Assembly: GCA_018240785.1 (NCBI GenBank)
Contig: JAFEFC010000016.1
Coordinates: 1 to 64,000, forward strand
Direction: 5' to 3'
Origin: Pseudomonadota bacterium
GTDB lineage: Bacteria > Pseudomonadota > Gammaproteobacteria > Burkholderiales > Rhodocyclaceae
Length of the DNA stretch: 64,000 nt
Positions 1 to 64,000 of this stretch are shown here, piece after piece. How positions within the stretch are numbered: position 1 is the stretch's first letter; each line of letters begins with the position of its first letter. Made by a program: the position numbers and the translations under genes. Below the pieces are notes generated by a model, which did no database searches, was not told the origin of the DNA, and saw nothing but the letters and a program-made list of their open reading frames with translations.

Positions 1-688
1 CAACCGAGCCTTCATGCAGCATGAACCGAAACTCGCCCTGCGTGCTGACCGCCGAGATCATGTTCAGCGAGAAGCGCCGGCCCGTCGCCTGCACCACCGG
101 CGTCTGGACCTGAGGCGCCCAGGTCGTGCCGATGTGATAGTCCGAGCGGATACCCGACTCGTCGCCAAAGTAGATCGTTGCGCCGACCCGCTTGGCTTCG
201 GCGCGGATCGCGGGGTACGTCTCCGTCTCCCACGTCCGCACCAGCACGGGGTCTTGCTGCCACGCCTGGTAAAGCGGCTTCTGGGCGCTGAAGCCCAGGA
301 TCTTCATGAGGCGGTGGACCGAAGAGACCGACAGTTCCTTCTTGAACTGGCGTTTGATCAGGTGGCGGATCAGCGACAGCGTCCACAAGCCGAACTCGAA
401 CTTGAACTGCTGCGGGTTGTGTTCACGAACCGCATTGGCAATCCACGAAAGCTCCTCGGCGCTGAGCTTGCTCGGACGCCCCGGAATCGGCTTGGCCAGC
501 AATGCGTTCTGCCCGCCGTTGGCAAAGTCGGCGAGCCACCGGAAAACACTGCGCTCATTTACGCCATACGCCGCCGCGACGCTTTGCACCGTCTGCCCCT
601 CACGCACCGCTTTGACAGCCTGCTGCCGCATCACCTGCAAGGTGTGATGATCGAGGGCGCGACCGTCGGAAAGTCGTTTGCATTTCAT
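1..688 (-). CDS. IS630-family transposase, 5' part (runs off the left edge)
   Basis: Reading the minus strand from an ATG at 688 gives 229 codons without a stop up to the window edge, so this is the N-terminal part of a longer protein. The first ~65 residues form a helix-turn-helix region (VQSVAAAYGVNERSVFRWL), typical of the N-terminal DNA-binding domain of IS630/Tc1-mariner transposases. Further on lies a winged-helix-like stretch (FGLWTLSLIRHLIKRQF) and then IYFGDESG, which fits the second acidic residue of the DDE catalytic triad. The third acidic residue would lie beyond the edge. Family assignment is by motif pattern and is fairly secure. Whether the element is intact cannot be seen. 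Confidence 0.85.
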   Translation of the reverse strand, partial: MKCKRLSDGRALDHHTLQVMRQQAVKAVREGQTVQSVAAAYGVNERSVFRWLADFANGGQNALLAKPIPGRPSKLSAEELSWIANAVREHNPQQFKFEFGLWTLSLIRHLIKRQFKKELSVSSVHRLMKILGFSAQKPLYQAWQQDPVLVRTWETETYPAIRAEAKRVGATIYFGDESGIRSDYHIGTTWAPQVQTPVVQATGRRFSLNMISAVSTQGEFRFMLHEGSV

Positions 689-915
689 GGGGCATATTAT
701 CGCTCAAATGACACTACTTACGGGAAAGTTAGTAATTTACCATGCGTACATCATAGGATGCCGCGGCAAGCCCAGGGTCCGAATTGGCCCGCATATTTTC
801 CCGATATCGTGGTCTGTTCCCTACTACCATTGAGTTGAAACAATCGATCGCCGGTCTTGGCAATGACGACTGGCTTGGCTGAGCGCAATCAGAACGTGAA
901 TTGATCAGGAGGCAC
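689..915. other. Intergenic: probable IS end, otherwise empty
   Basis: There is no convincing gene between the transposase start and the stop of the beta-propeller gene. Around 713-732 the sequence has an imperfect inverted pattern (tactta then ttagta around cgggaaag) and is more AT-rich than its surroundings. This is a reasonable place for the terminal inverted repeat of the insertion sequence, but the matching end is outside the window and no target duplication can be shown. Confidence 0.35.
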
Positions 916-1833
916 TTAGGGACGCGCAGGGACGTCAATTCTCAACCAATGGTACCCATCGAAACGAAGCAGGTCATCCGTGCCAATCGAGAACAATAGC
1001 CCTGCTCCGGACTGCAAGCGATGGAACGTTAGTCGCCCCGGGAGTTTGACTTCAATAGGTGATAATATTGAATCGTCAAGCCGCTCTATTCCAAGTCGAT
1101 GAGCAAGAAAAAGGGCCCCACCGAATGACTCGAGGCCCCAATAGTTCTTGTCCGGAATCAAATCACCGATAGACCTCCAATGATCCCCCGAACCGCACAT
1201 GATCAATCCATCGTCTCCGCATAGGACGAACGACCCATCTGGGCGAGCATGAATATTGGAGATGTTGACGTTCGTCTGCAGTTCGATCTGTCGCCATCTC
1301 CTCCCGTCAAAGTGATGCAGCGCCCCTTCCAGGCCCACCGCATAGATGTCGGCAGGTGACAAGCCGGCAATATCTTCCAGGTCCGGACCCACTACCGAAC
1401 ACAAACCATGATCCACTTGAGCCCACCTGGATCCCTCCAAGCGATAGACCTGCCCACTCTGTCCACAGCAATACGGCACCCCTGCAATCGCTCGGACCCG
1501 GGTCAGTTCTCCGAGATCATCAACCGCCCCAATTGTCCAGTCGCGAATAGCGTCATCGATGTTGCTGAGGTGGGATTGCTCGCCAAGCGGAATCTCGAAA
1601 ACCGAGCCACGCGCCCCTACTACATAACCAACGGTGCCGATGACTGTGGTGGCAATCACGGCATCTTCTTCAACATCGAAGTGACGCCACTCCCCATCCA
1701 GGGTATAGACGACGCGGGAGTTATCCTGATCGGGGTCAGCATTGAAACCCGTTGCGAGCAGCAACACACCCTCTCGGACGACACATCCATCGCAAAGAAA
1801 GAGTCCCTTCGACGGGTCCATTGCTTTGTTCAT
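916..1833 (-). CDS. Beta-propeller-like protein, candidate T6SS immunity protein
   Basis: This encodes 305 residues of unknown family. It is built from repeated stretches in which a Gly/Asp turn is followed by an aromatic-rich strand (GEWRHFDVEED, SRWAQVDHGL, RRWRQIELQT, DHWRSIGDL, YHWLRIDVP). That pattern is typical of WD40/YVTN-like propeller blades. There is no signal peptide and no membrane segment, so a cytosolic location is likely. The ATG at 1833 has a good ribosome site (AGGAG). The gene directly follows the PAAR-like toxin gene (12-base gap), the usual position of a cognate immunity gene. The immunity role is inferred from position only. Base composition looks less GC-rich than the T6SS core genes. 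Confidence 0.6.
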   Translation of the reverse strand: MNKAMDPSKGLFLCDGCVVREGVLLLATGFNADPDQDNSRVVYTLDGEWRHFDVEEDAVIATTVIGTVGYVVGARGSVFEIPLGEQSHLSNIDDAIRDWTIGAVDDLGELTRVRAIAGVPYCCGQSGQVYRLEGSRWAQVDHGLCSVVGPDLEDIAGLSPADIYAVGLEGALHHFDGRRWRQIELQTNVNISNIHARPDGSFVLCGDDGLIMCGSGDHWRSIGDLIPDKNYWGLESFGGALFLAHRLGIERLDDSILSPIEVKLPGRLTFHRLQSGAGLLFSIGTDDLLRFDGYHWLRIDVPARP

Positions 1834-1844
1834 GACGATACTCC

Positions 1845-2957
1845 TCAGCGGGACCGACTACGCTTCGGTTTTGTCAGGGCTGGCGCTTTCTGCTCACTTA
1901 CCCTCGGCATACGAGAATTAGATCGGGCTGGATTCTTGAGCTTCATAGCCCTGTGACCGTCAAGAAGTTGCTTCTCGATGCAACCCGGTGGACACCCTCT
2001 GACACCAGCACCGGCTGACTGTTCGCCGAGTTTGCACGCGGCTTCGAGAGTGTAGGCCTTGGCGCCATTATCCTTGATGAACTTATTTCGCAAGAGAGTG
2101 AACTTGCGCCCAATTCGACCGTGCTGCTTCAAGCGCCGTGGTGCCTTTCGCTCGCGTTCATTGTGGTCGTCGCCCTCCGCGCAAATACACGGCGCACCAA
2201 TGTCATTGTACCCTGTAGACGGATCTACACTTCCACGACAATCATTTGGGATAAAGTCTGCAGACGGGACCAAGTGATGGGTCGTCTTTCCGTCACAGCA
2301 ATTATTGCTTTCCTTAGAACTCTTATGTGGTTGCAGTACGCACTTTAGTGCATCTTTGCACTTGTCATTGTCACACATAGCCGTAATAGCCGCTTTGCGC
2401 TTGGATGCGGGGAGAACCTGTTTCTTACCGACCTTCTTCAGATACGGTGCCGCCTCGGGGGCACAGTGCTTCTCAAGCTTCGCTGCAACGGACGCACACG
2501 GCCCCTCCCCCGCAAATGCAGCGGCATCCAAAAATGGCCAAGTTGGTGAGTTCCCCGGAAACGAGGAGTGGTTGTGCGTCGTAATGTCCAGATGCCGCAC
2601 AACATTCTCGCCCTCCACCTTAACGTCCATCGACCACATACTGAAGTACACCTTCCCCATGTTCTTGCTCGTGACAACGCCCTTCTTCGGCGCGCAACCG
2701 GCCTCATCCCCCGTACTCTTCTTGAAATAGCTCTTATTTTTGAGCATCACCTCCTGACCAGAGATCTTTACCGTGCTCGACCCGCCACTAGTGTCCGAGG
2801 CCATGCCGGTGTTGGGGTAAGGAATAGGAACGCCGGGCGGCGTGGCAGGCGTCTGCGGAGGAGTCATGCAAACGTCTGGAAAGGCGCAGATGGATTTCCC
2901 CGCTGCCGCCTTGCACGAGATCTCCATGTTGTTGGCGTAGACCTGATTCCCCATCAC
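1845..2957 (-). CDS. DUF4150 PAAR-like protein with C-terminal HNH/GHH-type nuclease toxin
   Basis: This protein of 370 residues is a candidate T6SS effector. The N-terminal ~115 residues match the DUF4150 PAAR-like fold (VYANNMEISCKAAAGKSIC, then PPGVPIPYPNTG and SGQEVMLKNKSYFKKSTGDE), which caps the VgrG spike. The C-terminal part has TTHHLVPSADFI, a Cys-rich stretch GAPCICAEGDDHNE and LKQHGRIGR, resembling the His-Me finger (HNH/GHH2) toxins seen in polymorphic toxin systems. It ends in a basic Arg/Lys/Ser tail. The start is GTG 2957 or ATG 2954; either overlaps the stop of the upstream ketosynthase-like gene, implying translational coupling. Nuclease activity is inferred. Confidence 0.75.
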   Translation of the reverse strand: MMGNQVYANNMEISCKAAAGKSICAFPDVCMTPPQTPATPPGVPIPYPNTGMASDTSGGSSTVKISGQEVMLKNKSYFKKSTGDEAGCAPKKGVVTSKNMGKVYFSMWSMDVKVEGENVVRHLDITTHNHSSFPGNSPTWPFLDAAAFAGEGPCASVAAKLEKHCAPEAAPYLKKVGKKQVLPASKRKAAITAMCDNDKCKDALKCVLQPHKSSKESNNCCDGKTTHHLVPSADFIPNDCRGSVDPSTGYNDIGAPCICAEGDDHNERERKAPRRLKQHGRIGRKFTLLRNKFIKDNGAKAYTLEAACKLGEQSAGAGVRGCPPGCIEKQLLDGHRAMKLKNPARSNSRMPRVSEQKAPALTKPKRSRSR

Positions 2958-3979
2958 GTGCCCCTGAAATTCAGCACGACCGCCGCGCGCTGGCCCGCAT
3001 CGTTTGCAAGGTGCGCAAGGACTCCGGGGCCTGGAGCGTAGGCCTTGTAGCCTGCGGCTCTCGCCACTGCAAGCGCGGCGACCCCAGCCGCTACACCCAT
3101 TTCGCCGATGGACTCTGCCGGATGCCAGAGGTCGAACTCCTCCTTGCGCTGGCGCAGCACGCGCGACAAGGCGAGCGCAGCCTCCTTGAAGTAGTAATGC
3201 TCTCCAGAAATGTCGGTGATGCGGTAGTCAAGGTCATGTAGAGCACAGCCCGCCTCGGCCAGCGCCTTCTTGATCGCCTCGCTTAGTCCATCCGCACGAA
3301 GCGGTTCGCCGGAATCGATATGTGCTTTCTCAATTGCAAAGCCGACGCCGCTGCAATGGAGTTCGCCTTGGCCTGTTGGCTGGCCGACAAGCAGCGCGCC
3401 GGCGCCCTCTCCGGCCATGAACCCATTTGAGTTCCGCAGCGTCAACAAGCGACGTTCGCGTTCATAGACCCTGAGCGTCGGCCAAGTGAGGAGACTATCG
3501 GCAGCCGCGATCAGCACCAGCGGATGATTGCCATCCGCGATCAGCTTGCGCGCCTGGGCCAGAGCGATCGCCACGCTGACTCGTCCGTGGGTAATGATGG
3601 CCGACTCCGGGGCGAAGCGGGTGCCGAGTTCTTCCTGGATTTCGAGGAATAGTAGATCGTCCAGGCCATCGAATCGGCCGGGACGTTCCTTTTCGGCCAC
3701 GCACAGCAGTAGAGGCAGATTCCCCCATTCCTCACACGCTACGCCCTCCAGGCACTCCGCAATCGCCATCGTGGCCATCTTGCACAGCTTCGTGCGACCG
3801 CGCCAAGTCTTCTCCAGCGGCACTTGGTGCGCCATGATCCACTCGCCGTCGCTGCCCATGAAGCGCGTCTCGGTCGGGTTGCTGATCTTGGCGCGGAGCG
3901 CCGCACACGTGGCCGGCGCACTCAGGCCAACGGAGGTGACAAGACCGGTGCTAAGGATTGCAATCGGTTGCGCGGACAC
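2954..3979 (-). CDS. T6SS-associated ketosynthase-like protein, catalytically degenerate
   Basis: This encodes 341 residues with a thiolase-fold beta-ketoacyl synthase layout (ILSTGLVTSVGLSAPATCAA at the N-terminus, SNGFMAGEGAGALLVG in the middle). The normal active-site cysteine segment appears replaced by ITHGRVSVAIALAQARKLI, and the GHxxGAAG histidine motif reads ESIGEMGVAAG. The nucleophile and at least one histidine are therefore missing, and condensation chemistry is unlikely. Proteins of this kind recur next to DUF2169 and DUF4150 genes in T6SS cargo modules, where a chaperone or effector-loading role is plausible. The start is GTG at 3979, 7 bases from the DUF2169 stop. Confidence 0.75.
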   Translation of the reverse strand: MSAQPIAILSTGLVTSVGLSAPATCAALRAKISNPTETRFMGSDGEWIMAHQVPLEKTWRGRTKLCKMATMAIAECLEGVACEEWGNLPLLLCVAEKERPGRFDGLDDLLFLEIQEELGTRFAPESAIITHGRVSVAIALAQARKLIADGNHPLVLIAAADSLLTWPTLRVYERERRLLTLRNSNGFMAGEGAGALLVGQPTGQGELHCSGVGFAIEKAHIDSGEPLRADGLSEAIKKALAEAGCALHDLDYRITDISGEHYYFKEAALALSRVLRQRKEEFDLWHPAESIGEMGVAAGVAALAVARAAGYKAYAPGPGVLAHLANDAGQRAAVVLNFRGT

Positions 3980-3986
3980 AAGCCAC

Positions 3987-5087
3987 CTATGCTTCTTCTG
4001 CCGCAGATTCCATCGGCACCATCACGACCGGAATCGGAAATGCCACTTCCTCACGCTGCTGCCACCACTCCCGCCCCTTGCGCCCCACCAACACTTGCGC
4101 GATCTCGAACATGTTCTTGTTCAGCGGACGGGCGACGCGCCAGCTCATCGTGAAGCGATCCAGGTCAGGCTCGAAGACGATGGTGTCAAGCAGCGCCTTG
4201 TAGTCCTCACGCTCGCCCTTCTTAGGAAACACATGAATCGGCGCCTCGAAGTTCGGCAGCGTGAAGGTCCGCCTTCCGTCAGCAGTGAGATTGACCAGCG
4301 ACACCTCCGGCCCACCAATCGGCACCGGCAGTTGTTGGTCTGTCGGCGCAGACAGGTAGTAACGCTCGTCGAAATCCGCCGGCAGAAACGGAAAAACGTT
4401 GTCGAGCCAATCCTGATCGTAGGTGCCGCCGTAGCGGTAACGTGGCTCCCAATTACGGCCGATCGGGCCGAAGGCCATCGGCGCGAAGTCGCCGTCGGGG
4501 CGATCGACTGGGCGGTTCAGCTCTTCGGTGTTCGGCAACGGCTTGCCATCGACCCATTCGCTCTTGAGCTGGAGGCGGTAGCCGCGCCCCACCGGATTTC
4601 GCATATAGGCGCCGTGCTTGGCGAAATCCTCATGCTCGTTATCGACACCGCCGAAAGCGACGTCATACGAAATCGGCTTGATGACGAAAGGCTCCGGCGG
4701 GCTGGCGCTAATCCGACCCATGTCAGCGTCCCAGTGACGGTCGCCTACGACGGCGAAGCGCTTGGTCATGTTGCCGACGCGCAGGCCGACAGGGACCCGC
4801 GTCGCCGGACGTCCGTCTGGCGCATACGCACTGCCGAGCAGCAACACGTCGCAACGTGACTTGCGCGGCGCGAAGTCGACTTCGTACCTGGGGGCGGAAA
4901 ACCCGGGCTCGCCGGTAAAGGTGTCCGCCATGACGAGGGGGAGTTGTTCTTCATGCAGACGCACGTCTTCCCCGTTCTTCGGCAGACGGAAGGTTCCCTT
5001 GATCACCACCACGAGCAGTTCGCGGCCGCTCGGCTCGATGCCCATCGTGTAGCTGGCGACCATGCGGGTGGCGTTGATGAATTCCAT
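3987..5087 (-). CDS. DUF2169 T6SS effector adaptor
   Basis: This protein of 366 residues matches the DUF2169 family (MEFINATRMVASYTMGIEPS at the start; PISYDVAFGGVDNEHEDF, NPVGRGY and PMAFGPIGRNWEPRYRYGG in the middle). Known DUF2169 proteins act as adaptors that help load effectors on the VgrG/PAAR spike. No signal peptide or membrane span is seen. It lies between the VgrG-linked DUF6484 gene and the ketosynthase/PAAR-toxin pair, so it probably loads the toxin encoded at 1845-2957. Family call is confident. The specific partner is inferred from order. Confidence 0.88.
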   Translation of the reverse strand: MEFINATRMVASYTMGIEPSGRELLVVVIKGTFRLPKNGEDVRLHEEQLPLVMADTFTGEPGFSAPRYEVDFAPRKSRCDVLLLGSAYAPDGRPATRVPVGLRVGNMTKRFAVVGDRHWDADMGRISASPPEPFVIKPISYDVAFGGVDNEHEDFAKHGAYMRNPVGRGYRLQLKSEWVDGKPLPNTEELNRPVDRPDGDFAPMAFGPIGRNWEPRYRYGGTYDQDWLDNVFPFLPADFDERYYLSAPTDQQLPVPIGGPEVSLVNLTADGRRTFTLPNFEAPIHVFPKKGEREDYKALLDTIVFEPDLDRFTMSWRVARPLNKNMFEIAQVLVGRKGREWWQQREEVAFPIPVVMVPMESAAEEA

Positions 5088-5112
5088 GACATCGCCCCTT
5101 GCGAACGACGAT

Positions 5113-5670
5113 TCAGTTGAGCTGGATGCTGCCGCCCTTGACGCGATTCACACCCGACGAGCGGCTCGACACAAACGTGCCTTGAATGAGCACCTTGCCG
5201 GCCTTGGTGAGCGTGACGCTCGCCTTGCCGCAACGCAGGACCAGTTGTTCCCTGGCGCTGACGGTCATGCGCTCGCCATCGACATCGAGTTCGACCTGCC
5301 CGGGACGTTCTTCCAGCGGCCATCCTTCCCCCTGACGAAGCACGCCCATGACGATGGGCCGAAGCGGATCGCCGCCTTCGAACATCAGCACGAGGGACTT
5401 TCCGATGTGCCCGCCATGCAGATCCACCGTGCTGCGGGCCGCAATGACGGCAGTACCGGGCTGCCCGGGATAGAGGATGAGGGGCGTGCGGCCATCGTTC
5501 GTGATTGCGATGAGTTCGCCAATGAGTACGCCCGCGATGGGCTGCGTCACTTCATTGGAGGATGAAGTGCTGGCGAGCAGCGGTTGCAGCAAGTCGGCAC
5601 CCTCACTCGCCTCCTGCTGAAGCAACTGCGAGTCCTGAATCGGGTCCCTTCCGCTCATGTCTTGCTCCAT
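5113..5670 (-). CDS. DUF6484 T6SS-associated protein
   Basis: This encodes 185 residues. The core (AGVLIGELIAITNDGRTPLI, then KSLVLMFEGGDPLRPIVMGV) resembles the OB-like DUF6484 domain found in genes immediately downstream of vgrG. The C-terminal half (LDVDGERMTVSAREQLVLRC and ASVTLTKAGKVLIQG) looks like the beta-rich needle repeats of VgrG tips. The ATG overlaps the vgrG stop (TGATG), so the two are translationally coupled. A role in spike assembly or cargo docking is likely. The molecular function is unknown. Confidence 0.75.
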   Translation of the reverse strand: MEQDMSGRDPIQDSQLLQQEASEGADLLQPLLASTSSSNEVTQPIAGVLIGELIAITNDGRTPLILYPGQPGTAVIAARSTVDLHGGHIGKSLVLMFEGGDPLRPIVMGVLRQGEGWPLEERPGQVELDVDGERMTVSAREQLVLRCGKASVTLTKAGKVLIQGTFVSSRSSGVNRVKGGSIQLN

Positions 5671-7967
5671 CAGTTCTGCAGGATCTTCGAGCCCTTCATC
5701 ACGATGTTGCCGCCGGCCTTGACGTTGATCTTGCCCGACCCGTCGATCGTGATGTCCTTGCCCTTGATCGTGATCGTGCCGTCCTTCTTAATCGTAATGC
5801 TGGCGCTGCCGGTCTTGATCGTGACCGAGTCACCGGCGTCGATGACGAGGTTCTTGCCCACCTTCAGCGCATCGTCCTTGCCGACGTTCGTGCTGCGGCC
5901 GTTGGTGACGCTGCGCGATTCGTCCGCGCCCACGTTGGTCGACAGATTCGATCCGACATCCACCGAACGGTTGGCTCCGACGCTGGTCGATTGGTCGGCA
6001 CCCACGCTCACATCCTGATTTGCGCCCACATTCACCGTCTGATACGCGCCGATCGCCACTTCCTGCGCCGCGCCGATGGCGATCGTCTCATTCACCCCCA
6101 CGCTATGCGTACGCTGCAGCGCCACCGTCTTGGTCTCGCTCGCGCCCACCGTCACCGTGCGGTTGCTGCCAATGGTGATGCTCTCGTTCACACCCACGTC
6201 CTCGGTGCGGTTGGCGCCGATCGAGATCGTCTCGTTGATGTCGACCCGCTCCTTGCGGTTCTGGTGGATGGTGATCGTCTCGTTCTTGTCCACCGTCTCG
6301 GTGCGCTGGCCGTGGATGGTGATGGTTTCGTTGTTATCCACCGTCTCGGTGCGGTCGTGCTTGACGTGGGTGGTTTCGTCGTGGTCGATGGTCTTGGTGC
6401 GGTCGTGGCCGACCCAGTGCGTCTCGTCGTTCTCGACCTCGATGTCCTGGTTCTTCTCGGCGTGGATCCACAGTTGCTCGGCACCCTTCTTGTCCTCGAA
6501 GCGGATCGCGTTGGCATTGGCGGCGCTGCCGCCGAGCGAGGAGCGCGTCAGCACGCCGGTCTGCGTCTTGTTGGCGGGGAGCGCCCAGGGCGGCATCTGC
6601 TCGGCGTTATAGACACGACCGGTGATCAGCGGGCGATCGGGGTCGCCTTCGAGGAACTCGACCACCACTTCCTGGCCGATGCGCGGCAGCGCGACCATGC
6701 CGAAGTTCTTGCCGGCCCAGGGGTGCGATACGCGCATCCAGCATGAGGCGTTCTCGTCCGGGTCGCCGTGGCGGTCCCAGTGGAAATGCACCTTCACCCG
6801 GCCGTACTGGTCGGTGTAGATCTCGTCGCCGGACGGGCCGACGACGATGGCAGTCTGCAGGCCCTGCACGATGGGCTTGGGCGTGGTGCGCGGCGTGCGG
6901 AACGGCGCGTCGTTGTGGATGCAACTGAAGCTGGAATGGTAGGTGGCGCCTTCCGACCCGGAGGACTCGTAGTCGTTGTAGGCGAAGCTGAGCGTGGCGG
7001 CGGTGATCAGGTACTTGCGGTTCTGGTCTTCGCGCGGCTGGCCGGCAAGCTTGAAGATGCTGCCCGCCGCGATGCCACGGGCATTGCCCGCACCTTGCAT
7101 CACCTGGACCTGCGATTGCAGTTCCTCCAGGCGGATGCGGACATAGGTCTCGCCCTCCGCCGGGGTGTCGTATTCGCCGGGATAGTCGTAGATCTCGTGC
7201 GTCGCTTCCGCGTAGCCGCGCTTCTGCTTGGTCTGCTTCAGCAGTTCGACGCTGGGCTTCTTGAAATCGAAGTCGTCGATCGCATAGGCGCCGGGCTGGA
7301 TCTCCCAGTTGAAACCCCATTCGGAGATGCGTTCCCGCTCGATGCGGGTGGCGCGCTCGCCGGTGACGAAGGGAATCTCCGCATAGCCCGGGTAGGCTTC
7401 GTGCGCACTCGGCGAATCGGCGAGCACCAGGGTGTGCTTGCCGTCGGCATGGGTGAAGAAGTACGAGATGCCCTCCTGCTCCATCAGCCGGCTGACGAAG
7501 TTGAAGTCGGTCTCGCGGTACTGCACGCAGTATTCCCACGGCTCGTAGGTGCCGGTGAGCTTGTCCAGTTCGTACGAGGCGATCGCGTACTTGGCGAAGA
7601 TGTCCTTGATGATGTCCGGCACCTTCTTGTTCTGGAAGATGCGGCAATCGGCGGTGCGCGTCAGGAACCACAGCCAGGGACGGCCGACGATCTGGTAGCG
7701 CAGATAGCGGCCATGAACGCCAGCGAAGGCGAATCGCGTCACGTAGGCGTCGAAATGGCGGATCGCGCCGTCGGCCAGCTCCACCTTCACGGTGACGTTC
7801 TTGCCCAGCAGCTTGTTGGGGTCGATGTCGTTGCGCGGGCTCAGCACGGTGATGTCGAACTCGAACAAGCGCCCCATCTCTTCGCGCGCGACAATGGAAT
7901 GGAACAGCAGCACGTCCGGATCAAGCGGCGTGGTGATCTCCATTACCCGCGGCATGCGGCCTCCCAT
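5670..7967 (-). CDS. vgrG: Type VI secretion spike protein VgrG
   Basis: This protein of 765 residues forms the trimeric tip of the T6SS tube. The N-terminal gp27-like domain spans about 1-370. A gp5 OB-fold follows (DQYGRVKVHFHWDRHGDPDE, then GMVALPRIGQEVVVEFLEGD). From about residue 500 a long beta-helix is built from short degenerate repeats with an NET[IT]xI core (NNETITIHG, KNETITIHQ, INETISIGA, VNESITIGS). The protein ends with the TIKKDGTITIKGKDITIDGS needle. No extra toxin domain is fused, so effectors are delivered through the downstream adaptor genes. The start could be ATG 7967, 7955 or 7943; 7967 has a GAGG upstream. Confidence 0.95.
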   Translation of the reverse strand: MGGRMPRVMEITTPLDPDVLLFHSIVAREEMGRLFEFDITVLSPRNDIDPNKLLGKNVTVKVELADGAIRHFDAYVTRFAFAGVHGRYLRYQIVGRPWLWFLTRTADCRIFQNKKVPDIIKDIFAKYAIASYELDKLTGTYEPWEYCVQYRETDFNFVSRLMEQEGISYFFTHADGKHTLVLADSPSAHEAYPGYAEIPFVTGERATRIERERISEWGFNWEIQPGAYAIDDFDFKKPSVELLKQTKQKRGYAEATHEIYDYPGEYDTPAEGETYVRIRLEELQSQVQVMQGAGNARGIAAGSIFKLAGQPREDQNRKYLITAATLSFAYNDYESSGSEGATYHSSFSCIHNDAPFRTPRTTPKPIVQGLQTAIVVGPSGDEIYTDQYGRVKVHFHWDRHGDPDENASCWMRVSHPWAGKNFGMVALPRIGQEVVVEFLEGDPDRPLITGRVYNAEQMPPWALPANKTQTGVLTRSSLGGSAANANAIRFEDKKGAEQLWIHAEKNQDIEVENDETHWVGHDRTKTIDHDETTHVKHDRTETVDNNETITIHGQRTETVDKNETITIHQNRKERVDINETISIGANRTEDVGVNESITIGSNRTVTVGASETKTVALQRTHSVGVNETIAIGAAQEVAIGAYQTVNVGANQDVSVGADQSTSVGANRSVDVGSNLSTNVGADESRSVTNGRSTNVGKDDALKVGKNLVIDAGDSVTIKTGSASITIKKDGTITIKGKDITIDGSGKINVKAGGNIVMKGSKILQN

Positions 7968-8048
7968 TTTTGCCTCATACGCCCCATATGTAATTGTTAG
8001 GCGATGGATTCGCGAAACGCCAGCATGGCGAGCATGACAATGTACGTC

Positions 8049-9470
8049 CTAGATGCGTTTGGCCGCATCGTAGGAGCGCATCGGTTCCGGCAGTTGCGCC
8101 AGTCCCGGCTTCTTCGTACTGCCAACCTCGAGCAGCAGGTTCATCCTCCTGCCATTGACGGACTCGTGCAGTTCGCCCAGCGATCGGATAACGATGACGT
8201 CCTTCTGCAGCGACTTGCTGAACTTCAGCCCGCCGCCGAACATCCGCAGCACCTCGGTGATCACGTATTCGACATAGGCCTCCCGATCCAGCGCGACGGT
8301 CGGCTCCTTGATGACGTATTTTGCCTTGCCGTTGCACGCTGCCAGCATCGCGATCTTGTTGTCGAGCACCGCGAGGTCGCCGCTGTGGATCGGCGGCCCG
8401 CTGTTCCTGCCGCGGAGCAAGCCCCCTTTGGTGAAGGTGAGGTCGGGCTCGCGGTGGATGGATGTGCCCATCAGCCGCGATGCGTTGCATAGCCAGGTCT
8501 CCCAGCCGACGAAATTGCCCGGCTCCCGCGCCATGCGGTGGATGGTGTCGTGGATCCGTATGGCGGTCACCCAGGCACCGTTCAACACCTTGTCTGCGCC
8601 CTCCGCCGCCGCCATCAGGTCCTTGGACCGCGTGGTAGAGAGGTGGGCATCGACGTCCTGCGGCGTGAAGATGCGCCCGGTGGCGGTGGCGATCTGCCGC
8701 ACGACTTCCTTGTAATAGTCGGCGGTGGCCAGCTTGGCCTGCGGATTGGCATTCGGGAAGCGCTCGTGATGCTCGTACAACACATCGGTGGTGGCCCCCT
8801 GCGGTAGCGCGTGAGTGCTCTCGTGCACCAGCGTCAGAAACGCATCGCCGCTCCGGCTGCGATCGCCCGCGGCCGCCACCACACCTTCGGGCAGCGCCAT
8901 CCGGGTCCTGTTGGTGAGCCCGCCGCAGTCCCACACGTCGCTCTTGCGCATCACGTCCACCACCAGCCCACCGGAGGCCTTCATCAGCCGGTCCAGTGCC
9001 TTGGCTGCACCCTTGAAGACCTTCTTCGCCTCGTCCTCGAACCCGTCCCCGAACACGTTTTTCACGTAGGTGTCGTGGTGGCCATTGGCGATGTCGCGCA
9101 TCAAGGCTGAAACGTCGGCCGCGAGCGCAGCCATCGCGGTGCGCTCGGTCTTGCTCAGCGCGCGGTGAGCCTGCACCGCACCGGGGTAGACGGTGAGCCC
9201 GCTGTCGTCCAGCTCCCGCATCTTGGCGATGATTTCCTTGAGCCTGTCGCGCGCCGGATCGTCCAGGCGATCGCGCCGCAACAGGTTCTGGATGTCGACA
9301 TCGGTCAGCCTGAGATCGCCGGTGAGCGTCCGCTTGTCGCCGGGGTCCATCGTCGTCAGCGCATTGCCGATCGCGGTCTTGAGCTTGCGCTCGGCCATTT
9401 CCGAGCGTTTGCTCACGCCCTGGATCATCTCGTCGATGTCTCCGGGGTCGGGGAGTCGAATTCGCGGCAT
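8049..9470 (-). CDS. HExxH metallopeptidase-like protein, candidate T6SS effector
   Basis: This encodes 473 residues with no clear named family. The ATG at 9470 is chosen because a perfect AGGAGG lies 8 bases upstream; the longer open frame beyond it overlaps the methyltransferase gene. Residues ~211-222 read FLTLVHESTHAL, a zincin HExxH motif. About 30 residues on, LATADYYKEVV resembles the Asp-containing NADSY-type segment that supplies the third zinc ligand in aspzincin (M35-like) peptidases. The helical N-terminal ~150 residues (MPRIRLPDPGDIDEMIQGVS at the start) have no signal peptide. It lies between the tssH-linked methyltransferase gene and vgrG, an effector position. Peptidase activity and secretion are inferred. 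Confidence 0.65.
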   Translation of the reverse strand: MPRIRLPDPGDIDEMIQGVSKRSEMAERKLKTAIGNALTTMDPGDKRTLTGDLRLTDVDIQNLLRRDRLDDPARDRLKEIIAKMRELDDSGLTVYPGAVQAHRALSKTERTAMAALAADVSALMRDIANGHHDTYVKNVFGDGFEDEAKKVFKGAAKALDRLMKASGGLVVDVMRKSDVWDCGGLTNRTRMALPEGVVAAAGDRSRSGDAFLTLVHESTHALPQGATTDVLYEHHERFPNANPQAKLATADYYKEVVRQIATATGRIFTPQDVDAHLSTTRSKDLMAAAEGADKVLNGAWVTAIRIHDTIHRMAREPGNFVGWETWLCNASRLMGTSIHREPDLTFTKGGLLRGRNSGPPIHSGDLAVLDNKIAMLAACNGKAKYVIKEPTVALDREAYVEYVITEVLRMFGGGLKFSKSLQKDVIVIRSLGELHESVNGRRMNLLLEVGSTKKPGLAQLPEPMRSYDAAKRI

Positions 9471-9486
9471 TGCTCGATCCTCCTGT

Positions 9487-10950
9487 TTATCGCGACTGCG
9501 GTCGCCGCCCGCCGACCAGCCAGCCGTGCACCGGCTCGCCGCACTCGTTGCGCAGCACCTGGCCGTCGATCGCGATGTCAGCGAACCCCGCCCGCGCCAT
9601 CGCTTCGGCGACATAGCCGTGGCGATGCGCATAGCGGCCGTTGGGCTGCAGGTGGAACGGCGCGTCACTGTCGCCCGCCAGTGCCTCCACGGTGAACAGC
9701 AGCCGCCCGCCGGGCCGCAGCGCGGCGTGGCTTGCTGCCAGCATGGCGTCGAGATCGCCGAAGTAGCACAGCGTGTCGGCCGACAGCACCACATCCCAGC
9801 GCTCGCGATGCTGCGACAGGTAGTGCGTCAGCTCGGCCTTGTGCAAGTCGTCGTAGATGCCGCGCTGGCGCGCCCTCTCGAGCATGCGCGCCGACAGGTC
9901 CACGCCGCTCAGCACACGCGCGTGCGCACGCACCAGCGGGCCGCACAGCCCGGTGCCGCAGCCGGCATCGAGCACCTCCAGCGCACCTTGCGGCGCGCCG
10001 CAGGCGGCCTCCAGTGCGTGGGCCAACAGATGCGGCGCGCGATACTGCAGGTGTTCGAGCTTGGCGTCGAAGCTGGCGGCGAAATCGTCGAAGGTCTTCT
10101 CCACATAGCGGTCGGCGGCGCGCTCGGGGATGGCCTGTCCAGTGCAGGCGGCGAGGTGATGAAGGGCGACCGGATTGTCCGGCTCCTCCGCCAGCCATTC
10201 GCGATACACCGCCGCGGCCTTGTCGAGTTCGCCCAGCGTGTAATAGGCGATCCCCAGCAGCTTGCGCGCCGAGCCATGGCCGGGGCTCACGGTGATCGCC
10301 TTGCATGCATAGGCGACCGCCTCGCCGATGCGGCGCTGGGCCATCATCAGGTTGGCAAGGTTGTTGTAGGCATCGGCGAGCGCCGGATTGGCCGCGAGCG
10401 CCGCGCGGTTGAGCGCCGCCATGTTGTCGTAGGCATCGGCCAGATCGGGCTGGGCGGCGATCGCGCGCAAGTAGGCCGCCTCGGCCAGGGCCCATTCGCC
10501 GCGGCTGCGGTGGATGGTGCCGACGTTGTTGTGCGCGTCGCCGAATTCGGGCGCCAATGCCAGGCAGCGCTGGTAGGAATCGACAGCCTTGTCGACCTGA
10601 CCCATTTCCAGCAGCACGTTGCCGAGGTTGTTCCACACGCCGGGCGCATCGGGAGCCAATGCGAGCGCCCGCTCGATCAGCGCCACGCCGCCGCCGCTGT
10701 CGCCACGCTGATGCAGCAGCACCCCCAGAAAATGCAGCGCATTCACGTCCTGCGGATCGAGCTCGAGCACCGCGCGGTAGATGCGCTCGGCGAGGTCGAG
10801 CTGGCCGTGGCGATGAGCCTGCTGCGCCCGCAGCACGGCCTCTTCCAGCGTGATGCGCTCGTCGCTCTCGGTTGACGCCGGAGCGGACCCCGGCGGCGGC
10901 TCGGTGCGCTTGCGCTGGCCGCGGCGCGGCTGGTGGGCCACCCGGCTCAT
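9487..10950 (-). CDS. TPR-repeat SAM-dependent methyltransferase
   Basis: This protein of 487 residues has six to seven tetratricopeptide repeats over about 35-260 (for example ALHFLGVLLHQRGD, WNNLGNVLLEMGQVDKAVDS, AYNNLANLMMAQRRIGEAVA). A class I methyltransferase domain follows, with SAM motif LEVLDAGCGTGLCGPLV and acidic loop LSGVDLSARML. The ATG overlaps the tssH stop by 4 bases (ATGA), so it is co-translated with the T6SS core. Its target is unknown. TPR-methyltransferases of this type occur in other T6SS loci and may modify a T6SS component or effector. Confidence 0.85.
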   Translation of the reverse strand: MSRVAHQPRRGQRKRTEPPPGSAPASTESDERITLEEAVLRAQQAHRHGQLDLAERIYRAVLELDPQDVNALHFLGVLLHQRGDSGGGVALIERALALAPDAPGVWNNLGNVLLEMGQVDKAVDSYQRCLALAPEFGDAHNNVGTIHRSRGEWALAEAAYLRAIAAQPDLADAYDNMAALNRAALAANPALADAYNNLANLMMAQRRIGEAVAYACKAITVSPGHGSARKLLGIAYYTLGELDKAAAVYREWLAEEPDNPVALHHLAACTGQAIPERAADRYVEKTFDDFAASFDAKLEHLQYRAPHLLAHALEAACGAPQGALEVLDAGCGTGLCGPLVRAHARVLSGVDLSARMLERARQRGIYDDLHKAELTHYLSQHRERWDVVLSADTLCYFGDLDAMLAASHAALRPGGRLLFTVEALAGDSDAPFHLQPNGRYAHRHGYVAEAMARAGFADIAIDGQVLRNECGEPVHGWLVGGRRPQSR

Positions 10951-13796
10951 GCCGTGCCCCCCGCAGGCTCGGCTTCCGGCCTGTCGAAACGGTAGCGGAA
11001 CTCATCATCGACAACATCCACCCACACGCCATCGACCGGCCGCCCCTCGACGATGCGCTCCAGGAATTCCTGGCTGATGCGAGGCAGCATCGTGTTGGTG
11101 AGGATCGCATCGATCATGCGCGCCCCGCTCTCGACCTCGGTGCAGCGACCGACGATCAGCTTCACCACCGCGTCGTCGTAGATGAAGGGCACCTTGTGAT
11201 TCTCCTGCACCCGCTTGGCGATGCGCTTGAGCTGCAGGCGCGCGATCAGGCCGACGATCTCGTCGGAAAGCGGGTAGTAGGGGATCACCACCAGGCGGCC
11301 GAGCAGCGCGGGCGGGAAGACCTTCAGCAGCGGATCGCGCAGCGCCCGCGCAATGCCCTCGGGTGTCGGCATCAGCTCCGGATCCTTGCACAGGCCCATG
11401 ATGGTGTCGGTGCCGACGTTGGTGGTGATCAGGATCAGCGTGTTCTTGAAGTTGATGACGCGGCCCTCGCCGTCCTCCATCCAGCCCTTGTCGAACACCT
11501 GGAAGAACAGTTCGTGGACGTCGGGGTGCGCCTTCTCCATCTCGTCGAGCAGCACCACCGAATACGGCCGGCGGCGCACCGCTTCGGTCAGCACGCCGCC
11601 TTCGCCGTAGCCGACATAGCCCGGGGGGGCGCCCTTCAGCGTGGAGACGGTGTGCGCCTCCTGGAACTCGCTCATGTTGATGGTGATGACGTTCTGCTCG
11701 CCGCCATACAGCGCCTCGGCCAGCGCGAGCGCCGTCTCGGTCTTGCCCACGCCCGAGCTGCCGGCGAGCATGAACACGCCGATCGGCTTGTTGGGGTTGT
11801 CCAGATGCGCGCGCGAGGTCTGGATGCGGCGCGCGATCATCTCCAGCGCATGGCGCTGGCCGATGATGCGTTTCTCCAGGCTGTCGGCAAGGTGCAGGAC
11901 GGCCTCCACCTCGTTCTTGACCATGCGCCCGACCGGAATGCCGGTCCAGTCCGCCACGACACCGGCCACCGACTGCTCATCCACCGTCGGCATGATCAGC
12001 GGCGCTTCGCCCTGCAAGGCGTGCAGTTGCTCCTGCAGCACCTGCAGGCGGGCGAGCAATGTGGCGCGATCTTGCACGGGCGGGGGCGGGTCGTCGGACT
12101 TCGGCGTGGAATCGCTGTCAGTTGCCGGCGCCTCCGGTCCAGGCGCAGGCGCTGTTGCGCCCGCATCGGAGCCACCGGCAGGCGGGGCGACACTGCCTGG
12201 AGCGGGCTGCTCCGCAGGCGCGGCGCTCGCTTCCGGCGCCTGGTCCACCATCTTGCCGCCGGCGCGCAATTTCGCCCTCAGATCGAGGATCTCATCGACG
12301 ACGACCTTCTCCTCCTTCCAGCGCGTCTCGAGCACGGCCAGGCGCTCGAGCTCGGCCTTGTGCCTCGCCTCGGCGTCGCTGCGTCGCGGGCCGATGTCGA
12401 TGCCGACCAGCTCCTCGCGGCCGATGATCTCGAGCTCGGTATCGAGCGCCTCGATGCGGCGCTTGCAGTCTTCCACCTCGGGCGGTGTCGCGTGCTGGCT
12501 GACCGCCACGCGCGCGCAGGCGGTGTCGAGCAGGCTCACTGCCTTGTCGGGCAATTGCCGGGCCGGGATGTAGCGGTGCGACAGCTTCACCGCCGCTTCC
12601 ATCGCCTCGTCCAGCAACTGCACGCGATGGTGCTTCTCCAGCACGGTCGCCACGCCGCGCAGCATCAGCGTGGCCTTGGCTTCGTCCGGCTCCTGCACCT
12701 GGATCACCTGGAAGCGCCGCGTCAGCGCCGGGTCCTTCTCGATGTATTTCTTGTATTCGGCCCAGGTCGTGGCGCCGATGGTGCGCAGGTTGCCGCGTGC
12801 GAGCGCCGGCTTGAGCAGGTTGGCGGCATCGCCGGTGCCGGCCGCACCACCCGCGCCGACCAGGGTGTGGATCTCGTCGATGAACAGGATGATGGGCCTG
12901 GGGCTGGCCTGCACCTCGTCGATCACCTGGCGCAGCCGCTGCTCGAACTCGCCCTTCATGCTCGCGCCTGCCTGCAGCAGGCCGATGTCGAGCGTCAGCA
13001 GCTTCACCGCCTTCAGTTGCGGTGGCACATCGCCGCGCACCACCCGCATGGCGAAGCCTTCGACGACCGCCGTCTTGCCGACGCCGGCCTCGCCGGTGAT
13101 CATCGGGTTGTTCTGGCGCCGCCGCATCAGGATGTCGACGATCTGGCGGATCTCCTCGTCGCGGCCGGTCACCGGGTCGATCTCGCCCTTGCGTGCCTTT
13201 TCCGTGAGGTCGACGGCGAACTTGTGCAGCGCCTCCTGCTTTCCGAGTTGCGCCGGCGCCATCGCGCCGCTCGCCTCGCCGGGTTCGGCTTCCGACCCCG
13301 TGCCCGCGCCCAGGCTGTCTTCCGGCGAGCCGGCGGTGATCTGCGGCAGGGCGTCGGACAGCTCGTCCGGCCTCACCCGCTCGAACTGGCGCGAGATCGC
13401 GAACAGCGCATTGCGCAGGTAGTTGGTCTTGAGCATGCCCAACAGCAGATAGCCGGTGCGCACCGAGTTATCGCCATACATCAGCGAGCCGTACACCCAG
13501 CCGCGCTCGATGGCGTTGGTGATGTTCTCGGACAGGTCGGTGATGGAGGTCGCGCCGCGTGGCAGGCGATCCAGCGCATGGGTGATGTCCTTCGCCAGCA
13601 CCGCCACATCGATCTGGTAGTGCTTGATGATGCGGTGCCAGTCGGTGTCCTGCGTCTGCACGATCTGCATCACCCAGTGTTCGAGCTCGACATAGGGATT
13701 GCCGCGCAACTTGCAGAACACGGTCGCGCCCTCCACCGCCTTGTACGCCACCCGGTTGAGCTTGCCGAACAGGGCGACGCGGCTGATTTCACTCAT
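10947..13796 (-). CDS. tssH: T6SS ATPase TssH (ClpV)
   Basis: This AAA+ unfoldase recycles contracted TssB/TssC sheath. It has 949 residues from ATG 13796 (ribosome site AAGGAG). It opens with the ClpN-type repeat domain (MSEISRVALFGKLNRVAYKA), then AAA module 1 with Walker A GEAGVGKTAVVEGF and Walker B IILFIDEIHTLVGAGG. AAA module 2 has GSSGVGKTETALALAEALYG and VVLLDEMEKAHPDVHE. Between the modules the coiled-coil region carries a Pro/Ala-rich low-complexity insert of about 70 residues (~residues 515-585), which is unusual for ClpV. The start overlaps the tssG stop by 4 bases. Confidence 0.96.
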   Translation of the reverse strand: MSEISRVALFGKLNRVAYKAVEGATVFCKLRGNPYVELEHWVMQIVQTQDTDWHRIIKHYQIDVAVLAKDITHALDRLPRGATSITDLSENITNAIERGWVYGSLMYGDNSVRTGYLLLGMLKTNYLRNALFAISRQFERVRPDELSDALPQITAGSPEDSLGAGTGSEAEPGEASGAMAPAQLGKQEALHKFAVDLTEKARKGEIDPVTGRDEEIRQIVDILMRRRQNNPMITGEAGVGKTAVVEGFAMRVVRGDVPPQLKAVKLLTLDIGLLQAGASMKGEFEQRLRQVIDEVQASPRPIILFIDEIHTLVGAGGAAGTGDAANLLKPALARGNLRTIGATTWAEYKKYIEKDPALTRRFQVIQVQEPDEAKATLMLRGVATVLEKHHRVQLLDEAMEAAVKLSHRYIPARQLPDKAVSLLDTACARVAVSQHATPPEVEDCKRRIEALDTELEIIGREELVGIDIGPRRSDAEARHKAELERLAVLETRWKEEKVVVDEILDLRAKLRAGGKMVDQAPEASAAPAEQPAPGSVAPPAGGSDAGATAPAPGPEAPATDSDSTPKSDDPPPPVQDRATLLARLQVLQEQLHALQGEAPLIMPTVDEQSVAGVVADWTGIPVGRMVKNEVEAVLHLADSLEKRIIGQRHALEMIARRIQTSRAHLDNPNKPIGVFMLAGSSGVGKTETALALAEALYGGEQNVITINMSEFQEAHTVSTLKGAPPGYVGYGEGGVLTEAVRRRPYSVVLLDEMEKAHPDVHELFFQVFDKGWMEDGEGRVINFKNTLILITTNVGTDTIMGLCKDPELMPTPEGIARALRDPLLKVFPPALLGRLVVIPYYPLSDEIVGLIARLQLKRIAKRVQENHKVPFIYDDAVVKLIVGRCTEVESGARMIDAILTNTMLPRISQEFLERIVEGRPVDGVWVDVVDDEFRYRFDRPEAEPAGGTA

Positions 13797-14869
13797 GATT
13801 GCGCTCCTTGCATTGCCACGGGCGAGACTTCGGTCCGGCGCGCGCGACGGCCGCGTGCCAGGACCTCCTCCACATTCAACGTCAGGTCGTCGCCATCTCG
13901 CCGCCCGCACGGACGGCCGAGCCAGGTGGTCCAGCCCAGCCGGCCGGCGCGCCCCAGCCGCATCGCAGGCACCTCGTCGTGCCGGAGGACGAGGCGCGCA
14001 TCCCACTCGAGCTCGAAGCACAGGTACTGGCGTACGAGCGCGACCAGCCGCGCCAGCGCCTTGCCGCCGGGCAGGAAGGCCTCGTACTGCGCGAACGAGA
14101 GCGGCCCGATGCGCAGGCGGAACTTGTGCTGCCGATCCCACACCTTCGCGCCCAGCACCACCCCGACGCCCAGTTGTGCGCCGGCGTTCATCGCCCCCAG
14201 CCGCGTGCGGTCGGATTCGGGCAGGTGCATCCAGTGGCCGACGAACTGCTCCACCCGCAGCGGCAGGCGGAAATAGCCCGACAGCAGCGCCTGCAGGCCG
14301 TCGGCATTGCGCACCTGCGGCGCCAGCAGCCCCGCATGGAAGAGCTTGGCGAAGTCTCCCGCGTCGTCGCGTTCGCGCAGCTTCGGCGTGCCGATGCCGA
14401 TCAGGGCGCCAACCAGGAAGGAGAAGCGGTCCTGCGCCGGGCGGTCGAGGCTGGCCGTCGGCTGTGCCTGCGCCCAGGCGCGATAGAACAGCTCGGTCAG
14501 CCGATGGTGGAACAGGTCGAGAAAGCGCGACAGCGTCGCATCACCGTGGTGCAGCAGGCGCTCGCGGGCGTATTCGGTGAGATGCAGCGGCAATGGCCCG
14601 TTGGGGCCGAGCAGGCCGAAGATCCGCTGCACCAGCCGGGGCGGCGCATCCGCCGCCGGCTCGAAGGCGGCAAGCGGCGCGGGCGCGAAACTCATCGACA
14701 CGTCCTGCGCCAGCCGCACCGGTTCGTCGGCCGGACGCAGCGCCTGGCCGATTCGCGGCTTGTCGGCGAACAGGCACTCGATGCGCCGCAGCGTGTGGTA
14801 GAAGTCGTGCCGATACGGCTCCTTCTGGAGCGCGCGCAGCCACGCTAGACGATCGGCCGGTTCCCGCAT
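13793..14869 (-). CDS. tssG: T6SS baseplate protein TssG
   Basis: This encodes 358 residues of the TssG (ImpH/VasB) family, a baseplate wedge subunit that binds TssF. Family features include the N-terminal DFYHTLRRIECLFADKPRIG, the segment NGPLPLHLTEYARERLLHHG and the C-terminal LRIGPLSFAQYEAFLPGG. It begins inside the end of tssF (25-base overlap) and its stop overlaps the tssH start (ATGA), so the three genes are translationally coupled. Confidence 0.95.
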   Translation of the reverse strand: MREPADRLAWLRALQKEPYRHDFYHTLRRIECLFADKPRIGQALRPADEPVRLAQDVSMSFAPAPLAAFEPAADAPPRLVQRIFGLLGPNGPLPLHLTEYARERLLHHGDATLSRFLDLFHHRLTELFYRAWAQAQPTASLDRPAQDRFSFLVGALIGIGTPKLRERDDAGDFAKLFHAGLLAPQVRNADGLQALLSGYFRLPLRVEQFVGHWMHLPESDRTRLGAMNAGAQLGVGVVLGAKVWDRQHKFRLRIGPLSFAQYEAFLPGGKALARLVALVRQYLCFELEWDARLVLRHDEVPAMRLGRAGRLGWTTWLGRPCGRRDGDDLTLNVEEVLARGRRARRTEVSPVAMQGAQS

Positions 14870-16722
14870 CGTGGCACCCAGCGCATGATTTCACCGCGGC
14901 TGTCGGAGCGCAGCACCGTCTCGGTGAAGGAGTTGATCGACACGTAGCGGGTCAGGAAGCGCTCCATCACCGCGCCGAAGAGGAAGGGGCTCGCGCCCTG
15001 GAACGCCAGTTCGTCGACTTCGAGCTCGACTTCCAGCCCGCGCCCGAAAGTCACCGGACCGGGTAGCGGAAAGCGCCGCACCAGCGGCCGCACTTTCACC
15101 GAACGCAAGCCTTCGATCTGCCGCAGCGTCGCGCCGTCGCCCCCCAGCGCATACAGCTCGAGCATCTCGCGCAACACCGCGGCGCCTTGACGTGCGTCGT
15201 TGTCGAGCAGCGACAGGTAGTTGAGCGACAGGTGATTGATGAACTGCCAGGCGACGTTGCCCTGGCGCAGCGAGGACAGCGGCCGCGACGGGCCCTTCAG
15301 CACGCGGATGCACGCCAGGGGCGCGGCCGAGTCGAGCGTGAGATCGGTCTTGCCGACGCCGACCGGCATCTGCAGCGGCAGATCGCGGTTGGTGCACAGC
15401 GCCGTGACGGCCAACTGGCGCAGATCGGCCGCGTAGGGCGCCTCCTCCGGGTCCACCAGCGCGATGAAGACCTCGCTGCCGACGTAGCTCGAACGCGTGC
15501 CCTTGCGCTGCTGCTCCGGGCTCAGCAAACGTGGCTCGCGTTGCTGGGTGAAGTAGGCGGGATGCTCCGCCGCCTCGGTATGGAAGGCCGCGTAGAACGG
15601 CAGGAAGTCGCGCTGCGCCTGCACGCCGCCGGCACCATAGCCGGTGACCGACTCGATGTCGTGGATCTCGAAATCCATCGGCCGCGTGCGATCGGCCACC
15701 ACGTGGAATTCGTAGCTTCCGTCGCCGACCTGGATGCGCTCGGCGCGCTTGTGGAACAGGTTGATGGCGGGCGCGCAGAACAGGCTGACGTTCGCCTCGC
15801 TGACCACGCTCTCGAGCGCCGCGTCGCCCCGCGAGAACAGCAGCACGATCTCGAGCTCGCTGCCGGTGCACCGACGCGCGGGCGCGCCGAGGCCGTGCAG
15901 GTCGACGAAGGTGAAGCGCTGCGGAAAGGCGAAGTACTCATGCACCAGCCGGTAGCCCTGGAAGCCGCGCAGGGTCACCGGCAGCAGGGCCTCGTCGTCC
16001 TCGAATCCGAGCGCACGGATCTGCGTCGCCGGCAGGAACTGGTACCAGGGCGCGGGCCGCTGCGGTGGCAGCACCAGCATGCCGACACAGGCGCCGAGCG
16101 CGAGTTCGTAGAGCTTCATCGCCACTTCGTCGCCGCCGCCAAGGTAGATCGGCAGGCGCGTCAGGTCGAGGTCGGCGATCGACAGTCCGGCGCCTGCCTG
16201 CAGGCGGATGCGCAGCCCGCCGCGGATGCGGTTGCCGCCGGGCAATTGCGGCAGCGGCAAGTCCGGCGCGTACGAGAAATAGCTCGCCGCCGCGACCTCC
16301 AGCGGCAGCAGCCGCACCTCGTGCGCGGTGCGGAATTCGCATGCAGTCGCGTCGCCCTTGCCGAGCTGACTGCGCATGCTGCTGCCACGCGGAATGACGA
16401 AGCCGCGCGCCAGATTGCCGTCGCTGGTGTCCGGACGGAACTGCGCGATCAGCATCGACGGCGTCGGCGCCAGGAACTGCGGATAGAGGATCTCCAGCAT
16501 GCGCTGGGTGAAGCGCGGAAACTCGGCGTCCAGCTTGAGCTGCACCCGCGCGGCGAGGAAGGCGAAGCCCTCGAGCAGCCTCTCGACGTAAGGGTCGGAC
16601 ACCTCGATGCCATCCACCCCGAGGCGGGCCGCAATCTTCGGGAACTGGCGCGCGAACTCGGCGCCCATCTCGCGGACGTGCTGAAGTTCCTGGTTGTAGT
16701 AGCGCAGCAGTCGCGGGTCCAT
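14845..16722 (-). CDS. tssF: T6SS baseplate protein TssF
   Basis: This encodes 625 residues, the normal length for TssF (ImpG/VasA), the main baseplate wedge protein. Recognisable parts are the N-terminus MDPRLLRYYNQELQHVREMG, the segment FPKIAARLGVDGIEVSDPYV and the C-terminal FLFGAVMERFLTRYVSINSF. The ATG at 16722 lies 3 bases after the tssE stop. It is cytoplasmic, without signal peptide. Confidence 0.96.
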   Translation of the reverse strand: MDPRLLRYYNQELQHVREMGAEFARQFPKIAARLGVDGIEVSDPYVERLLEGFAFLAARVQLKLDAEFPRFTQRMLEILYPQFLAPTPSMLIAQFRPDTSDGNLARGFVIPRGSSMRSQLGKGDATACEFRTAHEVRLLPLEVAAASYFSYAPDLPLPQLPGGNRIRGGLRIRLQAGAGLSIADLDLTRLPIYLGGGDEVAMKLYELALGACVGMLVLPPQRPAPWYQFLPATQIRALGFEDDEALLPVTLRGFQGYRLVHEYFAFPQRFTFVDLHGLGAPARRCTGSELEIVLLFSRGDAALESVVSEANVSLFCAPAINLFHKRAERIQVGDGSYEFHVVADRTRPMDFEIHDIESVTGYGAGGVQAQRDFLPFYAAFHTEAAEHPAYFTQQREPRLLSPEQQRKGTRSSYVGSEVFIALVDPEEAPYAADLRQLAVTALCTNRDLPLQMPVGVGKTDLTLDSAAPLACIRVLKGPSRPLSSLRQGNVAWQFINHLSLNYLSLLDNDARQGAAVLREMLELYALGGDGATLRQIEGLRSVKVRPLVRRFPLPGPVTFGRGLEVELEVDELAFQGASPFLFGAVMERFLTRYVSINSFTETVLRSDSRGEIMRWVPRCGNRPIV

Positions 16723-16725
16723 CGC

Positions 16726-17232
16726 TCAGTGCCCGAGGTCCTCGATGTCGACCTGGCCGGTCTCCAGATCCACCTCGGTGCGCAGCAGCAGTTCGATGGG
16801 CACCGGTTGCGCCCACAGATTGCCGCGAATGCGCACCTGGATCTGGTTGTGATGATCCAGCGCGCTGAGCGAGGTCTCCGCCTCCACCCTGAGGGTCGCC
16901 GGGTCGATGCGGGGCTCGAAATCGAGGATGGTCTGCCGCATCGAACGCTCGAGTTCGGTGATGTCCAGCGTCGAAGCGGTCTCTCCGGCGAGCGCCGGCA
17001 TGCCGAAGTTGATCACCGAACGCTGTGCCGCCGGCGCCGCGTTCCAGTCGGCGACGTCGACCATGCGCGTCGCATTGAGCAGCCAGGCGAGGTCGCGCAG
17101 CACCGCCTGCTTCAGCCGCTGGCGCGACACGATGCGGGCTTCGCGCGGCTCGCTGCGCGTGGCCGGATCGTCGTCGGTCAGCCGGTCGAGCAGCGCGGGT
17201 TGCAGGCGATCGTTCGGCGTCAGCTCGGCCAT
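16726..17232 (-). CDS. tssE: T6SS baseplate protein TssE (gp25-like)
   Basis: This encodes 168 residues from ATG 17232 (MAELTPNDRLQPALLDRLTD); the open frame extends further upstream but that part belongs to tagJ. It is the homologue of phage T4 gp25 and links baseplate to sheath. The conserved EPR motif is visible within ILDFEPRIDPATLRV, and a typical RDLAWLLNATRM segment precedes it. It lies 10 bases after tagJ, in agreement with the TagJ-TssE pairing seen in one T6SS subtype. Confidence 0.93.
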   Translation of the reverse strand: MAELTPNDRLQPALLDRLTDDDPATRSEPREARIVSRQRLKQAVLRDLAWLLNATRMVDVADWNAAPAAQRSVINFGMPALAGETASTLDITELERSMRQTILDFEPRIDPATLRVEAETSLSALDHHNQIQVRIRGNLWAQPVPIELLLRTEVDLETGQVDIEDLGH

Positions 17233-17242
17233 GGTCTGCGGC

Positions 17243-18058
17243 TCACGCAGTAGCGTCGGCGCGGTCGGTCTGCAGCACGATGTGGCGGATGTCGAGCAAG
17301 GGGTATTCGCCGGCATTGGTGGCGATCACCCGTTGTCCGCTGCCCTGGAATACACCGGCACTGGATTCGATCCAGTCTGTCTTGCGAGCCAGCGCCACCA
17401 GACCGTCATCGGCGGATTCCGAACCGGGGTAGCGCGACGGAATCAGGGCCATGGTTTCGCCGCCATTGCTGAAGCGCAGATGCGCCGGCAACCAGACCCA
17501 ATCACGCAGATCGACCGGCTCCTCGATGTCGATGCGGGACAGGCGCGAGAACGGAACCCAGTAGTAGCGGCCATTGACGATCGCCTCCAGCACCGGCCCC
17601 AGTCGCATGTCGGCATCGGCGATCCAGTCGAACGTCTGGTCGTCGAGCGTTCCGGAGGTCGTCGGCGCCTGTTCGAATGCGTCGCTGCGCAACTTCTCGG
17701 CGGCGCTGGCCTCGCCCCGCCCGGCGCGGATCAGCGACTCGATCAGCAGCGCAATCCAGCCCTCAGGTTCGCCGAACAGCATGGGCGAGCGGTTCCCCTG
17801 GAAGACGTCGCTGCGCACCCGCTCGCACAGGATGGCATCGCGATACATCTCGCGCATCGCGAGGGCCGCCGGGTCCAGTTGTGCGCACAATTCGAGCTGG
17901 GTCTGCGCGCGCTCCCACTGGCCCAGCACGCACAACAATTGAAAGAGGAAGACCCGCAGCCGGGTGTCGTCCGGCTTGTCGCGCACCATTCCCTGCAAGG
18001 CCGCAAGCGCGCCCGCGGGATCGCCGCTACGCAGTACCTGCTCGGCATCCAGGCTCAT
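17243..18058 (-). CDS. tagJ: T6SS accessory protein TagJ (ImpE family)
   Basis: This encodes 271 residues of the ImpE/TagJ family. The N-terminal half has TPR-like helices (EQVLRSGDPAGALAALQGMV, then VFLFQLLCVLGQWERAQTQL), and the C-terminal domain has DWVWLPAHLRFSNGGETMAL and LIPSRYPGSE. In characterised systems TagJ binds the N-terminus of TssB and modulates sheath recycling by TssH. It sits between the hcp genes and tssE. Confidence 0.9.
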   Translation of the reverse strand: MSLDAEQVLRSGDPAGALAALQGMVRDKPDDTRLRVFLFQLLCVLGQWERAQTQLELCAQLDPAALAMREMYRDAILCERVRSDVFQGNRSPMLFGEPEGWIALLIESLIRAGRGEASAAEKLRSDAFEQAPTTSGTLDDQTFDWIADADMRLGPVLEAIVNGRYYWVPFSRLSRIDIEEPVDLRDWVWLPAHLRFSNGGETMALIPSRYPGSESADDGLVALARKTDWIESSAGVFQGSGQRVIATNAGEYPLLDIRHIVLQTDRADATA

Positions 18059-18081
18059 GTTTCCTCCCGCTTGAAGGGGGG

Positions 18082-18564
18082 TCAGAGGGTTTCGGTCTCG
18101 AACAGCATGGCACCCTTGCCCATGCCGTCTTCGCCTTGCGGCACGTACTCGATGCTGATCTTCTGGAACGACAGGCTCAGCCGCTCGATCAGCACCGGCT
18201 GTTCCTCGCCCACGGACTCGACGTCGAACGAGGTGATGCGGCCGTTCTCCATCGTCACGGTGTAGTAGTCCAAGGGCGCCTTCCCCGCCTTGCGAACGGT
18301 CAGCGTCGCCTTCGTGATGAGATCGTTGTTCCGCATCGCCGACATCAGCGGCGTCGACGCGCTATCCACCCGCTTGCTGACCAGCATCTCGCGCAGCGAA
18401 GCCTTGGTGGTGGTGCCTGCGCCGCCCATCTCGGTGCGCGCCTGCATTCCCCACGACCATCCGAGCACGTCAATCTCGTCCTTGCGCGCCTCGTCCTGGG
18501 ATTCGCCCTTGATCGTGCCCGAGCGGGCGCCTTCGACCTTCAGGAACATGTCTGACTTGGGCAC
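18082..18564 (-). CDS. hcp: Second Hcp-family T6SS tube protein
   Basis: This encodes 160 residues from a GTG at 18564 (VPKSDMFLKVEGARSGTIKG), preceded by AAGGAG at 8-base spacing. The Hcp/EvpC family is shown by EIDVLGWSWGMQ and by the C-terminal ERLSLSFQKISIEYVPQGED. It diverges from the neighbouring Hcp, especially in the 40-80 loop and the C-terminus (MGKGAMLFETETL). It may be an alternative tube subunit or a cargo-specific Hcp. It lies between the main hcp and tagJ. Confidence 0.88.
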   Translation of the reverse strand: MPKSDMFLKVEGARSGTIKGESQDEARKDEIDVLGWSWGMQARTEMGGAGTTTKASLREMLVSKRVDSASTPLMSAMRNNDLITKATLTVRKAGKAPLDYYTVTMENGRITSFDVESVGEEQPVLIERLSLSFQKISIEYVPQGEDGMGKGAMLFETETL

Positions 18565-18699
18565 CCTGGATGCTCCTTGTTTGGCGAGATGGACGAATCG
18601 ACACGCGCGACACAACCGCCGCAACTGCACGACGCCGGGCGACCCTGCGTCGCCCGGACAGTACGGCTCACGACACGACAGGCAAAGCTCGACCGCGCG

Positions 18700-19182
18700 T
18701 CAGCAGGCCTCGTTCTTGGCGATGTTCCAGCACGCTTCCTTCGCCGAGCCACCGGTGCCGTCGGGATTTTGCGGCGTGTATTCGATCTTGAACTCGGCAA
18801 AGTTCAGCGAGATGCTCTCGGTCAGGCGGTCTTCGCCTCCGCTGCCGCCGGTGGAAACCGACGTGACGATGACTTCCTTCATCGTCAGCTTGATGTATTC
18901 CAGCGCCTCCTTGCCGGCCTTGCGCACGGTGAGCTTCGCCTCCGGGTAGTGGCTGCCGTCGCAGCATGCCTTGATCAGCGCGTGCGTTGCGGCATCCACA
19001 TACTTGGTGATCGAGATGTCCTGCACGCTGACCTTGCCCGAACCGCCGCCGCCGCCCATGTGGGTCGTGCCGGACTGGCTCATGCCCCAACTCCACGAGA
19101 GGACGTCGATTTCCTTCTCGTGCTTGCCGTCGGTCGATTCGCCTTCGATGTCACCGATCTTGATGAACATGTCTACAGCCAT
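18700..19182 (-). CDS. hcp: T6SS tube protein Hcp
   Basis: This encodes 160 residues (MAVDMFIKIGDIEGESTDGK), the hexameric ring protein that stacks into the T6SS inner tube. Family motifs are KEIDVLSWSWGMSQSG, a Gly-rich loop MGGGGGSGKV and the C-terminal SISLNFAEFKIEYTPQNPDG. It has the usual length and lies directly downstream of tssC. It is probably the principal Hcp because of this position and its closer match to the family consensus. Confidence 0.95.
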   Translation of the reverse strand: MAVDMFIKIGDIEGESTDGKHEKEIDVLSWSWGMSQSGTTHMGGGGGSGKVSVQDISITKYVDAATHALIKACCDGSHYPEAKLTVRKAGKEALEYIKLTMKEVIVTSVSTGGSGGEDRLTESISLNFAEFKIEYTPQNPDGTGGSAKEACWNIAKNEAC

Positions 19183-19258
19183 GATGCGTCTCCTTCGTTC
19201 GGGATGCTGCTAGCCTCGCGGCGAACCGTACCGCCTCGCGACGGCACTCATTGGCACC

Positions 19259-20749
19259 TCACGCCCCCTTGGCGGAGGGCAGTTTCGAAACCAGCCGCAG
19301 CGAGACGGTCAGTCCCTCGAGCTGGTAATGGGGGCGCAGGAAGAACTTGGACGTGTAATAGCCGGGATTGCCTTCCACTTCCTCGATCTGCACCTCCGCC
19401 GCAGCCAGCGGCTTGCGCGCCTTCGTCTGCTCGGACGAATGCGCCGGGTCCCCATCGACGTAGTTCATGATCCATTTCTGCAGCCAGCGCTGCATGTCGT
19501 CCTTCTCCTTGAACGACCCGATCTTGTCGCGCACGATGCACTTCAGATAGTGCGCAAAGCGGCAGCAGGCGAACAGGTAGGGCAGACGCGCTGACAGGTT
19601 GGCATTGGCGGTGGCGTCGGGATCGTCGTACTCCGCCGGCTTCTGCAGGGATTGCGCACCGATGAAGGCGGCGAAGTCGGAGTTCTTGCGATGCACGATG
19701 GGCATGAAGCCGTTCTTCGCCAGCTCGGCCTCGCGCCGGTCGGAAATCGCGATCTCCGTCGGGCACTTCATGTCCACCCCGCCATCGTCGGTGGGGAAGG
19801 TATGCACCGGCAGCCCTTCCACCGCCCCGCCCGACTCGATGCCGCGGATGCGCGAACACCAGCCATAGAGCTTGAACGAACGGTTGATATTCACCGCCAT
19901 CGCGTACGCGGCATTGGCCCAGGTGTAGCGCGTGTGGTCAGCCGAGCCGGTGTCCTCCTCGAAGTCGAACTCCTCGACCGGGCTGGTCTTCGCGCCGTAA
20001 GGCAGGCGCGACAGGAAGCGTGGCATCGCCAGGCCCACGTAGCGCGCGTCGTCGGACTCGCGCAGCGAACGCCAGGCGGCGTATTCCGGTGTCATGAAGA
20101 TCTTCGTCAGGTCGCGCGGATTGGCCAGCTCCTGCCATGAATCCATCTGCATCAGCGTCGGGCTGGCGCCGGCGATGAAGGGCGAATGCGCCGCGGCGGA
20201 CACTTTCGACATCTCGCCCAGCAGCTCTACGTCGGGCGGGCTCTGGTCGAAGTAGTAATCCCCCACCAGGCAGCCGAACGGCTCGCCGCCGAACTGGCCA
20301 TACTCTTCTTCATAGACTTTCTTGAACAGCGGGCTCTGGTCCCACGCCGTGCCCTTGAACTTCTTCAGTGTCTTGCCCAGATCCAGCTTGGTGATGTTCA
20401 TCACCCGGATCTTCAACATCTCGTCGGTTTCGGTGTTGTTGATCAGGTAATGCAGGCCGCGCCACGCACCCTCGAGCTTCTGGAAGTCCGGGTGATGCAG
20501 GATGAGATTGACCTGCTCGGTCAGCTTGCGATCGAGCTCGGCGATGATGGCCTCGATCGACTTCACGACGTCCGGGCTGATGATCTTCGTGTTCATCAGC
20601 GCCTGTTGCGCCAGTGTCAATACCGCCCGCTCGACTGCGCTGCTGGCCTCGGGCGTCTTGGGCTTGAATTCCTTCTGCAGCAGTGTGCCGAGTTCGTCGC
20701 CTTCCAGCGTGACGCCTGAAAGCTGGGTGCTTTGCTGTACTTCCGCCAT
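19259..20749 (-). CDS. tssC: T6SS sheath large subunit TssC
   Basis: This encodes 496 residues, the usual TssC (VipB/ImpD) length. It forms the contractile sheath with TssB. Conserved stretches include LEGAWRGLHYLINNTETDEM, FGCLVGDYYFDQSPPDVELL, YVGLAMPRFLSRLPYG and the C-terminal QKWIMNYVDGDPAHSSEQTK. The ATG at 20749 has an AGGAG ribosome site, 33 bases after tssB. Confidence 0.97.
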   Translation of the reverse strand: MAEVQQSTQLSGVTLEGDELGTLLQKEFKPKTPEASSAVERAVLTLAQQALMNTKIISPDVVKSIEAIIAELDRKLTEQVNLILHHPDFQKLEGAWRGLHYLINNTETDEMLKIRVMNITKLDLGKTLKKFKGTAWDQSPLFKKVYEEEYGQFGGEPFGCLVGDYYFDQSPPDVELLGEMSKVSAAAHSPFIAGASPTLMQMDSWQELANPRDLTKIFMTPEYAAWRSLRESDDARYVGLAMPRFLSRLPYGAKTSPVEEFDFEEDTGSADHTRYTWANAAYAMAVNINRSFKLYGWCSRIRGIESGGAVEGLPVHTFPTDDGGVDMKCPTEIAISDRREAELAKNGFMPIVHRKNSDFAAFIGAQSLQKPAEYDDPDATANANLSARLPYLFACCRFAHYLKCIVRDKIGSFKEKDDMQRWLQKWIMNYVDGDPAHSSEQTKARKPLAAAEVQIEEVEGNPGYYTSKFFLRPHYQLEGLTVSLRLVSKLPSAKGA

Positions 20750-20782
20750 TGCCTTCTCCTGGATCGTTGGTGGGCCCGGCGA

Positions 20783-21322
20783 TTACGCGGCGCCGCCTTC
20801 CTCGGGTTTCGCCGCTTCCGCCTTGCCCTCCTCGGGTTTCCTGGCGGCCGCGAGCGACTGCAGCAGGGCCGGATCCTGGATCACCTTGGCGATCAGTTCC
20901 TCCGCGCCACTCTTGCCATCCATGAAGGTGATCAGGTTCGACAACTGCTGTCGCGCCTCGAGCAGCTTGTTCAGCGCATCCACCTTGCTCGCCACCGCCG
21001 CCGGAGAGAAATCGTCCATGCTCTCGAAGGTGATCTCGACGCTCAGGTTGCCCTCGCCCGTCAGCGTGTTCGGCACCTGGAAGGCGACGCGCGGCTTCAT
21101 CGCCTTCATGCGGCTGTCGAAGTTGTCGACGTCCACCTCCAGGAACTTGCGCTCGGCCACCGGCGGCAACGGCTCGGCAGGCTTGCCCGACAGATCCGAC
21201 AGCACGCCCATGACGAAAGGCAACTGGATCTTCTTCTCCGCGCCGTACAACTCGACGTCATACTCGATCTGCACGCGCGGAGCGCGATTGCGCGCGATGA
21301 ACTTCTGGCTGCTGGTGACCAC
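20783..21322 (-). CDS. tssB: T6SS sheath small subunit TssB
   Basis: This encodes 179 residues from a GTG at 21322 with GAGGAG upstream. It is the TssB (VipA/ImpB) family: APRVQIEYDVELYGAEKKIQ at the start, PFVMGVLSDLSGKP, then RKFLEVDVDNFDSRMKAMKP and the C-terminal LEARQQLSNLITFMDGKSGA. It pairs with TssC in the sheath. The last 20 residues are Glu/Ala/Lys-rich and low complexity. Confidence 0.96.
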   Translation of the reverse strand: MVTSSQKFIARNRAPRVQIEYDVELYGAEKKIQLPFVMGVLSDLSGKPAEPLPPVAERKFLEVDVDNFDSRMKAMKPRVAFQVPNTLTGEGNLSVEITFESMDDFSPAAVASKVDALNKLLEARQQLSNLITFMDGKSGAEELIAKVIQDPALLQSLAAARKPEEGKAEAAKPEEGGAA

Positions 21323-21390
21323 GTCCTTTCTCCTCGTCTACTCGATGACATACTGAAGCAATGACGCCTGACGGCACTGCCCGCGCCTCG

Positions 21391-22422
21391 CTAACCGTCT
21401 CGCCCGGGGCCGGCGATCGACTCGATCTGCTTGAGGCTCTCGGGTGCCATGTCCTTGATGATGTCCACGAAATTCATGCTGACCAGCCGTCTCGCGCGCT
21501 TGATCAGCAAGGGGGCGGGATTCGTCGGTTCGTTGCGCTCGAAATAGGCAATGACCTTGTCGATCATCAACAAGGCTTCCTCGCGCGTGCGGATCTCGAC
21601 ATTCATCGGCCTCTCCCCTGCTCCGCCAACCGGCGCCGAAACCGACTCCGCTTCGGGCACGGAACCTGTGGCGTCGCCTGCCGCAGCGCCGTCTCCAACC
21701 GCACCGCGGACGACCTGATTCAGCATAGACAAGATCACCATCAACGGCTTGAAATCGGGCGCCCGCTCAGGCCCCACCTTGTCGTTGAGCAAATTGGCGA
21801 GTGCCCTCGTCTCGGCCAGGGTCTCGCCCACGCGAGCAAGCGCGGCGGCATCTTCGCGCGCCACGCTGGCGAGGATGGCATCGATCTGGCGCTGCGAAAC
21901 CGACTCCGCGTCCTTGCGCGCGGGCAGGCGACCCAGTGCCACCTCGATATCGCGGACGCTGACCTGACCATCCTGGCGGGATTGCATGAAGCGCGCGGTG
22001 CGCAGGTCACGAATCAGCGCCTCGCCATCGACCAGTGGCGCCAGCGCATTCATGCGCATCGTCGGGTCGTTGTCGTCTTCCGCGTCCAGCAGCGGATACA
22101 CCGTGTCCCAGTAACGCTCGAGCAACCGCAGGATCAGTCGCAGGCCGGGGAGCAGACCGGCGAAGCCCTCGGTCCGCACCAGCGCACGCACGAGGAGTGC
22201 GGCAATGCGCAGATCCTTCGAGCGCTGCAGCAGCGCCAGCGCGTCTTCGCGCACCTGCCCCCAGGCAGGCTCCTCGGCAGCGACGAAGGTGTCGCCGAAC
22301 TGCTGTTCCGGCTTGCCCTGGGCCGCCTGCTCGAGGTCCCTGAACGCGGCGTCGTACTCGAGATCCGGGCCGCAGGGTGGCTGCTCGGCAGTCTCCTGAA
22401 GCAGTGACTCGACATCGATCAC
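21391..22422 (-). CDS. tssA: T6SS protein TssA (ImpA N-terminal domain)
   Basis: This encodes 343 residues from a GTG at 22422 (VIDVESLLQETAEQPPCGPD), preceded by GGAG at 7-base spacing; the open frame continues upstream without ribosome site. The ImpA_N domain is clear: DLEYDAAFRDLEQAAQGKPE, WGQVREDALALLQRSKDLRI and ERYWDTVYPLLDAEDDNDP. TssA guides tube and sheath assembly. The short C-terminal domain (REEALLMIDKVIAYFERNEP, then APLLIKRARRLVSMNFVDII) is the TssA1-type end. It is the first T6SS gene of the minus-strand operon. Upstream (22450-22575) a TTGACG hexamer occurs but no good -10 follows. Confidence 0.93.
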   Translation of the reverse strand: MIDVESLLQETAEQPPCGPDLEYDAAFRDLEQAAQGKPEQQFGDTFVAAEEPAWGQVREDALALLQRSKDLRIAALLVRALVRTEGFAGLLPGLRLILRLLERYWDTVYPLLDAEDDNDPTMRMNALAPLVDGEALIRDLRTARFMQSRQDGQVSVRDIEVALGRLPARKDAESVSQRQIDAILASVAREDAAALARVGETLAETRALANLLNDKVGPERAPDFKPLMVILSMLNQVVRGAVGDGAAAGDATGSVPEAESVSAPVGGAGERPMNVEIRTREEALLMIDKVIAYFERNEPTNPAPLLIKRARRLVSMNFVDIIKDMAPESLKQIESIAGPGRDG

Positions 22423-22575
22423 GAAGCGTCTCCGGTGAATTGCGTCCGTCGTACCATTCGCTGCAGGCAGGGGACTCGCCCCATGCAAGCCGGGTAGGCT
22501 GCGCTCGCTCCCGGCAAACGTCAATAGGGGCTTCTGCCCTGTTTCACACCTACGCTGCAGTGCTATCCCGCCACC

Positions 22576-25500
22576 TCAGAAATCGCTGCAGCCGTGGCTC
22601 TCGTCGACATCGACGCAGTTCGACAGATTGGGCTTCAGCCGCACCCGCGACCACTCGATCGACAGGATGTCCGAACCCTGCGTCGCCATCGCTCCCGTCA
22701 GAGGCCCGGTGGCGACGCACATCGCCGGCAGGCCCAGGTTGCGGTCATAGAGATAGGTGGTTTCGGTGGTGGGGCGCAGGACATCGTGATGCTGGTCGTC
22801 GAGATTCACTGCCGTGATCGTCAGTGCGGTCGCATTGCCCGGCGCCTGCTGGAACACATAATTGCGTGCGGTGAGCCCGCTCCCGTCGATTGCGTAGCGC
22901 CCCGGTGGCGTCGACAAGTTCGCCTCGGTCGAGAACACCAGCCCCCCCGCCGTTGCCGTCGCGATTGTCTGTCCGAGCCTGAATCCGGTCACCGAACCGG
23001 TCAGTGGCGGATTGGGCTGCGCCACCAGGCGCGCGGCCGGGTCGGCCACGTACGTCAAGACCGCGGGATCGACCCTCAGGGATCCAGCCGTCACATTCAG
23101 CAGGTAGCCCACCGGCGAGATCAAGCTGCCCGAGGCGTTGTCGATCGGATACGGCCCGACGTCGGATGCAAGGGTTGCCGTGGTGGTCAGACTGCCAGTC
23201 AGTGCGTCAGTCTGCACATCCCCATTCACCAGCCCTCCCCTCACCGTGGGCACGAGTGGCGGATTTGCCTCACCGTACTGGCGGCTGACGTTCGGCGCGT
23301 CGACCAACAACACCGGGCGGTCCGCGTAGATGAACCGATTGCCAGCGGCAGGAATGACCACGCCACTGTCGCAGGCCGCGGCACCGTAGGCGCAACCGTA
23401 AAGATTGGGCTGCGGGGAAGTCGGCGCCAGTGCCCCGCGTTGCTCACCGACCCAGGTCTGCGCCCAGATCCGCCACGTGCCGCCCGCGCCCGGTGTCAGG
23501 GCGCCACCACTATTGATGAAATTCGCGGCGGACACGAGCGTGATGTTCGAGCCGGCATCCAGGGTGGTGATGTTCTGGCCGAGGGTGATCGGGCCGGACA
23601 GGGTGCGGACGAAGAAGTCACCAAAGGACGATGAATTGGCAGCGGTAAGAACCTGCACCGTACCGGTGCCCGTCGAGAACCCAAGACCCGACACTGGTCC
23701 TATCACTATCGGCCCGGCATTGACGAAGGCGAACGATGCAGGCGGATCAACGGCCAGAGTATTGACGCTGTTCGGGTACTTTGTCAGATCAACGACCGCA
23801 GTGCGCGTCGCGCGAACGAGAAACGAATCGGCCACAATCGGGCCGCCAGCCGCCTGACTCAGCGGACCAGCAGACGCAAGCGTCAATGTGTGTCCGGCCA
23901 CATTCAGAGGACCGAAGGAAATGCCGGCCGAACCACTTCCTTCATTCTGCAGCGTCAGATTCGACGTCAGGTTGAGTCCGGCCGCGGGCGTGGCGATCAG
24001 CCCCGTATGGGTATTGCTGCCAATGACGATCGAGCCGGTTGCTCCAGAGATCGCGCTCAGATCGGTGGGATCGAGTTCGAACCCTGTGCGCGCCGTGCTG
24101 CCCACGTTGATGGGAATGGTGTTGGCCGCAAGGATCGCCGTGCCGTCGCCGCTCAGGCCACCAGGCACGAACACCAGCGCCCCTGAAGTCTGGATCGTCG
24201 CCGGGAAAATGCCGTCGCCGCTGGAGTACAGCGCAATGCTGTCCGATGTGCCGGCGTTGCGGGCACGCAGGATGATGTCGGCGCTTTGGGCCGGCCCGCC
24301 GACCGTTGCCGCACCTAGGCTCAGGCCGACCTGATCGGTGGCGGAAGTCACCCCGGTGATGCGCATGTCGCCCGTTCCACTGCGGAGGACATCGCTGAAT
24401 CCCAGATCGACACCCGGAGCACCGCCACCGATGCCGCGCAGGTCGAGCGAGCCGGACGCGATCAAGGAGGTATTGAAGCTCGAATAGCCCGCTGCACCAA
24501 CGCGGTCTGCGGTTGGTGCACCTACGGTTGCGGCAATGCCGGTCACCGAGATGTCATTCGCTGCGACGCTCGAATTCAGGATGCGAACGCCATCCGATCC
24601 CAAGCTATCGTTGCTGCCAATTCCCGCGACGCCGGCCGCCCCGTCGGGGGAAGGAACGGATACCGCTGCCAAGAATAGGCGGCCACCCGCGCCACCCGCC
24701 CCGGCCGCACCACCGACGGCACCGGCGCCGCCGAAACCACCGCGCCCGAAAATCACGATGTTGCCCAAGGCGGATGCGAGGCTGCTTCCGGCAAGACTGG
24801 TCACCCCGCCGATATTTGACCCCACGCCTCCAGCAAATCCACCATTGCCGCCTGCCCCTCCGACGCCGCCAGGCCCGAGCGTCGAATTACCGCCGTCCCC
24901 GCCGCTACCGCCCGCACCTCCACTTCCAGCGCTACCGTCATTGCCCGCCGCTCCACTCAGTTCGAGTCTGCCGGCCGCACTCACCCTTGGAGCAACCGAT
25001 CCAAACAGCAGCACTCCAGCCCCACCATCACCCGCAAAACCGCCAAAACCGCCAGAGCCACCCGCGCCACCGGCGCCGCCGGCCGGTCCGTCAGCCCCGC
25101 CATTCGCGCCATCCCCGCCACGCCCACCCGCGCCACCGCCTGCACCGCCTCCACCATTTCCGCCGGTCCCGGTGAACGACACCGGTCCGGCACTGCTGAC
25201 GATTTCTGCGCCCGTGCCGAGCAACACGCCGCTGCCGCCGTTACCGCCGCTACCTCCGGCGCCGCCAGGCCCCCCCGCTGCGCCCGCGACCCCATCGCCC
25301 ACCCCGTTGCCTCCGACGACACCGGCCGCGCCCGCGGCACCATTTCCGCCGGCGGCTCCAATCCCACTGAGCGTGATCGAACCGGCGGCACTGGTGATCG
25401 TCGTGCGCTCGACAAGAATTCCGCTCCCACCGTCCTCACCTGAGCCGCCGGCACCGCCGGGTAGAACAGCCGCAAACCCGTCCGCCCCTGCACCGCCCTG

Positions 25501-27414
25501 ACCGACAATCGCGACCGCGCCTGTCGTGGTGCTGATGCTCGTGACACCAGAACTGCCGGTGAGGATCACGCCATGGGCACCCGGTCCGCCCTGACCGCGA
25601 ATGGATACCTCGCCAGCACCGGTGGAGATCTCCGTGTCAGTGATCTGAACGCCAGGCAGCACGGACTCACTAAGCAGACGTCCGCGTGCAAAACCATTCG
25701 CTGGATCCGATTGCCCGTAGACGCGCAGCGCGCCACCGTTGGTGATGATGGATGCGCCGAAGATATCGACGCTGCCCGAACCGGCACCCGTCATATCCGC
25801 ATTGAGGTCGACGCCCAACGCGCCTGTCCCGGTCGCCTCGATGCTGGCGCCAGACTCGATACGGATGTCGCGGTAAGCCTCCAGCGTGAGTCGGACCGAC
25901 CCGGCTCCGCCATGCACGATCCGGGCACCGCTCTGCATCGTGAGATCACCCTGTTGATTGGTCTTGTCGGCCAGATTGATCGAGGTGCGGAGGGTGACGC
26001 TGGTGCCGGCAGTCAACACGCTGGAGATGTCGGTATCGGTCACGACCGCAAATTCGTTCAACGGTGAGAAGATCGTAGGAGCGCCCTCATCGATCGCGAC
26101 GCCGCTCGTTCCCCCCTCACCGGGGTCGGGGATAATCCGCAGGTCATAAGGATCGAGAAGCCACTGCCCGGGAGTGCCGCGCGGCGCACTCGCCGACACA
26201 CGAGCGCCGCTGACATCGAGAGCGTGTCCGGATGTCTCGATCAGGCCACCATTTCCGCCAAGGACCCCACCACGCGCGCTGAAGCTGCCATGGGCGCGCG
26301 TCGCGGAATCGCTCCACACGACCACCCTGCCCCCGTTACCCGAATCGACTGCGTCAGCGCGCAGCGCCACATTTGGGCCGACGTAGCTGGCCTGCGCATT
26401 GCGGACATCGGGATTTGCACCCTGGTAGTCACCCCCGACCAGCACCCGTCCACCGCCCGCGCTGCCGCTGGCATCGAGCGTCGCGCTGCCGATGATTCCG
26501 ACATGCTGGCCGAGCACCCGGATCTCACCGCCACTGGTGCCGACAGCAGGCGCCGTGGCGTCGAGGGCGCCACTGACCATCGTGCTGCCTACATCGCCGC
26601 CGTCGAGCACGATGCGGCCATTGCGCTCGGCCAGGCTGCGCGCGCGCAGCATGCCGCCCTGGTTGACCACCGTGCCTGCGAGCTCTCCCAGCGCCTGGGC
26701 GCTGAGCAGCACCTGCCCGCCATCAGCAATGACGGCGCCGCCATTCGCCACCAGCGCGTCGAGCGCGCCCTGGCTGATCGTCAGTTGCGACAGCCCGTCG
26801 CCGGCCAGATCGAGCGTCATGCGCCCGCCAGCGCCGAGGATCACGCTGCCCAGCCGCGCGACGATGGTGCCGTCGTTGCGCACGTCGCCACCCAGCAGCG
26901 CCACCGTGCCCTTGTCGGCGGCGTTGATGCGGCCGCCATTGACGACGCTGCCGCCGGCGCCACTGAAGATGTAGCGTCCCGCGAGGAAATCCGTGTTGTC
27001 GATGGCGAGCGTGCTCGCCACCAGCGAGCCGACGTCCACCGTCGCCGACGGCGCGAACAGCACGCCGTTCGGATTGACGAGGAACACCCGGCCGTTGGCG
27101 CTCAGGCTGCCGAAGATGTCGCTGCGATCGTTGCCGACCACGCGATTGAGCATCACGCTGGATGCGGCCGGCTGCTGGATCCGCACGGCCTCGCTGGCAC
27201 CGATCGAGAAACCGTTCCAGTTCACGATCGCGGCATTCGTCCCCTGCCGGATCAGCATCCGGTCCGCCGCGGGCCGATCCACTGCGACCTGTCCTGCGAC
27301 GACCTGTTCGCCCGTGGGCATGGCCCAGGCGAGCGCGGGCAGGAATGCGAGCGCCACTGCGAGCGCCACTGCATTGCGCGCCGGACGCTTGGATGGTTGG
27401 AACCCAGGTTTCAT
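22576..27414 (-). CDS. TpsA-type filamentous hemagglutinin-like exoprotein
   Basis: This encodes 1612 residues. A signal peptide (NAVALAVALAFLPALAWA) is followed by the two-partner-secretion domain, residues ~32-290, with NWNGFSIGASEAVRIQQPAA, NRVVGNDRSDIFGSLSANGR and VFLVNPNGVLFAPSATVDVG. The central beta-helix region contains a long Gly/Ala-rich segment, about residues 670-925, made of GGxGGxGG-type repeats. Near 1365-1540 are two MBG-like domains (VSRQYGEANPPLVPTVRG). The C-terminus (LSNCVDVDESHGCSDF) has two cysteines. The partner pore gene is just upstream (30-base gap). An adhesin or surface-fibre role is likely; no toxin domain is visible. Confidence 0.9.
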   Translation of the reverse strand: MKPGFQPSKRPARNAVALAVALAFLPALAWAMPTGEQVVAGQVAVDRPAADRMLIRQGTNAAIVNWNGFSIGASEAVRIQQPAASSVMLNRVVGNDRSDIFGSLSANGRVFLVNPNGVLFAPSATVDVGSLVASTLAIDNTDFLAGRYIFSGAGGSVVNGGRINAADKGTVALLGGDVRNDGTIVARLGSVILGAGGRMTLDLAGDGLSQLTISQGALDALVANGGAVIADGGQVLLSAQALGELAGTVVNQGGMLRARSLAERNGRIVLDGGDVGSTMVSGALDATAPAVGTSGGEIRVLGQHVGIIGSATLDASGSAGGGRVLVGGDYQGANPDVRNAQASYVGPNVALRADAVDSGNGGRVVVWSDSATRAHGSFSARGGVLGGNGGLIETSGHALDVSGARVSASAPRGTPGQWLLDPYDLRIIPDPGEGGTSGVAIDEGAPTIFSPLNEFAVVTDTDISSVLTAGTSVTLRTSINLADKTNQQGDLTMQSGARIVHGGAGSVRLTLEAYRDIRIESGASIEATGTGALGVDLNADMTGAGSGSVDIFGASIITNGGALRVYGQSDPANGFARGRLLSESVLPGVQITDTEISTGAGEVSIRGQGGPGAHGVILTGSSGVTSISTTTGAVAIVGQGGAGADGFAAVLPGGAGGSGEDGGSGILVERTTITSAAGSITLSGIGAAGGNGAAGAAGVVGGNGVGDGVAGAAGGPGGAGGSGGNGGSGVLLGTGAEIVSSAGPVSFTGTGGNGGGGAGGGAGGRGGDGANGGADGPAGGAGGAGGSGGFGGFAGDGGAGVLLFGSVAPRVSAAGRLELSGAAGNDGSAGSGGAGGSGGDGGNSTLGPGGVGGAGGNGGFAGGVGSNIGGVTSLAGSSLASALGNIVIFGRGGFGGAGAVGGAAGAGGAGGRLFLAAVSVPSPDGAAGVAGIGSNDSLGSDGVRILNSSVAANDISVTGIAATVGAPTADRVGAAGYSSFNTSLIASGSLDLRGIGGGAPGVDLGFSDVLRSGTGDMRITGVTSATDQVGLSLGAATVGGPAQSADIILRARNAGTSDSIALYSSGDGIFPATIQTSGALVFVPGGLSGDGTAILAANTIPINVGSTARTGFELDPTDLSAISGATGSIVIGSNTHTGLIATPAAGLNLTSNLTLQNEGSGSAGISFGPLNVAGHTLTLASAGPLSQAAGGPIVADSFLVRATRTAVVDLTKYPNSVNTLAVDPPASFAFVNAGPIVIGPVSGLGFSTGTGTVQVLTAANSSSFGDFFVRTLSGPITLGQNITTLDAGSNITLVSAANFINSGGALTPGAGGTWRIWAQTWVGEQRGALAPTSPQPNLYGCAYGAAACDSGVVIPAAGNRFIYADRPVLLVDAPNVSRQYGEANPPLVPTVRGGLVNGDVQTDALTGSLTTTATLASDVGPYPIDNASGSLISPVGYLLNVTAGSLRVDPAVLTYVADPAARLVAQPNPPLTGSVTGFRLGQTIATATAGGLVFSTEANLSTPPGRYAIDGSGLTARNYVFQQAPGNATALTITAVNLDDQHHDVLRPTTETTYLYDRNLGLPAMCVATGPLTGAMATQGSDILSIEWSRVRLKPNLSNCVDVDESHGCSDF

Positions 27415-27444
27415 GATGCCCCCTGCTTTGCCCTGGACAGGACG

Positions 27445-29145
27445 TCAGAACGACTTGGAGACCTGCATGTAAAGGCGCGGCACCCGATCGGGATCGGTGA
27501 CGCCACGATCGGTCACGCGCCAGGCGAGGCTGGTACGTAGGATGAATCCGTCGGCCGTGCCCCAGAAGGCGCCGACGCCATAACCGCGCAGCGTGACGTT
27601 GTTGCCCACCTCGCCCGGCGCCGGCTTGCGATTGAACTTGCCCCAGCCCCAGTCGTAGAAGCCCTGCAGCGACAGATCGGGCGTCACGCTGTAGCGCAGC
27701 TCGAGGTTGGCGACATGGCCTTCATCGACCGTCGCCTCTGCCGGTGCGTAGGCGCGGACGGCGCGCGGTCCGCCCAGCGACACCTTCTCCGCGCTGGTCA
27801 GATTGCGGTCCGCGAACTGACCCGTCATGCCGAAGAAGAGGTTCAGCGGGCCGACCAACTGATTGAGCCGGGACAACTCGTAGTTCCAGTGCTGGAAACT
27901 CCCCTCGGTGCGTCGCCCGGTGCGATCCTCGGCACGCGCGACGCCACCGAGGTCGAGATCGCCGAAGAAGGCGGTGAGCGCGCCGCTGGTGTAGCCACCG
28001 CCGAGCAGGTTGTCGCGCTGTTCGTAGGCGAGCCCGGCGAAGACCGTGCGCACCGACTTCTCGTCGCGACGCGAGATGAGGCCGATGCGATCATCGAGGT
28101 CCTTGCGCTGCCAGCCCAGGCGAGCGAAGAGATTCCGCGAGCGCGAGCGGATGATGGGGTGGCTGAGACTGAGCTCGAACACGTCGGCACGACCGCTGGC
28201 GTCCAGCACGGAGAAATCCTTGCCCAGCTCGTAATCGACCTGCGAATACGAAGCACCCAGCCGCGTGCCATTGCCGCCGAGCGGCAGTTCGTAACTGAGG
28301 CGCCCATAGGCCAGCCTGCCGGCCGCGCCGAACTGGGCCCGGGCGTCGAGGTTGTCACCCAGCCGCAGCGGCCCGTTGAGGCGGCCGGTCGCACCCACGC
28401 GGTATTCCGAACTGGCGCGGGAGCCGTAATTGTCCGCATCCAGGATCAGGCTCCAGTTGCGACGCGGCCCCACCGTAACGATGAGGTCGGTCGTCCCCGC
28501 AAGGTCGCCCTGCTCCAGCGCCGCCTGCGGCGCGAGGCCGGGCAGGTCGGACAACAGCAGCATCACCCGCTCCAGCGTGGGGCCGTGCAGCGGCTGGCCG
28601 GGCTCGAGGCGAGCCAGGATGCGCTCGAGCACCTGCGGCTCGACTCGCGCAGCCGGATCGACCTGCAACGTCACCTTGCCCAGCGTGCCTTCGATCACCG
28701 ACATCTCGACGATGCCGTCGCCGAATTCCTGCACCGGCACCACCGCCTGGGCCAGCAGGTAGCCGTCCTGCCGGTAGCGCTCCGTCACGCGCTCGGCCAG
28801 CGCTTCCAGATCGGCGAGCGTCACCGCCTGGCCGACGCGGTCCGCAACCAGGGCCTGCAGCGCGTCGGCGGAGAACAGGGTGCTACCCGAAAACCGCACA
28901 CCCTTGAGCACGAAGCTCGGCCCTCCGGCCGGCGCGGTCACCGCGGCAGGCGGCGGCGCCGGCATGCCCTTGATCTCCGGCGTCGGCGGAATGACCCGGG
29001 CGGGCGGCGTCGCCTCGCGCAGGGCGCCGCCGGCATCGGGTACGACCTGCCCCAGGGCAGCGACGGGCAGGGCAGCACACAAGGCAACCGGGAGCGCGGA
29101 GAGCAAGGGCAGGAACGGGCCTGCGGCAGGGCGCGGAGCAGTCAT
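27445..29145 (-). CDS. TpsB outer-membrane transporter (ShlB/FhaC family)
   Basis: This encodes 566 residues from ATG 29145; a GTG at 29193 in the same frame would add 16 residues and overlap the CHAT stop, but the signal sequence (PFLPLLSALPVALCAALPVA) starts cleanly after 29145. Neither start has a strong ribosome site. Two POTRA domains (SFVLKGVRFSGSTLFSADAL, then GDGIVEMSVIEGTLGKVTL) precede a 16-strand barrel. The barrel includes the conserved VSLGGPRAVRAY loop and the C-terminal DRVPRLYMQVSKSF ending in Phe. It exports the TpsA encoded immediately downstream. Confidence 0.93.
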   Translation of the reverse strand: MTAPRPAAGPFLPLLSALPVALCAALPVAALGQVVPDAGGALREATPPARVIPPTPEIKGMPAPPPAAVTAPAGGPSFVLKGVRFSGSTLFSADALQALVADRVGQAVTLADLEALAERVTERYRQDGYLLAQAVVPVQEFGDGIVEMSVIEGTLGKVTLQVDPAARVEPQVLERILARLEPGQPLHGPTLERVMLLLSDLPGLAPQAALEQGDLAGTTDLIVTVGPRRNWSLILDADNYGSRASSEYRVGATGRLNGPLRLGDNLDARAQFGAAGRLAYGRLSYELPLGGNGTRLGASYSQVDYELGKDFSVLDASGRADVFELSLSHPIIRSRSRNLFARLGWQRKDLDDRIGLISRRDEKSVRTVFAGLAYEQRDNLLGGGYTSGALTAFFGDLDLGGVARAEDRTGRRTEGSFQHWNYELSRLNQLVGPLNLFFGMTGQFADRNLTSAEKVSLGGPRAVRAYAPAEATVDEGHVANLELRYSVTPDLSLQGFYDWGWGKFNRKPAPGEVGNNVTLRGYGVGAFWGTADGFILRTSLAWRVTDRGVTDPDRVPRLYMQVSKSF

Positions 29146-29185
29146 CGGAATCGGGAACTCCGTATCAGGTCTCGTCGGGCGGACA

Positions 29186-31303
29186 TCAGGCACCGGCGCG
29201 CAAACGCCAGTCGCCGATCAGGTTGAACGGCGCCCAGAAGAAGGGGTGAGCGAAACGCCGCTGGCCGAGCACCGCCATCTGTGCGTCGCGCATGGCATCG
29301 ATCGCCTCGGCGCCACCGGCCAGGCGGCTGTAGAAGGTCGTCATCAACAGTTCGGTGGAGTCGTCGGCAACCGGCCACAGCGAGGCCACCAGGCCGGAAG
29401 CACCCGCGGTCAGGAAGGAGCGGGTGAAACCCAGGATCTCGTCACCGCGGGCAATGCGCCCCAGCCCGCTCTCACACGCAGACAAGGTCACCAGCGAAAC
29501 ACCCGCAAGGTTCACCCCATACACTTCGCGCGCCTCGAGGAAGCCGGGGTCGTCGCCTTCGGCCGCGAGCAGGATGCGCGAATGCAGCGGATCGATGCTG
29601 TCGACCTCGGCATGCGCCGCCACGTGCAGCACCCGGCCGTTGCCGGCCTCGTCGCGGAAGCGCGCCTTCGATGCCGAACGTTCGACATACACCCGCTTGT
29701 CGGCGTACAGCGTGCCGATGCGCTCGACTTCGCGCTCGGCCCCCGGCAGTTGCTCGCGCGCACTGTTCGCCGGATTGCCGAAGGCGATCAGCCGATCGCT
29801 TTTCGTGTCGCTGCGTCGCACGAGCTGCACCGCCAGACTCGCCGACGGGACGACGGCAATCGCATTGCGCTCGATCAGATAACCTTCCGGGCTGTGCAGG
29901 GCCTGGAACGGCAGGTAATGGAGTCCGCCATGCGGCACGATCACGACGTGCTCGCCCGCCTTCACCCCGAGCGGCCCGAAGAGCTTGTCGTACAGGGCCG
30001 ACGCAAGGTCCACGGTGTCGCGACGGCGATTGAAGATGGACTGGCGCATCGCCTCGACGTCCTGGTCGATCGCCGCACGCGACAACGGCAATTGCACCGC
30101 CTGCAGACCGGAAGCGCGGGCCGTCCATGCAATCAAGCGGTCGTCGAGGCTGTGGAACTGCACCAGCACTTCGCCTGGCCGCAAGGCGCCGAGGACCTCC
30201 TTCAACGCCACCGCCCCGGTGCTGAGTTCCGCATCTCCCGCCGGTGTCACCCGCCCGCGCACGATGTCGAGCAGGGCCCGCGCGCGACTGCGCTCCGACA
30301 ACTGCCAGGCGCCTTCGACATCGCCCGCTTCCATCGACAGCAGGATCGCCTGCTCGAAGATCTTCTGCATGTCGCCGAAGAGCCCGGTCTTGAACTCCTC
30401 GCTGCGAAAGCGCGCGCGGATCGCCTCGGACAGTTGCGCCGCCTCGACGTAGCGCTCGCGCGCCGCCGCCCGATTGCCCAGCGCCAGTTCGCTGCGTGCG
30501 ATGCCCTCGACCGCCCACAGCCGGTGGTAGGCGGCATCCGCACCCGACGCCTCGCGTGCCGCGTCCTCGAATGCCTCACGCGCCTGCTGCGGCTTGCCCT
30601 CGATCAGCAGCAGGTTGCCCTGGCCGCGCCGATACAGCGGCTGCAGCTCGGCCTCCGGGGGCTGGATCGAATCGTAGAGTGCGCGCGCACGGCCGGCATC
30701 GCCACCGGCAACGAGGGCATTTGCGAGCGAGATCTGCACCAGCGGCCGAAACCGTTCGCTGGCCGCCGCCGCGGCCTTCTCATACCACTGCACCCCCTCG
30801 GCGATGCGGCCGCGGCGCACCGCCACGTCACCCAGCGTCTTGTAGGCAGGCCCTTCGACGATCCGGGGATCCTTCGCCTGGTGCCCGAGTGCCTCGCGCG
30901 CATACTGTTCCGCATGCTCGAGATCGCCGGCATAGCTGTAGGCGATGGCCAGATCGCGTTGCGAAACCGCAACCAGATCCTCGTTGCCCTGCGCATTGCC
31001 CACATGCAGGGCCATCGATGCCGAGCGGATGCTGTCGCGCAGTTCGCCGCGCTCGGCCTGCGCCACCGCCATGCTGCAATAGCGGTAGCCGTCGAGCTTG
31101 ACGCGTGCGCGCTGGTACAGCAGCCGGCCCTCGGCCGACAGGACCTTCAGCGTCTCGGCATCGCGCTGACGTGCCAGCGCAGCGTCGAACACCCTCGCCG
31201 GAGCGGGCGCGTCGGCAGGTGAGGCGGGACTGGAGACGACGAGAAGAGACAGCAACACGGGCGCGAGCAAGCCGCGCGCCCTCAGCCGAGACGGATGACC
31301 CAA
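29186..31303 (-). CDS. CHAT-domain TPR protein of the two-partner secretion operon
   Basis: This encodes 705 residues from a TTG at 31303, preceded by GGGGAGGGG. A signal peptide (LLAPVLLSLLVVSSPASPA) predicts export. Residues ~35-350 are TPR-like helices (VAVRRGRIAEGVQWYEKAAA). The C-terminal ~300 residues form a CHAT (caspase-like) protease domain with the catalytic pair visible: His in VLHVAAHAEVDSIDPLHSRI (~561) and Cys in LVTLSACESGLGRIARGDEI (~611). CHAT proteins are frequent partners of TpsB/TpsA genes and may process the exoprotein. That substrate is an inference from operon order. Confidence 0.9.
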   Translation of the reverse strand: MGHPSRLRARGLLAPVLLSLLVVSSPASPADAPAPARVFDAALARQRDAETLKVLSAEGRLLYQRARVKLDGYRYCSMAVAQAERGELRDSIRSASMALHVGNAQGNEDLVAVSQRDLAIAYSYAGDLEHAEQYAREALGHQAKDPRIVEGPAYKTLGDVAVRRGRIAEGVQWYEKAAAAASERFRPLVQISLANALVAGGDAGRARALYDSIQPPEAELQPLYRRGQGNLLLIEGKPQQAREAFEDAAREASGADAAYHRLWAVEGIARSELALGNRAAARERYVEAAQLSEAIRARFRSEEFKTGLFGDMQKIFEQAILLSMEAGDVEGAWQLSERSRARALLDIVRGRVTPAGDAELSTGAVALKEVLGALRPGEVLVQFHSLDDRLIAWTARASGLQAVQLPLSRAAIDQDVEAMRQSIFNRRRDTVDLASALYDKLFGPLGVKAGEHVVIVPHGGLHYLPFQALHSPEGYLIERNAIAVVPSASLAVQLVRRSDTKSDRLIAFGNPANSAREQLPGAEREVERIGTLYADKRVYVERSASKARFRDEAGNGRVLHVAAHAEVDSIDPLHSRILLAAEGDDPGFLEAREVYGVNLAGVSLVTLSACESGLGRIARGDEILGFTRSFLTAGASGLVASLWPVADDSTELLMTTFYSRLAGGAEAIDAMRDAQMAVLGQRRFAHPFFWAPFNLIGDWRLRAGA

Positions 31304-31444
31304 GATTCCCCTCCCCGTTCATCACGAAGCCATCAACTCAAACTTTAGTCATACGCCCGGGAATTACAACAACATTGACGCATGACTGCACACCGAAGAC
31401 GTTCGGGCCCGCGCCTTCCGCCGTCGGGCTCTCTCCGCGGCGCA

Positions 31445-31750
31445 TCAATGCTTTCCGCCCAGTTGCATCAGCAACCACGCCAGCTTGTGCCGCAACGCGC
31501 TGCGCTGCTCGCCCTGCGGCAGGGATTCGATTTCCTTGCGCAAGGCGGCGATCTCGCGGCGCAGCGTCACCTCGGTCGGCGTGATGCCGGCGTTCTTGAG
31601 GATCTGGTTGACCATGCGCTGCTCGGGCGAGACGAACAGCTCGTCATCGAACACCAGTGGACGACCGGCGCCCGGCAGGCCGTCGAACTCGCCGCGACGG
31701 AGGGCGTCGGCGATGCGCCGCTCGGCAAGGATGTCGAAGATCGAAGTCAT
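31445..31750 (-). CDS. DUF1992 (DnaJ-C28-like conserved domain) protein
   Basis: This encodes 101 residues covering the whole DUF1992 domain: FDILAERRIADALRRGEFDG, then LPGAGRPLVFDDELFVSPEQ and RMVNQILKNAGITPTEV. Small proteins of this type (YhdN in E. coli) are cytosolic and of unknown function, despite the DnaJ-related name. The gene is separated from both neighbours and probably independently transcribed. Confidence 0.88.
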   Translation of the reverse strand: MTSIFDILAERRIADALRRGEFDGLPGAGRPLVFDDELFVSPEQRMVNQILKNAGITPTEVTLRREIAALRKEIESLPQGEQRSALRHKLAWLLMQLGGKH

Positions 31751-31820
31751 GCGGATCGTCGCCTTTGCAAGGCTTGCTGCGCGGCGCCCGCCACCGGGCG
31801 CCGCATGACCCCGAGCCCGC

Positions 31821-32654
31821 TCAGTGGCCGAAGCTGTCGGCGTCGAACATCGTCGGGTCGGGGCGGTCGAGCCCGTCGAGCGCGGCCATATCGGCGTCGC
31901 TCAGCGCGAAGCCGAACACGTCGAGGTTCTGCGCCAGCCGCGTCGGGTTGGACGACTTCGGCGCGGTGACGAAGCCCTGCTGCACCTGCCAGCGCAGCAC
32001 CACCTGTGCCGGCGTGCGGCCATGGCGCTCGGCGATGCCGCCGATCACCGGGTCGGCCAGCATGTCGTTGCCCGCACCCAGCGGACGCCAGCTCTCGGTG
32101 ACGATGCCGCGTGCACGGTGGATGGCCACCAGGTCGTCACGCCGGTGGTAGGGGTCGAGCTGGATCTGGTTCAGGTGCGGCACCATCCCCTGGTCGAACA
32201 GGCGCTGCAGGTGCGCCGGCTTGAAGTTGGAAGTGCCGATGGCGCGCACCAGTCCGTCGGCCAGAAGACGTTCGAGGCCGGCGTAGGCATCGACGTAGCG
32301 GTCCTGATCCGGGTTGGGCCAGTGGATCAGCAGCAGGTCGATGTAGTCCAGCCCGAGACGCTCCAGGCTCGCCAGGCAGGCGGCACGCGCGCCTTCCACG
32401 CCGTGCCACTTGCGGTTGAACTTGGTGGTGACGAAGACCTCGTCGCGGCTCACGCCCGACTTGCGGATGCCCTCGCCGACGCCGCGTTCGTTCTCGTAGT
32501 TCTCGGCGGTGTCGATCAGGCGGTAACCGATGCGCAGCGCATCGGCGACGGTCACGGCCGCTTCGGCATCGTTCATCGGCCAGGTTCCCAGGCCAAGCTG
32601 AGGCATCTTGACGCCGTTGGCGAGAGTGACGAGGGGAGCGGGATTGACGGTCAC
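31821..32654 (-). CDS. Aldo/keto reductase
   Basis: This encodes 277 residues from a GTG at 32654 (AAGGAA upstream); the open frame extends to 32699 without ribosome site. It is an NAD(P)H-dependent TIM-barrel reductase with the catalytic tetrad visible: Asp and Tyr in GYRLIDTAENYENE, Lys in VFVTTKFNRKW, His in DLLLIHWPNPDQD. The cofactor-binding end is FVTAPKSSNPTRLAQN; the usual IPKS/IPGA there reads APKS. It is most like the 2,5-diketo-gluconate reductase branch. The substrate is unknown. Confidence 0.9.
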   Translation of the reverse strand: MTVNPAPLVTLANGVKMPQLGLGTWPMNDAEAAVTVADALRIGYRLIDTAENYENERGVGEGIRKSGVSRDEVFVTTKFNRKWHGVEGARAACLASLERLGLDYIDLLLIHWPNPDQDRYVDAYAGLERLLADGLVRAIGTSNFKPAHLQRLFDQGMVPHLNQIQLDPYHRRDDLVAIHRARGIVTESWRPLGAGNDMLADPVIGGIAERHGRTPAQVVLRWQVQQGFVTAPKSSNPTRLAQNLDVFGFALSDADMAALDGLDRPDPTMFDADSFGH

Positions 32655-32770
32655 GGTGGTTCTTTCCTTGTTGCGTTGGGAGGCGGCAGTTTCTCCCATC
32701 CGCGCGCGCGGCGCACCTTGGGATAGACCCGGAGCGGCATCTGGCGCCTCCCTCGCCGTCTGGTCCGGCT

Positions 32771-33019
32771 TCAGCCGCCGAGCTTGCCGCGCAGGTAGGC
32801 AACCAGGTCATTCACCGTCACCAGCTTCCGGTAGTCCGCCTCGGGAATCTCCACCTTCAGCTTTTCCGCCAGGCCGATCAGGAAGTTCAGCCAGTCCATC
32901 GAGTCGAGGTCGACCTGCTGGCGCAGCGGGCGGTCGGGGCGCAGCCCGGCTTCCTCGACCTCGGGCGCGATGCCTTGCAGCGTGGCGATGACGATGGTGC
33001 GCAGTTCGGTGTCGTCCAT
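32771..33019 (-). CDS. Acyl carrier protein
   Basis: This encodes 82 residues with an ACP fold. The phosphopantetheine attachment serine is Ser40 in QQVDLDSMDWLNFLIGL. The length is typical. It lies 25 bases downstream of the E2 gene of a 2-oxoacid dehydrogenase complex, on the same strand, so it is probably the last gene of that operon. This suggests an acyl group made by the complex or ligase may be transferred to a dedicated carrier. No ketosynthase is nearby except the degenerate T6SS one, which is unrelated by position. Confidence 0.9.
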   Translation of the reverse strand: MDDTELRTIVIATLQGIAPEVEEAGLRPDRPLRQQVDLDSMDWLNFLIGLAEKLKVEIPEADYRKLVTVNDLVAYLRGKLGG

Positions 33020-33044
33020 GGGGGCTTCCGTCGGGGATGAATGT

Positions 33045-34268
33045 TCATAGTTCTTCAGGCCGCTGCAGCAGTTCGCGCAGTTCGGCGAGGAACAGCGCTC
33101 CGCGGTGGCCGTCTGAAACGCGATGGTCGGCGGCGAGACTGGCGGTGACGGCGGGCATCACGCACAGCTCGCCGCTGTCCTCGCGCACCCAGGGCCGCGG
33201 CGCGATGCGGCCGAAGCCGACGAGGGCGACCTGCGGCGGGTAGATCACGCCCGCCACCGCTTCCACGCCCTGTTCGCCGAGATTGGTGACGGTGACGGTC
33301 GGGTCGCTCATCTCCGAGCTGCGCAGCGAGCCGGCGCGAGTGCGGCGCACCAGGTCGGTGAGCTCGCGCATCAGCGCATCCAGCGGCTTCTCGTCGACGT
33401 CGTGCAGCGCGGGGGCGATCAGGCCACCCTGGCGCAGCGAGATGGCGACGCCGAGGTGGATGCCCTGCCCTGCCACGAACTGGCCATCGCGGTAGAAGCC
33501 GTTGAGTTCGGGGTATTTCTGCAGCGCGAGCGCGACGGCCTTCAGTTGCAGCACCGCCATCAGCAGGCGTTCGGTGATCGGCCGTCCCTCGTTGGCGCCG
33601 GTGAGCCAGTCCTGCGCTCGGGCCATCGGCACGGCCTCGAACAGGTAGTAGTGCGGGATCTCGCGCTTGGAGCGGCTCATCGCCGCGGCGATGGCGCGGC
33701 GGGTCTCGACCTGGCGCTCGGCGGCCAAGATGGGGGTCACCGCCGCCACGGCGGTCGGCGGTGCAGTGGGTCGCGCGGTGGCCGCGGCACGTTCCACGTC
33801 ATCGAGCGCCACCGCGCCGCCGGGGCCGCTGCCCGACAGCGCGGCGAGATCCACACCCAGCGCTTCGGCGCGCTTGCGCGCGGCGGGCGAGACGCGCAGC
33901 CGGCCGGCGGCGGCAGGTGCGGCAGCCTGCGCCGGGGCAGCCGCCGCAACAGGGATCTCGCCCGCTGGAACCGCAGCCGATGGAGCCGCTTTCGCGCCCT
34001 TCCTGCGCGCGGGTTTCGCCGGCGGCGCTTCGCCCGGCTCCAGCAGCGTCGCCATCACCGTGCCGACCGGCATCCTCGTGCCGGGCTCGGCGAGCAGTTC
34101 ATGCACCTTGCCCTCCTGCCAGATCTCGACATCCACCGCCGCCTTGGAGGTGTCGACGATGGCGACGACCTGGCCCTTCTTCACCTTGTCGCCGGGGCGC
34201 ACGAGCCACTCCAGCAGCTTGCCTTCGTCCATGTCCGCGCCCAGCGAGGGCAGCTTGAACTCAAACAT
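33045..34268 (-). CDS. Dihydrolipoamide acyltransferase (E2) of a 2-oxoacid/acetoin dehydrogenase complex
   Basis: This encodes 407 residues. The lipoyl domain covers ~1-78 with the lipoylated lysine K42 in [20 protein letters not shown] Pro/Ala/Lys linker and the E1/E3-binding domain ([20 protein letters not shown]) follow. The catalytic domain ends in [20 protein letters not shown], carrying the DHRxxDG active site. One lipoyl domain is present. Its start overlaps the E1beta gene by 8 bases. No E3 gene is present, so a shared dihydrolipoamide dehydrogenase must serve. Confidence 0.93.
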
Positions 34269-35232
34269 TCAACAGCTCCTTCACCGCGGCGACGATCTTC
34301 GCCGGCTGCGGCAAGGCGGCATCCTCCAGATGCTTCGCGTACGGGATCGGCACCTCCTCGCTGCACACCCGCGCGGGCGGCGCATCGAGGTCGTAGAAGC
34401 AGGTCTCGGCGATGCGCGCGATGACCTCGGCGGCGAGGCTGCCGCTGCGCCAGCCTTCGTCCACCACCACCGCGCGATGCGTCCTGCGCACCGATTCGGC
34501 GATGGTGTCGATGTCCAGCGGACGCAGCACGCGCAGGTCGACCACCTCGACATCGATGCCCGAGGCCGCCAGCTCTTCCGCTGCCTGCAGCGCCTTGGGC
34601 AGGCAACCGCCGTAGGCGAAGACGCTCGCCCGCGTGCCCGGCCGGCGCACCGCGGCGCGGGCGATGTCACAGCGCCAGTCGTCCAGCAGGTCGTCTTCCA
34701 GGTTGTAGAGCTGCGCGTGCTCGAAGATCACCACCGGGTCGGGGTCGGCCAGCGCCGGGGCGAGCATGCCGCGCGCGTCGGCCACGGTGGCCGGCGCCAG
34801 CACGCGGATTCCGGGGATATGGGCGTACCAATTTTCCAGGCTGTGCGAATGCTGCGCGGCGAGCTGGCGTCCGGCGCCGGTGGCCATGCGCAGCACCATC
34901 GGCACCGAGCACTGCCCGCCGGACATGTGGCGCAGCAGGGACGCGCTGTTGACGACCTGGTCCAGCGCCAGCAGGCTGAAGTTGACCGTCATGACCTCGA
35001 CGATCGGCCGCATGCCCCCGAGCGCCGCGCCCACGCCGGCGCCGACGAAGCCCAGCTCGGACAGCGGCGTGTCGCGGATGCGCTCGGGGCCGAACTCCTC
35101 CAGCAGCCCTTTCGACACCGCATAGCTGCCGCCGTAGCGGCCGACGTCCTCGCCCATCAGGAACACGCGCGCATCGTTCGCCAGTGCCTCGCGCAGGGCC
35201 TGCCGCATCGCCTCGCGGTAGCTGATCCTCAT
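34261..35232 (-). CDS. 2-oxoacid/acetoin dehydrogenase E1 beta subunit
   Basis: This encodes 323 residues, normal for the beta subunit of heterotetrameric E1. Features are [60 protein letters not shown] and the transketolase C-terminal [18 protein letters not shown]. It binds thiamine diphosphate together with the alpha subunit. It overlaps E1alpha by 4 bases and E2 by 8. The substrate could be pyruvate, acetoin or a branched 2-oxoacid; sequence alone does not settle this. Confidence 0.94.
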
Positions 35233-36355
35233 CGCGCGCCTCGTTCATCCGCAGCGGCCGGCGTGTGGACGTCCTTCAGCAAATCCGCCACCGGCTCCCA
35301 CGGTGCCTGCTCGGCGAAGGCGATCGCCGCGGCGACTTCGGCTTCGGCTTCGGCATCGAGCGCGAGGAAGAGCTCCTCGGTGAGCGACCCTTCGGCCTTC
35401 AATTGCGCCGAAAAGCTGTGGATGGGGCCGCGCTGCTTCCACTGCTCGATCTCGGCCTTGTCGCGGTACAGGTCGGGATCGAACATCGAGTGCGCGCGAA
35501 AGCGGTAGGTCTGCAGCTCGACGAAGGCCGGGCCGCCGCCCTCCCTCACCTGCTGCGCCGCGCGGCTCACGGTGTCGAACACCGCGCGCACGTCCATGCC
35601 ATCGGCGCGGAAGCTGGCCACCCTGTAGCTCGCGGCCTTTGCGCACAGGTCGGTCTGGGACTCGGAGCGCGCCAGCGCCGTTCCCATCGCGTACAGGTTG
35701 TTCTCGCAGCAGAACAGCACCGGGAGCTGCCACAACGCGGCAAGGTTGATCGACTCGTGGAACGCGCCCTCGGCCATCGCGCCTTCGCCGAACACGCAGG
35801 CGGTGACGCGGCACACGCCCTGCAGCCTGTCCGCCAGCGCCAGGCCGACCGCGAGCGGCAGACCGCCGCCGACGATGGCGTTGCCGCCGTAGAAGCGGCG
35901 CGACACGTCGAAGAGATGCATCGAACCGCCGCGCCCGCGCGAACAGCCCGCCGCCTTGCCGAACATCTCGGCCATGATCGCGTCCATGGCCACGCCGCGC
36001 AGCAGCGCGTGGCCATGCTCGCGGTAGGTGGCAACCACGTTGTCCCCGGCGGCGAGCGCGTGCATCGCCCCGGTGGCGCAGGCCTCCTCGCCGATGTAGA
36101 GGTGCAGGAAGCCGCGGATCTTGCCGGCGCCGTAGAGCTCGGCGCATTTCTCCTCCATGCGGCGGATGCGCAGCATGTCGGCCAGCAGGCGCAGCTCCAG
36201 CGGTCGCTCGGCAGGTTCGGCGGCGCCGGGCGCACGTCCCGCCTTCCGCGCCCGCTTCGGCGGGGGCTGGGTAAGCGGGAAGGGCTTTGCGTCCGCCGGT
36301 CTCGATGTGCACGGCGGCGTCGCTAGCGCACCTGCCGCGGGTTTGCGTGCGCGCG

Positions 36356-36359
<4 letters not shown>
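35229..36359 (-). CDS. 2-oxoacid/acetoin dehydrogenase E1 alpha subunit
   Basis: This encodes 376 residues from ATG 36359, which overlaps the acyl-CoA synthetase stop (ATGA). The longer open frame upstream is a shadow of that gene. A ~50-residue basic Pro/Ala-rich leader precedes the enzyme domain. Thiamine diphosphate binding is shown by [20 protein letters not shown] followed by CCENN. Other family marks are [20 protein letters not shown] and [20 protein letters not shown]. It forms E1 with the next gene. Confidence 0.93.
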
Positions 36360-38146
<1,787 letters not shown>

Positions 38147-38177
38147 GCCCGCCCTCCGCCAAAAAATGCTTTCGCTC

Positions 38178-39611
38178 TCAACCCTTCACGCACACCAGCG
38201 GCCGCAGCCGCGCCACCTTGCCGGCCAGGCCGGCGTGGTCCGCTGCGTCGACCACCTCCCCCACATCTTTGTAGGCCAGCGGCGCCTCTTCGGCCACGCC
38301 GCGAAAGCTCGGGCTGCGGATCAGGATGCCCTTGGCCGCCAGCTCGTCGACCACGTTGCGGCCGTGCCAGCGGCGCAGCGCCTCGTTGCGGCTCATCGCA
38401 CGGCCGGCGCCGTGGCAGGCGGAGCCGAAGGCCCGCTCCTCGGTACCGGCCGCGCCGGCGAGGATCCACGACGCGGTGCCCATGCTGCCGCCGATCAGCA
38501 CCGGCTGGCCGGCCCGGCGGTATTCGGCGGGCAGTTCGGCATGGCCGGGGCCGAAGGCGCGGGTGGCGCCCTTGCGATGCACGAACAATCGCCGCTTGCG
38601 CCCGTCGGCCGAGGTGTGGGTCTCTTCCTTGCAGGTGTTGTGCGACACGTCGTACAGCAGCGGCAGGCGTGCGCCGGGCAGCACAGTGGCGAAGGCCGCG
38701 CGCGCGAGGTGAGTCAGTATCTGCCGGTTGGCCAGTGCGCAGTTGATCGCCGCACGCATCGCGCCGAGGTAGCGCTGGCCGAGCGTCGACTTGAGTGGCG
38801 CGCAGGCGAGCTCGCGGTCCGGCAGCACGATGCCAGCCTGGCCAGCGGCGACCACCATCTCGCGCAGGAAGTCAGTGCCGATCTGGTGCCCCAGGCCGCG
38901 CGAGCCGCAATGGATGCTGACCACCACGTCGCCTTCGGCCAGGCCATAGGCCTGCGCCACCATGGCGTCGAACACCTGGTCGACGACCTGCACCTCCAGG
39001 TAATGGTTGCCCGAGCCCAGCGTGCCCATCTCGTCGCGCTGGCGCTTCTTCGCCATCTCCGACACCGCCGCCGGATCGGCGCCCGCCACGCAGCCATGCT
39101 CCTCGATGCGCAGCAGGTCGGCCTCGCTGCCGTAGCCCTCCTTCACCGCCCAGCGCGCGCCGCCGCGCAGCATCGCGTCCATCTCCTGCCCCGACAGGCG
39201 CAGCGCGCCGGTGCTGCCTACGCCGGCGGGGATGCGCGCGAACAGCAGGTCGGCAAGCTGCCTTTTGACGCCTTCCACATCGGCCGCCTTGAGGCCGGTG
39301 TGAAGCGTGCGCACGCCACAGGAGATGTCGAAGCCGACACCGCCGGCCGACACCACGCCGCCCTCGTCGGCATCGAAGGCCGCCACGCCGCCGATCGGAA
39401 AACCGTAGCCCCAGTGCGCGTCCGGCATCGCATACGACGCATCGACGATGCCCGGCAGGCTGGCAACGTTGGCGACCTGCTCGGCCACCTTGTCGTCCAT
39501 CGCCTGCACCAGCTCCTTCGACGCGAAGATCACGCCCGGCACGCGCATGCGGCCGCTCGCCGGCAGCTCCCACTCGCAGGGGCCGCGCCGCTTAAGTCTG
39601 GAGGTATCCAT
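38178..39611 (-). CDS. rtcB: RNA-splicing ligase RtcB
   Basis: This encodes 477 residues of the GTP- and Mn-dependent RNA ligase that joins 2',3'-cyclic phosphate and 5'-OH ends. Metal and catalytic residues are visible in [64 protein letters not shown] and [15 protein letters not shown]; the last contains the guanylylated His. The protein ends with the typical LVCVKG. It is followed upstream on the same strand by archease, its activator. Confidence 0.96.
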
Positions 39612-39641
39612 CTTCCGTCCCCGTTCGTCGTGACACTCGGG

Positions 39642-40079
39642 TCACACATCGACCACGCACTGCGCCAGCCACCGGCCGTCGGGCTGCTGCATGACTTTCA
39701 GCTCGCAGAACGACGCACCCTTCACCTCGGCGGCCGGCTGGTGGCGGGCGACATCGACCGCCTCGCCCCAGGCCGCCGCGCGCAGGCGCAGCCCCGCGTC
39801 CTCGGGCGCGATGTCCACCTCGAAGCGCGCGAACAGCATGCGCCGGGTGGCCATCTCGAACACCAGCGCGTTGAGCCAGTCGAGCAGCAGCAGTTCCACC
39901 TCGGGCGCCGCGCACTCGATCGCGACCGGCTCGCGCGCGGCTACCGCGGCCGGATCGCAGATCGCCGCCGTCATCGCGGTGGCGGCGCCTGAGAAGGCCT
40001 CGGCCAGCGTCGCGCCAGTGCCACGCACGCCGACGTCGGCTTCGTGCGGAAAAGTCTCCCAGGCGGCCTGTGTGGCCAT
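39642..40079 (-). CDS. Archease (RtcB activator)
   Basis: This encodes 145 residues of the archease family: WETFPHEADVGVRGTGATLA at the N-terminus, LLLDWLNALVFEMATRRM in the middle and EVKGASFCELKVMQQPDG near the C-terminus. The metal-binding Asp of HEADVGVRG is retained. Archease speeds RtcB guanylylation and turnover. The gene is 30 bases upstream of rtcB on the same strand, so they form one unit. Confidence 0.94.
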   Translation of the reverse strand: MATQAAWETFPHEADVGVRGTGATLAEAFSGAATAMTAAICDPAAVAAREPVAIECAAPEVELLLLDWLNALVFEMATRRMLFARFEVDIAPEDAGLRLRAAAWGEAVDVARHQPAAEVKGASFCELKVMQQPDGRWLAQCVVDV

Positions 40080-40115
40080 GTTCGCTTCAGCCCTGGTCCA
40101 GACCCTGGCCCGCCG

Positions 40116-41726
40116 TCACATCTCCTCGCCGCCCGGCAGGCCGCCCGCCGGCTGCGGCAGTTCGGCCACCAGGCAGTCGGTGGTGAGGATCAGGCCCGCC
40201 ACCGAAGCGGCGTTCTGCAGCGCACTGCGCGTGACCTTGCACGGGTCGAGAACGCCCATCGCCATCAGGTCGCCGTATTCCTCGGTGGCGGCGTTGAAGC
40301 CGAACGCGCCACTGCCGGCCGCCACCCGATCGAGCACCACCGACGGCTCGAGGCCGCCGTTGGCGACGAGCTGGCGCAGCGGTTCCTCCACCGCACGCAG
40401 CACGATCTGGAGGCCGCAGTCCTCGTCGTGGTTGGCGCCGTGCAGCGCGCCCAACGCCCCGCGCGCGCGCAGCAGCGCCACGCCGCCGCCGGGCAGGATG
40501 CCTTCGGCCACTGCGGCGCGCGTCGCATGCAGCGCATCCTCGACGCGCGCGCGGCGTTCCTTCATCTCGGACTCGGTGGCGCCGCCGACTTTCACCACCG
40601 CCACGCCGCCGGCCAGGCGCGCGATGCGTTTCAGCAGGCCCTCGCGCTCGTAGTCGGAGCGCATGTCATCCATCTCCGCGCGGATGCGGGCGATGCGCGC
40701 CTCGATCAGTGCGTGCGCGCCACCGCCGCCGACCAGCGTGCAACTGTCCTTGTCCACCTCGATGCGGCGGGCGCTGCCCAGTTCGGCCTCGGTCGCATGT
40801 TCGAGGGTGAGGCCGGTTTCGCCACTCACCAGCGTGGCGCCGGTCAGCACCGCGATGTCTTCCAGCACTGCGCGCCGCCGTTCGCCGAACTCCGGCGCCT
40901 TCACCGCGCAGGCTTTCAGCGTGCCGCGCACGGCGTTCACCACGAGCAGGGCCAATGCCTCGCCCTCGACCTCCTCGGCGATCAGCAGCAAGGGCCGCCC
41001 ACTGCGCGCCACCGACTCCAGCACCGGCAGCAGGTCGGTCACCGCGCCGATCTTGCGGTCGCACACCAGGATGGCGGCATCCTCGAGCACCACGCGCGCA
41101 CCCTCGGTGTTGATGAAATAGGGCGACAGGTAACCGCGGTCGAACTGCATGCCCTCGACCACCTCCAGCGTGCTCGCGAGGCCCGAGCCCTCCTCCACGG
41201 TGATCACGCCTTCCTTGCCGACGCGCTCCATGGCTTCGGCGATCAGCTCGCCGATGGCGCTGTCGTTGTTCGCCGAGATGCTCGCCACCTGGGCGATCTC
41301 GACGCGCGTCTCGCAGGGCCGCGCCATCGCCTTCAGCGCGCCGACCAGCGCCTCTACGGCCTTGTCGACACCGCGCTTCAGGTCCATCGGATTCATGCCG
41401 GCGGCGACGTGCTTCATGCCCTCGCGCACGATGGCAGCGGCCAGCAGCGTCGCGGTGGTAGTGCCGTCGCCCGCCACTTCGGACGTGCGCGCCGCCACTT
41501 CGCGCACCATCTGCACGCCCATGTTCTCGAAAGGGTCCGACAGCTCGATCTCGCGCGCGACGACGACGCCGGAGTTGATCACGATGGGCGGACCGTAAGG
41601 CCGCTGCAGCAGCACCGTGCGGGCGCGCGGGCCCAGGGTTTCCTTGACCGCGTCGGCCAGCAGCGAGACGCCGCGCAGGATGCGGTGGCGCGCCTCGTCG
41701 CGGAAAAGCAGTTGCTTGGCTGTCAT
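40116..41726 (-). CDS. groL: Divergent GroEL-like chaperonin (no GroES partner nearby)
   Basis: This encodes 536 residues from ATG 41726. It is a full-length Hsp60: [20 protein letters not shown], the ATPase motif [35 protein letters not shown] and [20 protein letters not shown]. It differs from housekeeping GroEL by replacing TLGPKGRNV with TLGPRARTV and by lacking the GGM-repeat tail, ending [14 protein letters not shown]. No groES gene adjoins it. It is probably a second, stress-linked copy, in line with its rtcB/archease neighbours. Confidence 0.92.
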
Positions 41727-41778
41727 CGTCGTTTTTCTCCTCTCCCTGTTCAGCACGCGCGCCCGCCGCATGGGACCG

Positions 41779-42447
41779 TCATTGCGGCGGCGGTGTACCG
41801 CCTCCGGCCGGCCGCGCAGCCGCACGGCGGCGATGTTCGCGCAGGCAGTCGATCACTTCGTCGTCCTCGACCTGCCAGAACTGGCTGTAGAACTGCCCCA
41901 CCGCGCGGAAGTCCCATGGTGCGTACAGGCACACCACCTCGTCGGCGTAGGGCTCGACTTTCTTCAGGCTGTCCGGCGCACCCACCGGCACCGCGCAGAC
42001 CAGCTTCTGCGGCCCCTGGGCGCGTACCGCATGCAGCGCGGCGATCATGGTCGCGCCGGTGGCGAGCCCGTCATCGACGATGATCACCACCCGGCCGCGC
42101 GGATCGATCGGCGGCCGTTCCGGCGAATACTGCGCTCGGCGCTGATGCAGGCCCGCCAGCCGGCGCGCCTTCTCTTCCTTCAGCCAGGCCTCGTCGGCTT
42201 CGGACGGGTCGGACACGAAGGACCAGCCGCTCTCGTCGATGGCGCCGATCGCATATTCCGGGCTCCAGCGCGAACTGAGCTTGTGCACCAGCACGACGTC
42301 GAGCTCGCCCTGCAGCGCCTCGGCCAGCGCCGCACCCATCGGCACTGCGCCGCGCGGGATCGCAAGCACCAGCGGGTTGGCGCCGCGATACGCCGCCAGG
42401 GCGTCGGCCAGCTTGCGCGCGGCATCGATTCGATCGATGAAGATCAT
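41779..42447 (-). CDS. Phosphoribosyltransferase-domain protein (type I)
   Basis: This encodes 222 residues. The PRPP-binding loop is [20 protein letters not shown], and a Rossmann-type core precedes it ([20 protein letters not shown]). It resembles the stand-alone PRTase-domain proteins found near stress and dormancy genes rather than a named purine or pyrimidine salvage enzyme. It has an unusual Pro/Gly tail ([10 protein letters not shown]). It lies 12 bases from the next PRTase gene. The substrate is unknown. Confidence 0.85.
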
Positions 42448-42459
42448 CCTTGCCTCCGC

Positions 42460-43026
42460 TCAGGCGGCGCTGCGCGGCTGCAGCAGTTCGATGCGGAACT
42501 CCGGTTCATACGGTGGCACGTTGCACTCGATGATGTCCTCCGCCGCGATGTCGAGGCGCACGCCGGCCACGTCGGCATGCACCGGCAGGCAGGCGACGCC
42601 ACGGTCGACCAGCACCGCGACGAGGATCCGCGCCGGCTGCCGTCGCGCCAGATGATCGACCACGCGCAGCAGCGAATGGCCGGTAAAGAGCACGTCGTCG
42701 ACCACCACCAGCGTGCGCCCTTCGAGCGCCGGCAGCGGCTGCCGCTCGTCCTCGGACAATTGCGTCTCCGGGTGCAGCAGGGTCAGATCGTCGGCGTAGC
42801 GCTTGACCTTCAGGTCCACCCGCAGCGGCAGCGGCACGCCCGGGTGCCGCCGCAGGCAGTCGACAATGCGGTCGGCCAGCGGAGCACCGCGGCGCAGGAT
42901 GCCGACCACGATGGCAGGCTCGCCGCCGGACAGCAGGCCGGCGAGCTTGCGCGCCATGTTATCGACGATGACGCACGACTGCGCCGTGTCGTGGAGGCAG
43001 GTACGAAGGCCGGCGGGTCGATCCAT
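42460..43026 (-). CDS. PyrR-like phosphoribosyltransferase
   Basis: This encodes 188 residues from ATG 43026, which has GAGGA upstream; the much longer frame (to 43296) runs into the divergent intergenic region. The PRPP loop is RTLVVVDDVLFTGHSLLRVV, and the flanking IVVGILRRGAPLADRIVDCL and LPLRVDLKVKRYADDL segments are PyrR-type. PyrR proteins are uracil phosphoribosyltransferases or pyr-operon regulators, but no pyr gene adjoins here. It is the first gene of the minus-strand stress operon. Confidence 0.82.
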   Translation of the reverse strand: MDRPAGLRTCLHDTAQSCVIVDNMARKLAGLLSGGEPAIVVGILRRGAPLADRIVDCLRRHPGVPLPLRVDLKVKRYADDLTLLHPETQLSEDERQPLPALEGRTLVVVDDVLFTGHSLLRVVDHLARRQPARILVAVLVDRGVACLPVHADVAGVRLDIAAEDIIECNVPPYEPEFRIELLQPRSAA

Positions 43027-43306
43027 GCTTTCCTCGCGCGATGAGGATGCTGCGGGTGGCTGCCGCGGCGCGATGCCGCAGTTCTGAGCGGCAGCGGATG
43101 GGTCTAGACTGAACGAAACCATCCGGCCGACAGGGTAAAAATCTACTCCTGTTTTGCCAGCGTAGACCATGCCATGCGACGACATGGCGCAACCGGATCG
43201 ACACCGCGCGCAGCGCAGTGCGCCGCTGCGGCGACGGCGCGCCGCTCTGGCCGGGGAACCGAAAGGGCCGGATGGCGCGGCTTGTGCGCGCCGCAAGGAG
43301 AAGACG
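43027..43306. promoter_or_regulatory. Divergent intergenic region between PyrR-like gene and pncA
   Basis: This 280-base gap lies between divergently transcribed genes and should hold promoters for both directions. It contains an AT-richer patch at 43130-43160 (gggtaaaaatctactcctg) and an 8-base palindrome gtctagac at about 43106-43113, with a partial match cgtagacc at about 43161-43168. These could be operator half-sites. No sigma-70 pair was convincing. No gene is seen. Confidence 0.4.
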
Positions 43307-43939
43307 ATGCCTCAACACAGTCGCTCGCGCCCCGGGGGTAGAGACCAGCACCTCGCCTTGCGGGCCGGAGACGCTCTCGTGGTGGTCGATGTCCAGCGCG
43401 ACTTCCTGCCCGACGGCGCGCTAGGTGTGCCTGACGGCGATGCGGTGGTGCCGGTGCTGAACCGGTGCATCGAACGGTTTGGCAGCTTCGATCGGCCCGT
43501 CGTGCTGTCCCGCGACTGGCATCCGGCCGACCACTGCTCGTTCCGCGACCAGGGCGGCCCCTGGCCGCCCCACTGCATCGCCGGCAGCGACGGCGCCGAG
43601 TTCGCGCCTGGGCTGGCCGTGCCCGCCCGCGCCCACATCGTGTCGAAGGCCACGACCGCGCAGTCGGACGCCTACTCCGCCTTCCAGCGCACCGGCCTCG
43701 GCGAGCTGCTGCGCAGCCTGGGCTGCGGGCGCCTGTTCATCGGCGGCCTGGCGACCGACTACTGCGTGCTCGCCACCGTGCGCGATGCGATCGGCGAGGG
43801 TTTCGACGTCGTGGTGCTGCGTGACGCAATGCGCGCGGTGAATGTGCATCCCGGCGACGGCGAGCGTGCCGAACGGGACATGGCCGACGCCGGCGCCGAA
43901 CTGGTCACCAGCAGCCAGCTCGTCGGTGGCGGCACATGA
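43307..43939 (+). CDS. pncA: Nicotinamidase
   Basis: This encodes 210 residues from ATG 43307 with AAGGAG upstream; the longer frame from 43169 lacks a ribosome site. It is an isochorismatase-fold enzyme that hydrolyses nicotinamide to nicotinate. The triad is visible: Asp in LVVVDVQRDFLPDGALGVP, Lys in HIVSKATTAQSDAYSAF and Cys in GLATDYCVLATVRDAI. Metal ligands fit SRDWHPADHCSF and PWPPHC. It overlaps the next gene by 4 bases (ATGA), forming a salvage operon. Confidence 0.95.
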   Translation: MPQHSRSRPGGRDQHLALRAGDALVVVDVQRDFLPDGALGVPDGDAVVPVLNRCIERFGSFDRPVVLSRDWHPADHCSFRDQGGPWPPHCIAGSDGAEFAPGLAVPARAHIVSKATTAQSDAYSAFQRTGLGELLRSLGCGRLFIGGLATDYCVLATVRDAIGEGFDVVVLRDAMRAVNVHPGDGERAERDMADAGAELVTSSQLVGGGT

Positions 43940-45285
43940 GCGAGTCCGCGCTGCTCACCGACCTGTACGAGCTCACCATGCTGCAGGCGTACCACGACGA
44001 GGGCATGAACGACAGCGCGGTATTCGAGCTCTTCGTGCGCGCGCTGCCGCCGCAGCGGCGCTTCCTGATGCTGGCCGGCATCGAGCAGGTGCTGGACTAC
44101 CTCGAGAACCTGCGCTTCACCACCGCCGAACTCGACTGGCTGCGCGCCACCGGGCGCTTCCGGCCAGCCTTTCTCGATGCACTGCGCGATTTCCGCTTCA
44201 CCGGAGAGGTGCACGCGATGCGCGAGGGCACGGTGTTCTTCGGCGACGAGCCGGTGCTGCGCATCGAGGCGCCGATCGGCGAAGCGCAGTTCGTCGAGAG
44301 CCGGCTGATCAACCTGGTCAATTACTGCTCGCTGGTCGCGACCAAGGCCGCACGCTGCGTGCTCGCCGCACCGCGCAGCCTGCTCGTCGACTTCGGCCTG
44401 CGCCGCGCCCACGCCGGTGAAGCCGGCCTGCTGGCAGCGCGCGCCAGCTTCCTCGCCGGCTTTGCCGGCAGCGCCACGGTGCTGGCCGGCCAGCGCTTCG
44501 GCGTGCCGGTGTTCGGCACCATGGCCCATTCCTACATCGAGGCGCACGAGCTCGAGACCGACGCCTTCGAGCAGTTCTCGCTGTCGCAGCCGGGCAACGT
44601 AACCTTGCTGATCGATACCTACGACACCGAGGCGGCCGCCGCCAAGGTGGTGGCGCTGGCGCCGTCACTGCAGGCGCGCGGCGTGAACCTGGTGTCGGTG
44701 CGCCTCGACAGTGGCGACCTCGCCGACCATGCGCGCCGCGTGCGGGCGATCCTCGACGCCGGCGGACTGGCGAACGTGCGCATCTTCGCCAGCGGCAACC
44801 TGGACGAGTACCGCATTGCCGCGCTGCTGGCGGCGGGCGCGCCGATAGACGGCTTCGGCGTCGGCACCCAGCTCACCACCTCGGCCGATGCGCCGGCGCT
44901 GGATTCCGCCTACAAGCTGCAGGTCTATGCGGGCCGCGCGCGGCGCAAGCGCTCCGAAGGCAAGGCGACCTGGCCGGGGGCAAAGCAGGTGTGGCGCAGC
45001 GTGGATGTGGAAGGACGATTGACACGCGACCTCGTCGCCCTTGCCGACGAGCCCGCGCCAGTTGGCGCCTGGGTGCCGCTCCTGCGACCCGTCATGCACG
45101 CGGGCAAACGCCTTGTGCCGCCGGAACCGCTGACCGCATTGCGCACGCATGCCGCCACCGAACTTGCGCGGTTGCCTGCCGCGTTGCGCGAACTCGATCC
45201 TGGGGTGGGTTCGGACATCTACCCGGTAAGCATTTCGGACGGACTGCAGGCGCTCGCGCTACAGCTCGATCGCTCGACGCATTGA
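43936..45285 (+). CDS. pncB: Nicotinate phosphoribosyltransferase
   Basis: This encodes 449 residues. It converts nicotinate and PRPP to nicotinate mononucleotide in the Preiss-Handler NAD pathway. Family marks are LLTDLYELTMLQAYHDEGMN, LVDFGLRRAHAGEAGLLAAR, PVFGTMAHSYIEAHE (the phosphorylatable His) and LVSVRLDSGDLADHARRVRA plus IDGFGVGTQLTTSADAPALD. It is coupled to pncA. It ends 69 bases before the terminator of the convergent DGR operon. Confidence 0.95.
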   Translation: MSESALLTDLYELTMLQAYHDEGMNDSAVFELFVRALPPQRRFLMLAGIEQVLDYLENLRFTTAELDWLRATGRFRPAFLDALRDFRFTGEVHAMREGTVFFGDEPVLRIEAPIGEAQFVESRLINLVNYCSLVATKAARCVLAAPRSLLVDFGLRRAHAGEAGLLAARASFLAGFAGSATVLAGQRFGVPVFGTMAHSYIEAHELETDAFEQFSLSQPGNVTLLIDTYDTEAAAAKVVALAPSLQARGVNLVSVRLDSGDLADHARRVRAILDAGGLANVRIFASGNLDEYRIAALLAAGAPIDGFGVGTQLTTSADAPALDSAYKLQVYAGRARRKRSEGKATWPGAKQVWRSVDVEGRLTRDLVALADEPAPVGAWVPLLRPVMHAGKRLVPPEPLTALRTHAATELARLPAALRELDPGVGSDIYPVSISDGLQALALQLDRSTH

Positions 45286-45346
45286 CCGTTTCGTCCTTCC
45301 CATACCAAGGGCTGTCCGCCAACTCGCGGAAATCCCGTTTCTATCG

Positions 45347-45394
45347 AGAAAACGGCGCCTGCCACCGGCCGTTCGGCCGATCAAGGCAGGCGCC
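45347..45394 (-). terminator. Intrinsic terminator downstream of the DGR template repeat
   Basis: A perfect 10-base inverted repeat (GGCGCCTGCC at 45354-45363 and GGCAGGCGCC at 45385-45394) encloses a second palindromic pair (CGGCCG at 45366-45371 and 45374-45379). Read on the minus strand the stem is followed by GTTTTCTC. This fits a Rho-independent terminator for the DGR transcript. It probably also blocks pncB read-through from the other side. It may define the 3' end of the template RNA, about 90 bases beyond the TR. Confidence 0.7.
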
Positions 45395-45480
45395 GCCCAC
45401 TGCGCTCGCACCCATGCCCCTGGACCCTTCCTGGCACTACGCCGTGCTCCATGAAGTGCGGCGCTTGCGCGCGGAGGGTG

Positions 45481-45600
45481 CGGGCAAGACGGAAACCCGA
45501 GTTGTTGTTGCGGTTGTCGGGCGTGTTCCTGTTGCGGTTGGCCGAGCGCGCGTTGTCGGGGTTGTTGTTCCAGCCGCCGCCGCGCAGGACCCGGCGTTCT
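45481..45600 (-). repeat. DGR template repeat (TR)
   Basis: This aligns without gaps to 47242-47361. Over the 116-base core (45481-45596 against 47242-47357) all 18 mismatches are at adenines of the TR coding strand; G, C and T positions are identical. The coding strand has 11 AAC codons (reading [17 protein letters not shown] and on to [11 protein letters not shown]), the usual signature of a DGR template. Three further A mismatches extend the match to 45600, the last base of the RT stop codon. At the other edge a C in TR corresponds to a G in VR (45480/47241), as expected for an IMH*/IMH boundary. Confidence 0.97.
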
Positions 45601-46745
45601 CAGGGCATGGGCGCCTCCACCGACGTCCCGTCCGCCCACAAGGGGTCGAACCAGCCGCCTTTGAAGAGGGTATGACGCAAGCGCACGGTGTCGGCATGGG
45701 TCGCATGCGCGACCCATCCGCCGACGCGGGCACGAACCTCGTCCGCCGAGGCCGCGCCGGCCCGCCAGTGCGCACGCAGCGTGTCGAGCCGGCTGCGGAA
45801 GCGCGTCACGTTCTGCGGAAGCAGGCGACGCCGCCCGCCCGGAAGCAGTTCGAAGCCGAGAAACTGCTGAGGCTGCGCGGTGGCCACCACCGCCGTCTTC
45901 TGCGGGTGCAGGATCAATCGTCGGCCGCAAAGATACCGCTCGATGCACTGGCGCCATTCAGTGAGTTGCGCGGGGCTATCAGCAAACAGCGCGAAGTCAT
46001 CCACGTAGCGCAAATAGGGCGCTCGCAGCACCTCCGTCACCCAATGGTCAAAGGCATCGAGATGCACATTGGCGAAGAACTGGCTGGTCAGATTGCCCAG
46101 CGGCAGACCGCGGCGACGGCTCGCCGGGGTAAAGAGGTCGTCACCCGGAAAATAGCGCTCGGCCGGCTCCTGCGGATTGGAGCCATCGATGATCGTGTCG
46201 CACAGCGCCAGCGTGCGCGCGCAGCCGATACGGCGACGCAAGTCGCGCTTCAGCACCGCATGATCGATGGACGGGAAGAACCGCCAGATGTCGGCACGCA
46301 GCACATGCGCGTGATGGTCGCGCAAGCGCTCGAAGCGCGCCACCGCGCGATGGGTGCCCTTGCCGACCCGGTTGGCGTAGCTGTGATCGATGAAGCCGCG
46401 CTCGAACAGCGGACCGATTACCGCCACCAGAGCATGGTGCACCACCCGGTCGCGAAACGGCGCAGCGCTCACCACCCGCCGCTTGGGGTCGCGCACCACC
46501 AGCTCAAGATAGCGGCCGGTGCGGTAGCTGCCATCCTGCAACTGCGCTTCGAGGCGCAGCAGCTCCCGCTCCAGATTGGCCTGGAACGCCGCCGCGCCAG
46601 GCTTGCGCCGCTTGCCGGCAATGGCGCGTGCCGCCGCCGCATGCAGTGCGCCAAAGGTGGCGACGCGGTCGAACAACCCATCATGTCGACACGGCACGGC
46701 GGCTTCCCGAGGCGTCACCCGAATGGCCGCGGCCGACTCGTGCAT
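45600..46745 (-). CDS. DGR reverse transcriptase
   Basis: This encodes 381 residues from ATG 46745 (MHESAAAIRVTPREAAVPCR); the start is uncertain because it overlaps avd by 65 bases, and GTG 46697 is an alternative. RT motifs: HVLRADIWRFFPSIDHAVL (motif A aspartate), RRGLPLGNLTSQFFANVHLD (the LGxxxSQ motif typical of DGR enzymes), PYLRYVDDFALFADS (YVDD catalytic motif) and LILHPQKTAVV. There is no maturase, RNase H or endonuclease domain. It copies the TR RNA with adenine-directed errors into the VR. The stop codon abuts the TR. Confidence 0.96.
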   Translation of the reverse strand: MHESAAAIRVTPREAAVPCRHDGLFDRVATFGALHAAAARAIAGKRRKPGAAAFQANLERELLRLEAQLQDGSYRTGRYLELVVRDPKRRVVSAAPFRDRVVHHALVAVIGPLFERGFIDHSYANRVGKGTHRAVARFERLRDHHAHVLRADIWRFFPSIDHAVLKRDLRRRIGCARTLALCDTIIDGSNPQEPAERYFPGDDLFTPASRRRGLPLGNLTSQFFANVHLDAFDHWVTEVLRAPYLRYVDDFALFADSPAQLTEWRQCIERYLCGRRLILHPQKTAVVATAQPQQFLGFELLPGGRRRLLPQNVTRFRSRLDTLRAHWRAGAASADEVRARVGGWVAHATHADTVRLRHTLFKGGWFDPLWADGTSVEAPMP

Positions 46746-47187
46746 CGCCGCGACTGGCGAGATCGCTGCGGAGCCAGCCGCCGACCATCCTGCCGACCTC
46801 GTCGATCGAGCGCGCGGCATGCTCGTAAGCCTTGAGATCGAGGTGGCGCAGATCCTTCGCCAACCGCACGCCGAAGCGCATCTTCTCCAGCCCCAGGTTG
46901 GCCGCGCGTAGCTGCGGCTCGCGGTCGCGCGTGTAGGTCGCGTTGATCAGATGCTCGAGTACGTCCAGTGCTTCGTTCTGCAGACGGTCGCCAAGCAGGA
47001 ACTTCTGGCTGCGGGGAAACTTCTCCAAGGTCGGAATCAACCACAGCAGCAAGCGGTACATCGCCTCGAGCGCCGGCCCGCCGGCGCGCGCGGCGGCCTG
47101 GCGCTCGCCCCCCGAAGACCTGCGCCCACGCGGCGCTGGCGGGGGCTCCGCCCCCGCACCCCCGTTCGATTCCGCTGCCTGACTCAT
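46681..47187 (-). CDS. avd: DGR accessory variability determinant (Avd)
   Basis: This encodes 168 residues from ATG 47187 (MSQAAESNGGAGAEPPPAPR; GGGAG upstream). The frame extends to 47229 but into the VR gene. The four-helix-bundle core, residues ~50-150, fits the Avd/23S-intervening-sequence family: LEAMYRLLLWLIPTLEKFPR, KFLLGDRLQNEALDVLEHLI and EKMRFGVRLAKDLRHLDLKA. An N-terminal Gly/Pro/Arg-rich extension of ~45 residues is longer than usual. Avd forms a basic pentamer that binds RT and template RNA. It lies between the variable-protein gene and the RT gene. Confidence 0.92.
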   Translation of the reverse strand: MSQAAESNGGAGAEPPPAPRGRRSSGGERQAAARAGGPALEAMYRLLLWLIPTLEKFPRSQKFLLGDRLQNEALDVLEHLINATYTRDREPQLRAANLGLEKMRFGVRLAKDLRHLDLKAYEHAARSIDEVGRMVGGWLRSDLASRGDARVGRGHSGDASGSRRAVST

Positions 47188-47225
47188 CGCTGTCTCCCTG
47201 TGGCAAGAGGTAAAGGGGTAAGGAT

Positions 47226-48428
47226 TCAAGGCGTAAGGGTCCGGGCAAGACGGAAACCCGAGCCGCCGACGCGGTAGTCGGGCGAGTTCCTGCTGCGGCC
47301 GGCCGAGCGCGCGAGGACGGGGATGCTGACCCAGCCGCCGCCGCGCAGGACCCGGCGAACGTCCTTACACTCCGTCTCCCAGGCCTTGCCGTCGCGCGGC
47401 GCCCCCGCATAGTTGTCGTGCCAGCAGTCCTGCGTCCACTCCCAGGCGTTGCCCGCCACGTCGTAGAGGCCGAAGCCATTCGGCTTGTACGACTTGACCG
47501 GCGCCGTGTAAACCTGGCCGTCCGCGCAATCGGCAGCGATCCAGTCCTTCTGCCAGCCCTTGAGGCCATCGCGCGTCGTCCGATCACCCACATTGGCATG
47601 GGCGCACAAATCGTCGTCGCGGTCACCGAAAAAGAAGCGCGTGGTGCTGCCGGCGCGCGCCACGTATTCCCACTCCGCTTCGCTCGGCAAGCGGTATTGC
47701 TGGCCGGTACGGGTGCTCATCCAGCGCGCGTAGGCCTGGGCGTCGTTCCAGCTTACGCACACCACCGGATGCTGATCGGTCTGCTTGAAGCCGGGATTGC
47801 GCCAGTCGGCGCCGGGAACCTGAACGTACTTGTCGCCGGCCCAGATGTAACAGCCGCCACTGGTGTCATGCTTGGTCTGCTGCACGAAGGCGGCGAACTC
47901 GCCGCGGGTGACTTCGGCCTCCATGACCGCGAAGCGGTAGGCGATGGCGACTTCGTGCTGCGGGCCCTCGTCTTCGCTGCGGCCGGCCTCGCCGGCCGGC
48001 GAGCCCATGGCGAAGCGGCCGGACGGCACGACGACCAGCCACGGGCAGGTGCCGTCGCTGCAGTCGCGCAGGCGGGTGCCGGGCGGGTAGTCGCCCGCCC
48101 TCTCGACGGCCGGTGCGGCAGCGGGTGCAGGCTGGGTCCAGCGCCGCACCGCGTCCGGCACGACGAAGGGCGCGACCACGCCGGCGCCGAACAGCAGCGC
48201 CAGGCCGAACCAGAAACCCCGCCGCAGCCAGGTGCGGCGCAGCGCGAGTTCGCCACCGGGCAAGGGGTACAGCACCGGCCGCACATGGTCGCGCCAGCGC
48301 GGCGCCGGTGGGGGCGGGAGCAAGGGCGGCGGCGCACCGGCGGACGGCTGCGGCGCCGATGCGGCAGGCGCGTCCGCGACGCCCGGCGATGCGGCCATCT
48401 TCTTGCGGACAGGAGCGGGGGCAGTCAC
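47226..48428 (-). CDS. DGR variable protein: membrane-anchored FGE/C-type-lectin-fold protein
   Basis: This encodes 400 residues. A Pro/Ala-rich N-terminus and an Arg-rich stretch (LALRRTWLRR) precede one membrane segment at ~71-90 (GFWFGLALLFGAGVVAPFVV), predicting N-in topology with the C-terminal domain in the periplasm. Residues ~130-397 form a formylglycine-generating-enzyme-like domain (SGRFAMGSPAGEAGRSEDEG, YRLPSEAEWEYVARAGSTTR, GLYDVAGNAWEWTQDCW). The last ~40 residues are the VR. The FGE active-site cysteines are absent from [20 protein letters not shown], so ligand binding rather than catalysis is expected. The start overlaps the TIR gene stop (ATGA). Confidence 0.93.
   Translation of the reverse strand: MTAPAPVRKKMAASPGVADAPAASAPQPSAGAPPPLLPPPPAPRWRDHVRPVLYPLPGGELALRRTWLRRGFWFGLALLFGAGVVAPFVVPDAVRRWTQPAPAAAPAVERAGDYPPGTRLRDCSDGTCPWLVVVPSGRFAMGSPAGEAGRSEDEGPQHEVAIAYRFAVMEAEVTRGEFAAFVQQTKHDTSGGCYIWAGDKYVQVPGADWRNPGFKQTDQHPVVCVSWNDAQAYARWMSTRTGQQYRLPSEAEWEYVARAGSTTRFFFGDRDDDLCAHANVGDRTTRDGLKGWQKDWIAADCADGQVYTAPVKSYKPNGFGLYDVAGNAWEWTQDCWHDNYAGAPRDGKAWETECKDVRRVLRGGGWVSIPVLARSAGRSRNSPDYRVGGSGFRLARTLTP
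47242..47361 (-). repeat. DGR variable repeat (VR)
   Basis: This encodes residues ~357-396 of the FGE-fold protein. Compared with the TR at 45481-45600, codons AAC, GAC and ACG have become GTC, AGC, ATC, GTC, CTC, GGC, AGC, TCG, TAC, GTC, GGC and GGC. That gives 12 amino-acid changes, all from adenine substitutions. The invariant 3' stretch TCGGGTTTCCGTCTTGCCCG is shared by TR and VR and is the likely initiation-of-mutagenic-homing site. The VR ends 13 bases before the end of the gene. Confidence 0.96.
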
Positions 48429-51199
48429 GGCGCTGGCTCCCGCCCGGCGCGGCGACTATCCTCGCCACGCAAATAGCGGCCGATTTCGTCGGCCAGACGT
48501 TCGAGCACGGCATCGCCCCCTTGGGGAGGCAGCGCGACCGCGTGGCGCGAGGCCAACTCGCGTATCGTCTCGGGCAAATCCATTGCCGCAGGCATGCGGG
48601 CGCCCTCGACCAGCACTGGAATCACGAGCTTGTGCAGTGCCAACGACGCGGCGGTCTCCTCGATACGCCATGTGCCCCACGTGCCGTCGGCAAAGGCCCG
48701 CGGGCCGATGAACACCACCATCACCTTGCAGCGCTCGACAGCATGGCGGATTTCGTCGAGCCACGCTTGCCCGGCCTCGATCCTGCCGTCCCACACGCTG
48801 TTCATACCGAATTTCGCCACCAGCCGCTCCCGCAGCGCCTGCGCCGGCGCTTCGGCCTCGCTGCGGCTATAGCTCAGATAGACCATGCCGCCATCAGCCG
48901 TTGTTGTGGTTTGGCCGGGGGGTTCCGAGTCGACGTCCGCTTCGGCTTCCGCGCCGGGCTGGCCCCCGTCCTCGCCCCGAGGCCGACGCTCGGCGCGCGT
49001 CGCCAAACGGCGGGTAGCGAGCCGCAACCGCAAGCTCTCCAGCCACCACCGCAGCCACAGCAGCGCAAAACCCGCCGTCAGCACCGCGGCGGCGACCCAG
49101 CGCAGCGGGTTGCGGCTCAGGCGCAGGCCGCTGTCGGCGCACGCGGCGCGGGCAAAGGCTTCCGGCGCGTCGAGCGTGAGCTCGGCATCGAAGTCGCCGC
49201 GCAGCACCCCCAGATAGATCACGTCGCGCAGCGGGCTGTCGGCGGGCTCGTCCTCCACCACGCCGGCGAGGCGGATGCGCCGGCGCAGGCGCGCCAGCCA
49301 CGCGCCGCGCGACGGTTCGGCGGCGCTTGCCACCACCCCGAGCGACAGCGCCCCCGCGGCGTCATCGGCGCCGGCGGCGTCGAACAGGCGCGCGAACAGG
49401 ATGCGCACCTGCTCGCGCACGCCGGGCGGCAGGCTGAGGAACAGCGCACGCCGCAGCCAGTCGGGCATGTGACCGTGACGACACCATGGCAATTGCGCGA
49501 TCGCCAGCAGGCGGGCCTCCAGCAGGCGCACATCCGGCCGCGCCCGCGCCGAACCCGCCTCCGCCGGCAGCGCGACATCGGCAAACGCATCCGCCTGCGC
49601 CAGATACGCGGTCAGATCGGCCGACATCTGCGGGTAGGCCGCGCTCGCGGCCAGCCAGGTGTAGGGCGTGACGCCAAGATAGGCGCGCAGTTGTTCGAGC
49701 AGCGCCTTCAGCTCGCCGGCGTCGGGCGGGTCGGCTCCCAGCCAGCGCACCGGGTCGTCCCGCAGCAGCGGCGGCAGCACCGCCGGCGCACCGGGCAGGG
49801 CCGCGACTTCGGGCAGCTCGCCGGCCACGAACCAGCGCACCGCGGCGCTCAGGGCATCGATCTGGCCCGGCAGCAGCAGGAAGGACGGCGCCTGCGTCGG
49901 CTGCCCGGCGCCGGCGAGAACGTCTTCGGCCGCGCCCCAGCTTGCCAGAGGCACCGGTGTCATCAGCACACGGCATGGCCACGGTGCCAGCGCTTCGGCC
50001 AGCCAACTGTGCAGGCTGGCGCTGGCCGGATCGATGAAGCCGTAGCCATCGGCGAACACGATCAAGCCCTGCCCGGCATGGCGGGCCGCGAGCCGGGCCA
50101 GCGGCACGAAGTGCTGCGGCGGACCGGCACTGAGGCTGCGATGCAGACGCAGCGGCGCCACCCAGCGTGGGTCGCGGTCGAATTCGTACAGCGTGAGGCC
50201 GACCCCTTCGGCGGCGAGGTCGCGCGCCATTTCCGCGGCCCAGTGCGCTTGCTGGTCGCCCGGGCCGGCACGGTCGACGAGGAAAAGATATTCCGGCCGC
50301 GCCAGCCGCGGCCGATGGACCGGCGAGAACAGCCCCGCCCGCGCCGCGGTGGCGCACGCGCTGGCGATGACGTCCAGTGTGCGGCCTGCGGCGGTGCGCG
50401 GCCGGCGCAGGCCGCGCACCGCCGTACGCAGCGCGGCGCGGCGCTCCCCCGACACCGGCACGAGCTGGCGGGCGAAGACCTCCTGCTCGCGCAGGTTCTC
50501 GCGCGTGGACACGCGCGCGAGCTGCGCCCGCCGCGTGCGGCGCACGAACATCGCCGGGGCGCCGAGAAGCGCGACCGCCGCCGCATACCAGGCCGGGTGG
50601 ATGCCGAACAGCCAGGGCGGGGCCTGAAGCTGGATTTCGGTCTGACCGGCCTTGTCGGCGGCACGCGGCAGCTCGACCTGCGCGCCGGTGGGCGCAGCCG
50701 CACCGGGCACCGGTCGCGACGGCGCCGGCACGCTGGCGGAGGGGCTCCCCAATGTCGCGAGGCGGTCGCGGACGTACGGAATGGCCAGCGGCAACGCGAT
50801 CGCGACGAGGACCGCCGCCAGGACACGCTGCCTTGTTGCCCACCGGTGAAGGCCGGCGTGAGGGTCGGCACGTGGCCGCGCCACGGCCGGAGACGCCTCC
50901 TCGCTCGCGCTGGCCGGCGTGCCCAACAGCTCGCAGCCCTCATCCCAGCGCAAGCGCCAGGCGTCGAACACCTGGTCGAACACCTGCTGCTCGCGCGCGG
51001 ACTTGCTGACGATGGCGCGCACGGCGCCCTGTGCGCTGCTCGGATCGGCGCCGAGCAGGCCGCGTTCCTGCGCGGCATTCAACCAGGCTCCGAGGTTCAG
51101 CCACGTGCGCGCGTCGATGTGCAGGCCGTGCGCCTGCAGCTCGGGCAGCAGGCGCTCGCGCAGCGCATCGAGCCAGGCGGGCGGATGGCCGTTGTCCAT
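48425..51199 (-). CDS. Multi-pass membrane protein with C-terminal TIR domain (conflict-system component)
   Basis: This encodes 924 residues. A helical N-terminal domain (~1-95) is followed by membrane segments at about 126-143, 205-220 and 695-715. Between them is a Rossmann/vWA-like region (EYLFLVDRAGPGDQQAHWAA, GVGLTLYEFDRDPRWVAPLR, GQGLIVFADGYGFIDPASAS). The C-terminal ~145 residues are a TIR domain (GMVYLSYSRSEAEAPAQALR, CKVMVVFIGPRAFADGTWG) with the candidate catalytic Glu in TWRIEETAASLAL. It could cleave NAD or act as a signalling adaptor. It is encoded in an operon with a MoxR ATPase and the DGR variable protein. The overall architecture is not one I can name. Confidence 0.8.
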   Translation of the reverse strand: MDNGHPPAWLDALRERLLPELQAHGLHIDARTWLNLGAWLNAAQERGLLGADPSSAQGAVRAIVSKSAREQQVFDQVFDAWRLRWDEGCELLGTPASASEEASPAVARPRADPHAGLHRWATRQRVLAAVLVAIALPLAIPYVRDRLATLGSPSASVPAPSRPVPGAAAPTGAQVELPRAADKAGQTEIQLQAPPWLFGIHPAWYAAAVALLGAPAMFVRRTRRAQLARVSTRENLREQEVFARQLVPVSGERRAALRTAVRGLRRPRTAAGRTLDVIASACATAARAGLFSPVHRPRLARPEYLFLVDRAGPGDQQAHWAAEMARDLAAEGVGLTLYEFDRDPRWVAPLRLHRSLSAGPPQHFVPLARLAARHAGQGLIVFADGYGFIDPASASLHSWLAEALAPWPCRVLMTPVPLASWGAAEDVLAGAGQPTQAPSFLLLPGQIDALSAAVRWFVAGELPEVAALPGAPAVLPPLLRDDPVRWLGADPPDAGELKALLEQLRAYLGVTPYTWLAASAAYPQMSADLTAYLAQADAFADVALPAEAGSARARPDVRLLEARLLAIAQLPWCRHGHMPDWLRRALFLSLPPGVREQVRILFARLFDAAGADDAAGALSLGVVASAAEPSRGAWLARLRRRIRLAGVVEDEPADSPLRDVIYLGVLRGDFDAELTLDAPEAFARAACADSGLRLSRNPLRWVAAAVLTAGFALLWLRWWLESLRLRLATRRLATRAERRPRGEDGGQPGAEAEADVDSEPPGQTTTTADGGMVYLSYSRSEAEAPAQALRERLVAKFGMNSVWDGRIEAGQAWLDEIRHAVERCKVMVVFIGPRAFADGTWGTWRIEETAASLALHKLVIPVLVEGARMPAAMDLPETIRELASRHAVALPPQGGDAVLERLADEIGRYLRGEDSRRAGREPAP

Positions 51200-51202
51200 G
51201 GC

Positions 51203-52213
51203 TCAGGCCGGGGCGACACCTGCCACCAGCGGGTGGCGGCTGGCCGCGAGCTGGTCCTCGGGCGCCTTCACCAGGGTCGCCAGCACGCGCCGCGCCAGCT
51301 CCGGCGGCAAACCCGTTGCCGATCTGGCGGCGGGATCCAGCGCCAGCGCGGAGACGAAGGCCAGAAACTCGGCGGTCGACGGCGGCTTGCGCAAGTCGTA
51401 GGCCGGTGAGCGCAGCGCAAAGAACAGCTCCAGCGCCTTGTCCAGCATCGGGCCGGATTCGACCTTCAATGCCGCAAGCCGGCGCAGCGTGATCGCCTGC
51501 ATCCGTTCGCGGGTGATCGGCTGCAGGTGGTAGAACACGCAGCGCCGCAAGAAGGCATCGGGCAACTGCTTCTCCGAGTTGCTGGTGATCACGACGATGG
51601 GCCGCTGCCGGCTGGCAGCGTGGATCTCCAGCCCGCCGGCGACTTCGCGCACGCGAAAGTAATGGCGCTCGATCTCGTTCAGCGCGTCGTTGGGAAAATC
51701 GCTTGGCGCCTTGTCGATCTCGTCGATCAGCACCACGGCGCGGCACGGACCGCGATACCACAGCGGCAATTGTTCGGGGCGGAACAGCTTGCGCGCGTCC
51801 TCGGCCGCCAGGCTTTGCACCACGGCCTTGCCCAACGCGCCGTAGTCGACGAAGCGCAGGGGGTGCAGCGCATCCTCGTCCTTGCTGACCTGCGCCGCCT
51901 GAAAGCGGGCGACGTGATCGAAGGTGTAGAACAGGTCCTGGGCCACGCTGGTCGATTTGGTCTCGAACTTGAACAGTTGTAAACCGAGTTCGAGCGCCAG
52001 CTTTTCGCCGAGCTGCGTCTTGCCGGTGCCCGGCTCCCCAGTCAGCAACAACGGCTGGTCGAGCAGCAAGGCGGTATTGACCGCGTCGCGCAGGCCTTCC
52101 TCGGCATCGTAGTTGTCGGCACCGAAGAAGCGGTCGCGATCGATGGAGTCGATCTCGACCGGCGCGCCGGCAGCGACCAGGCCGGGACGGCCCTGAAACC
52201 AGTTTGCGGACAT
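51203..52213 (-). CDS. MoxR-type AAA+ ATPase
   Basis: This encodes 336 residues from ATG 52213 (MSANWFQGRPGLVAAGAP; GGGAG upstream); the frame reaches 52240 without ribosome site. Walker A is LLTGEPGTGKTQLGEKLALE, Walker B AVVLIDEIDKAPSDFPND, and a sensor/arginine region follows in VVITSNSEKQLPDAFLRRCV. MoxR ATPases usually work with a vWA protein as chaperone or switch. Here the likely partner is the vWA-like/TIR protein encoded 3 bases downstream. In NTP-dependent conflict systems such ATPases are thought to gate effector activation. Confidence 0.9.
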   Translation of the reverse strand: MSANWFQGRPGLVAAGAPVEIDSIDRDRFFGADNYDAEEGLRDAVNTALLLDQPLLLTGEPGTGKTQLGEKLALELGLQLFKFETKSTSVAQDLFYTFDHVARFQAAQVSKDEDALHPLRFVDYGALGKAVVQSLAAEDARKLFRPEQLPLWYRGPCRAVVLIDEIDKAPSDFPNDALNEIERHYFRVREVAGGLEIHAASRQRPIVVITSNSEKQLPDAFLRRCVFYHLQPITRERMQAITLRRLAALKVESGPMLDKALELFFALRSPAYDLRKPPSTAEFLAFVSALALDPAARSATGLPPELARRVLATLVKAPEDQLAASRHPLVAGVAPA

Positions 52214-52236
52214 GAAGACACTCCCTGTTGATTCGT

Positions 52237-53652
52237 TCACGCAGCGCGAATCCAGTCGCGCGCCTTTTCAGCGAAAGTCCGCATCGACCAAGTGGCACGA
52301 TCCTGCGGCAGGCGGGACAGAAGGACTTCCATGTCCTCGGCCAGCTTGCCCTGCACGTCGTCATGCATCGACCAGTCGTAGATCGCGAGTTCATCGAGTT
52401 CGGGCAGCGAGCCCAGTACCGCGCCCTCCACCTGCACCGCGGCGGCGATCGCAGCATCGAACATCTGCGCAAGACGGCTGCGCTCGCCCGCCGCCGTGCC
52501 CGCCGCGCGCACCACGTTGATCGCGACCACCAGCAGCGCGTGCTGATTGAGGTCCGGCCAGTCGGCGAGCACGCCGAGCAGGCCATCGAACGCGAGGCCG
52601 GCCTGCCCGGCGTCAGACACTTCCAGACAATCCACCCATAACAACGTCGGCTGGGCGCGATACAGAAACGCGTCGCGGATTTCGCTTTCGGTCGCCAGCG
52701 GGCGCGGTCCGAGCGCGGTGGCGAGAGCGCGCACGAAACGTTGTCTGGCGTCAGCCGGCGAACTCAGCCGCACCGCTTTCGATGGCCAGGCGAGCGGCTT
52801 GAAATGGCCGAAGGACAAGCCGGTGTGGTCGAAACCGAGACAGCGGGCAATTTCCTTGAGCCGCATGCGTTCGACCCACTTCGCCAGGCAGTCCTCAGGC
52901 CGCCCCTCGGTGACAGCGACGAGCGGCCGGCGGAACCCCCTTCCCTGCCACTCTCCCAGCCGAACCAGCAAGGCATCGAATTGATCGCTCCGGTTGCACA
53001 GATAGGGCAGCCAGCTCGTGGCCAGTGCAGGGCCGGCGGGGACCGCAGCGGCCAGCGCTGCGGGGGCTTCGCCCTGCGCCGCCGCGGCAGACGCCGGTGT
53101 GCCATCCGCGCACAGGGCCGTTTCGATCTGCGCCACCACCACATGCCACGCGTCCCGCTTACGGGAATCCGGCCACAGCGAAATCGGCTTGAGGCCCAGA
53201 CGCGGCCCGATCGCTGTGTCGACCTGATCCTGCGGCAGGCATTGGCGGTCCTCCAGCGACACACGGACGCCATCGACGTCGACGAAGAAGTTCGCCAGAT
53301 TCAGTTGATGCAGCGCGATCCCGATCACGCGTACTCGGTGCTCCCGCGTGCTGCGCTCCAGCATGCGGCGCAATTCGACGTCACGGCAGAACTCGGAGGC
53401 GATGAACGGCGTGCTCATCAACACCAGAAAGACGTCTGCCGTGTCCAGCGCCTCGGCGATTCTTTCCTTCCACCGGTCACCGGCCATGAGCTGGCTGTCG
53501 CCCCTGGAGTCGAGGAAGACGGCGGTATCGCCGAGGCGCCGGCACATCGCCTCGAGTTCCATATGAAGATTGAGCGCGTCAGCATAGTCGGCATGGCAAT
53601 AGGAGATGAAGATCCGGCGCCCGGCGACCTGTCTCGTCTTCGGCATCGGCAT
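52237..53652 (-). CDS. TIR-domain protein with C-terminal STAND-like region
   Basis: This encodes 471 residues. The TIR domain occupies ~12-150: RRIFISYCHADYADALNLHM, MAGDRWKERIAEALDTADVF and LVLMSTPFIASEFCRDVELR, where the Glu of the last motif is the candidate NADase residue. After a linker, residues ~215-471 begin LPYLCNRSDQFDALLVRLGE and contain QPTLLWVDCLEVSDAGQAG, resembling the inactive STAND-type region described in bacterial conflict proteins; no Walker A is visible. The ATG has GAGGAG upstream. It is the first gene of the island operon. Domain naming after residue 200 is tentative. Confidence 0.8.
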   Translation of the reverse strand: MPMPKTRQVAGRRIFISYCHADYADALNLHMELEAMCRRLGDTAVFLDSRGDSQLMAGDRWKERIAEALDTADVFLVLMSTPFIASEFCRDVELRRMLERSTREHRVRVIGIALHQLNLANFFVDVDGVRVSLEDRQCLPQDQVDTAIGPRLGLKPISLWPDSRKRDAWHVVVAQIETALCADGTPASAAAAQGEAPAALAAAVPAGPALATSWLPYLCNRSDQFDALLVRLGEWQGRGFRRPLVAVTEGRPEDCLAKWVERMRLKEIARCLGFDHTGLSFGHFKPLAWPSKAVRLSSPADARQRFVRALATALGPRPLATESEIRDAFLYRAQPTLLWVDCLEVSDAGQAGLAFDGLLGVLADWPDLNQHALLVVAINVVRAAGTAAGERSRLAQMFDAAIAAAVQVEGAVLGSLPELDELAIYDWSMHDDVQGKLAEDMEVLLSRLPQDRATWSMRTFAEKARDWIRAA

Positions 53653-53959
53653 CGCCCGTTCTCCTCTTCACTACGCAGGACATGGGTCCGCTGTCGTCTG
53701 GCCATCAACCCGGCCGCCGCTACCGCCACTCCAGCGAAAGGAAGTGCCCAACCGTCGGACTTTATTCCCGCTCTCGCGGGAATGATGAAGCCGGCAAACT
53801 CAAAGGTTCCCTGGTCAAGTAGCGCGAAGCGAGTTCGCCTCCATCCCTTCTGAATACTAGTTGAGCAACGCGAACGCGTCACCGTGAAGACGGGTATCGC
53901 GCGGACATTGCGACGCCGCCGTTCTGGCTGATGGCGTGCCGCTTGCTTCCGCAGCAGTG
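53653..53959. other. Intergenic upstream of the TIR operon; REP-like hairpin, no gene
   Basis: This 307-base gap between tamA and the island operon has no supported gene. It contains the REP-like hairpin at 53764-53783 and should include the promoter of the minus-strand TIR operon. TTGACC and TTGAGT hexamers are present on the minus strand near 53800-53820, but neither has a convincing -10. The edge of the inserted island probably lies here. Confidence 0.5.
53764..53783. repeat. REP-like palindrome
   Basis: An 8-base perfect stem (ATTCCCGC / GCGGGAAT) with a TCTC loop. Translated, the surrounding sequence gives FIIPARAGI, a common by-product of dispersed palindromic elements of the ATTCCCGC type in beta- and gammaproteobacteria. 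It is the only copy I noticed in the window. It could also serve as a terminator. Confidence 0.6.
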
Positions 53960-55702
53960 TCAGAACGCGATCGCGACGCTGAAGTGCAGCCGCAGCTTCT
54001 GCTCCTGCTGGCCCCAGGCCAGGTCCATCGCCAGCGGACCGGCCGGGCTGCGCCAGCGTGCGCCGACGCCGTAGCCGGTGCGCAGGTCGAAGTTGCGGCG
54101 GTCGTCGGTGGCATCGCCGGCGTCTACGAAGACTGCGGCACCCCATTCCGGGCGGAACCAGCGCACATACTCGGCGCTCATCACCCCCAGATAGCGCCCG
54201 CCCACGGTGGCGCTGCCCTCGCGCACCCCCAGGCTCTGGTAGGCGTAGCCGCGCACCGTCTGCGCGCCGCCGGTGCGGAACAGGAAGTCCTGCGGAATGC
54301 CATCGCGGCTGGGCGCCAGCGTGGCGCCGCCTTCGGCGCGCAGGATCAGCACGTCGCGCTCGCCGACCGGGCGGTAATGCACGAGGCGGCCGTAAAGGCG
54401 AACAAAGTTCTGGTCCGACAGCGCGATGCTGCTGCCGCCGCCGACCTGGAACTCCATCACGTTGCCGCTGCGCGGATCGAGCAGGTCATCCACCGCGCGC
54501 CGGATCCACGTCCAGTTGGCGGTCAGCGTGTTGTGTTCGCTGGCCCTGGCGCCGTCGGGCTGCACCCGCTCGCGCTGCAGGCGCAGGGCGAGCTGGGTCT
54601 CGATGTCGCCGCGCACGGTCTTGCGCGCCACGCCGACGGCCTCGGATGCGATCTTCAGGCCCTCCACATTGCTGCGGTCGATCAGCGCACCGAAGCTGTA
54701 ACGCTGCTGGCCCTCGGGAGGCAGGAAGACGTCCGCATACAGGGACTGGCGCCGCTGCTCCAGGCGCAGGCCGGTGCCGAGCTCCCAGCCGCGCCGCAGC
54801 AGATTCACATCACGGTAGCTGGCCTCGACGCGGTAGCCGGTGTTGGTGGAGAAACCGCCGCCGAATCCCAGCGTCTTCGGCTTGGCCTCGGCCACCTGCA
54901 CGCGGACCGGTACCGCAGCGGCGAGCGCCGGGTCACGATCGATGTCGACCACCACCGAGGCGAAGTGCGGCGTGTTCTGCAGGCCGCTCTGGAAGGCGAG
55001 CAGGGCGTCGCGATCGTAAGGGGCGCCGGGCTTCAGCGTGCTGTAGCGACGCACCAGGTCCTCGGGGAGCGCGTCCAGGCCTTCGACCTGCAGTTCCCCC
55101 AGGTAAAAGGCGGGGCCGCTGTCGAGCGTCAGCGACAAGCGCACCGTGGCCGCGTCGGGGTCCACTTCGGCACGGCTCTGCACGATGCGTGCTGCCGCGT
55201 AGCGTTGCGCGCTGACGGTGTCGAGCAGTTGCTGCTTGGCGGCATCCCATGCTGCCTGGCGGAACGGCTCACCCACCGGCAGCTGCCAGCTCTCGCGCAG
55301 CACCCGCACCGTGCGTGCTCCGTCTTCCGGCGCGCCGGCGATCTCGCCCTCGAAGTCGAGCCTGACCTCGCTGATCGTCGCGCGCGCGCCGGGCTCGATG
55401 ACGACCTCCCAGTCCTTGCCCTCACCGCGGTCGATACGGATCTGCGGGTTGAAATAGCCTTCGGTGGCGAGCAGGTCCGAGATCTCACGCCGCGACCTCC
55501 GCACCAGGGCAAGGCGATCGCCATCGGCCTCGGGCAGCATCACCGGCTCTGCGCCAAGGAGGCGCACATACCGCTCGAGCAAGTGCCGCACGGCCTCCGG
55601 TGCCTGCAGGCTGACGCTGATCTGCTGCGCCGCCGCTGCGGGCAGGCACACCAGCCAGACGGCAGCCGCGAGCGTCGCGACCATCGCCCGGCGGCCGCTC
55701 AT
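53960..55702 (-). CDS. tamA: TamA-like outer-membrane assembly protein (Omp85 family)
   Basis: This encodes 580 residues from ATG 55702; a GTG at 55726 would add 8. A signal peptide (RAMVATLAAAVWLVCLPAAA) leads into three POTRA-like domains (for example FYLGELQVEGLDALPEDLVR) and a 16-strand barrel. The conserved Omp85 motif is present as GGAQTVRGYAYQSLGV. It ends in Phe, as outer-membrane proteins do. TamA normally works with TamB, whose gene usually follows. Here the next gene belongs to the TIR/DGR island and no tamB is in the window. Confidence 0.9.
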   Translation of the reverse strand: MSGRRAMVATLAAAVWLVCLPAAAAQQISVSLQAPEAVRHLLERYVRLLGAEPVMLPEADGDRLALVRRSRREISDLLATEGYFNPQIRIDRGEGKDWEVVIEPGARATISEVRLDFEGEIAGAPEDGARTVRVLRESWQLPVGEPFRQAAWDAAKQQLLDTVSAQRYAAARIVQSRAEVDPDAATVRLSLTLDSGPAFYLGELQVEGLDALPEDLVRRYSTLKPGAPYDRDALLAFQSGLQNTPHFASVVVDIDRDPALAAAVPVRVQVAEAKPKTLGFGGGFSTNTGYRVEASYRDVNLLRRGWELGTGLRLEQRRQSLYADVFLPPEGQQRYSFGALIDRSNVEGLKIASEAVGVARKTVRGDIETQLALRLQRERVQPDGARASEHNTLTANWTWIRRAVDDLLDPRSGNVMEFQVGGGSSIALSDQNFVRLYGRLVHYRPVGERDVLILRAEGGATLAPSRDGIPQDFLFRTGGAQTVRGYAYQSLGVREGSATVGGRYLGVMSAEYVRWFRPEWGAAVFVDAGDATDDRRNFDLRTGYGVGARWRSPAGPLAMDLAWGQQEQKLRLHFSVAIAF

Positions 55703-55754
55703 GCCCGCCCGATGATGCCTGGCCACTCCTCGCCTGCAGGCGCAATGCGCCGCC

Positions 55755-56756
55755 TCAGGCCTCGGCGTGATACGCCACGACGCGCTCGACCTCGTTCTTC
55801 GAGCCGAGGATCACCGGCACGCGCTGGTGCAAGGCAGCGGGGACGATGTCGAGGATGCGCTGACGGCCGGTGGACGCGGCGCCGCCGGCCTGCTCGACCA
55901 GCATGGCCATGGGATTGGCCTCGTACATCAGGCGCAGCTTGCCGCCCTTGTCGCGGATCTTCTCGTCGAGCGGGTACATGAAGATGCCGCCGCGGGTCAG
56001 CACGCGATGCACGTCGGCCACCATGGAAGCCACCCAGCGCATGTTGAAATCCGTGCCGCGCGGGCCGCTCCTGCCCTGCACCAGTTCATCGATGTAACGC
56101 TTGACCGGCGCCTCCCAGAACCGCGCATTGGAGGCGTTGATCGCGTATTCCTTCGTATCCGCGGGAATCGTCATGAAAGGATGGGTGTAGATGAAGCTGC
56201 CCATCTCGCGATCCAGCGTGAAGCCATGCACGCCGTTGCCGATGGTCAGCACCAGTTGGGTGGACGGCCCGTAGACGGCGTAGCCGGCCGCGACCTGCTC
56301 CCTACCCGGCTGCAGGAAATCCTGCTCCTGCGGCTCGTCCTCGTCCGGCGGATTGCGCAGCACCGAGAAGATGGTGCCGACGGAGCCGTTGACATCGATG
56401 TTGGACGAGCCATCGAGCGGATCGAACAGCAGCAGGTAACCACCCTTCGGATAGTCGAATGGAATGCGGCACACCGTCTCGACCTCTTCGGAGGCCATCG
56501 CCGCCAGATGGCCACCCCATTCGTTGGCCTGCACCAGGATCTCGTTGGCGATCACGTCGAGCTTCTTCTGCGCTTCGCCCTGCACATTGTCTGTGCCAGC
56601 CTCGCCGAGCACGCCGGCCAGCGCACCTTTCGACACATTGACCGCGATCGCCTTGACTGCGCGGGCGACGACTTCGAGCAGCAGGCGCAAGTCCGGATTC
56701 ATGCGGCCTGCGCGCTGCTGCTCGATGAGGAACTGGGTGAGGGTGACTCGACGCAT
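55755..56756 (-). CDS. fbp: Fructose-1,6-bisphosphatase, class 1
   Basis: This encodes 333 residues from ATG 56756 (GGAG upstream). It is the gluconeogenic/Calvin-cycle phosphatase. The metal and substrate signature is [20 protein letters not shown], with [20 protein letters not shown] before it and [38 protein letters not shown] after. Normal length; cytosolic. Confidence 0.96.
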
Positions 56757-56987
56757 GAATACGCTCCGTGACAAGCTGGAAAAATCCGATGGCCGCGATT
56801 ATCCCGCTTCCGCGCCTGTCGCGCACGGAATTGCGGCGCGGCAGGATGGCAGGACGCGCCGCAATCAGTCGATGGCCCTGAACCCTGCCTTCGCGAGGCT
56901 GTCTGCAGCGTATATCATCACGGCTTGCGTTCAGACCGGCTGCCCGATGGGCCGGCCCTGCCGCCCCTCGAGATTCCATCTTCCCTT

Positions 56988-58247
56988 ATGCACGTCATGG
57001 TTTTGGGCGCCGGCCTTGCCGGCGTCAGCACTGCCTGGTATCTGCACCAGGCCGGATTCGAAGTGAGCGTCGTCGACCGCCAGCCCGAGGCCGGGCGCGA
57101 GACCAGCTTCGCCAACGGCGGCCAGATCTCGATCAGCCACCCCGAACCCTGGTCCAACCCGGCGACGCCGTTCCTCGCGCTACGCTGGCTGGGCAAGGCG
57201 GACGCCCCGCTGAAGTTCCATCCGCGTGCCAGCTCCGAGCAATGGAGATGGGCGCTGCAGTTCCTGCACGAGTGCCTGCCCTGGCGCTCGCGCCGCAACA
57301 CCGAGGCGATCGCGGCACTCGCCACCTTCAGCGGAGAACGGCTGCGCGCGCTGCGCGCCGAGACCGGCATCGCCTACGATCACCGCGAGCGCGGCATCCT
57401 GCACCTGTTCTTCACCGCTGAGGAATTCCGCCATGCGCCGGCACGTGCCGCGCTGCTGGCGCGCTTCGGCATCGAAGCGAAGGTTTGCGATGCAGCCGAA
57501 TGCCTTGCCATCGAGCCGGCGCTGGCTGCGCAATGCGCTCACCTGGCGGGCGGACTTTACGCCCCGGGGGACGAATCGGGCGACGCCTTCCGCTTCACCC
57601 AGGCGCTGGCCGAACGCCTGCGCGAGCGCGGCGTGCGGTTCCATTACCGTACCCGGATCACCGGCCTGTCAGCGAGCGGCCGTCGTGTCCATGGCGTGGA
57701 AGTCCAGGATGCCGAAGGCCGCACCGGAATGTTCGCTGCCGATGCCTATGTGGTGTGCCTGGGCAGCTTCAGCCCACGGATGGTGGCGCCGCTCGGTGAG
57801 CACCTGCCGATCTATCCGGTGAAGGGGTACTCGGTGACGGCTCCGGTGCGGGACCCGATGCGGGCACCGGAAGTCAGCCTGACCGACGAATCGCGACGCA
57901 TCGTCTGCTCGCGCCTCGGCGACCGCTTGCGCATCGCCGGCACCGCCGAAGTAGGCGGTTTCGAAACGGATGTGCGCCCCGAACGCGTGCGCACCCTCCT
58001 CGACTGGATCCAGACGCGGTTTCCCGGCGCCATCGACGAGTCGCAGGCCAGTTCATGGGCGGGCCTGCGCCCCGCCACGCCCGGCAACCTGCCCATCATC
58101 GGCAGGAGCGGCCGCGACAACCTGTGGTTCAACACCGGTCACGGCACGCTGGGCTGGACGCTCGCCTGCGGCTCCGCTGCCGCACTGGCCGAACTGATGC
58201 AGGGCCGACGCCCCGCCCCGCAGTTTCCATTTCGCGCCGCAGCCTGA
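56988..58247 (+). CDS. dadA: D-amino acid dehydrogenase small subunit
   Basis: This encodes 419 residues from ATG 56988; the frame upstream to 56925 lacks a ribosome site. It is an FAD-dependent membrane-associated dehydrogenase oxidising D-amino acids. The dinucleotide motif is MVLGAGLAGVSTAWYLHQAG, followed by RETSFANGGQISISHPEPW. The C-terminal WAGLRPATPGNLPIIGRS and NTGHGTLGWTLACGSAAALA complete the DAO fold. It is transcribed divergently from fbp. Confidence 0.92.
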   Translation: MHVMVLGAGLAGVSTAWYLHQAGFEVSVVDRQPEAGRETSFANGGQISISHPEPWSNPATPFLALRWLGKADAPLKFHPRASSEQWRWALQFLHECLPWRSRRNTEAIAALATFSGERLRALRAETGIAYDHRERGILHLFFTAEEFRHAPARAALLARFGIEAKVCDAAECLAIEPALAAQCAHLAGGLYAPGDESGDAFRFTQALAERLRERGVRFHYRTRITGLSASGRRVHGVEVQDAEGRTGMFAADAYVVCLGSFSPRMVAPLGEHLPIYPVKGYSVTAPVRDPMRAPEVSLTDESRRIVCSRLGDRLRIAGTAEVGGFETDVRPERVRTLLDWIQTRFPGAIDESQASSWAGLRPATPGNLPIIGRSGRDNLWFNTGHGTLGWTLACGSAAALAELMQGRRPAPQFPFRAAA

Positions 58248-58270
58248 TCACGCGCCTGCGGTAATCAGGC
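58242..58270. terminator. Possible bidirectional terminator after dadA
   Basis: A 7-base perfect inverted repeat (GCCTGAT / ATCAGGC) with a 15-base loop spans the dadA stop and the gap before the convergent hemerythrin gene. No U-run follows, so it is a weak candidate. Confidence 0.35.
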
Positions 58271-58279
58271 CCGGCGCAC

Positions 58280-58789
58280 TCAGTTCTGCTCGGCGGGCTC
58301 GGGATTGGCCGTCAGGGTGGCGCAGGCGCAACCGGCGGGCGAATCGGCGCACGAACCGCCATCGGCCTTGGTTTTGAATTCGCCGGTCTCGACATCGTAG
58401 CCGACGCTCTGCAGGTGAAAGGCGAGCGCCGCATCCATGCCGTTGGTGTGGCCATCGAACCACGTCGGAAGCTCTTCCACCAGGCGTCGCGCCAGGAACA
58501 GGTCGCCGTTCGCCGCGCGCTTGCGGATGTCGCGCAGCACCGCAAGCACGCGCTCATGCTCACCGCGATGGCAGGCGGGAAAATCCACCGCCTCCATCCA
58601 GCGGTTCTCCTGGGCGAAATGGGCTTCGGTGTGCTCGACGAAAGCGTCATAGGCCGCGAGGAAGGCATCGCGGTCGCCGCCCTTCAACGCCTCCGCCACG
58701 ACGTTGTAGTGCTCGACGAACTCGCGGTGCGTCGCGTCCATCCGCTCCAGCCCGTTCTCGAGCTGCTTGGTCCACAGCAGGATCGTCAT
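58280..58789 (-). CDS. Bacteriohemerythrin
   Basis: This encodes 169 residues with a single hemerythrin domain, a non-heme di-iron O2-binding four-helix bundle. Iron ligands are visible in ERMDATHREFVEHYN, EHTEAHFAQENRWMEA, CHRGEHERVLAVLRD and TWFDGHTNGMDAALA. The last ~25 residues are Cys-containing (GSCADSPAGCACATL), which is not part of the usual domain. Possible roles are oxygen sensing or storage, or redox buffering. Confidence 0.9.
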   Translation of the reverse strand: MTILLWTKQLENGLERMDATHREFVEHYNVVAEALKGGDRDAFLAAYDAFVEHTEAHFAQENRWMEAVDFPACHRGEHERVLAVLRDIRKRAANGDLFLARRLVEELPTWFDGHTNGMDAALAFHLQSVGYDVETGEFKTKADGGSCADSPAGCACATLTANPEPAEQN

Positions 58790-58803
58790 GATCCTCTCCT
58801 TGC

Positions 58804-59253
58804 TTATTTGACGACTTTCAGGTGGCCACCGCGAGGCTTCCCAGAGGGCTCACCGCGGGGCCCCTCGGCGGTGTCGTCGAGGGGCTCGGCGGTCTCCGGC
58901 AGCTCGTCATCGGCCACCTCCATCAGCCCGGCGTCCTCACCCTGCTCGGGCTCGAAAGCCATGCCTTGCCCGTTCTCGCGGGCATAGATGGCGATGACGT
59001 TGGCGACGGGGATCAGCAGCGAATGAGGCACGCCGTTGAAACGCGCCTGGAAGCTGATGGCGTCGTTTTCCATCTGCAACTGATGGGTGGCATCCGGGCC
59101 GACGTTCAGCACGACCTGGCCGTCGCGCGCATAGCCCGGCGGAACGCGGGTCTGCGCATCGACGAGCGTCGCCAGGTAGGGCGTGTAGCCCTGGTCGACA
59201 CACCATTCCCAGATGGCGCGAATCAGGTAGGGCTTGGTTGAAACTGTGCTCAT
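58804..59253 (-). CDS. sspB: ClpXP specificity-enhancing factor SspB
   Basis: This encodes 149 residues. The SspB domain includes KPYLIRAIWEWCVDQGYTPY, HLQ-type segment THQLQMENDAISFQARFNGV and SLLIPVANVIAIYARENGQG. A flexible acidic linker leads to the C-terminal GGHLKVVK, matching the ClpX-docking tail. It delivers ssrA-tagged proteins to ClpXP. It follows sspA on the same strand. Confidence 0.95.
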   Translation of the reverse strand: MSTVSTKPYLIRAIWEWCVDQGYTPYLATLVDAQTRVPPGYARDGQVVLNVGPDATHQLQMENDAISFQARFNGVPHSLLIPVANVIAIYARENGQGMAFEPEQGEDAGLMEVADDELPETAEPLDDTAEGPRGEPSGKPRGGHLKVVK

Positions 59254-59307
59254 GACGATCCTTGTGCGCGGACGGGCAAGGACATGCCCGACCGGAGGCG
59301 ATTCGGG

Positions 59308-59904
59308 TCAGCGGCGCATCACCTTCTCGGACGGCGTCAGCGCGTCGATGAACCCTTGGCGGCTGAAGATCCGCTCGGCGTACTTCATCAGCGGCGCGGC
59401 GGCCTTGGGAAGCTCGATGCCGTAGTGCTCGAGGCGCCAGAGCAGCGGCGCAATCGCCACATCGAGCATGGAGAACTCCTCGCCCAGCATGAACTTCTGC
59501 TTGTTGAAGATGGGCGCGAGCTGGGTGAGGTGGTCGCGCACGTGGGCACGGGTCTTGTCGACACCTTTCTGGTTCGCCTCGAGCGCGGGGATGTGCGAGA
59601 ACAGCTCCTGCTCGAAGGTGTGCAGCAATTGCCGCGCACGGGCACGCATGATCGGGTCGGGCGGCATCAGTTGCGGATGCGGAAAGCGCTCGTCGATGTA
59701 CTCGTTGATGATGTTCGACTCGTACAGGACGAGATCTCGGTCGACGAGCACCGGCACCTGGTTGTAGGGGTTGATGACGGCGATGTCTTCGGGCTTGTTG
59801 TAGAGATCGACGTCGATGACTTCGAAATCCATACCCTTTTCGAACAGGACGATCCGGCAGCGATGGCTGAACGGGTCGGTCGTGCCGGAATAGAGGTTCA
59901 TCAT
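59308..59904 (-). CDS. sspA: Stringent starvation protein A
   Basis: This encodes 198 residues from ATG 59904 (MMNLYSGTTDPFSHRCRIVL; GGAG upstream). It is a glutathione-S-transferase-fold RNA-polymerase-associated protein, with the conserved YNQVPVLVDRDLVLYESNII, EYIDERFPHPQLMPPDPIMR and FSMLDVAIAPLLWRL. It lies just after the petABC terminator, a common betaproteobacterial order. Confidence 0.95.
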   Translation of the reverse strand: MMNLYSGTTDPFSHRCRIVLFEKGMDFEVIDVDLYNKPEDIAVINPYNQVPVLVDRDLVLYESNIINEYIDERFPHPQLMPPDPIMRARARQLLHTFEQELFSHIPALEANQKGVDKTRAHVRDHLTQLAPIFNKQKFMLGEEFSMLDVAIAPLLWRLEHYGIELPKAAAPLMKYAERIFSRQGFIDALTPSEKVMRR

Positions 59905-59925
59905 GGTGTTGCCACTCCGGAGATA

Positions 59926-59963
59926 CAAAAGCAAAAGCGCACCACGCGGTGCCGCGTGGTGCG
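59926..59963 (-). terminator. Intrinsic terminator of petABC
   Basis: A 12-base perfect inverted repeat (CGCACCACGCGG / CCGCGTGGTGCG, 59938-59963) is followed on the minus strand by CTTTTGCTTTTG. It lies between petC and sspA and would separate the two transcription units. Confidence 0.8.
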
Positions 59964-60030
59964 TCTGTCATGGAAGTGCGTCAATGGCAGGTGCAGGCAG
60001 GAAAGCCCGCACGCGTCACCGCACATTCAA

Positions 60031-60786
60031 TCAATGAATGTCCTTCCAGTAGTTCTTCTTCAGCGCATACGACAGCACGAACAGACCTGCCAGGAAGATC
60101 AGCACGATCGTGCCGATCGACTTGCGCTTCTCGGCGACAGGCTCGCCCATCCAGACGATGAAGGACACGAGATCGCCGACAGTCTTGTCGTACTCCTCGG
60201 CCGACAGCTTGCCGGGCTTTGCCAGCTTGAGTTCGACATGCTTGGTGCCGTCAGCGTTCTGACTGACATGTGCCACCTGCTCGCCCTGCAGTTCGTACAG
60301 GACATGCGGCATGCCAACGTTCTCGAACACGACGTTGTTCCAGCCGGTCGGACGGGCCGGGTCACGGTAGAACTGGCGCAGATACGTGTACAGCCAGTCC
60401 GCGCCGCTGCCGAACTCGGACGCGCGGGAGCGGGCGATCACGCTCAGGTCGGGCGGCGCAGCGCCGAACCAGACCTTCGCCTCGTCGCGCTGCATCGCGA
60501 TCTTCATCAGCTCACCCGTCTTTTCAGCGGTGAACAGCAGGTTGTCGCGGATCGCCTGCTCGGTGAGGCCGATGTCCTGCAGCCGGTTGTAGCGCACGTA
60601 GGACGCACCATGGCAGTTCAGACAGTAATTCACGAAGAGCTTGGCGCCATGCTGCAGCACCGCCGGATCCTTGCTGACCGGCGCCTTGTCCAGGTGCAGC
60701 TCGGCCCCCGCGGCCATCGCCAGCACGGGCGCGAACAGGGCGACCGCCGCTGCGCGCTTGATGAAACTCATGAGACGCGATTTCAT
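60031..60786 (-). CDS. petC: Cytochrome c1 of the bc1 complex
   Basis: This encodes 251 residues from ATG 60786, overlapping the petB stop by 4 bases. A signal peptide (RAAAVALFAPVLAMAAGAE) is followed by the heme c motif NYCLNCHGASYVRYNRLQDI. The distal methionine is probably in NVGMPHVLYELQG. A C-terminal membrane anchor (IGTIVLIFLAGLFVLSYALK) holds the periplasmic domain. It accepts electrons from the Rieske protein. Confidence 0.96.
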   Translation of the reverse strand: MKSRLMSFIKRAAAVALFAPVLAMAAGAELHLDKAPVSKDPAVLQHGAKLFVNYCLNCHGASYVRYNRLQDIGLTEQAIRDNLLFTAEKTGELMKIAMQRDEAKVWFGAAPPDLSVIARSRASEFGSGADWLYTYLRQFYRDPARPTGWNNVVFENVGMPHVLYELQGEQVAHVSQNADGTKHVELKLAKPGKLSAEEYDKTVGDLVSFIVWMGEPVAEKRKSIGTIVLIFLAGLFVLSYALKKNYWKDIH

Positions 60787-62051
60787 TTGAAATTCACCCT
60801 TTCCGGTTCCGGTTTGCACTTGTCGAGCTGGCTGTACCAGGGCATCAGCAGGAAGAACGCGAAGTACAGCACCGAGCAGATCTGCGACACCAGCGTACGG
60901 CCCGGGGTCGGCGGCAGCACACCCAGGTAACCCAGGATGAAGAAGCAGATGACGAAGATCGTCAGCACCACCTTGAAGATCGGCCCCTTATAGCGGATCG
61001 ACTTCACCGGACTGCGGTCCAGCCACGGCAGGAAGGCGATGATCACCACCGATGCGCCCATCGCGACCACGCCCCAGAATTTCGCATCCAGCCCGAAAAG
61101 CGGATAGGTCACCGCGCGCAGGATCGAGTAGAAGGGGGTGAAGTACCACACCGGCGCAATGTGCGGCGGCGTCTTCAGCGGGTCGGCCGGGATGAAGTTG
61201 TTGAACTCGAGGAAGTAGCCGCCGCCTTCCGGCGCGAAGAACACCACCGCGCTGAAGACGAACAGGAAGACCACGACACCGACGATGTCCTTCACCGTGT
61301 AGTACGGATGGAAGGGGATGCCGTCGAGCGGCTTGCCGGTCGAATCCTTCTTCTTCTTGATCTCGATGCCGTCCGGGTTGTTGGAGCCGACTTCGTGCAG
61401 TGCCACGATGTGCGCGGCGACGAGGCCGATCAGCACCAGCGGCACGGCGATGACGTGGAAGGAGAAGAAGCGGTTCAGCGTGGCGTCGGACACGACGAAG
61501 TCGCCGCGGATCACCAGCGACAGATCCGGACCGATGACCGGGATCGCGGAGAACAGGTTCACGATCACCTGCGCGCCCCAGTACGACATCTGCCCCCACG
61601 GCAGCAGATAGCCCATGAAGGCTTCGGCCATCAGCGCGAGGAAGATCAGCGTGCCGAAGACCCAGATCAGCTCGCGCGGCTTGCGGTACGAGCCGTAGAG
61701 CAGGCCACGGAACATGTGCAGGTACACGACGATGAAGAACGCCGAGGCGCCCGTCGAGTGCAGGTAGCGGATGATCCAGCCGCCCGGCACGTCGCGCATG
61801 ATGTACTCGACGCTGGCAAAAGCCACCGGCACGCCGGCTGCGTTGAGCGAGGCATCGGGTTTGTAGTGCATGACCAGGAAGATGCCGGTCACGATCTGGA
61901 TCACCAGCACCATCAGCGCCAGCGAGCCGAAGAAATACCAGAAGTTGAAGTTCTTCGGCGCGTAGTACTCGGTCAGGTGACCCTTGATGGACGACGTGAG
62001 CGGGAAACGCTCATCGATCCAGTTCAGCACAGCCTGAGATTTGGTCGTCAT
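60783..62051 (-). CDS. petB: Cytochrome b of the bc1 complex
   Basis: This encodes 422 residues in one chain, so the b subunit is not split. It has eight predicted membrane helices. Heme-ligand histidines are in IIRYLHSTGASAFFIVVYLH and FFSFHVIAVPLVLIGLVAAH. The quinol-site PEWY motif of classical proteins appears as IAPVWYFTPFYSILRA, where PVWY replaces PEWY. It lies 3 bases after petA. Confidence 0.96.
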   Translation of the reverse strand: MTTKSQAVLNWIDERFPLTSSIKGHLTEYYAPKNFNFWYFFGSLALMVLVIQIVTGIFLVMHYKPDASLNAAGVPVAFASVEYIMRDVPGGWIIRYLHSTGASAFFIVVYLHMFRGLLYGSYRKPRELIWVFGTLIFLALMAEAFMGYLLPWGQMSYWGAQVIVNLFSAIPVIGPDLSLVIRGDFVVSDATLNRFFSFHVIAVPLVLIGLVAAHIVALHEVGSNNPDGIEIKKKKDSTGKPLDGIPFHPYYTVKDIVGVVVFLFVFSAVVFFAPEGGGYFLEFNNFIPADPLKTPPHIAPVWYFTPFYSILRAVTYPLFGLDAKFWGVVAMGASVVIIAFLPWLDRSPVKSIRYKGPIFKVVLTIFVICFFILGYLGVLPPTPGRTLVSQICSVLYFAFFLLMPWYSQLDKCKPEPERVNFK

Positions 62052-62054
62052 CGC

Positions 62055-62648
62055 TTATGCCTTTCCGTCGTCACCGACGAGGATGGTGGTGTCTGCGAGG
62101 TACTTGTAAGGCGGTATCTCGAGATTGTCCGGCGCCGGCATGCTCTTGTAGACGCGGCCGGCGAGGTCGAACTGAGAGCCATGGCACGGGCACAGGAAAC
62201 CACCAGGCCAGTCCGCCCCCATGCCGCTTTCGGCACCGACCTTGAACTTTTCCGAAGGCGAACAGCCGAGGTGGGTGCAGATGCCCACCGCCACCAGATA
62301 CTCGGGCTTGATCGAGCGGTACTTGTTCTTCGCGTACTCGGGCTGCATCGGCTTGTTCGAAGCCGGATCGCTGACCTTGTCTTCGGTCTGGTCCAGCGAG
62401 GCCAGCATCTCGGGCGTGCGACGCAGGATCCAGACCGGCTTGCCGCGCCATTCCACAGTCATCATCTCGCCCGGCGCGAGCTTCCCGATATCCGCCTCGA
62501 CCGGCGCGCCGGCTGCCTTGGCACGCTCCGACGGCGTCAGGCTGGCGACGAACGGAACCGCCGTCGCCACGGCGGCAACGCCGCCCGCAGCCGACGTCGC
62601 CAGCAACAGAGTGCGGCGGCCGCTGTCCACTTCTTGATCAACGCTCAT
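62055..62648 (-). CDS. petA: Rieske iron-sulfur subunit of the bc1 complex
   Basis: This encodes 197 residues from ATG 62648; the upstream frame lacks a ribosome site. A Tat-like signal anchor (GRRTLLLATSAAGGVAAVAT) precedes the periplasmic domain. The 2Fe-2S ligands are in GICTHLGCSPSEK and FLCPCHGSQFDLAGRV. It is the first gene of the petABC operon. Confidence 0.96.
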   Translation of the reverse strand: MSVDQEVDSGRRTLLLATSAAGGVAAVATAVPFVASLTPSERAKAAGAPVEADIGKLAPGEMMTVEWRGKPVWILRRTPEMLASLDQTEDKVSDPASNKPMQPEYAKNKYRSIKPEYLVAVGICTHLGCSPSEKFKVGAESGMGADWPGGFLCPCHGSQFDLAGRVYKSMPAPDNLEIPPYKYLADTTILVGDDGKA

Positions 62649-62700
62649 GACCCTCTTCCCAAAAAGGAAAACGAAAGACCCGGATACAAAAAACTGGAAG

Positions 62701-62729
62701 AGTATATCCGATTCGCTGCAGCAGAGAAA
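62701..62729 (-). promoter_or_regulatory. Probable sigma-70 promoter of petABC
   Basis: On the minus strand TTTCTC (62729-62724) is followed after 17 bases by TATACT (62706-62701). The -10 is near consensus, the -35 weak. It lies ~50 bases upstream of the petA start in an AT-richer gap. Confidence 0.5.
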
Positions 62730-62829
62730 GCGCGCGAGCCGCAGTTCCATACGGGACAAGGCTTTGCGCGAATTATTCGCAGTTGCGGAAGCCTCGGGAT
62801 GGATCAGGTATGCTGCAGCACAGCATCGA

Positions 62830-63423
62830 TCAGACGGACCGGCGCTCGACCAGCGCCTGGGCGATCGTGCCGGTGTCCGTGTGCTCCAGTTCGCCCCCTA
62901 CCGGCACGCCGCGAGACAGCCGGCTGACCTTGACGCCTCGGGCCGACAGTAGCGTCGCGATGGTGTGCGCGGTGGCCTCGCCTTCGTTGGTGAAATTGGT
63001 GGCGAGGATGACCTCGGCCACAGCGGGATCGTTCGCCCGCGCGATGAGCTTGTCGAGCTTCAATTCGCGCGGGCCGACGCCGTCGAGCGGCGACAGTCGC
63101 CCCATCAGCACGTAGTAGAGTCCGTTGTAGGACTGGGTCTGCTCGATCATCGCAAGATCGGCCGGCATCTCGACGATGCACAGCAGCGAGGCGTCGCGCC
63201 GGGGATTGGCGCAGCGCTCGCAGATCTCGCTTTCGGTGAAGGTGTTGCAGCGCTCGCAGTGACGCAGCACCTCGAGCGCATGCGACAGGGCGCGGGCGAG
63301 GCGGCCCGCGCCGCGCTGGTCACGCTGCAGCAGATGATAAGCCATGCGCTGCGCCGACTTCGGCCCCACGCCCGGCAGGCAGCGCAGCGCCTCGATGAGT
63401 TCGTCGAGGCTCGATGGCGTCAT
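62830..63423 (-). CDS. recR: Recombination protein RecR
   Basis: This encodes 197 residues. The helix-hairpin-helix region ([20 protein letters not shown]), the C4 zinc finger ([19 protein letters not shown]) and the Toprim domain ([20 protein letters not shown]) are in order. It works with RecO in RecF-pathway repair. It is the last gene of dnaX-ybaB-recR. Confidence 0.97.
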
Positions 63424-63436
63424 GCTGGCGACAGGC

Positions 63437-63760
63437 TCAGAACGGCAGCTTCATGCCGGGTGGCAGGTTCAGGCCCGCAGTGAAGCCGGACATCTTCTCC
63501 TGGGTCGTCGACTCGACCTTGCGGACTGCGTCGTTGACCGCGGCAGCGACCAGATCCTCGAGCATTTCCTTGTCGTCCATGACCGACTCGTCGATGGACA
63601 CCCGGCGCACGTCGTACTTGCAGGTCATCAGCACCTTGACCATGCCCGCGCCGGACTGGCCCTCGACCTCGACGGTCGCGAGCTGGTCCTGCATCTTCTT
63701 CATGTTTTCCTGCATCTGCTGGGCCTGCTTCATCAGCCCGGCAAGGCCGCCTTTCATCAT
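63437..63760 (-). CDS. ybaB: YbaB/EbfC nucleoid-associated protein
   Basis: This encodes 107 residues from ATG 63760 (AGGAG upstream): [20 protein letters not shown] at the start, then [20 protein letters not shown] and the C-terminal [14 protein letters not shown]. It forms a DNA-binding dimer. It lies between dnaX and recR as in most proteobacteria. Confidence 0.96.
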
Positions 63761-63830
63761 GGTGACGCTCCTCGGAGTTTGGATGGATTGGTGGATGGGT
63801 AGGGGTTGGGGCCGCGGACCGGTGCGGCGA

Positions 63831-64000
63831 TCAGATGGGTCGTACCGAGGCTTCGACCAGCGTGGCGTCGAAACGCTCGATGAGTTCGCGCACGAAGGGA
63901 TCGCTCTCGAGCGCGGCGACGGCCTCGGCGTGCCGCCCCCGGCGCTCCGCCTCGTCGCGCTGCGCCGGCGTCTCGCCGGCGATTTCGCCGAGCGCAACGG
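63831..64000 (-). CDS. dnaX: DNA polymerase III subunit tau/gamma, C-terminal end (runs off the right edge)
   Basis: The last 56 codons of an open frame enter from the right edge and stop at 63831 ([20 protein letters not shown], then [11 protein letters not shown]). This is the conserved tau C-terminus (ESDPxVxxLxexFgAxixpxSIrP pattern), and the position upstream of ybaB-recR agrees. Only this end is visible. Confidence 0.85.

What the first reader, a model, noticed from the sequence alone, without database searches (positions are those of the whole stretch)
45481..47361. Complete diversity-generating retroelement with an adenine-only TR/VR mismatch pattern
I aligned 45481-45596 with 47242-47357 by eye, without gaps. 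All 18 differences fall at TR adenines of the coding strand, and no G, C or T differs. The TR is rich in AAC codons (11). RT (YVDD, LGNLTSQ) and Avd genes lie between VR and TR. This is the hallmark of adenine-directed mutagenic retrohoming, and the divergence implies the element has been active.
Basis: seen in the sequence. Interest (0 to 1): 0.95.

Follow-up and report, generated by a model that had tools for sequence, protein, structure and literature searches.

The report
Mutating retroelement beside a defence-like operon
A bacterial chromosome carries a complete diversity-generating retroelement that rewrites one patch of a membrane-anchored, sensor-like protein; the element is of a known kind, but its template RNA ends in a conserved folded tail that hints at where DNA copying starts.

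Summary
45481-45596 and 47242-47357 differ at 18 sites, all template adenines (18 of 26 A, 0 of 90 other bases); the adenine-only run extends to 120 nt (21 of 29 A, 0 of 91 others) and stops at a C/G mismatch at 45480. RT (YVDD, LGNLTSQ), Avd and an FGE/C-type-lectin target are present: a genuine cellular DGR, new member of a known kind. Close RTs are rare (6 of 399 order genomes at E<=1e-60, own included). It adjoins a TIR - MoxR-like - vWA-like operon resembling published putative conflict systems; in L003, L026 and L027 the VR domain is fused to the vWA-like protein, here it is separate and TIR takes that place. Its conserved GUCCA is a plausible self-priming site explaining the 45480 boundary; that part is speculative. 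Activity today is unproven: one genome, one VR.

The parts
45481..45600 (-). template repeat (TR), 120 nt adenine-only segment; 29 A, 11 AAC codons in the VR frame
45480..45480 (-). first non-A TR/VR mismatch (TR C, VR G); 3' boundary of the adenine-only homology, IMH*-like
   Evidence: the corresponding base also differs in L003, L026, L004, L053, L027
45349..45485 (-). structured RNA tail directly 3' of TR (models R1/R2)
   Evidence: covariation; hits
45424..45479 (-). hairpin A of the tail (ACCC...GGGU base; apical CATG)
45421..45427 (-). GGGTCCA; A45421 is the proposed self-priming adenosine (inference)
45349..45394 (-). hairpin B followed by TTTT, possibly also the transcription terminator here
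45600..46820 (-). DGR reverse transcriptase ORF (probable start GTG at 46697, from alignment with L003)
   Evidence: Pfam RVT_1 1.7e-17; motifs and alignment; tree; starts
46681..47229 (-). Avd accessory protein ORF (probable start ATG at 47187)
47226..48428 (-). variable protein: one hydrophobic segment (residues 72-90) plus FGE-sulfatase/C-type-lectin domain (128-396), 8 Cys
47242..47361 (-). variable repeat (VR) at the C-terminal end of the variable protein
47202..47241 (-). CTT-rich pyrimidine tract immediately 3' of VR
   Evidence: pattern defined post hoc
47139..47157 (-). 8-bp GC hairpin (loop GGA) 84 nt 3' of VR, inside the Avd ORF; possible distal counterpart of the BPP-1 target hairpin
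48425..51199 (-). 924-aa protein: vWA-like region (homologous to L003/L026/L027), hydrophobic segments, C-terminal TIR
51203..52240 (-). MoxR-like AAA+ ATPase
52237..53652 (-). 471-aa protein with N-terminal TIR and unassigned C-terminal region

Best explanation
A complete cellular diversity-generating retroelement. The RT-Avd complex copies the TR RNA, starting from a priming point in the folded tail just 3' of the TR and misincorporating opposite A, and the cDNA replaces the VR of the FGE/C-type-lectin protein. That protein is most likely a membrane-anchored sensor of the adjoining TIR - MoxR - vWA-like operon, a putative defence (abortive-infection type) system. Shown here: the parts, the mismatch pattern, past TR-to-VR overwriting, operon conservation in three other loci, RNA covariation. 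Inferred: the RT-Avd-RNA mechanism (from BPP-1), priming at A45421, topology, sensing and TIR effector function.
For: Adenine-only mismatches, 21 of 29 A and 0 of 91 non-A; RT motifs and family; Avd; FGE-fold target; BPP-1 recovered by the same method; RT grouped with cyanobacterial plasmid DGRs, with BPP-1 and VP58.5 outside; gene order TIR-MoxR-vWA-like-FGE-Avd-RT in L003 and L026 and in L027, where the TIR is seen by Pfam only; TR/VR non-A mismatches within loci 0 of 91, 0 of 89, 0 of 89, 3 of 90, against 8-20 between the window TR and the other TRs; RNA tail covariation.
Against: One genome and one VR: no population variants. No phage or defence experiment. Three close-RT loci, L004, L052 and L053, show no MoxR-like or vWA-like match in the stretches fetched, and the L053 target is a caspase-FGE fusion, so the DGR is not tied to this operon. 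The vWA assignment rests on a homologue (VWA_CoxE 2.8e-5 in L026, below its cut-off), not on a hit in the window protein, whose structure model was unusable (pLDDT 42.7). No VMAP or iSTAND hit. Canonical hairpin next to VR absent. The proposed primer A45421 faces C, not U, unlike BPP-1.
Confidence: 0.8

Rival explanations
1. A true but now silent DGR: the pattern is a fossil of past retrohoming.
For: Only one VR state is known; decayed relatives exist (L071 without RT match, L072 without RT or Avd match and with transposase-like ORFs beside the RNA).
Against: The RT, Avd and target ORFs are open; 0 of 91 non-A sites differ between TR and VR; the RNA tail scores 112.8 bits (but the window is in the model).
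Confidence: 0.15
2. The diversified FGE protein is not part of the TIR-MoxR operon's function (for example a surface adhesin or signalling receptor), and the neighbourhood is incidental.
For: Here it is a separate gene with its own hydrophobic segment; close-RT loci L004, L052 and L053 have no MoxR-like or vWA-like match in the stretches fetched; in Legionella and Treponema the DGR targets are outer membrane lipoproteins (stated in PMC10907252, part 1).
Against: In L003, L026, L027 and decayed L072 the FGE domain is fused to the vWA-like protein downstream of a MoxR-like gene; in the window the FGE and 924-aa genes overlap by 4 nt.
Confidence: 0.35
3. The repeat is an ordinary duplication with chance A-bias, not a DGR.
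For: None found.
Against: p 2.8e-15 to 3e-17; RT, Avd and target type all present.
Confidence: 0.01

Closest known systems
Clade 5 cellular DGRs with MoxR-like ATPase context (Thiohalocapsa PB-PSB1 DGR 8 / clade 5A; Dore et al. 2024, PMC10907252, parts 1-5 of 9 read)
   Different: One RT and one short FGE target with a hydrophobic segment here; TIR is fused to the vWA-like protein. PB-PSB1 RTs were not in my tree, so no clade letter is assigned
MoxR-vWA ternary conflict systems, iSTAND and beta-propeller types (Kaur et al. 2020, PMC7159879, passages seen)
   Same: MoxR-like AAA+, vWA-like protein with hydrophobic segments, TIR and FGS (FGE) domains as parts; weak WD40-type hits in L003 and L026
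   Different: No VMAP or iSTAND hit; FGE encoded separately; no propeller hit in the window protein
Zoogloea MAG locus L003 (JADJBR010000010.1)
   Same: RT 77% identical, same gene order TIR-MoxR-vWA-like-FGE-Avd-RT-TR-RNA tail
   Different: vWA-like and FGE in one 1629-aa ORF; 3 of 90 non-A TR/VR mismatches
Bordetella phage BPP-1 DGR (L064)
   Same: A-only TR/VR, RT, Avd; the same priming score peaks at spacer 50-56 there and at an equivalent place here
   Different: TR lies between avd and brt in BPP-1, after RT here; BPP-1 has an 8-bp hairpin with GAAA loop next to VR, the window does not
Nostoc sp. UHCC 0926 and Fischerella sp. NIES-4106 plasmid DGRs (L061, L060)
   Same: MoxR-like ATPase, long FGE-containing protein, short FGE protein, Avd, RT
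   Different: Two VRs; RT about 46% identical; tail not found with R1 or R2

Membership tests
Diversity-generating retroelement | TR/VR pair with mismatches at template adenines | tested here: met
   21 of 21 mismatches at A in 120 nt
Diversity-generating retroelement | DGR-type reverse transcriptase with catalytic residues | tested here: met
   YVDD and LGNLTSQ; D177, D274, D275 invariant in 23 rows; PHROG reverse transcriptase 2.2e-101
Diversity-generating retroelement | Accessory protein (Avd) | tested here: met
   NCBIfam DivGenRetAVD 3.8e-30, above cut-off
Diversity-generating retroelement | VR in a ligand-binding fold, usually C-type lectin | tested here: met
   FGE-sulfatase 3e-63; Treponema variable protein 2y3c 1.3e-9; Foldseek PvdO 2.5e-18; but most of the VR part of the model (372-395) has pLDDT under 50
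Diversity-generating retroelement | Ongoing mutagenic retrohoming | not testable with these tools
   no reads or sister isolates; past overwriting only
BPP-1-type target site | 7-10 bp GC-rich stem with 4-nt GRNA loop 4-34 bp 3' of VR (PMC3240598, passages) | tested here: not met
   nearest stem in 150 nt is 8 bp, loop GGA, at +84; no fold next to VR. Not filed as BPP-1 type
Clade 5 DGR lineage | RT placement | tested here: inconclusive
   groups with Nostoc, Fischerella and L046 at 97/93, BPP-1 and VP58.5 outside; 23 rows, 7 open forks, BPP-1 on a long branch, no PB-PSB1 sequence
MoxR-vWA ternary conflict system | MoxR-like AAA+ ATPase | tested here: met
   AAA_5 5.1e-7, above cut-off; bpMoxR 0.0012, below cut-off
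MoxR-vWA ternary conflict system | vWA protein | tested here: inconclusive
   homologous to L026, which has VWA_CoxE 2.8e-5, below cut-off; no vWA hit in the window protein; model pLDDT 42.7
MoxR-vWA ternary conflict system | third component (VMAP, iSTAND, FtsH or beta-propeller) | tested here: inconclusive
   none of these names among Pfam hits up to E 5 for the 471-aa and 924-aa proteins; whether Pfam holds models for all of them was not checked

The most novel reading that the evidence does not exclude
The TR RNA of a branch of cellular DGRs ends in an uncatalogued structured RNA whose base helix holds a conserved GUCCA against the TR 3' end, so that its adenosine primes cDNA synthesis; this fixes exactly where the adenine-only homology stops, and a CTT-rich tract replaces the near-VR hairpin of BPP-1 as target mark. 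In part of this branch the element diversifies the sensor of a TIR-MoxR defence switch.
Probability: 0.4. Interest if true: 0.6.

Novelty: new member of a known kind. Interest (0 to 1): 0.4.

Why it matters
DGRs in cells, as opposed to phages, have few tested functions. This one adjoins a compact operon with predicted TIR effectors and has a single diversified sensor-like protein, with about 10^15.2 encodable variants, so the claim that bacteria hypermutate defence sensors could be tested at one locus. The RNA tail gives a concrete, mutable prediction of the priming nucleotide in a DGR far from BPP-1, and an RNA model that found such loci, decayed ones included, without a protein query.

Tried and rejected
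Rejected: duplication by chance; phage origin (the IMG/VR scan confirmed no relative; a 24-nt TR pattern found nothing in viral contigs; 45 phage records match the RT, all below 60% identity); a second VR elsewhere in the genome. Led nowhere: AlphaFold of the 924-aa protein; Rfam (one unrelated match below its gathering score in 43000-54500 at E up to 0.5; none at gathering in L071, L072, L052, L053); an iSTAND assignment.

RNA tail in distant DGRs: with R1 in 25 sources, 22 matches up to E 10, of which the six training sites and L027 (E 4.6e-4) stand out, the rest E 0.55 or worse. With R2 in 18 of those sources, only L058 (E 0.0077, exactly at its TR 3' end) is better than E 0.57. The genome-scale R1 search with stricter filters did not report L027's genome G051 at E 0.001. 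L005 has no TR in its short contig and L059 gave no TR/VR.

Priming score: 15 loci. Score 6 in six (window, L003 with two equal places, L026, L004, L053, BPP-1), shuffle frequencies 0.02-0.05 each; score 5 with a GYCCA word in L027, L057, L058, no better than shuffles (0.48-0.73); L060, L061, L062, L063, L046 also score 5, without that word at the top place and no better than shuffles (0.79-0.99); L052 was not properly scored, because my boundary rule stopped at an internal non-A mismatch. The rule was written after looking at the window and with BPP-1 in mind, so it is not blind.

CTT tract was defined after seeing it. 23 VR ends: enriched (0.007 of windows or fewer reach the count) in 11 (window, L003, L026, L004, L052, both of L027, L057, both of L060, L061), weaker in L046 (0.011), not enriched in L053, L054, L055, L056, L028, L029, L030, L031, L062, L063, BPP-1.

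The NAD-salvage genes downstream have no match in the fetched stretches of nine related loci.

My own split: about 0.98 for DGR identity, about 0.6 for the sensor role.
Full report
What is there. On the minus strand lie, in order, a 471-aa TIR protein, a MoxR-like AAA+ ATPase, a 924-aa protein ending in TIR, a 400-aa FGE-domain protein with the VR at its end, Avd, RT, the TR and a hairpin-rich tail followed by TTTT. Two neighbouring pairs overlap by 4 nt (52237-52240 and 48425-48428). Probable starts, from alignment with L003 and in-frame start codons, are GTG 46697 for RT and ATG 47187 for Avd rather than the longest ORFs.

The repeat. TR 45481-45600 and VR 47242-47361 differ at 21 of 29 A and at 0 of 91 other bases (10 A>G, 9 A>T, 2 A>C). 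The next base 3', 45480, is C in TR and G in VR. 15 codons of the VR frame contain TR A, 11 of them AAC; no stop can arise; about 10^15.2 proteins are encodable. A finder that tried every base and both roles listed nothing else in the window, and the same approach recovered the annotated BPP-1 pair. Roux et al. 2021 (PMC8144416, passages) report that TR/VR alignments overwhelmingly show at least 75% of mismatches at TR adenines; here it is 21 of 21.

Past activity. Within loci, TR and VR differ at 0 of 91 (window), 0 of 89 (L026), 0 of 89 (L004) and 3 of 90 (L003) non-A sites, while the window TR differs from those of L003, L026 and L004 at 8 of 87, 14 of 85 and 20 of 83. The VR therefore follows its own TR, as retrohoming predicts. 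L003's three non-A mismatches are the exception and may be drift or MAG error. Nothing here shows activity today.

RT and distribution. 23 RT rows including BPP-1 were aligned. In the tree the window joins L003 (100/100), then L004, L026, L052 and L053 (100/100 for six), then Nostoc, Fischerella and L046 (97/93); BPP-1 and Vibrio phage VP58.5 fall elsewhere, though 7 of 20 inner forks are open and BPP-1 has a long branch. At E<=1e-60, RTs were found in 6 of 399 order, 6 of 369 class and 4 of 398 phylum genomes; the sets overlap and the own genome counts in each. Among 28 same-genus genomes searched none has a close homologue (best E 4.3e-43, 44% identity, in G012), so horizontal gain is likely (inference).

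Operon. TIR, MoxR-like, vWA-like, FGE, Avd and RT homologues occur in the same order in L003 and L026. L027 has the same order, its TIR gene seen by Pfam only and its RT in another branch. [quoted passage not shown]); L027 has a second, short FGE gene. In the window that C-terminus is TIR and the FGE domain is a separate protein with one strongly hydrophobic segment (72-90) preceded by arginines and with eight cysteines, which suggests a periplasmic domain (inference). Against a fixed link, L004, L052 and L053, all with close RTs, show no MoxR-like or vWA-like match in the stretches fetched, and the L053 target is a caspase-FGE fusion. Kaur et al. 2020 (PMC7159879, passages) describe MoxR-vWA systems whose vWA component can carry TM segments and FGS or TIR domains; Dore et al. 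2024 (PMC10907252, parts 1-5 of 9) describe DGR-diversified FGE/C-type-lectin sensors next to MoxR and TIR. The window fits that theme; its vWA and third component are not proven.

RNA tail. Six tails (window, L003, L004, L026, L052, L053), aligned by sequence, give 32 pairs, 17 with changes on both sides and 94.7% of cells paired; no shuffle of 500 does as well on four of the five measures and 1 of 500 on the fifth; sliding the partners leaves 33-49% paired. A single-sequence fold of the window RNA alone is unremarkable (z -1.83). A model from the six (R1) found, in 25 sources, the six plus L027, directly at its TR end (E 4.6e-4). Over 399 order genomes R1 hit 6: own, G052, G065 and G193, all in the training set, and two new ones, G165 (1.6e-11) and G290 (1.2e-7); G051 (L027) was not reported there. 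Both new hits lie at decayed DGR-type loci. L071 (G165) has FGE and Avd remnants and, by eye, a TR-like A-rich stretch before the RNA, but no RT match and no A-only repeat. L072 (G290) has the MoxR-like and vWA-like-FGE genes, ORFs that I read as transposases between them and the RNA, and no RT or Avd match. With nine rows 19 of 32 pairs change on both sides, but that alignment was fitted to the model. R2, from the nine rows, hit 1 of 274 class genomes, the own one, and weakly L058 at its TR end (0.0077). In the nine rows GTCCA stands in 7 and its final CA in 9. No Rfam match overlaps the tail, and none reaches gathering in L071, L072, L052, L053.

Priming idea. In BPP-1 an adenine within the spacer 3' of the TR primes cDNA synthesis (PMC12875486, passages); that it is position 56 I recall, not from a call. 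A score for 'four pairs just 3' of the first non-A mismatch, free base at the mismatch, pair, then A' has its single best place in BPP-1 at spacer 50-56 and in the window at 45427-45421, GGGTCCA. The mismatch 45480 would then be the first base not copied, which would explain the 3' boundary seen at the same place in L003, L026, L004, L053 and L027. Against: shuffle frequencies are only 0.02-0.05 per locus, nine of fifteen loci do not reach the score, A45421 faces C and not U, and the rule was written with BPP-1 in mind.

Target side. BPP-1 needs a hairpin next to the VR, proposed to be conserved among DGRs (PMC3240598, passages). DNA folding finds it in BPP-1 (z -4.87) and not in the window (z +0.91); L053, of the window's RT group, does have an 8-bp stem right after its VR. 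The nearest window stem is 8 bp at +84 with loop GGA. Instead the 40 nt after the VR are CTT-rich (7 words; 0.0001 of 40-nt windows reach this), as at 11 of 23 VR ends examined, none of them phage VRs. This is post hoc.

Novelty. Searches of the held library for DGR with RNA structure, DGR RNA, covariance model or Rfam, pyrimidine or downstream of the VR, and Rhodocyclales genera (listings) showed me no title or abstract start reporting this tail or tract. The key structural paper (Handa et al. 2025) is not held, so the tail may be known in principle. Overall: a clean DGR of a known kind in an interesting place, with a testable RNA prediction.

Noticed in passing
window 43169-45285 (+): Isochorismatase-family (nicotinamidase-like) and nicotinate phosphoribosyltransferase genes, NAD salvage, lie convergently beside the TIR operon; no match in the fetched stretches of nine related loci.
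   Followed up: partly
window 39642-43296 (-): A Cpn60 chaperonin gene next to two phosphoribosyltransferase genes and an archease.
   Followed up: no
L053 8352-10082: Caspase (Peptidase_C14 1.1e-28) fused to FGE as the DGR target; the ORF stops inside the VR (10043-10146), possibly a frameshift.
   Followed up: no
L062 5223-8622: An Ideonella plasmid carries two Avd and two RT genes in tandem.
   Followed up: no
L072 2319-10602: MoxR-like and vWA-like-FGE genes and the RNA tail retained without RT or Avd match, with transposase-like ORFs between.
   Followed up: partly
L027 7960-10991: Two VRs on either side of one TR and RT, one in a short FGE protein and one in the vWA-like fusion.
   Followed up: partly
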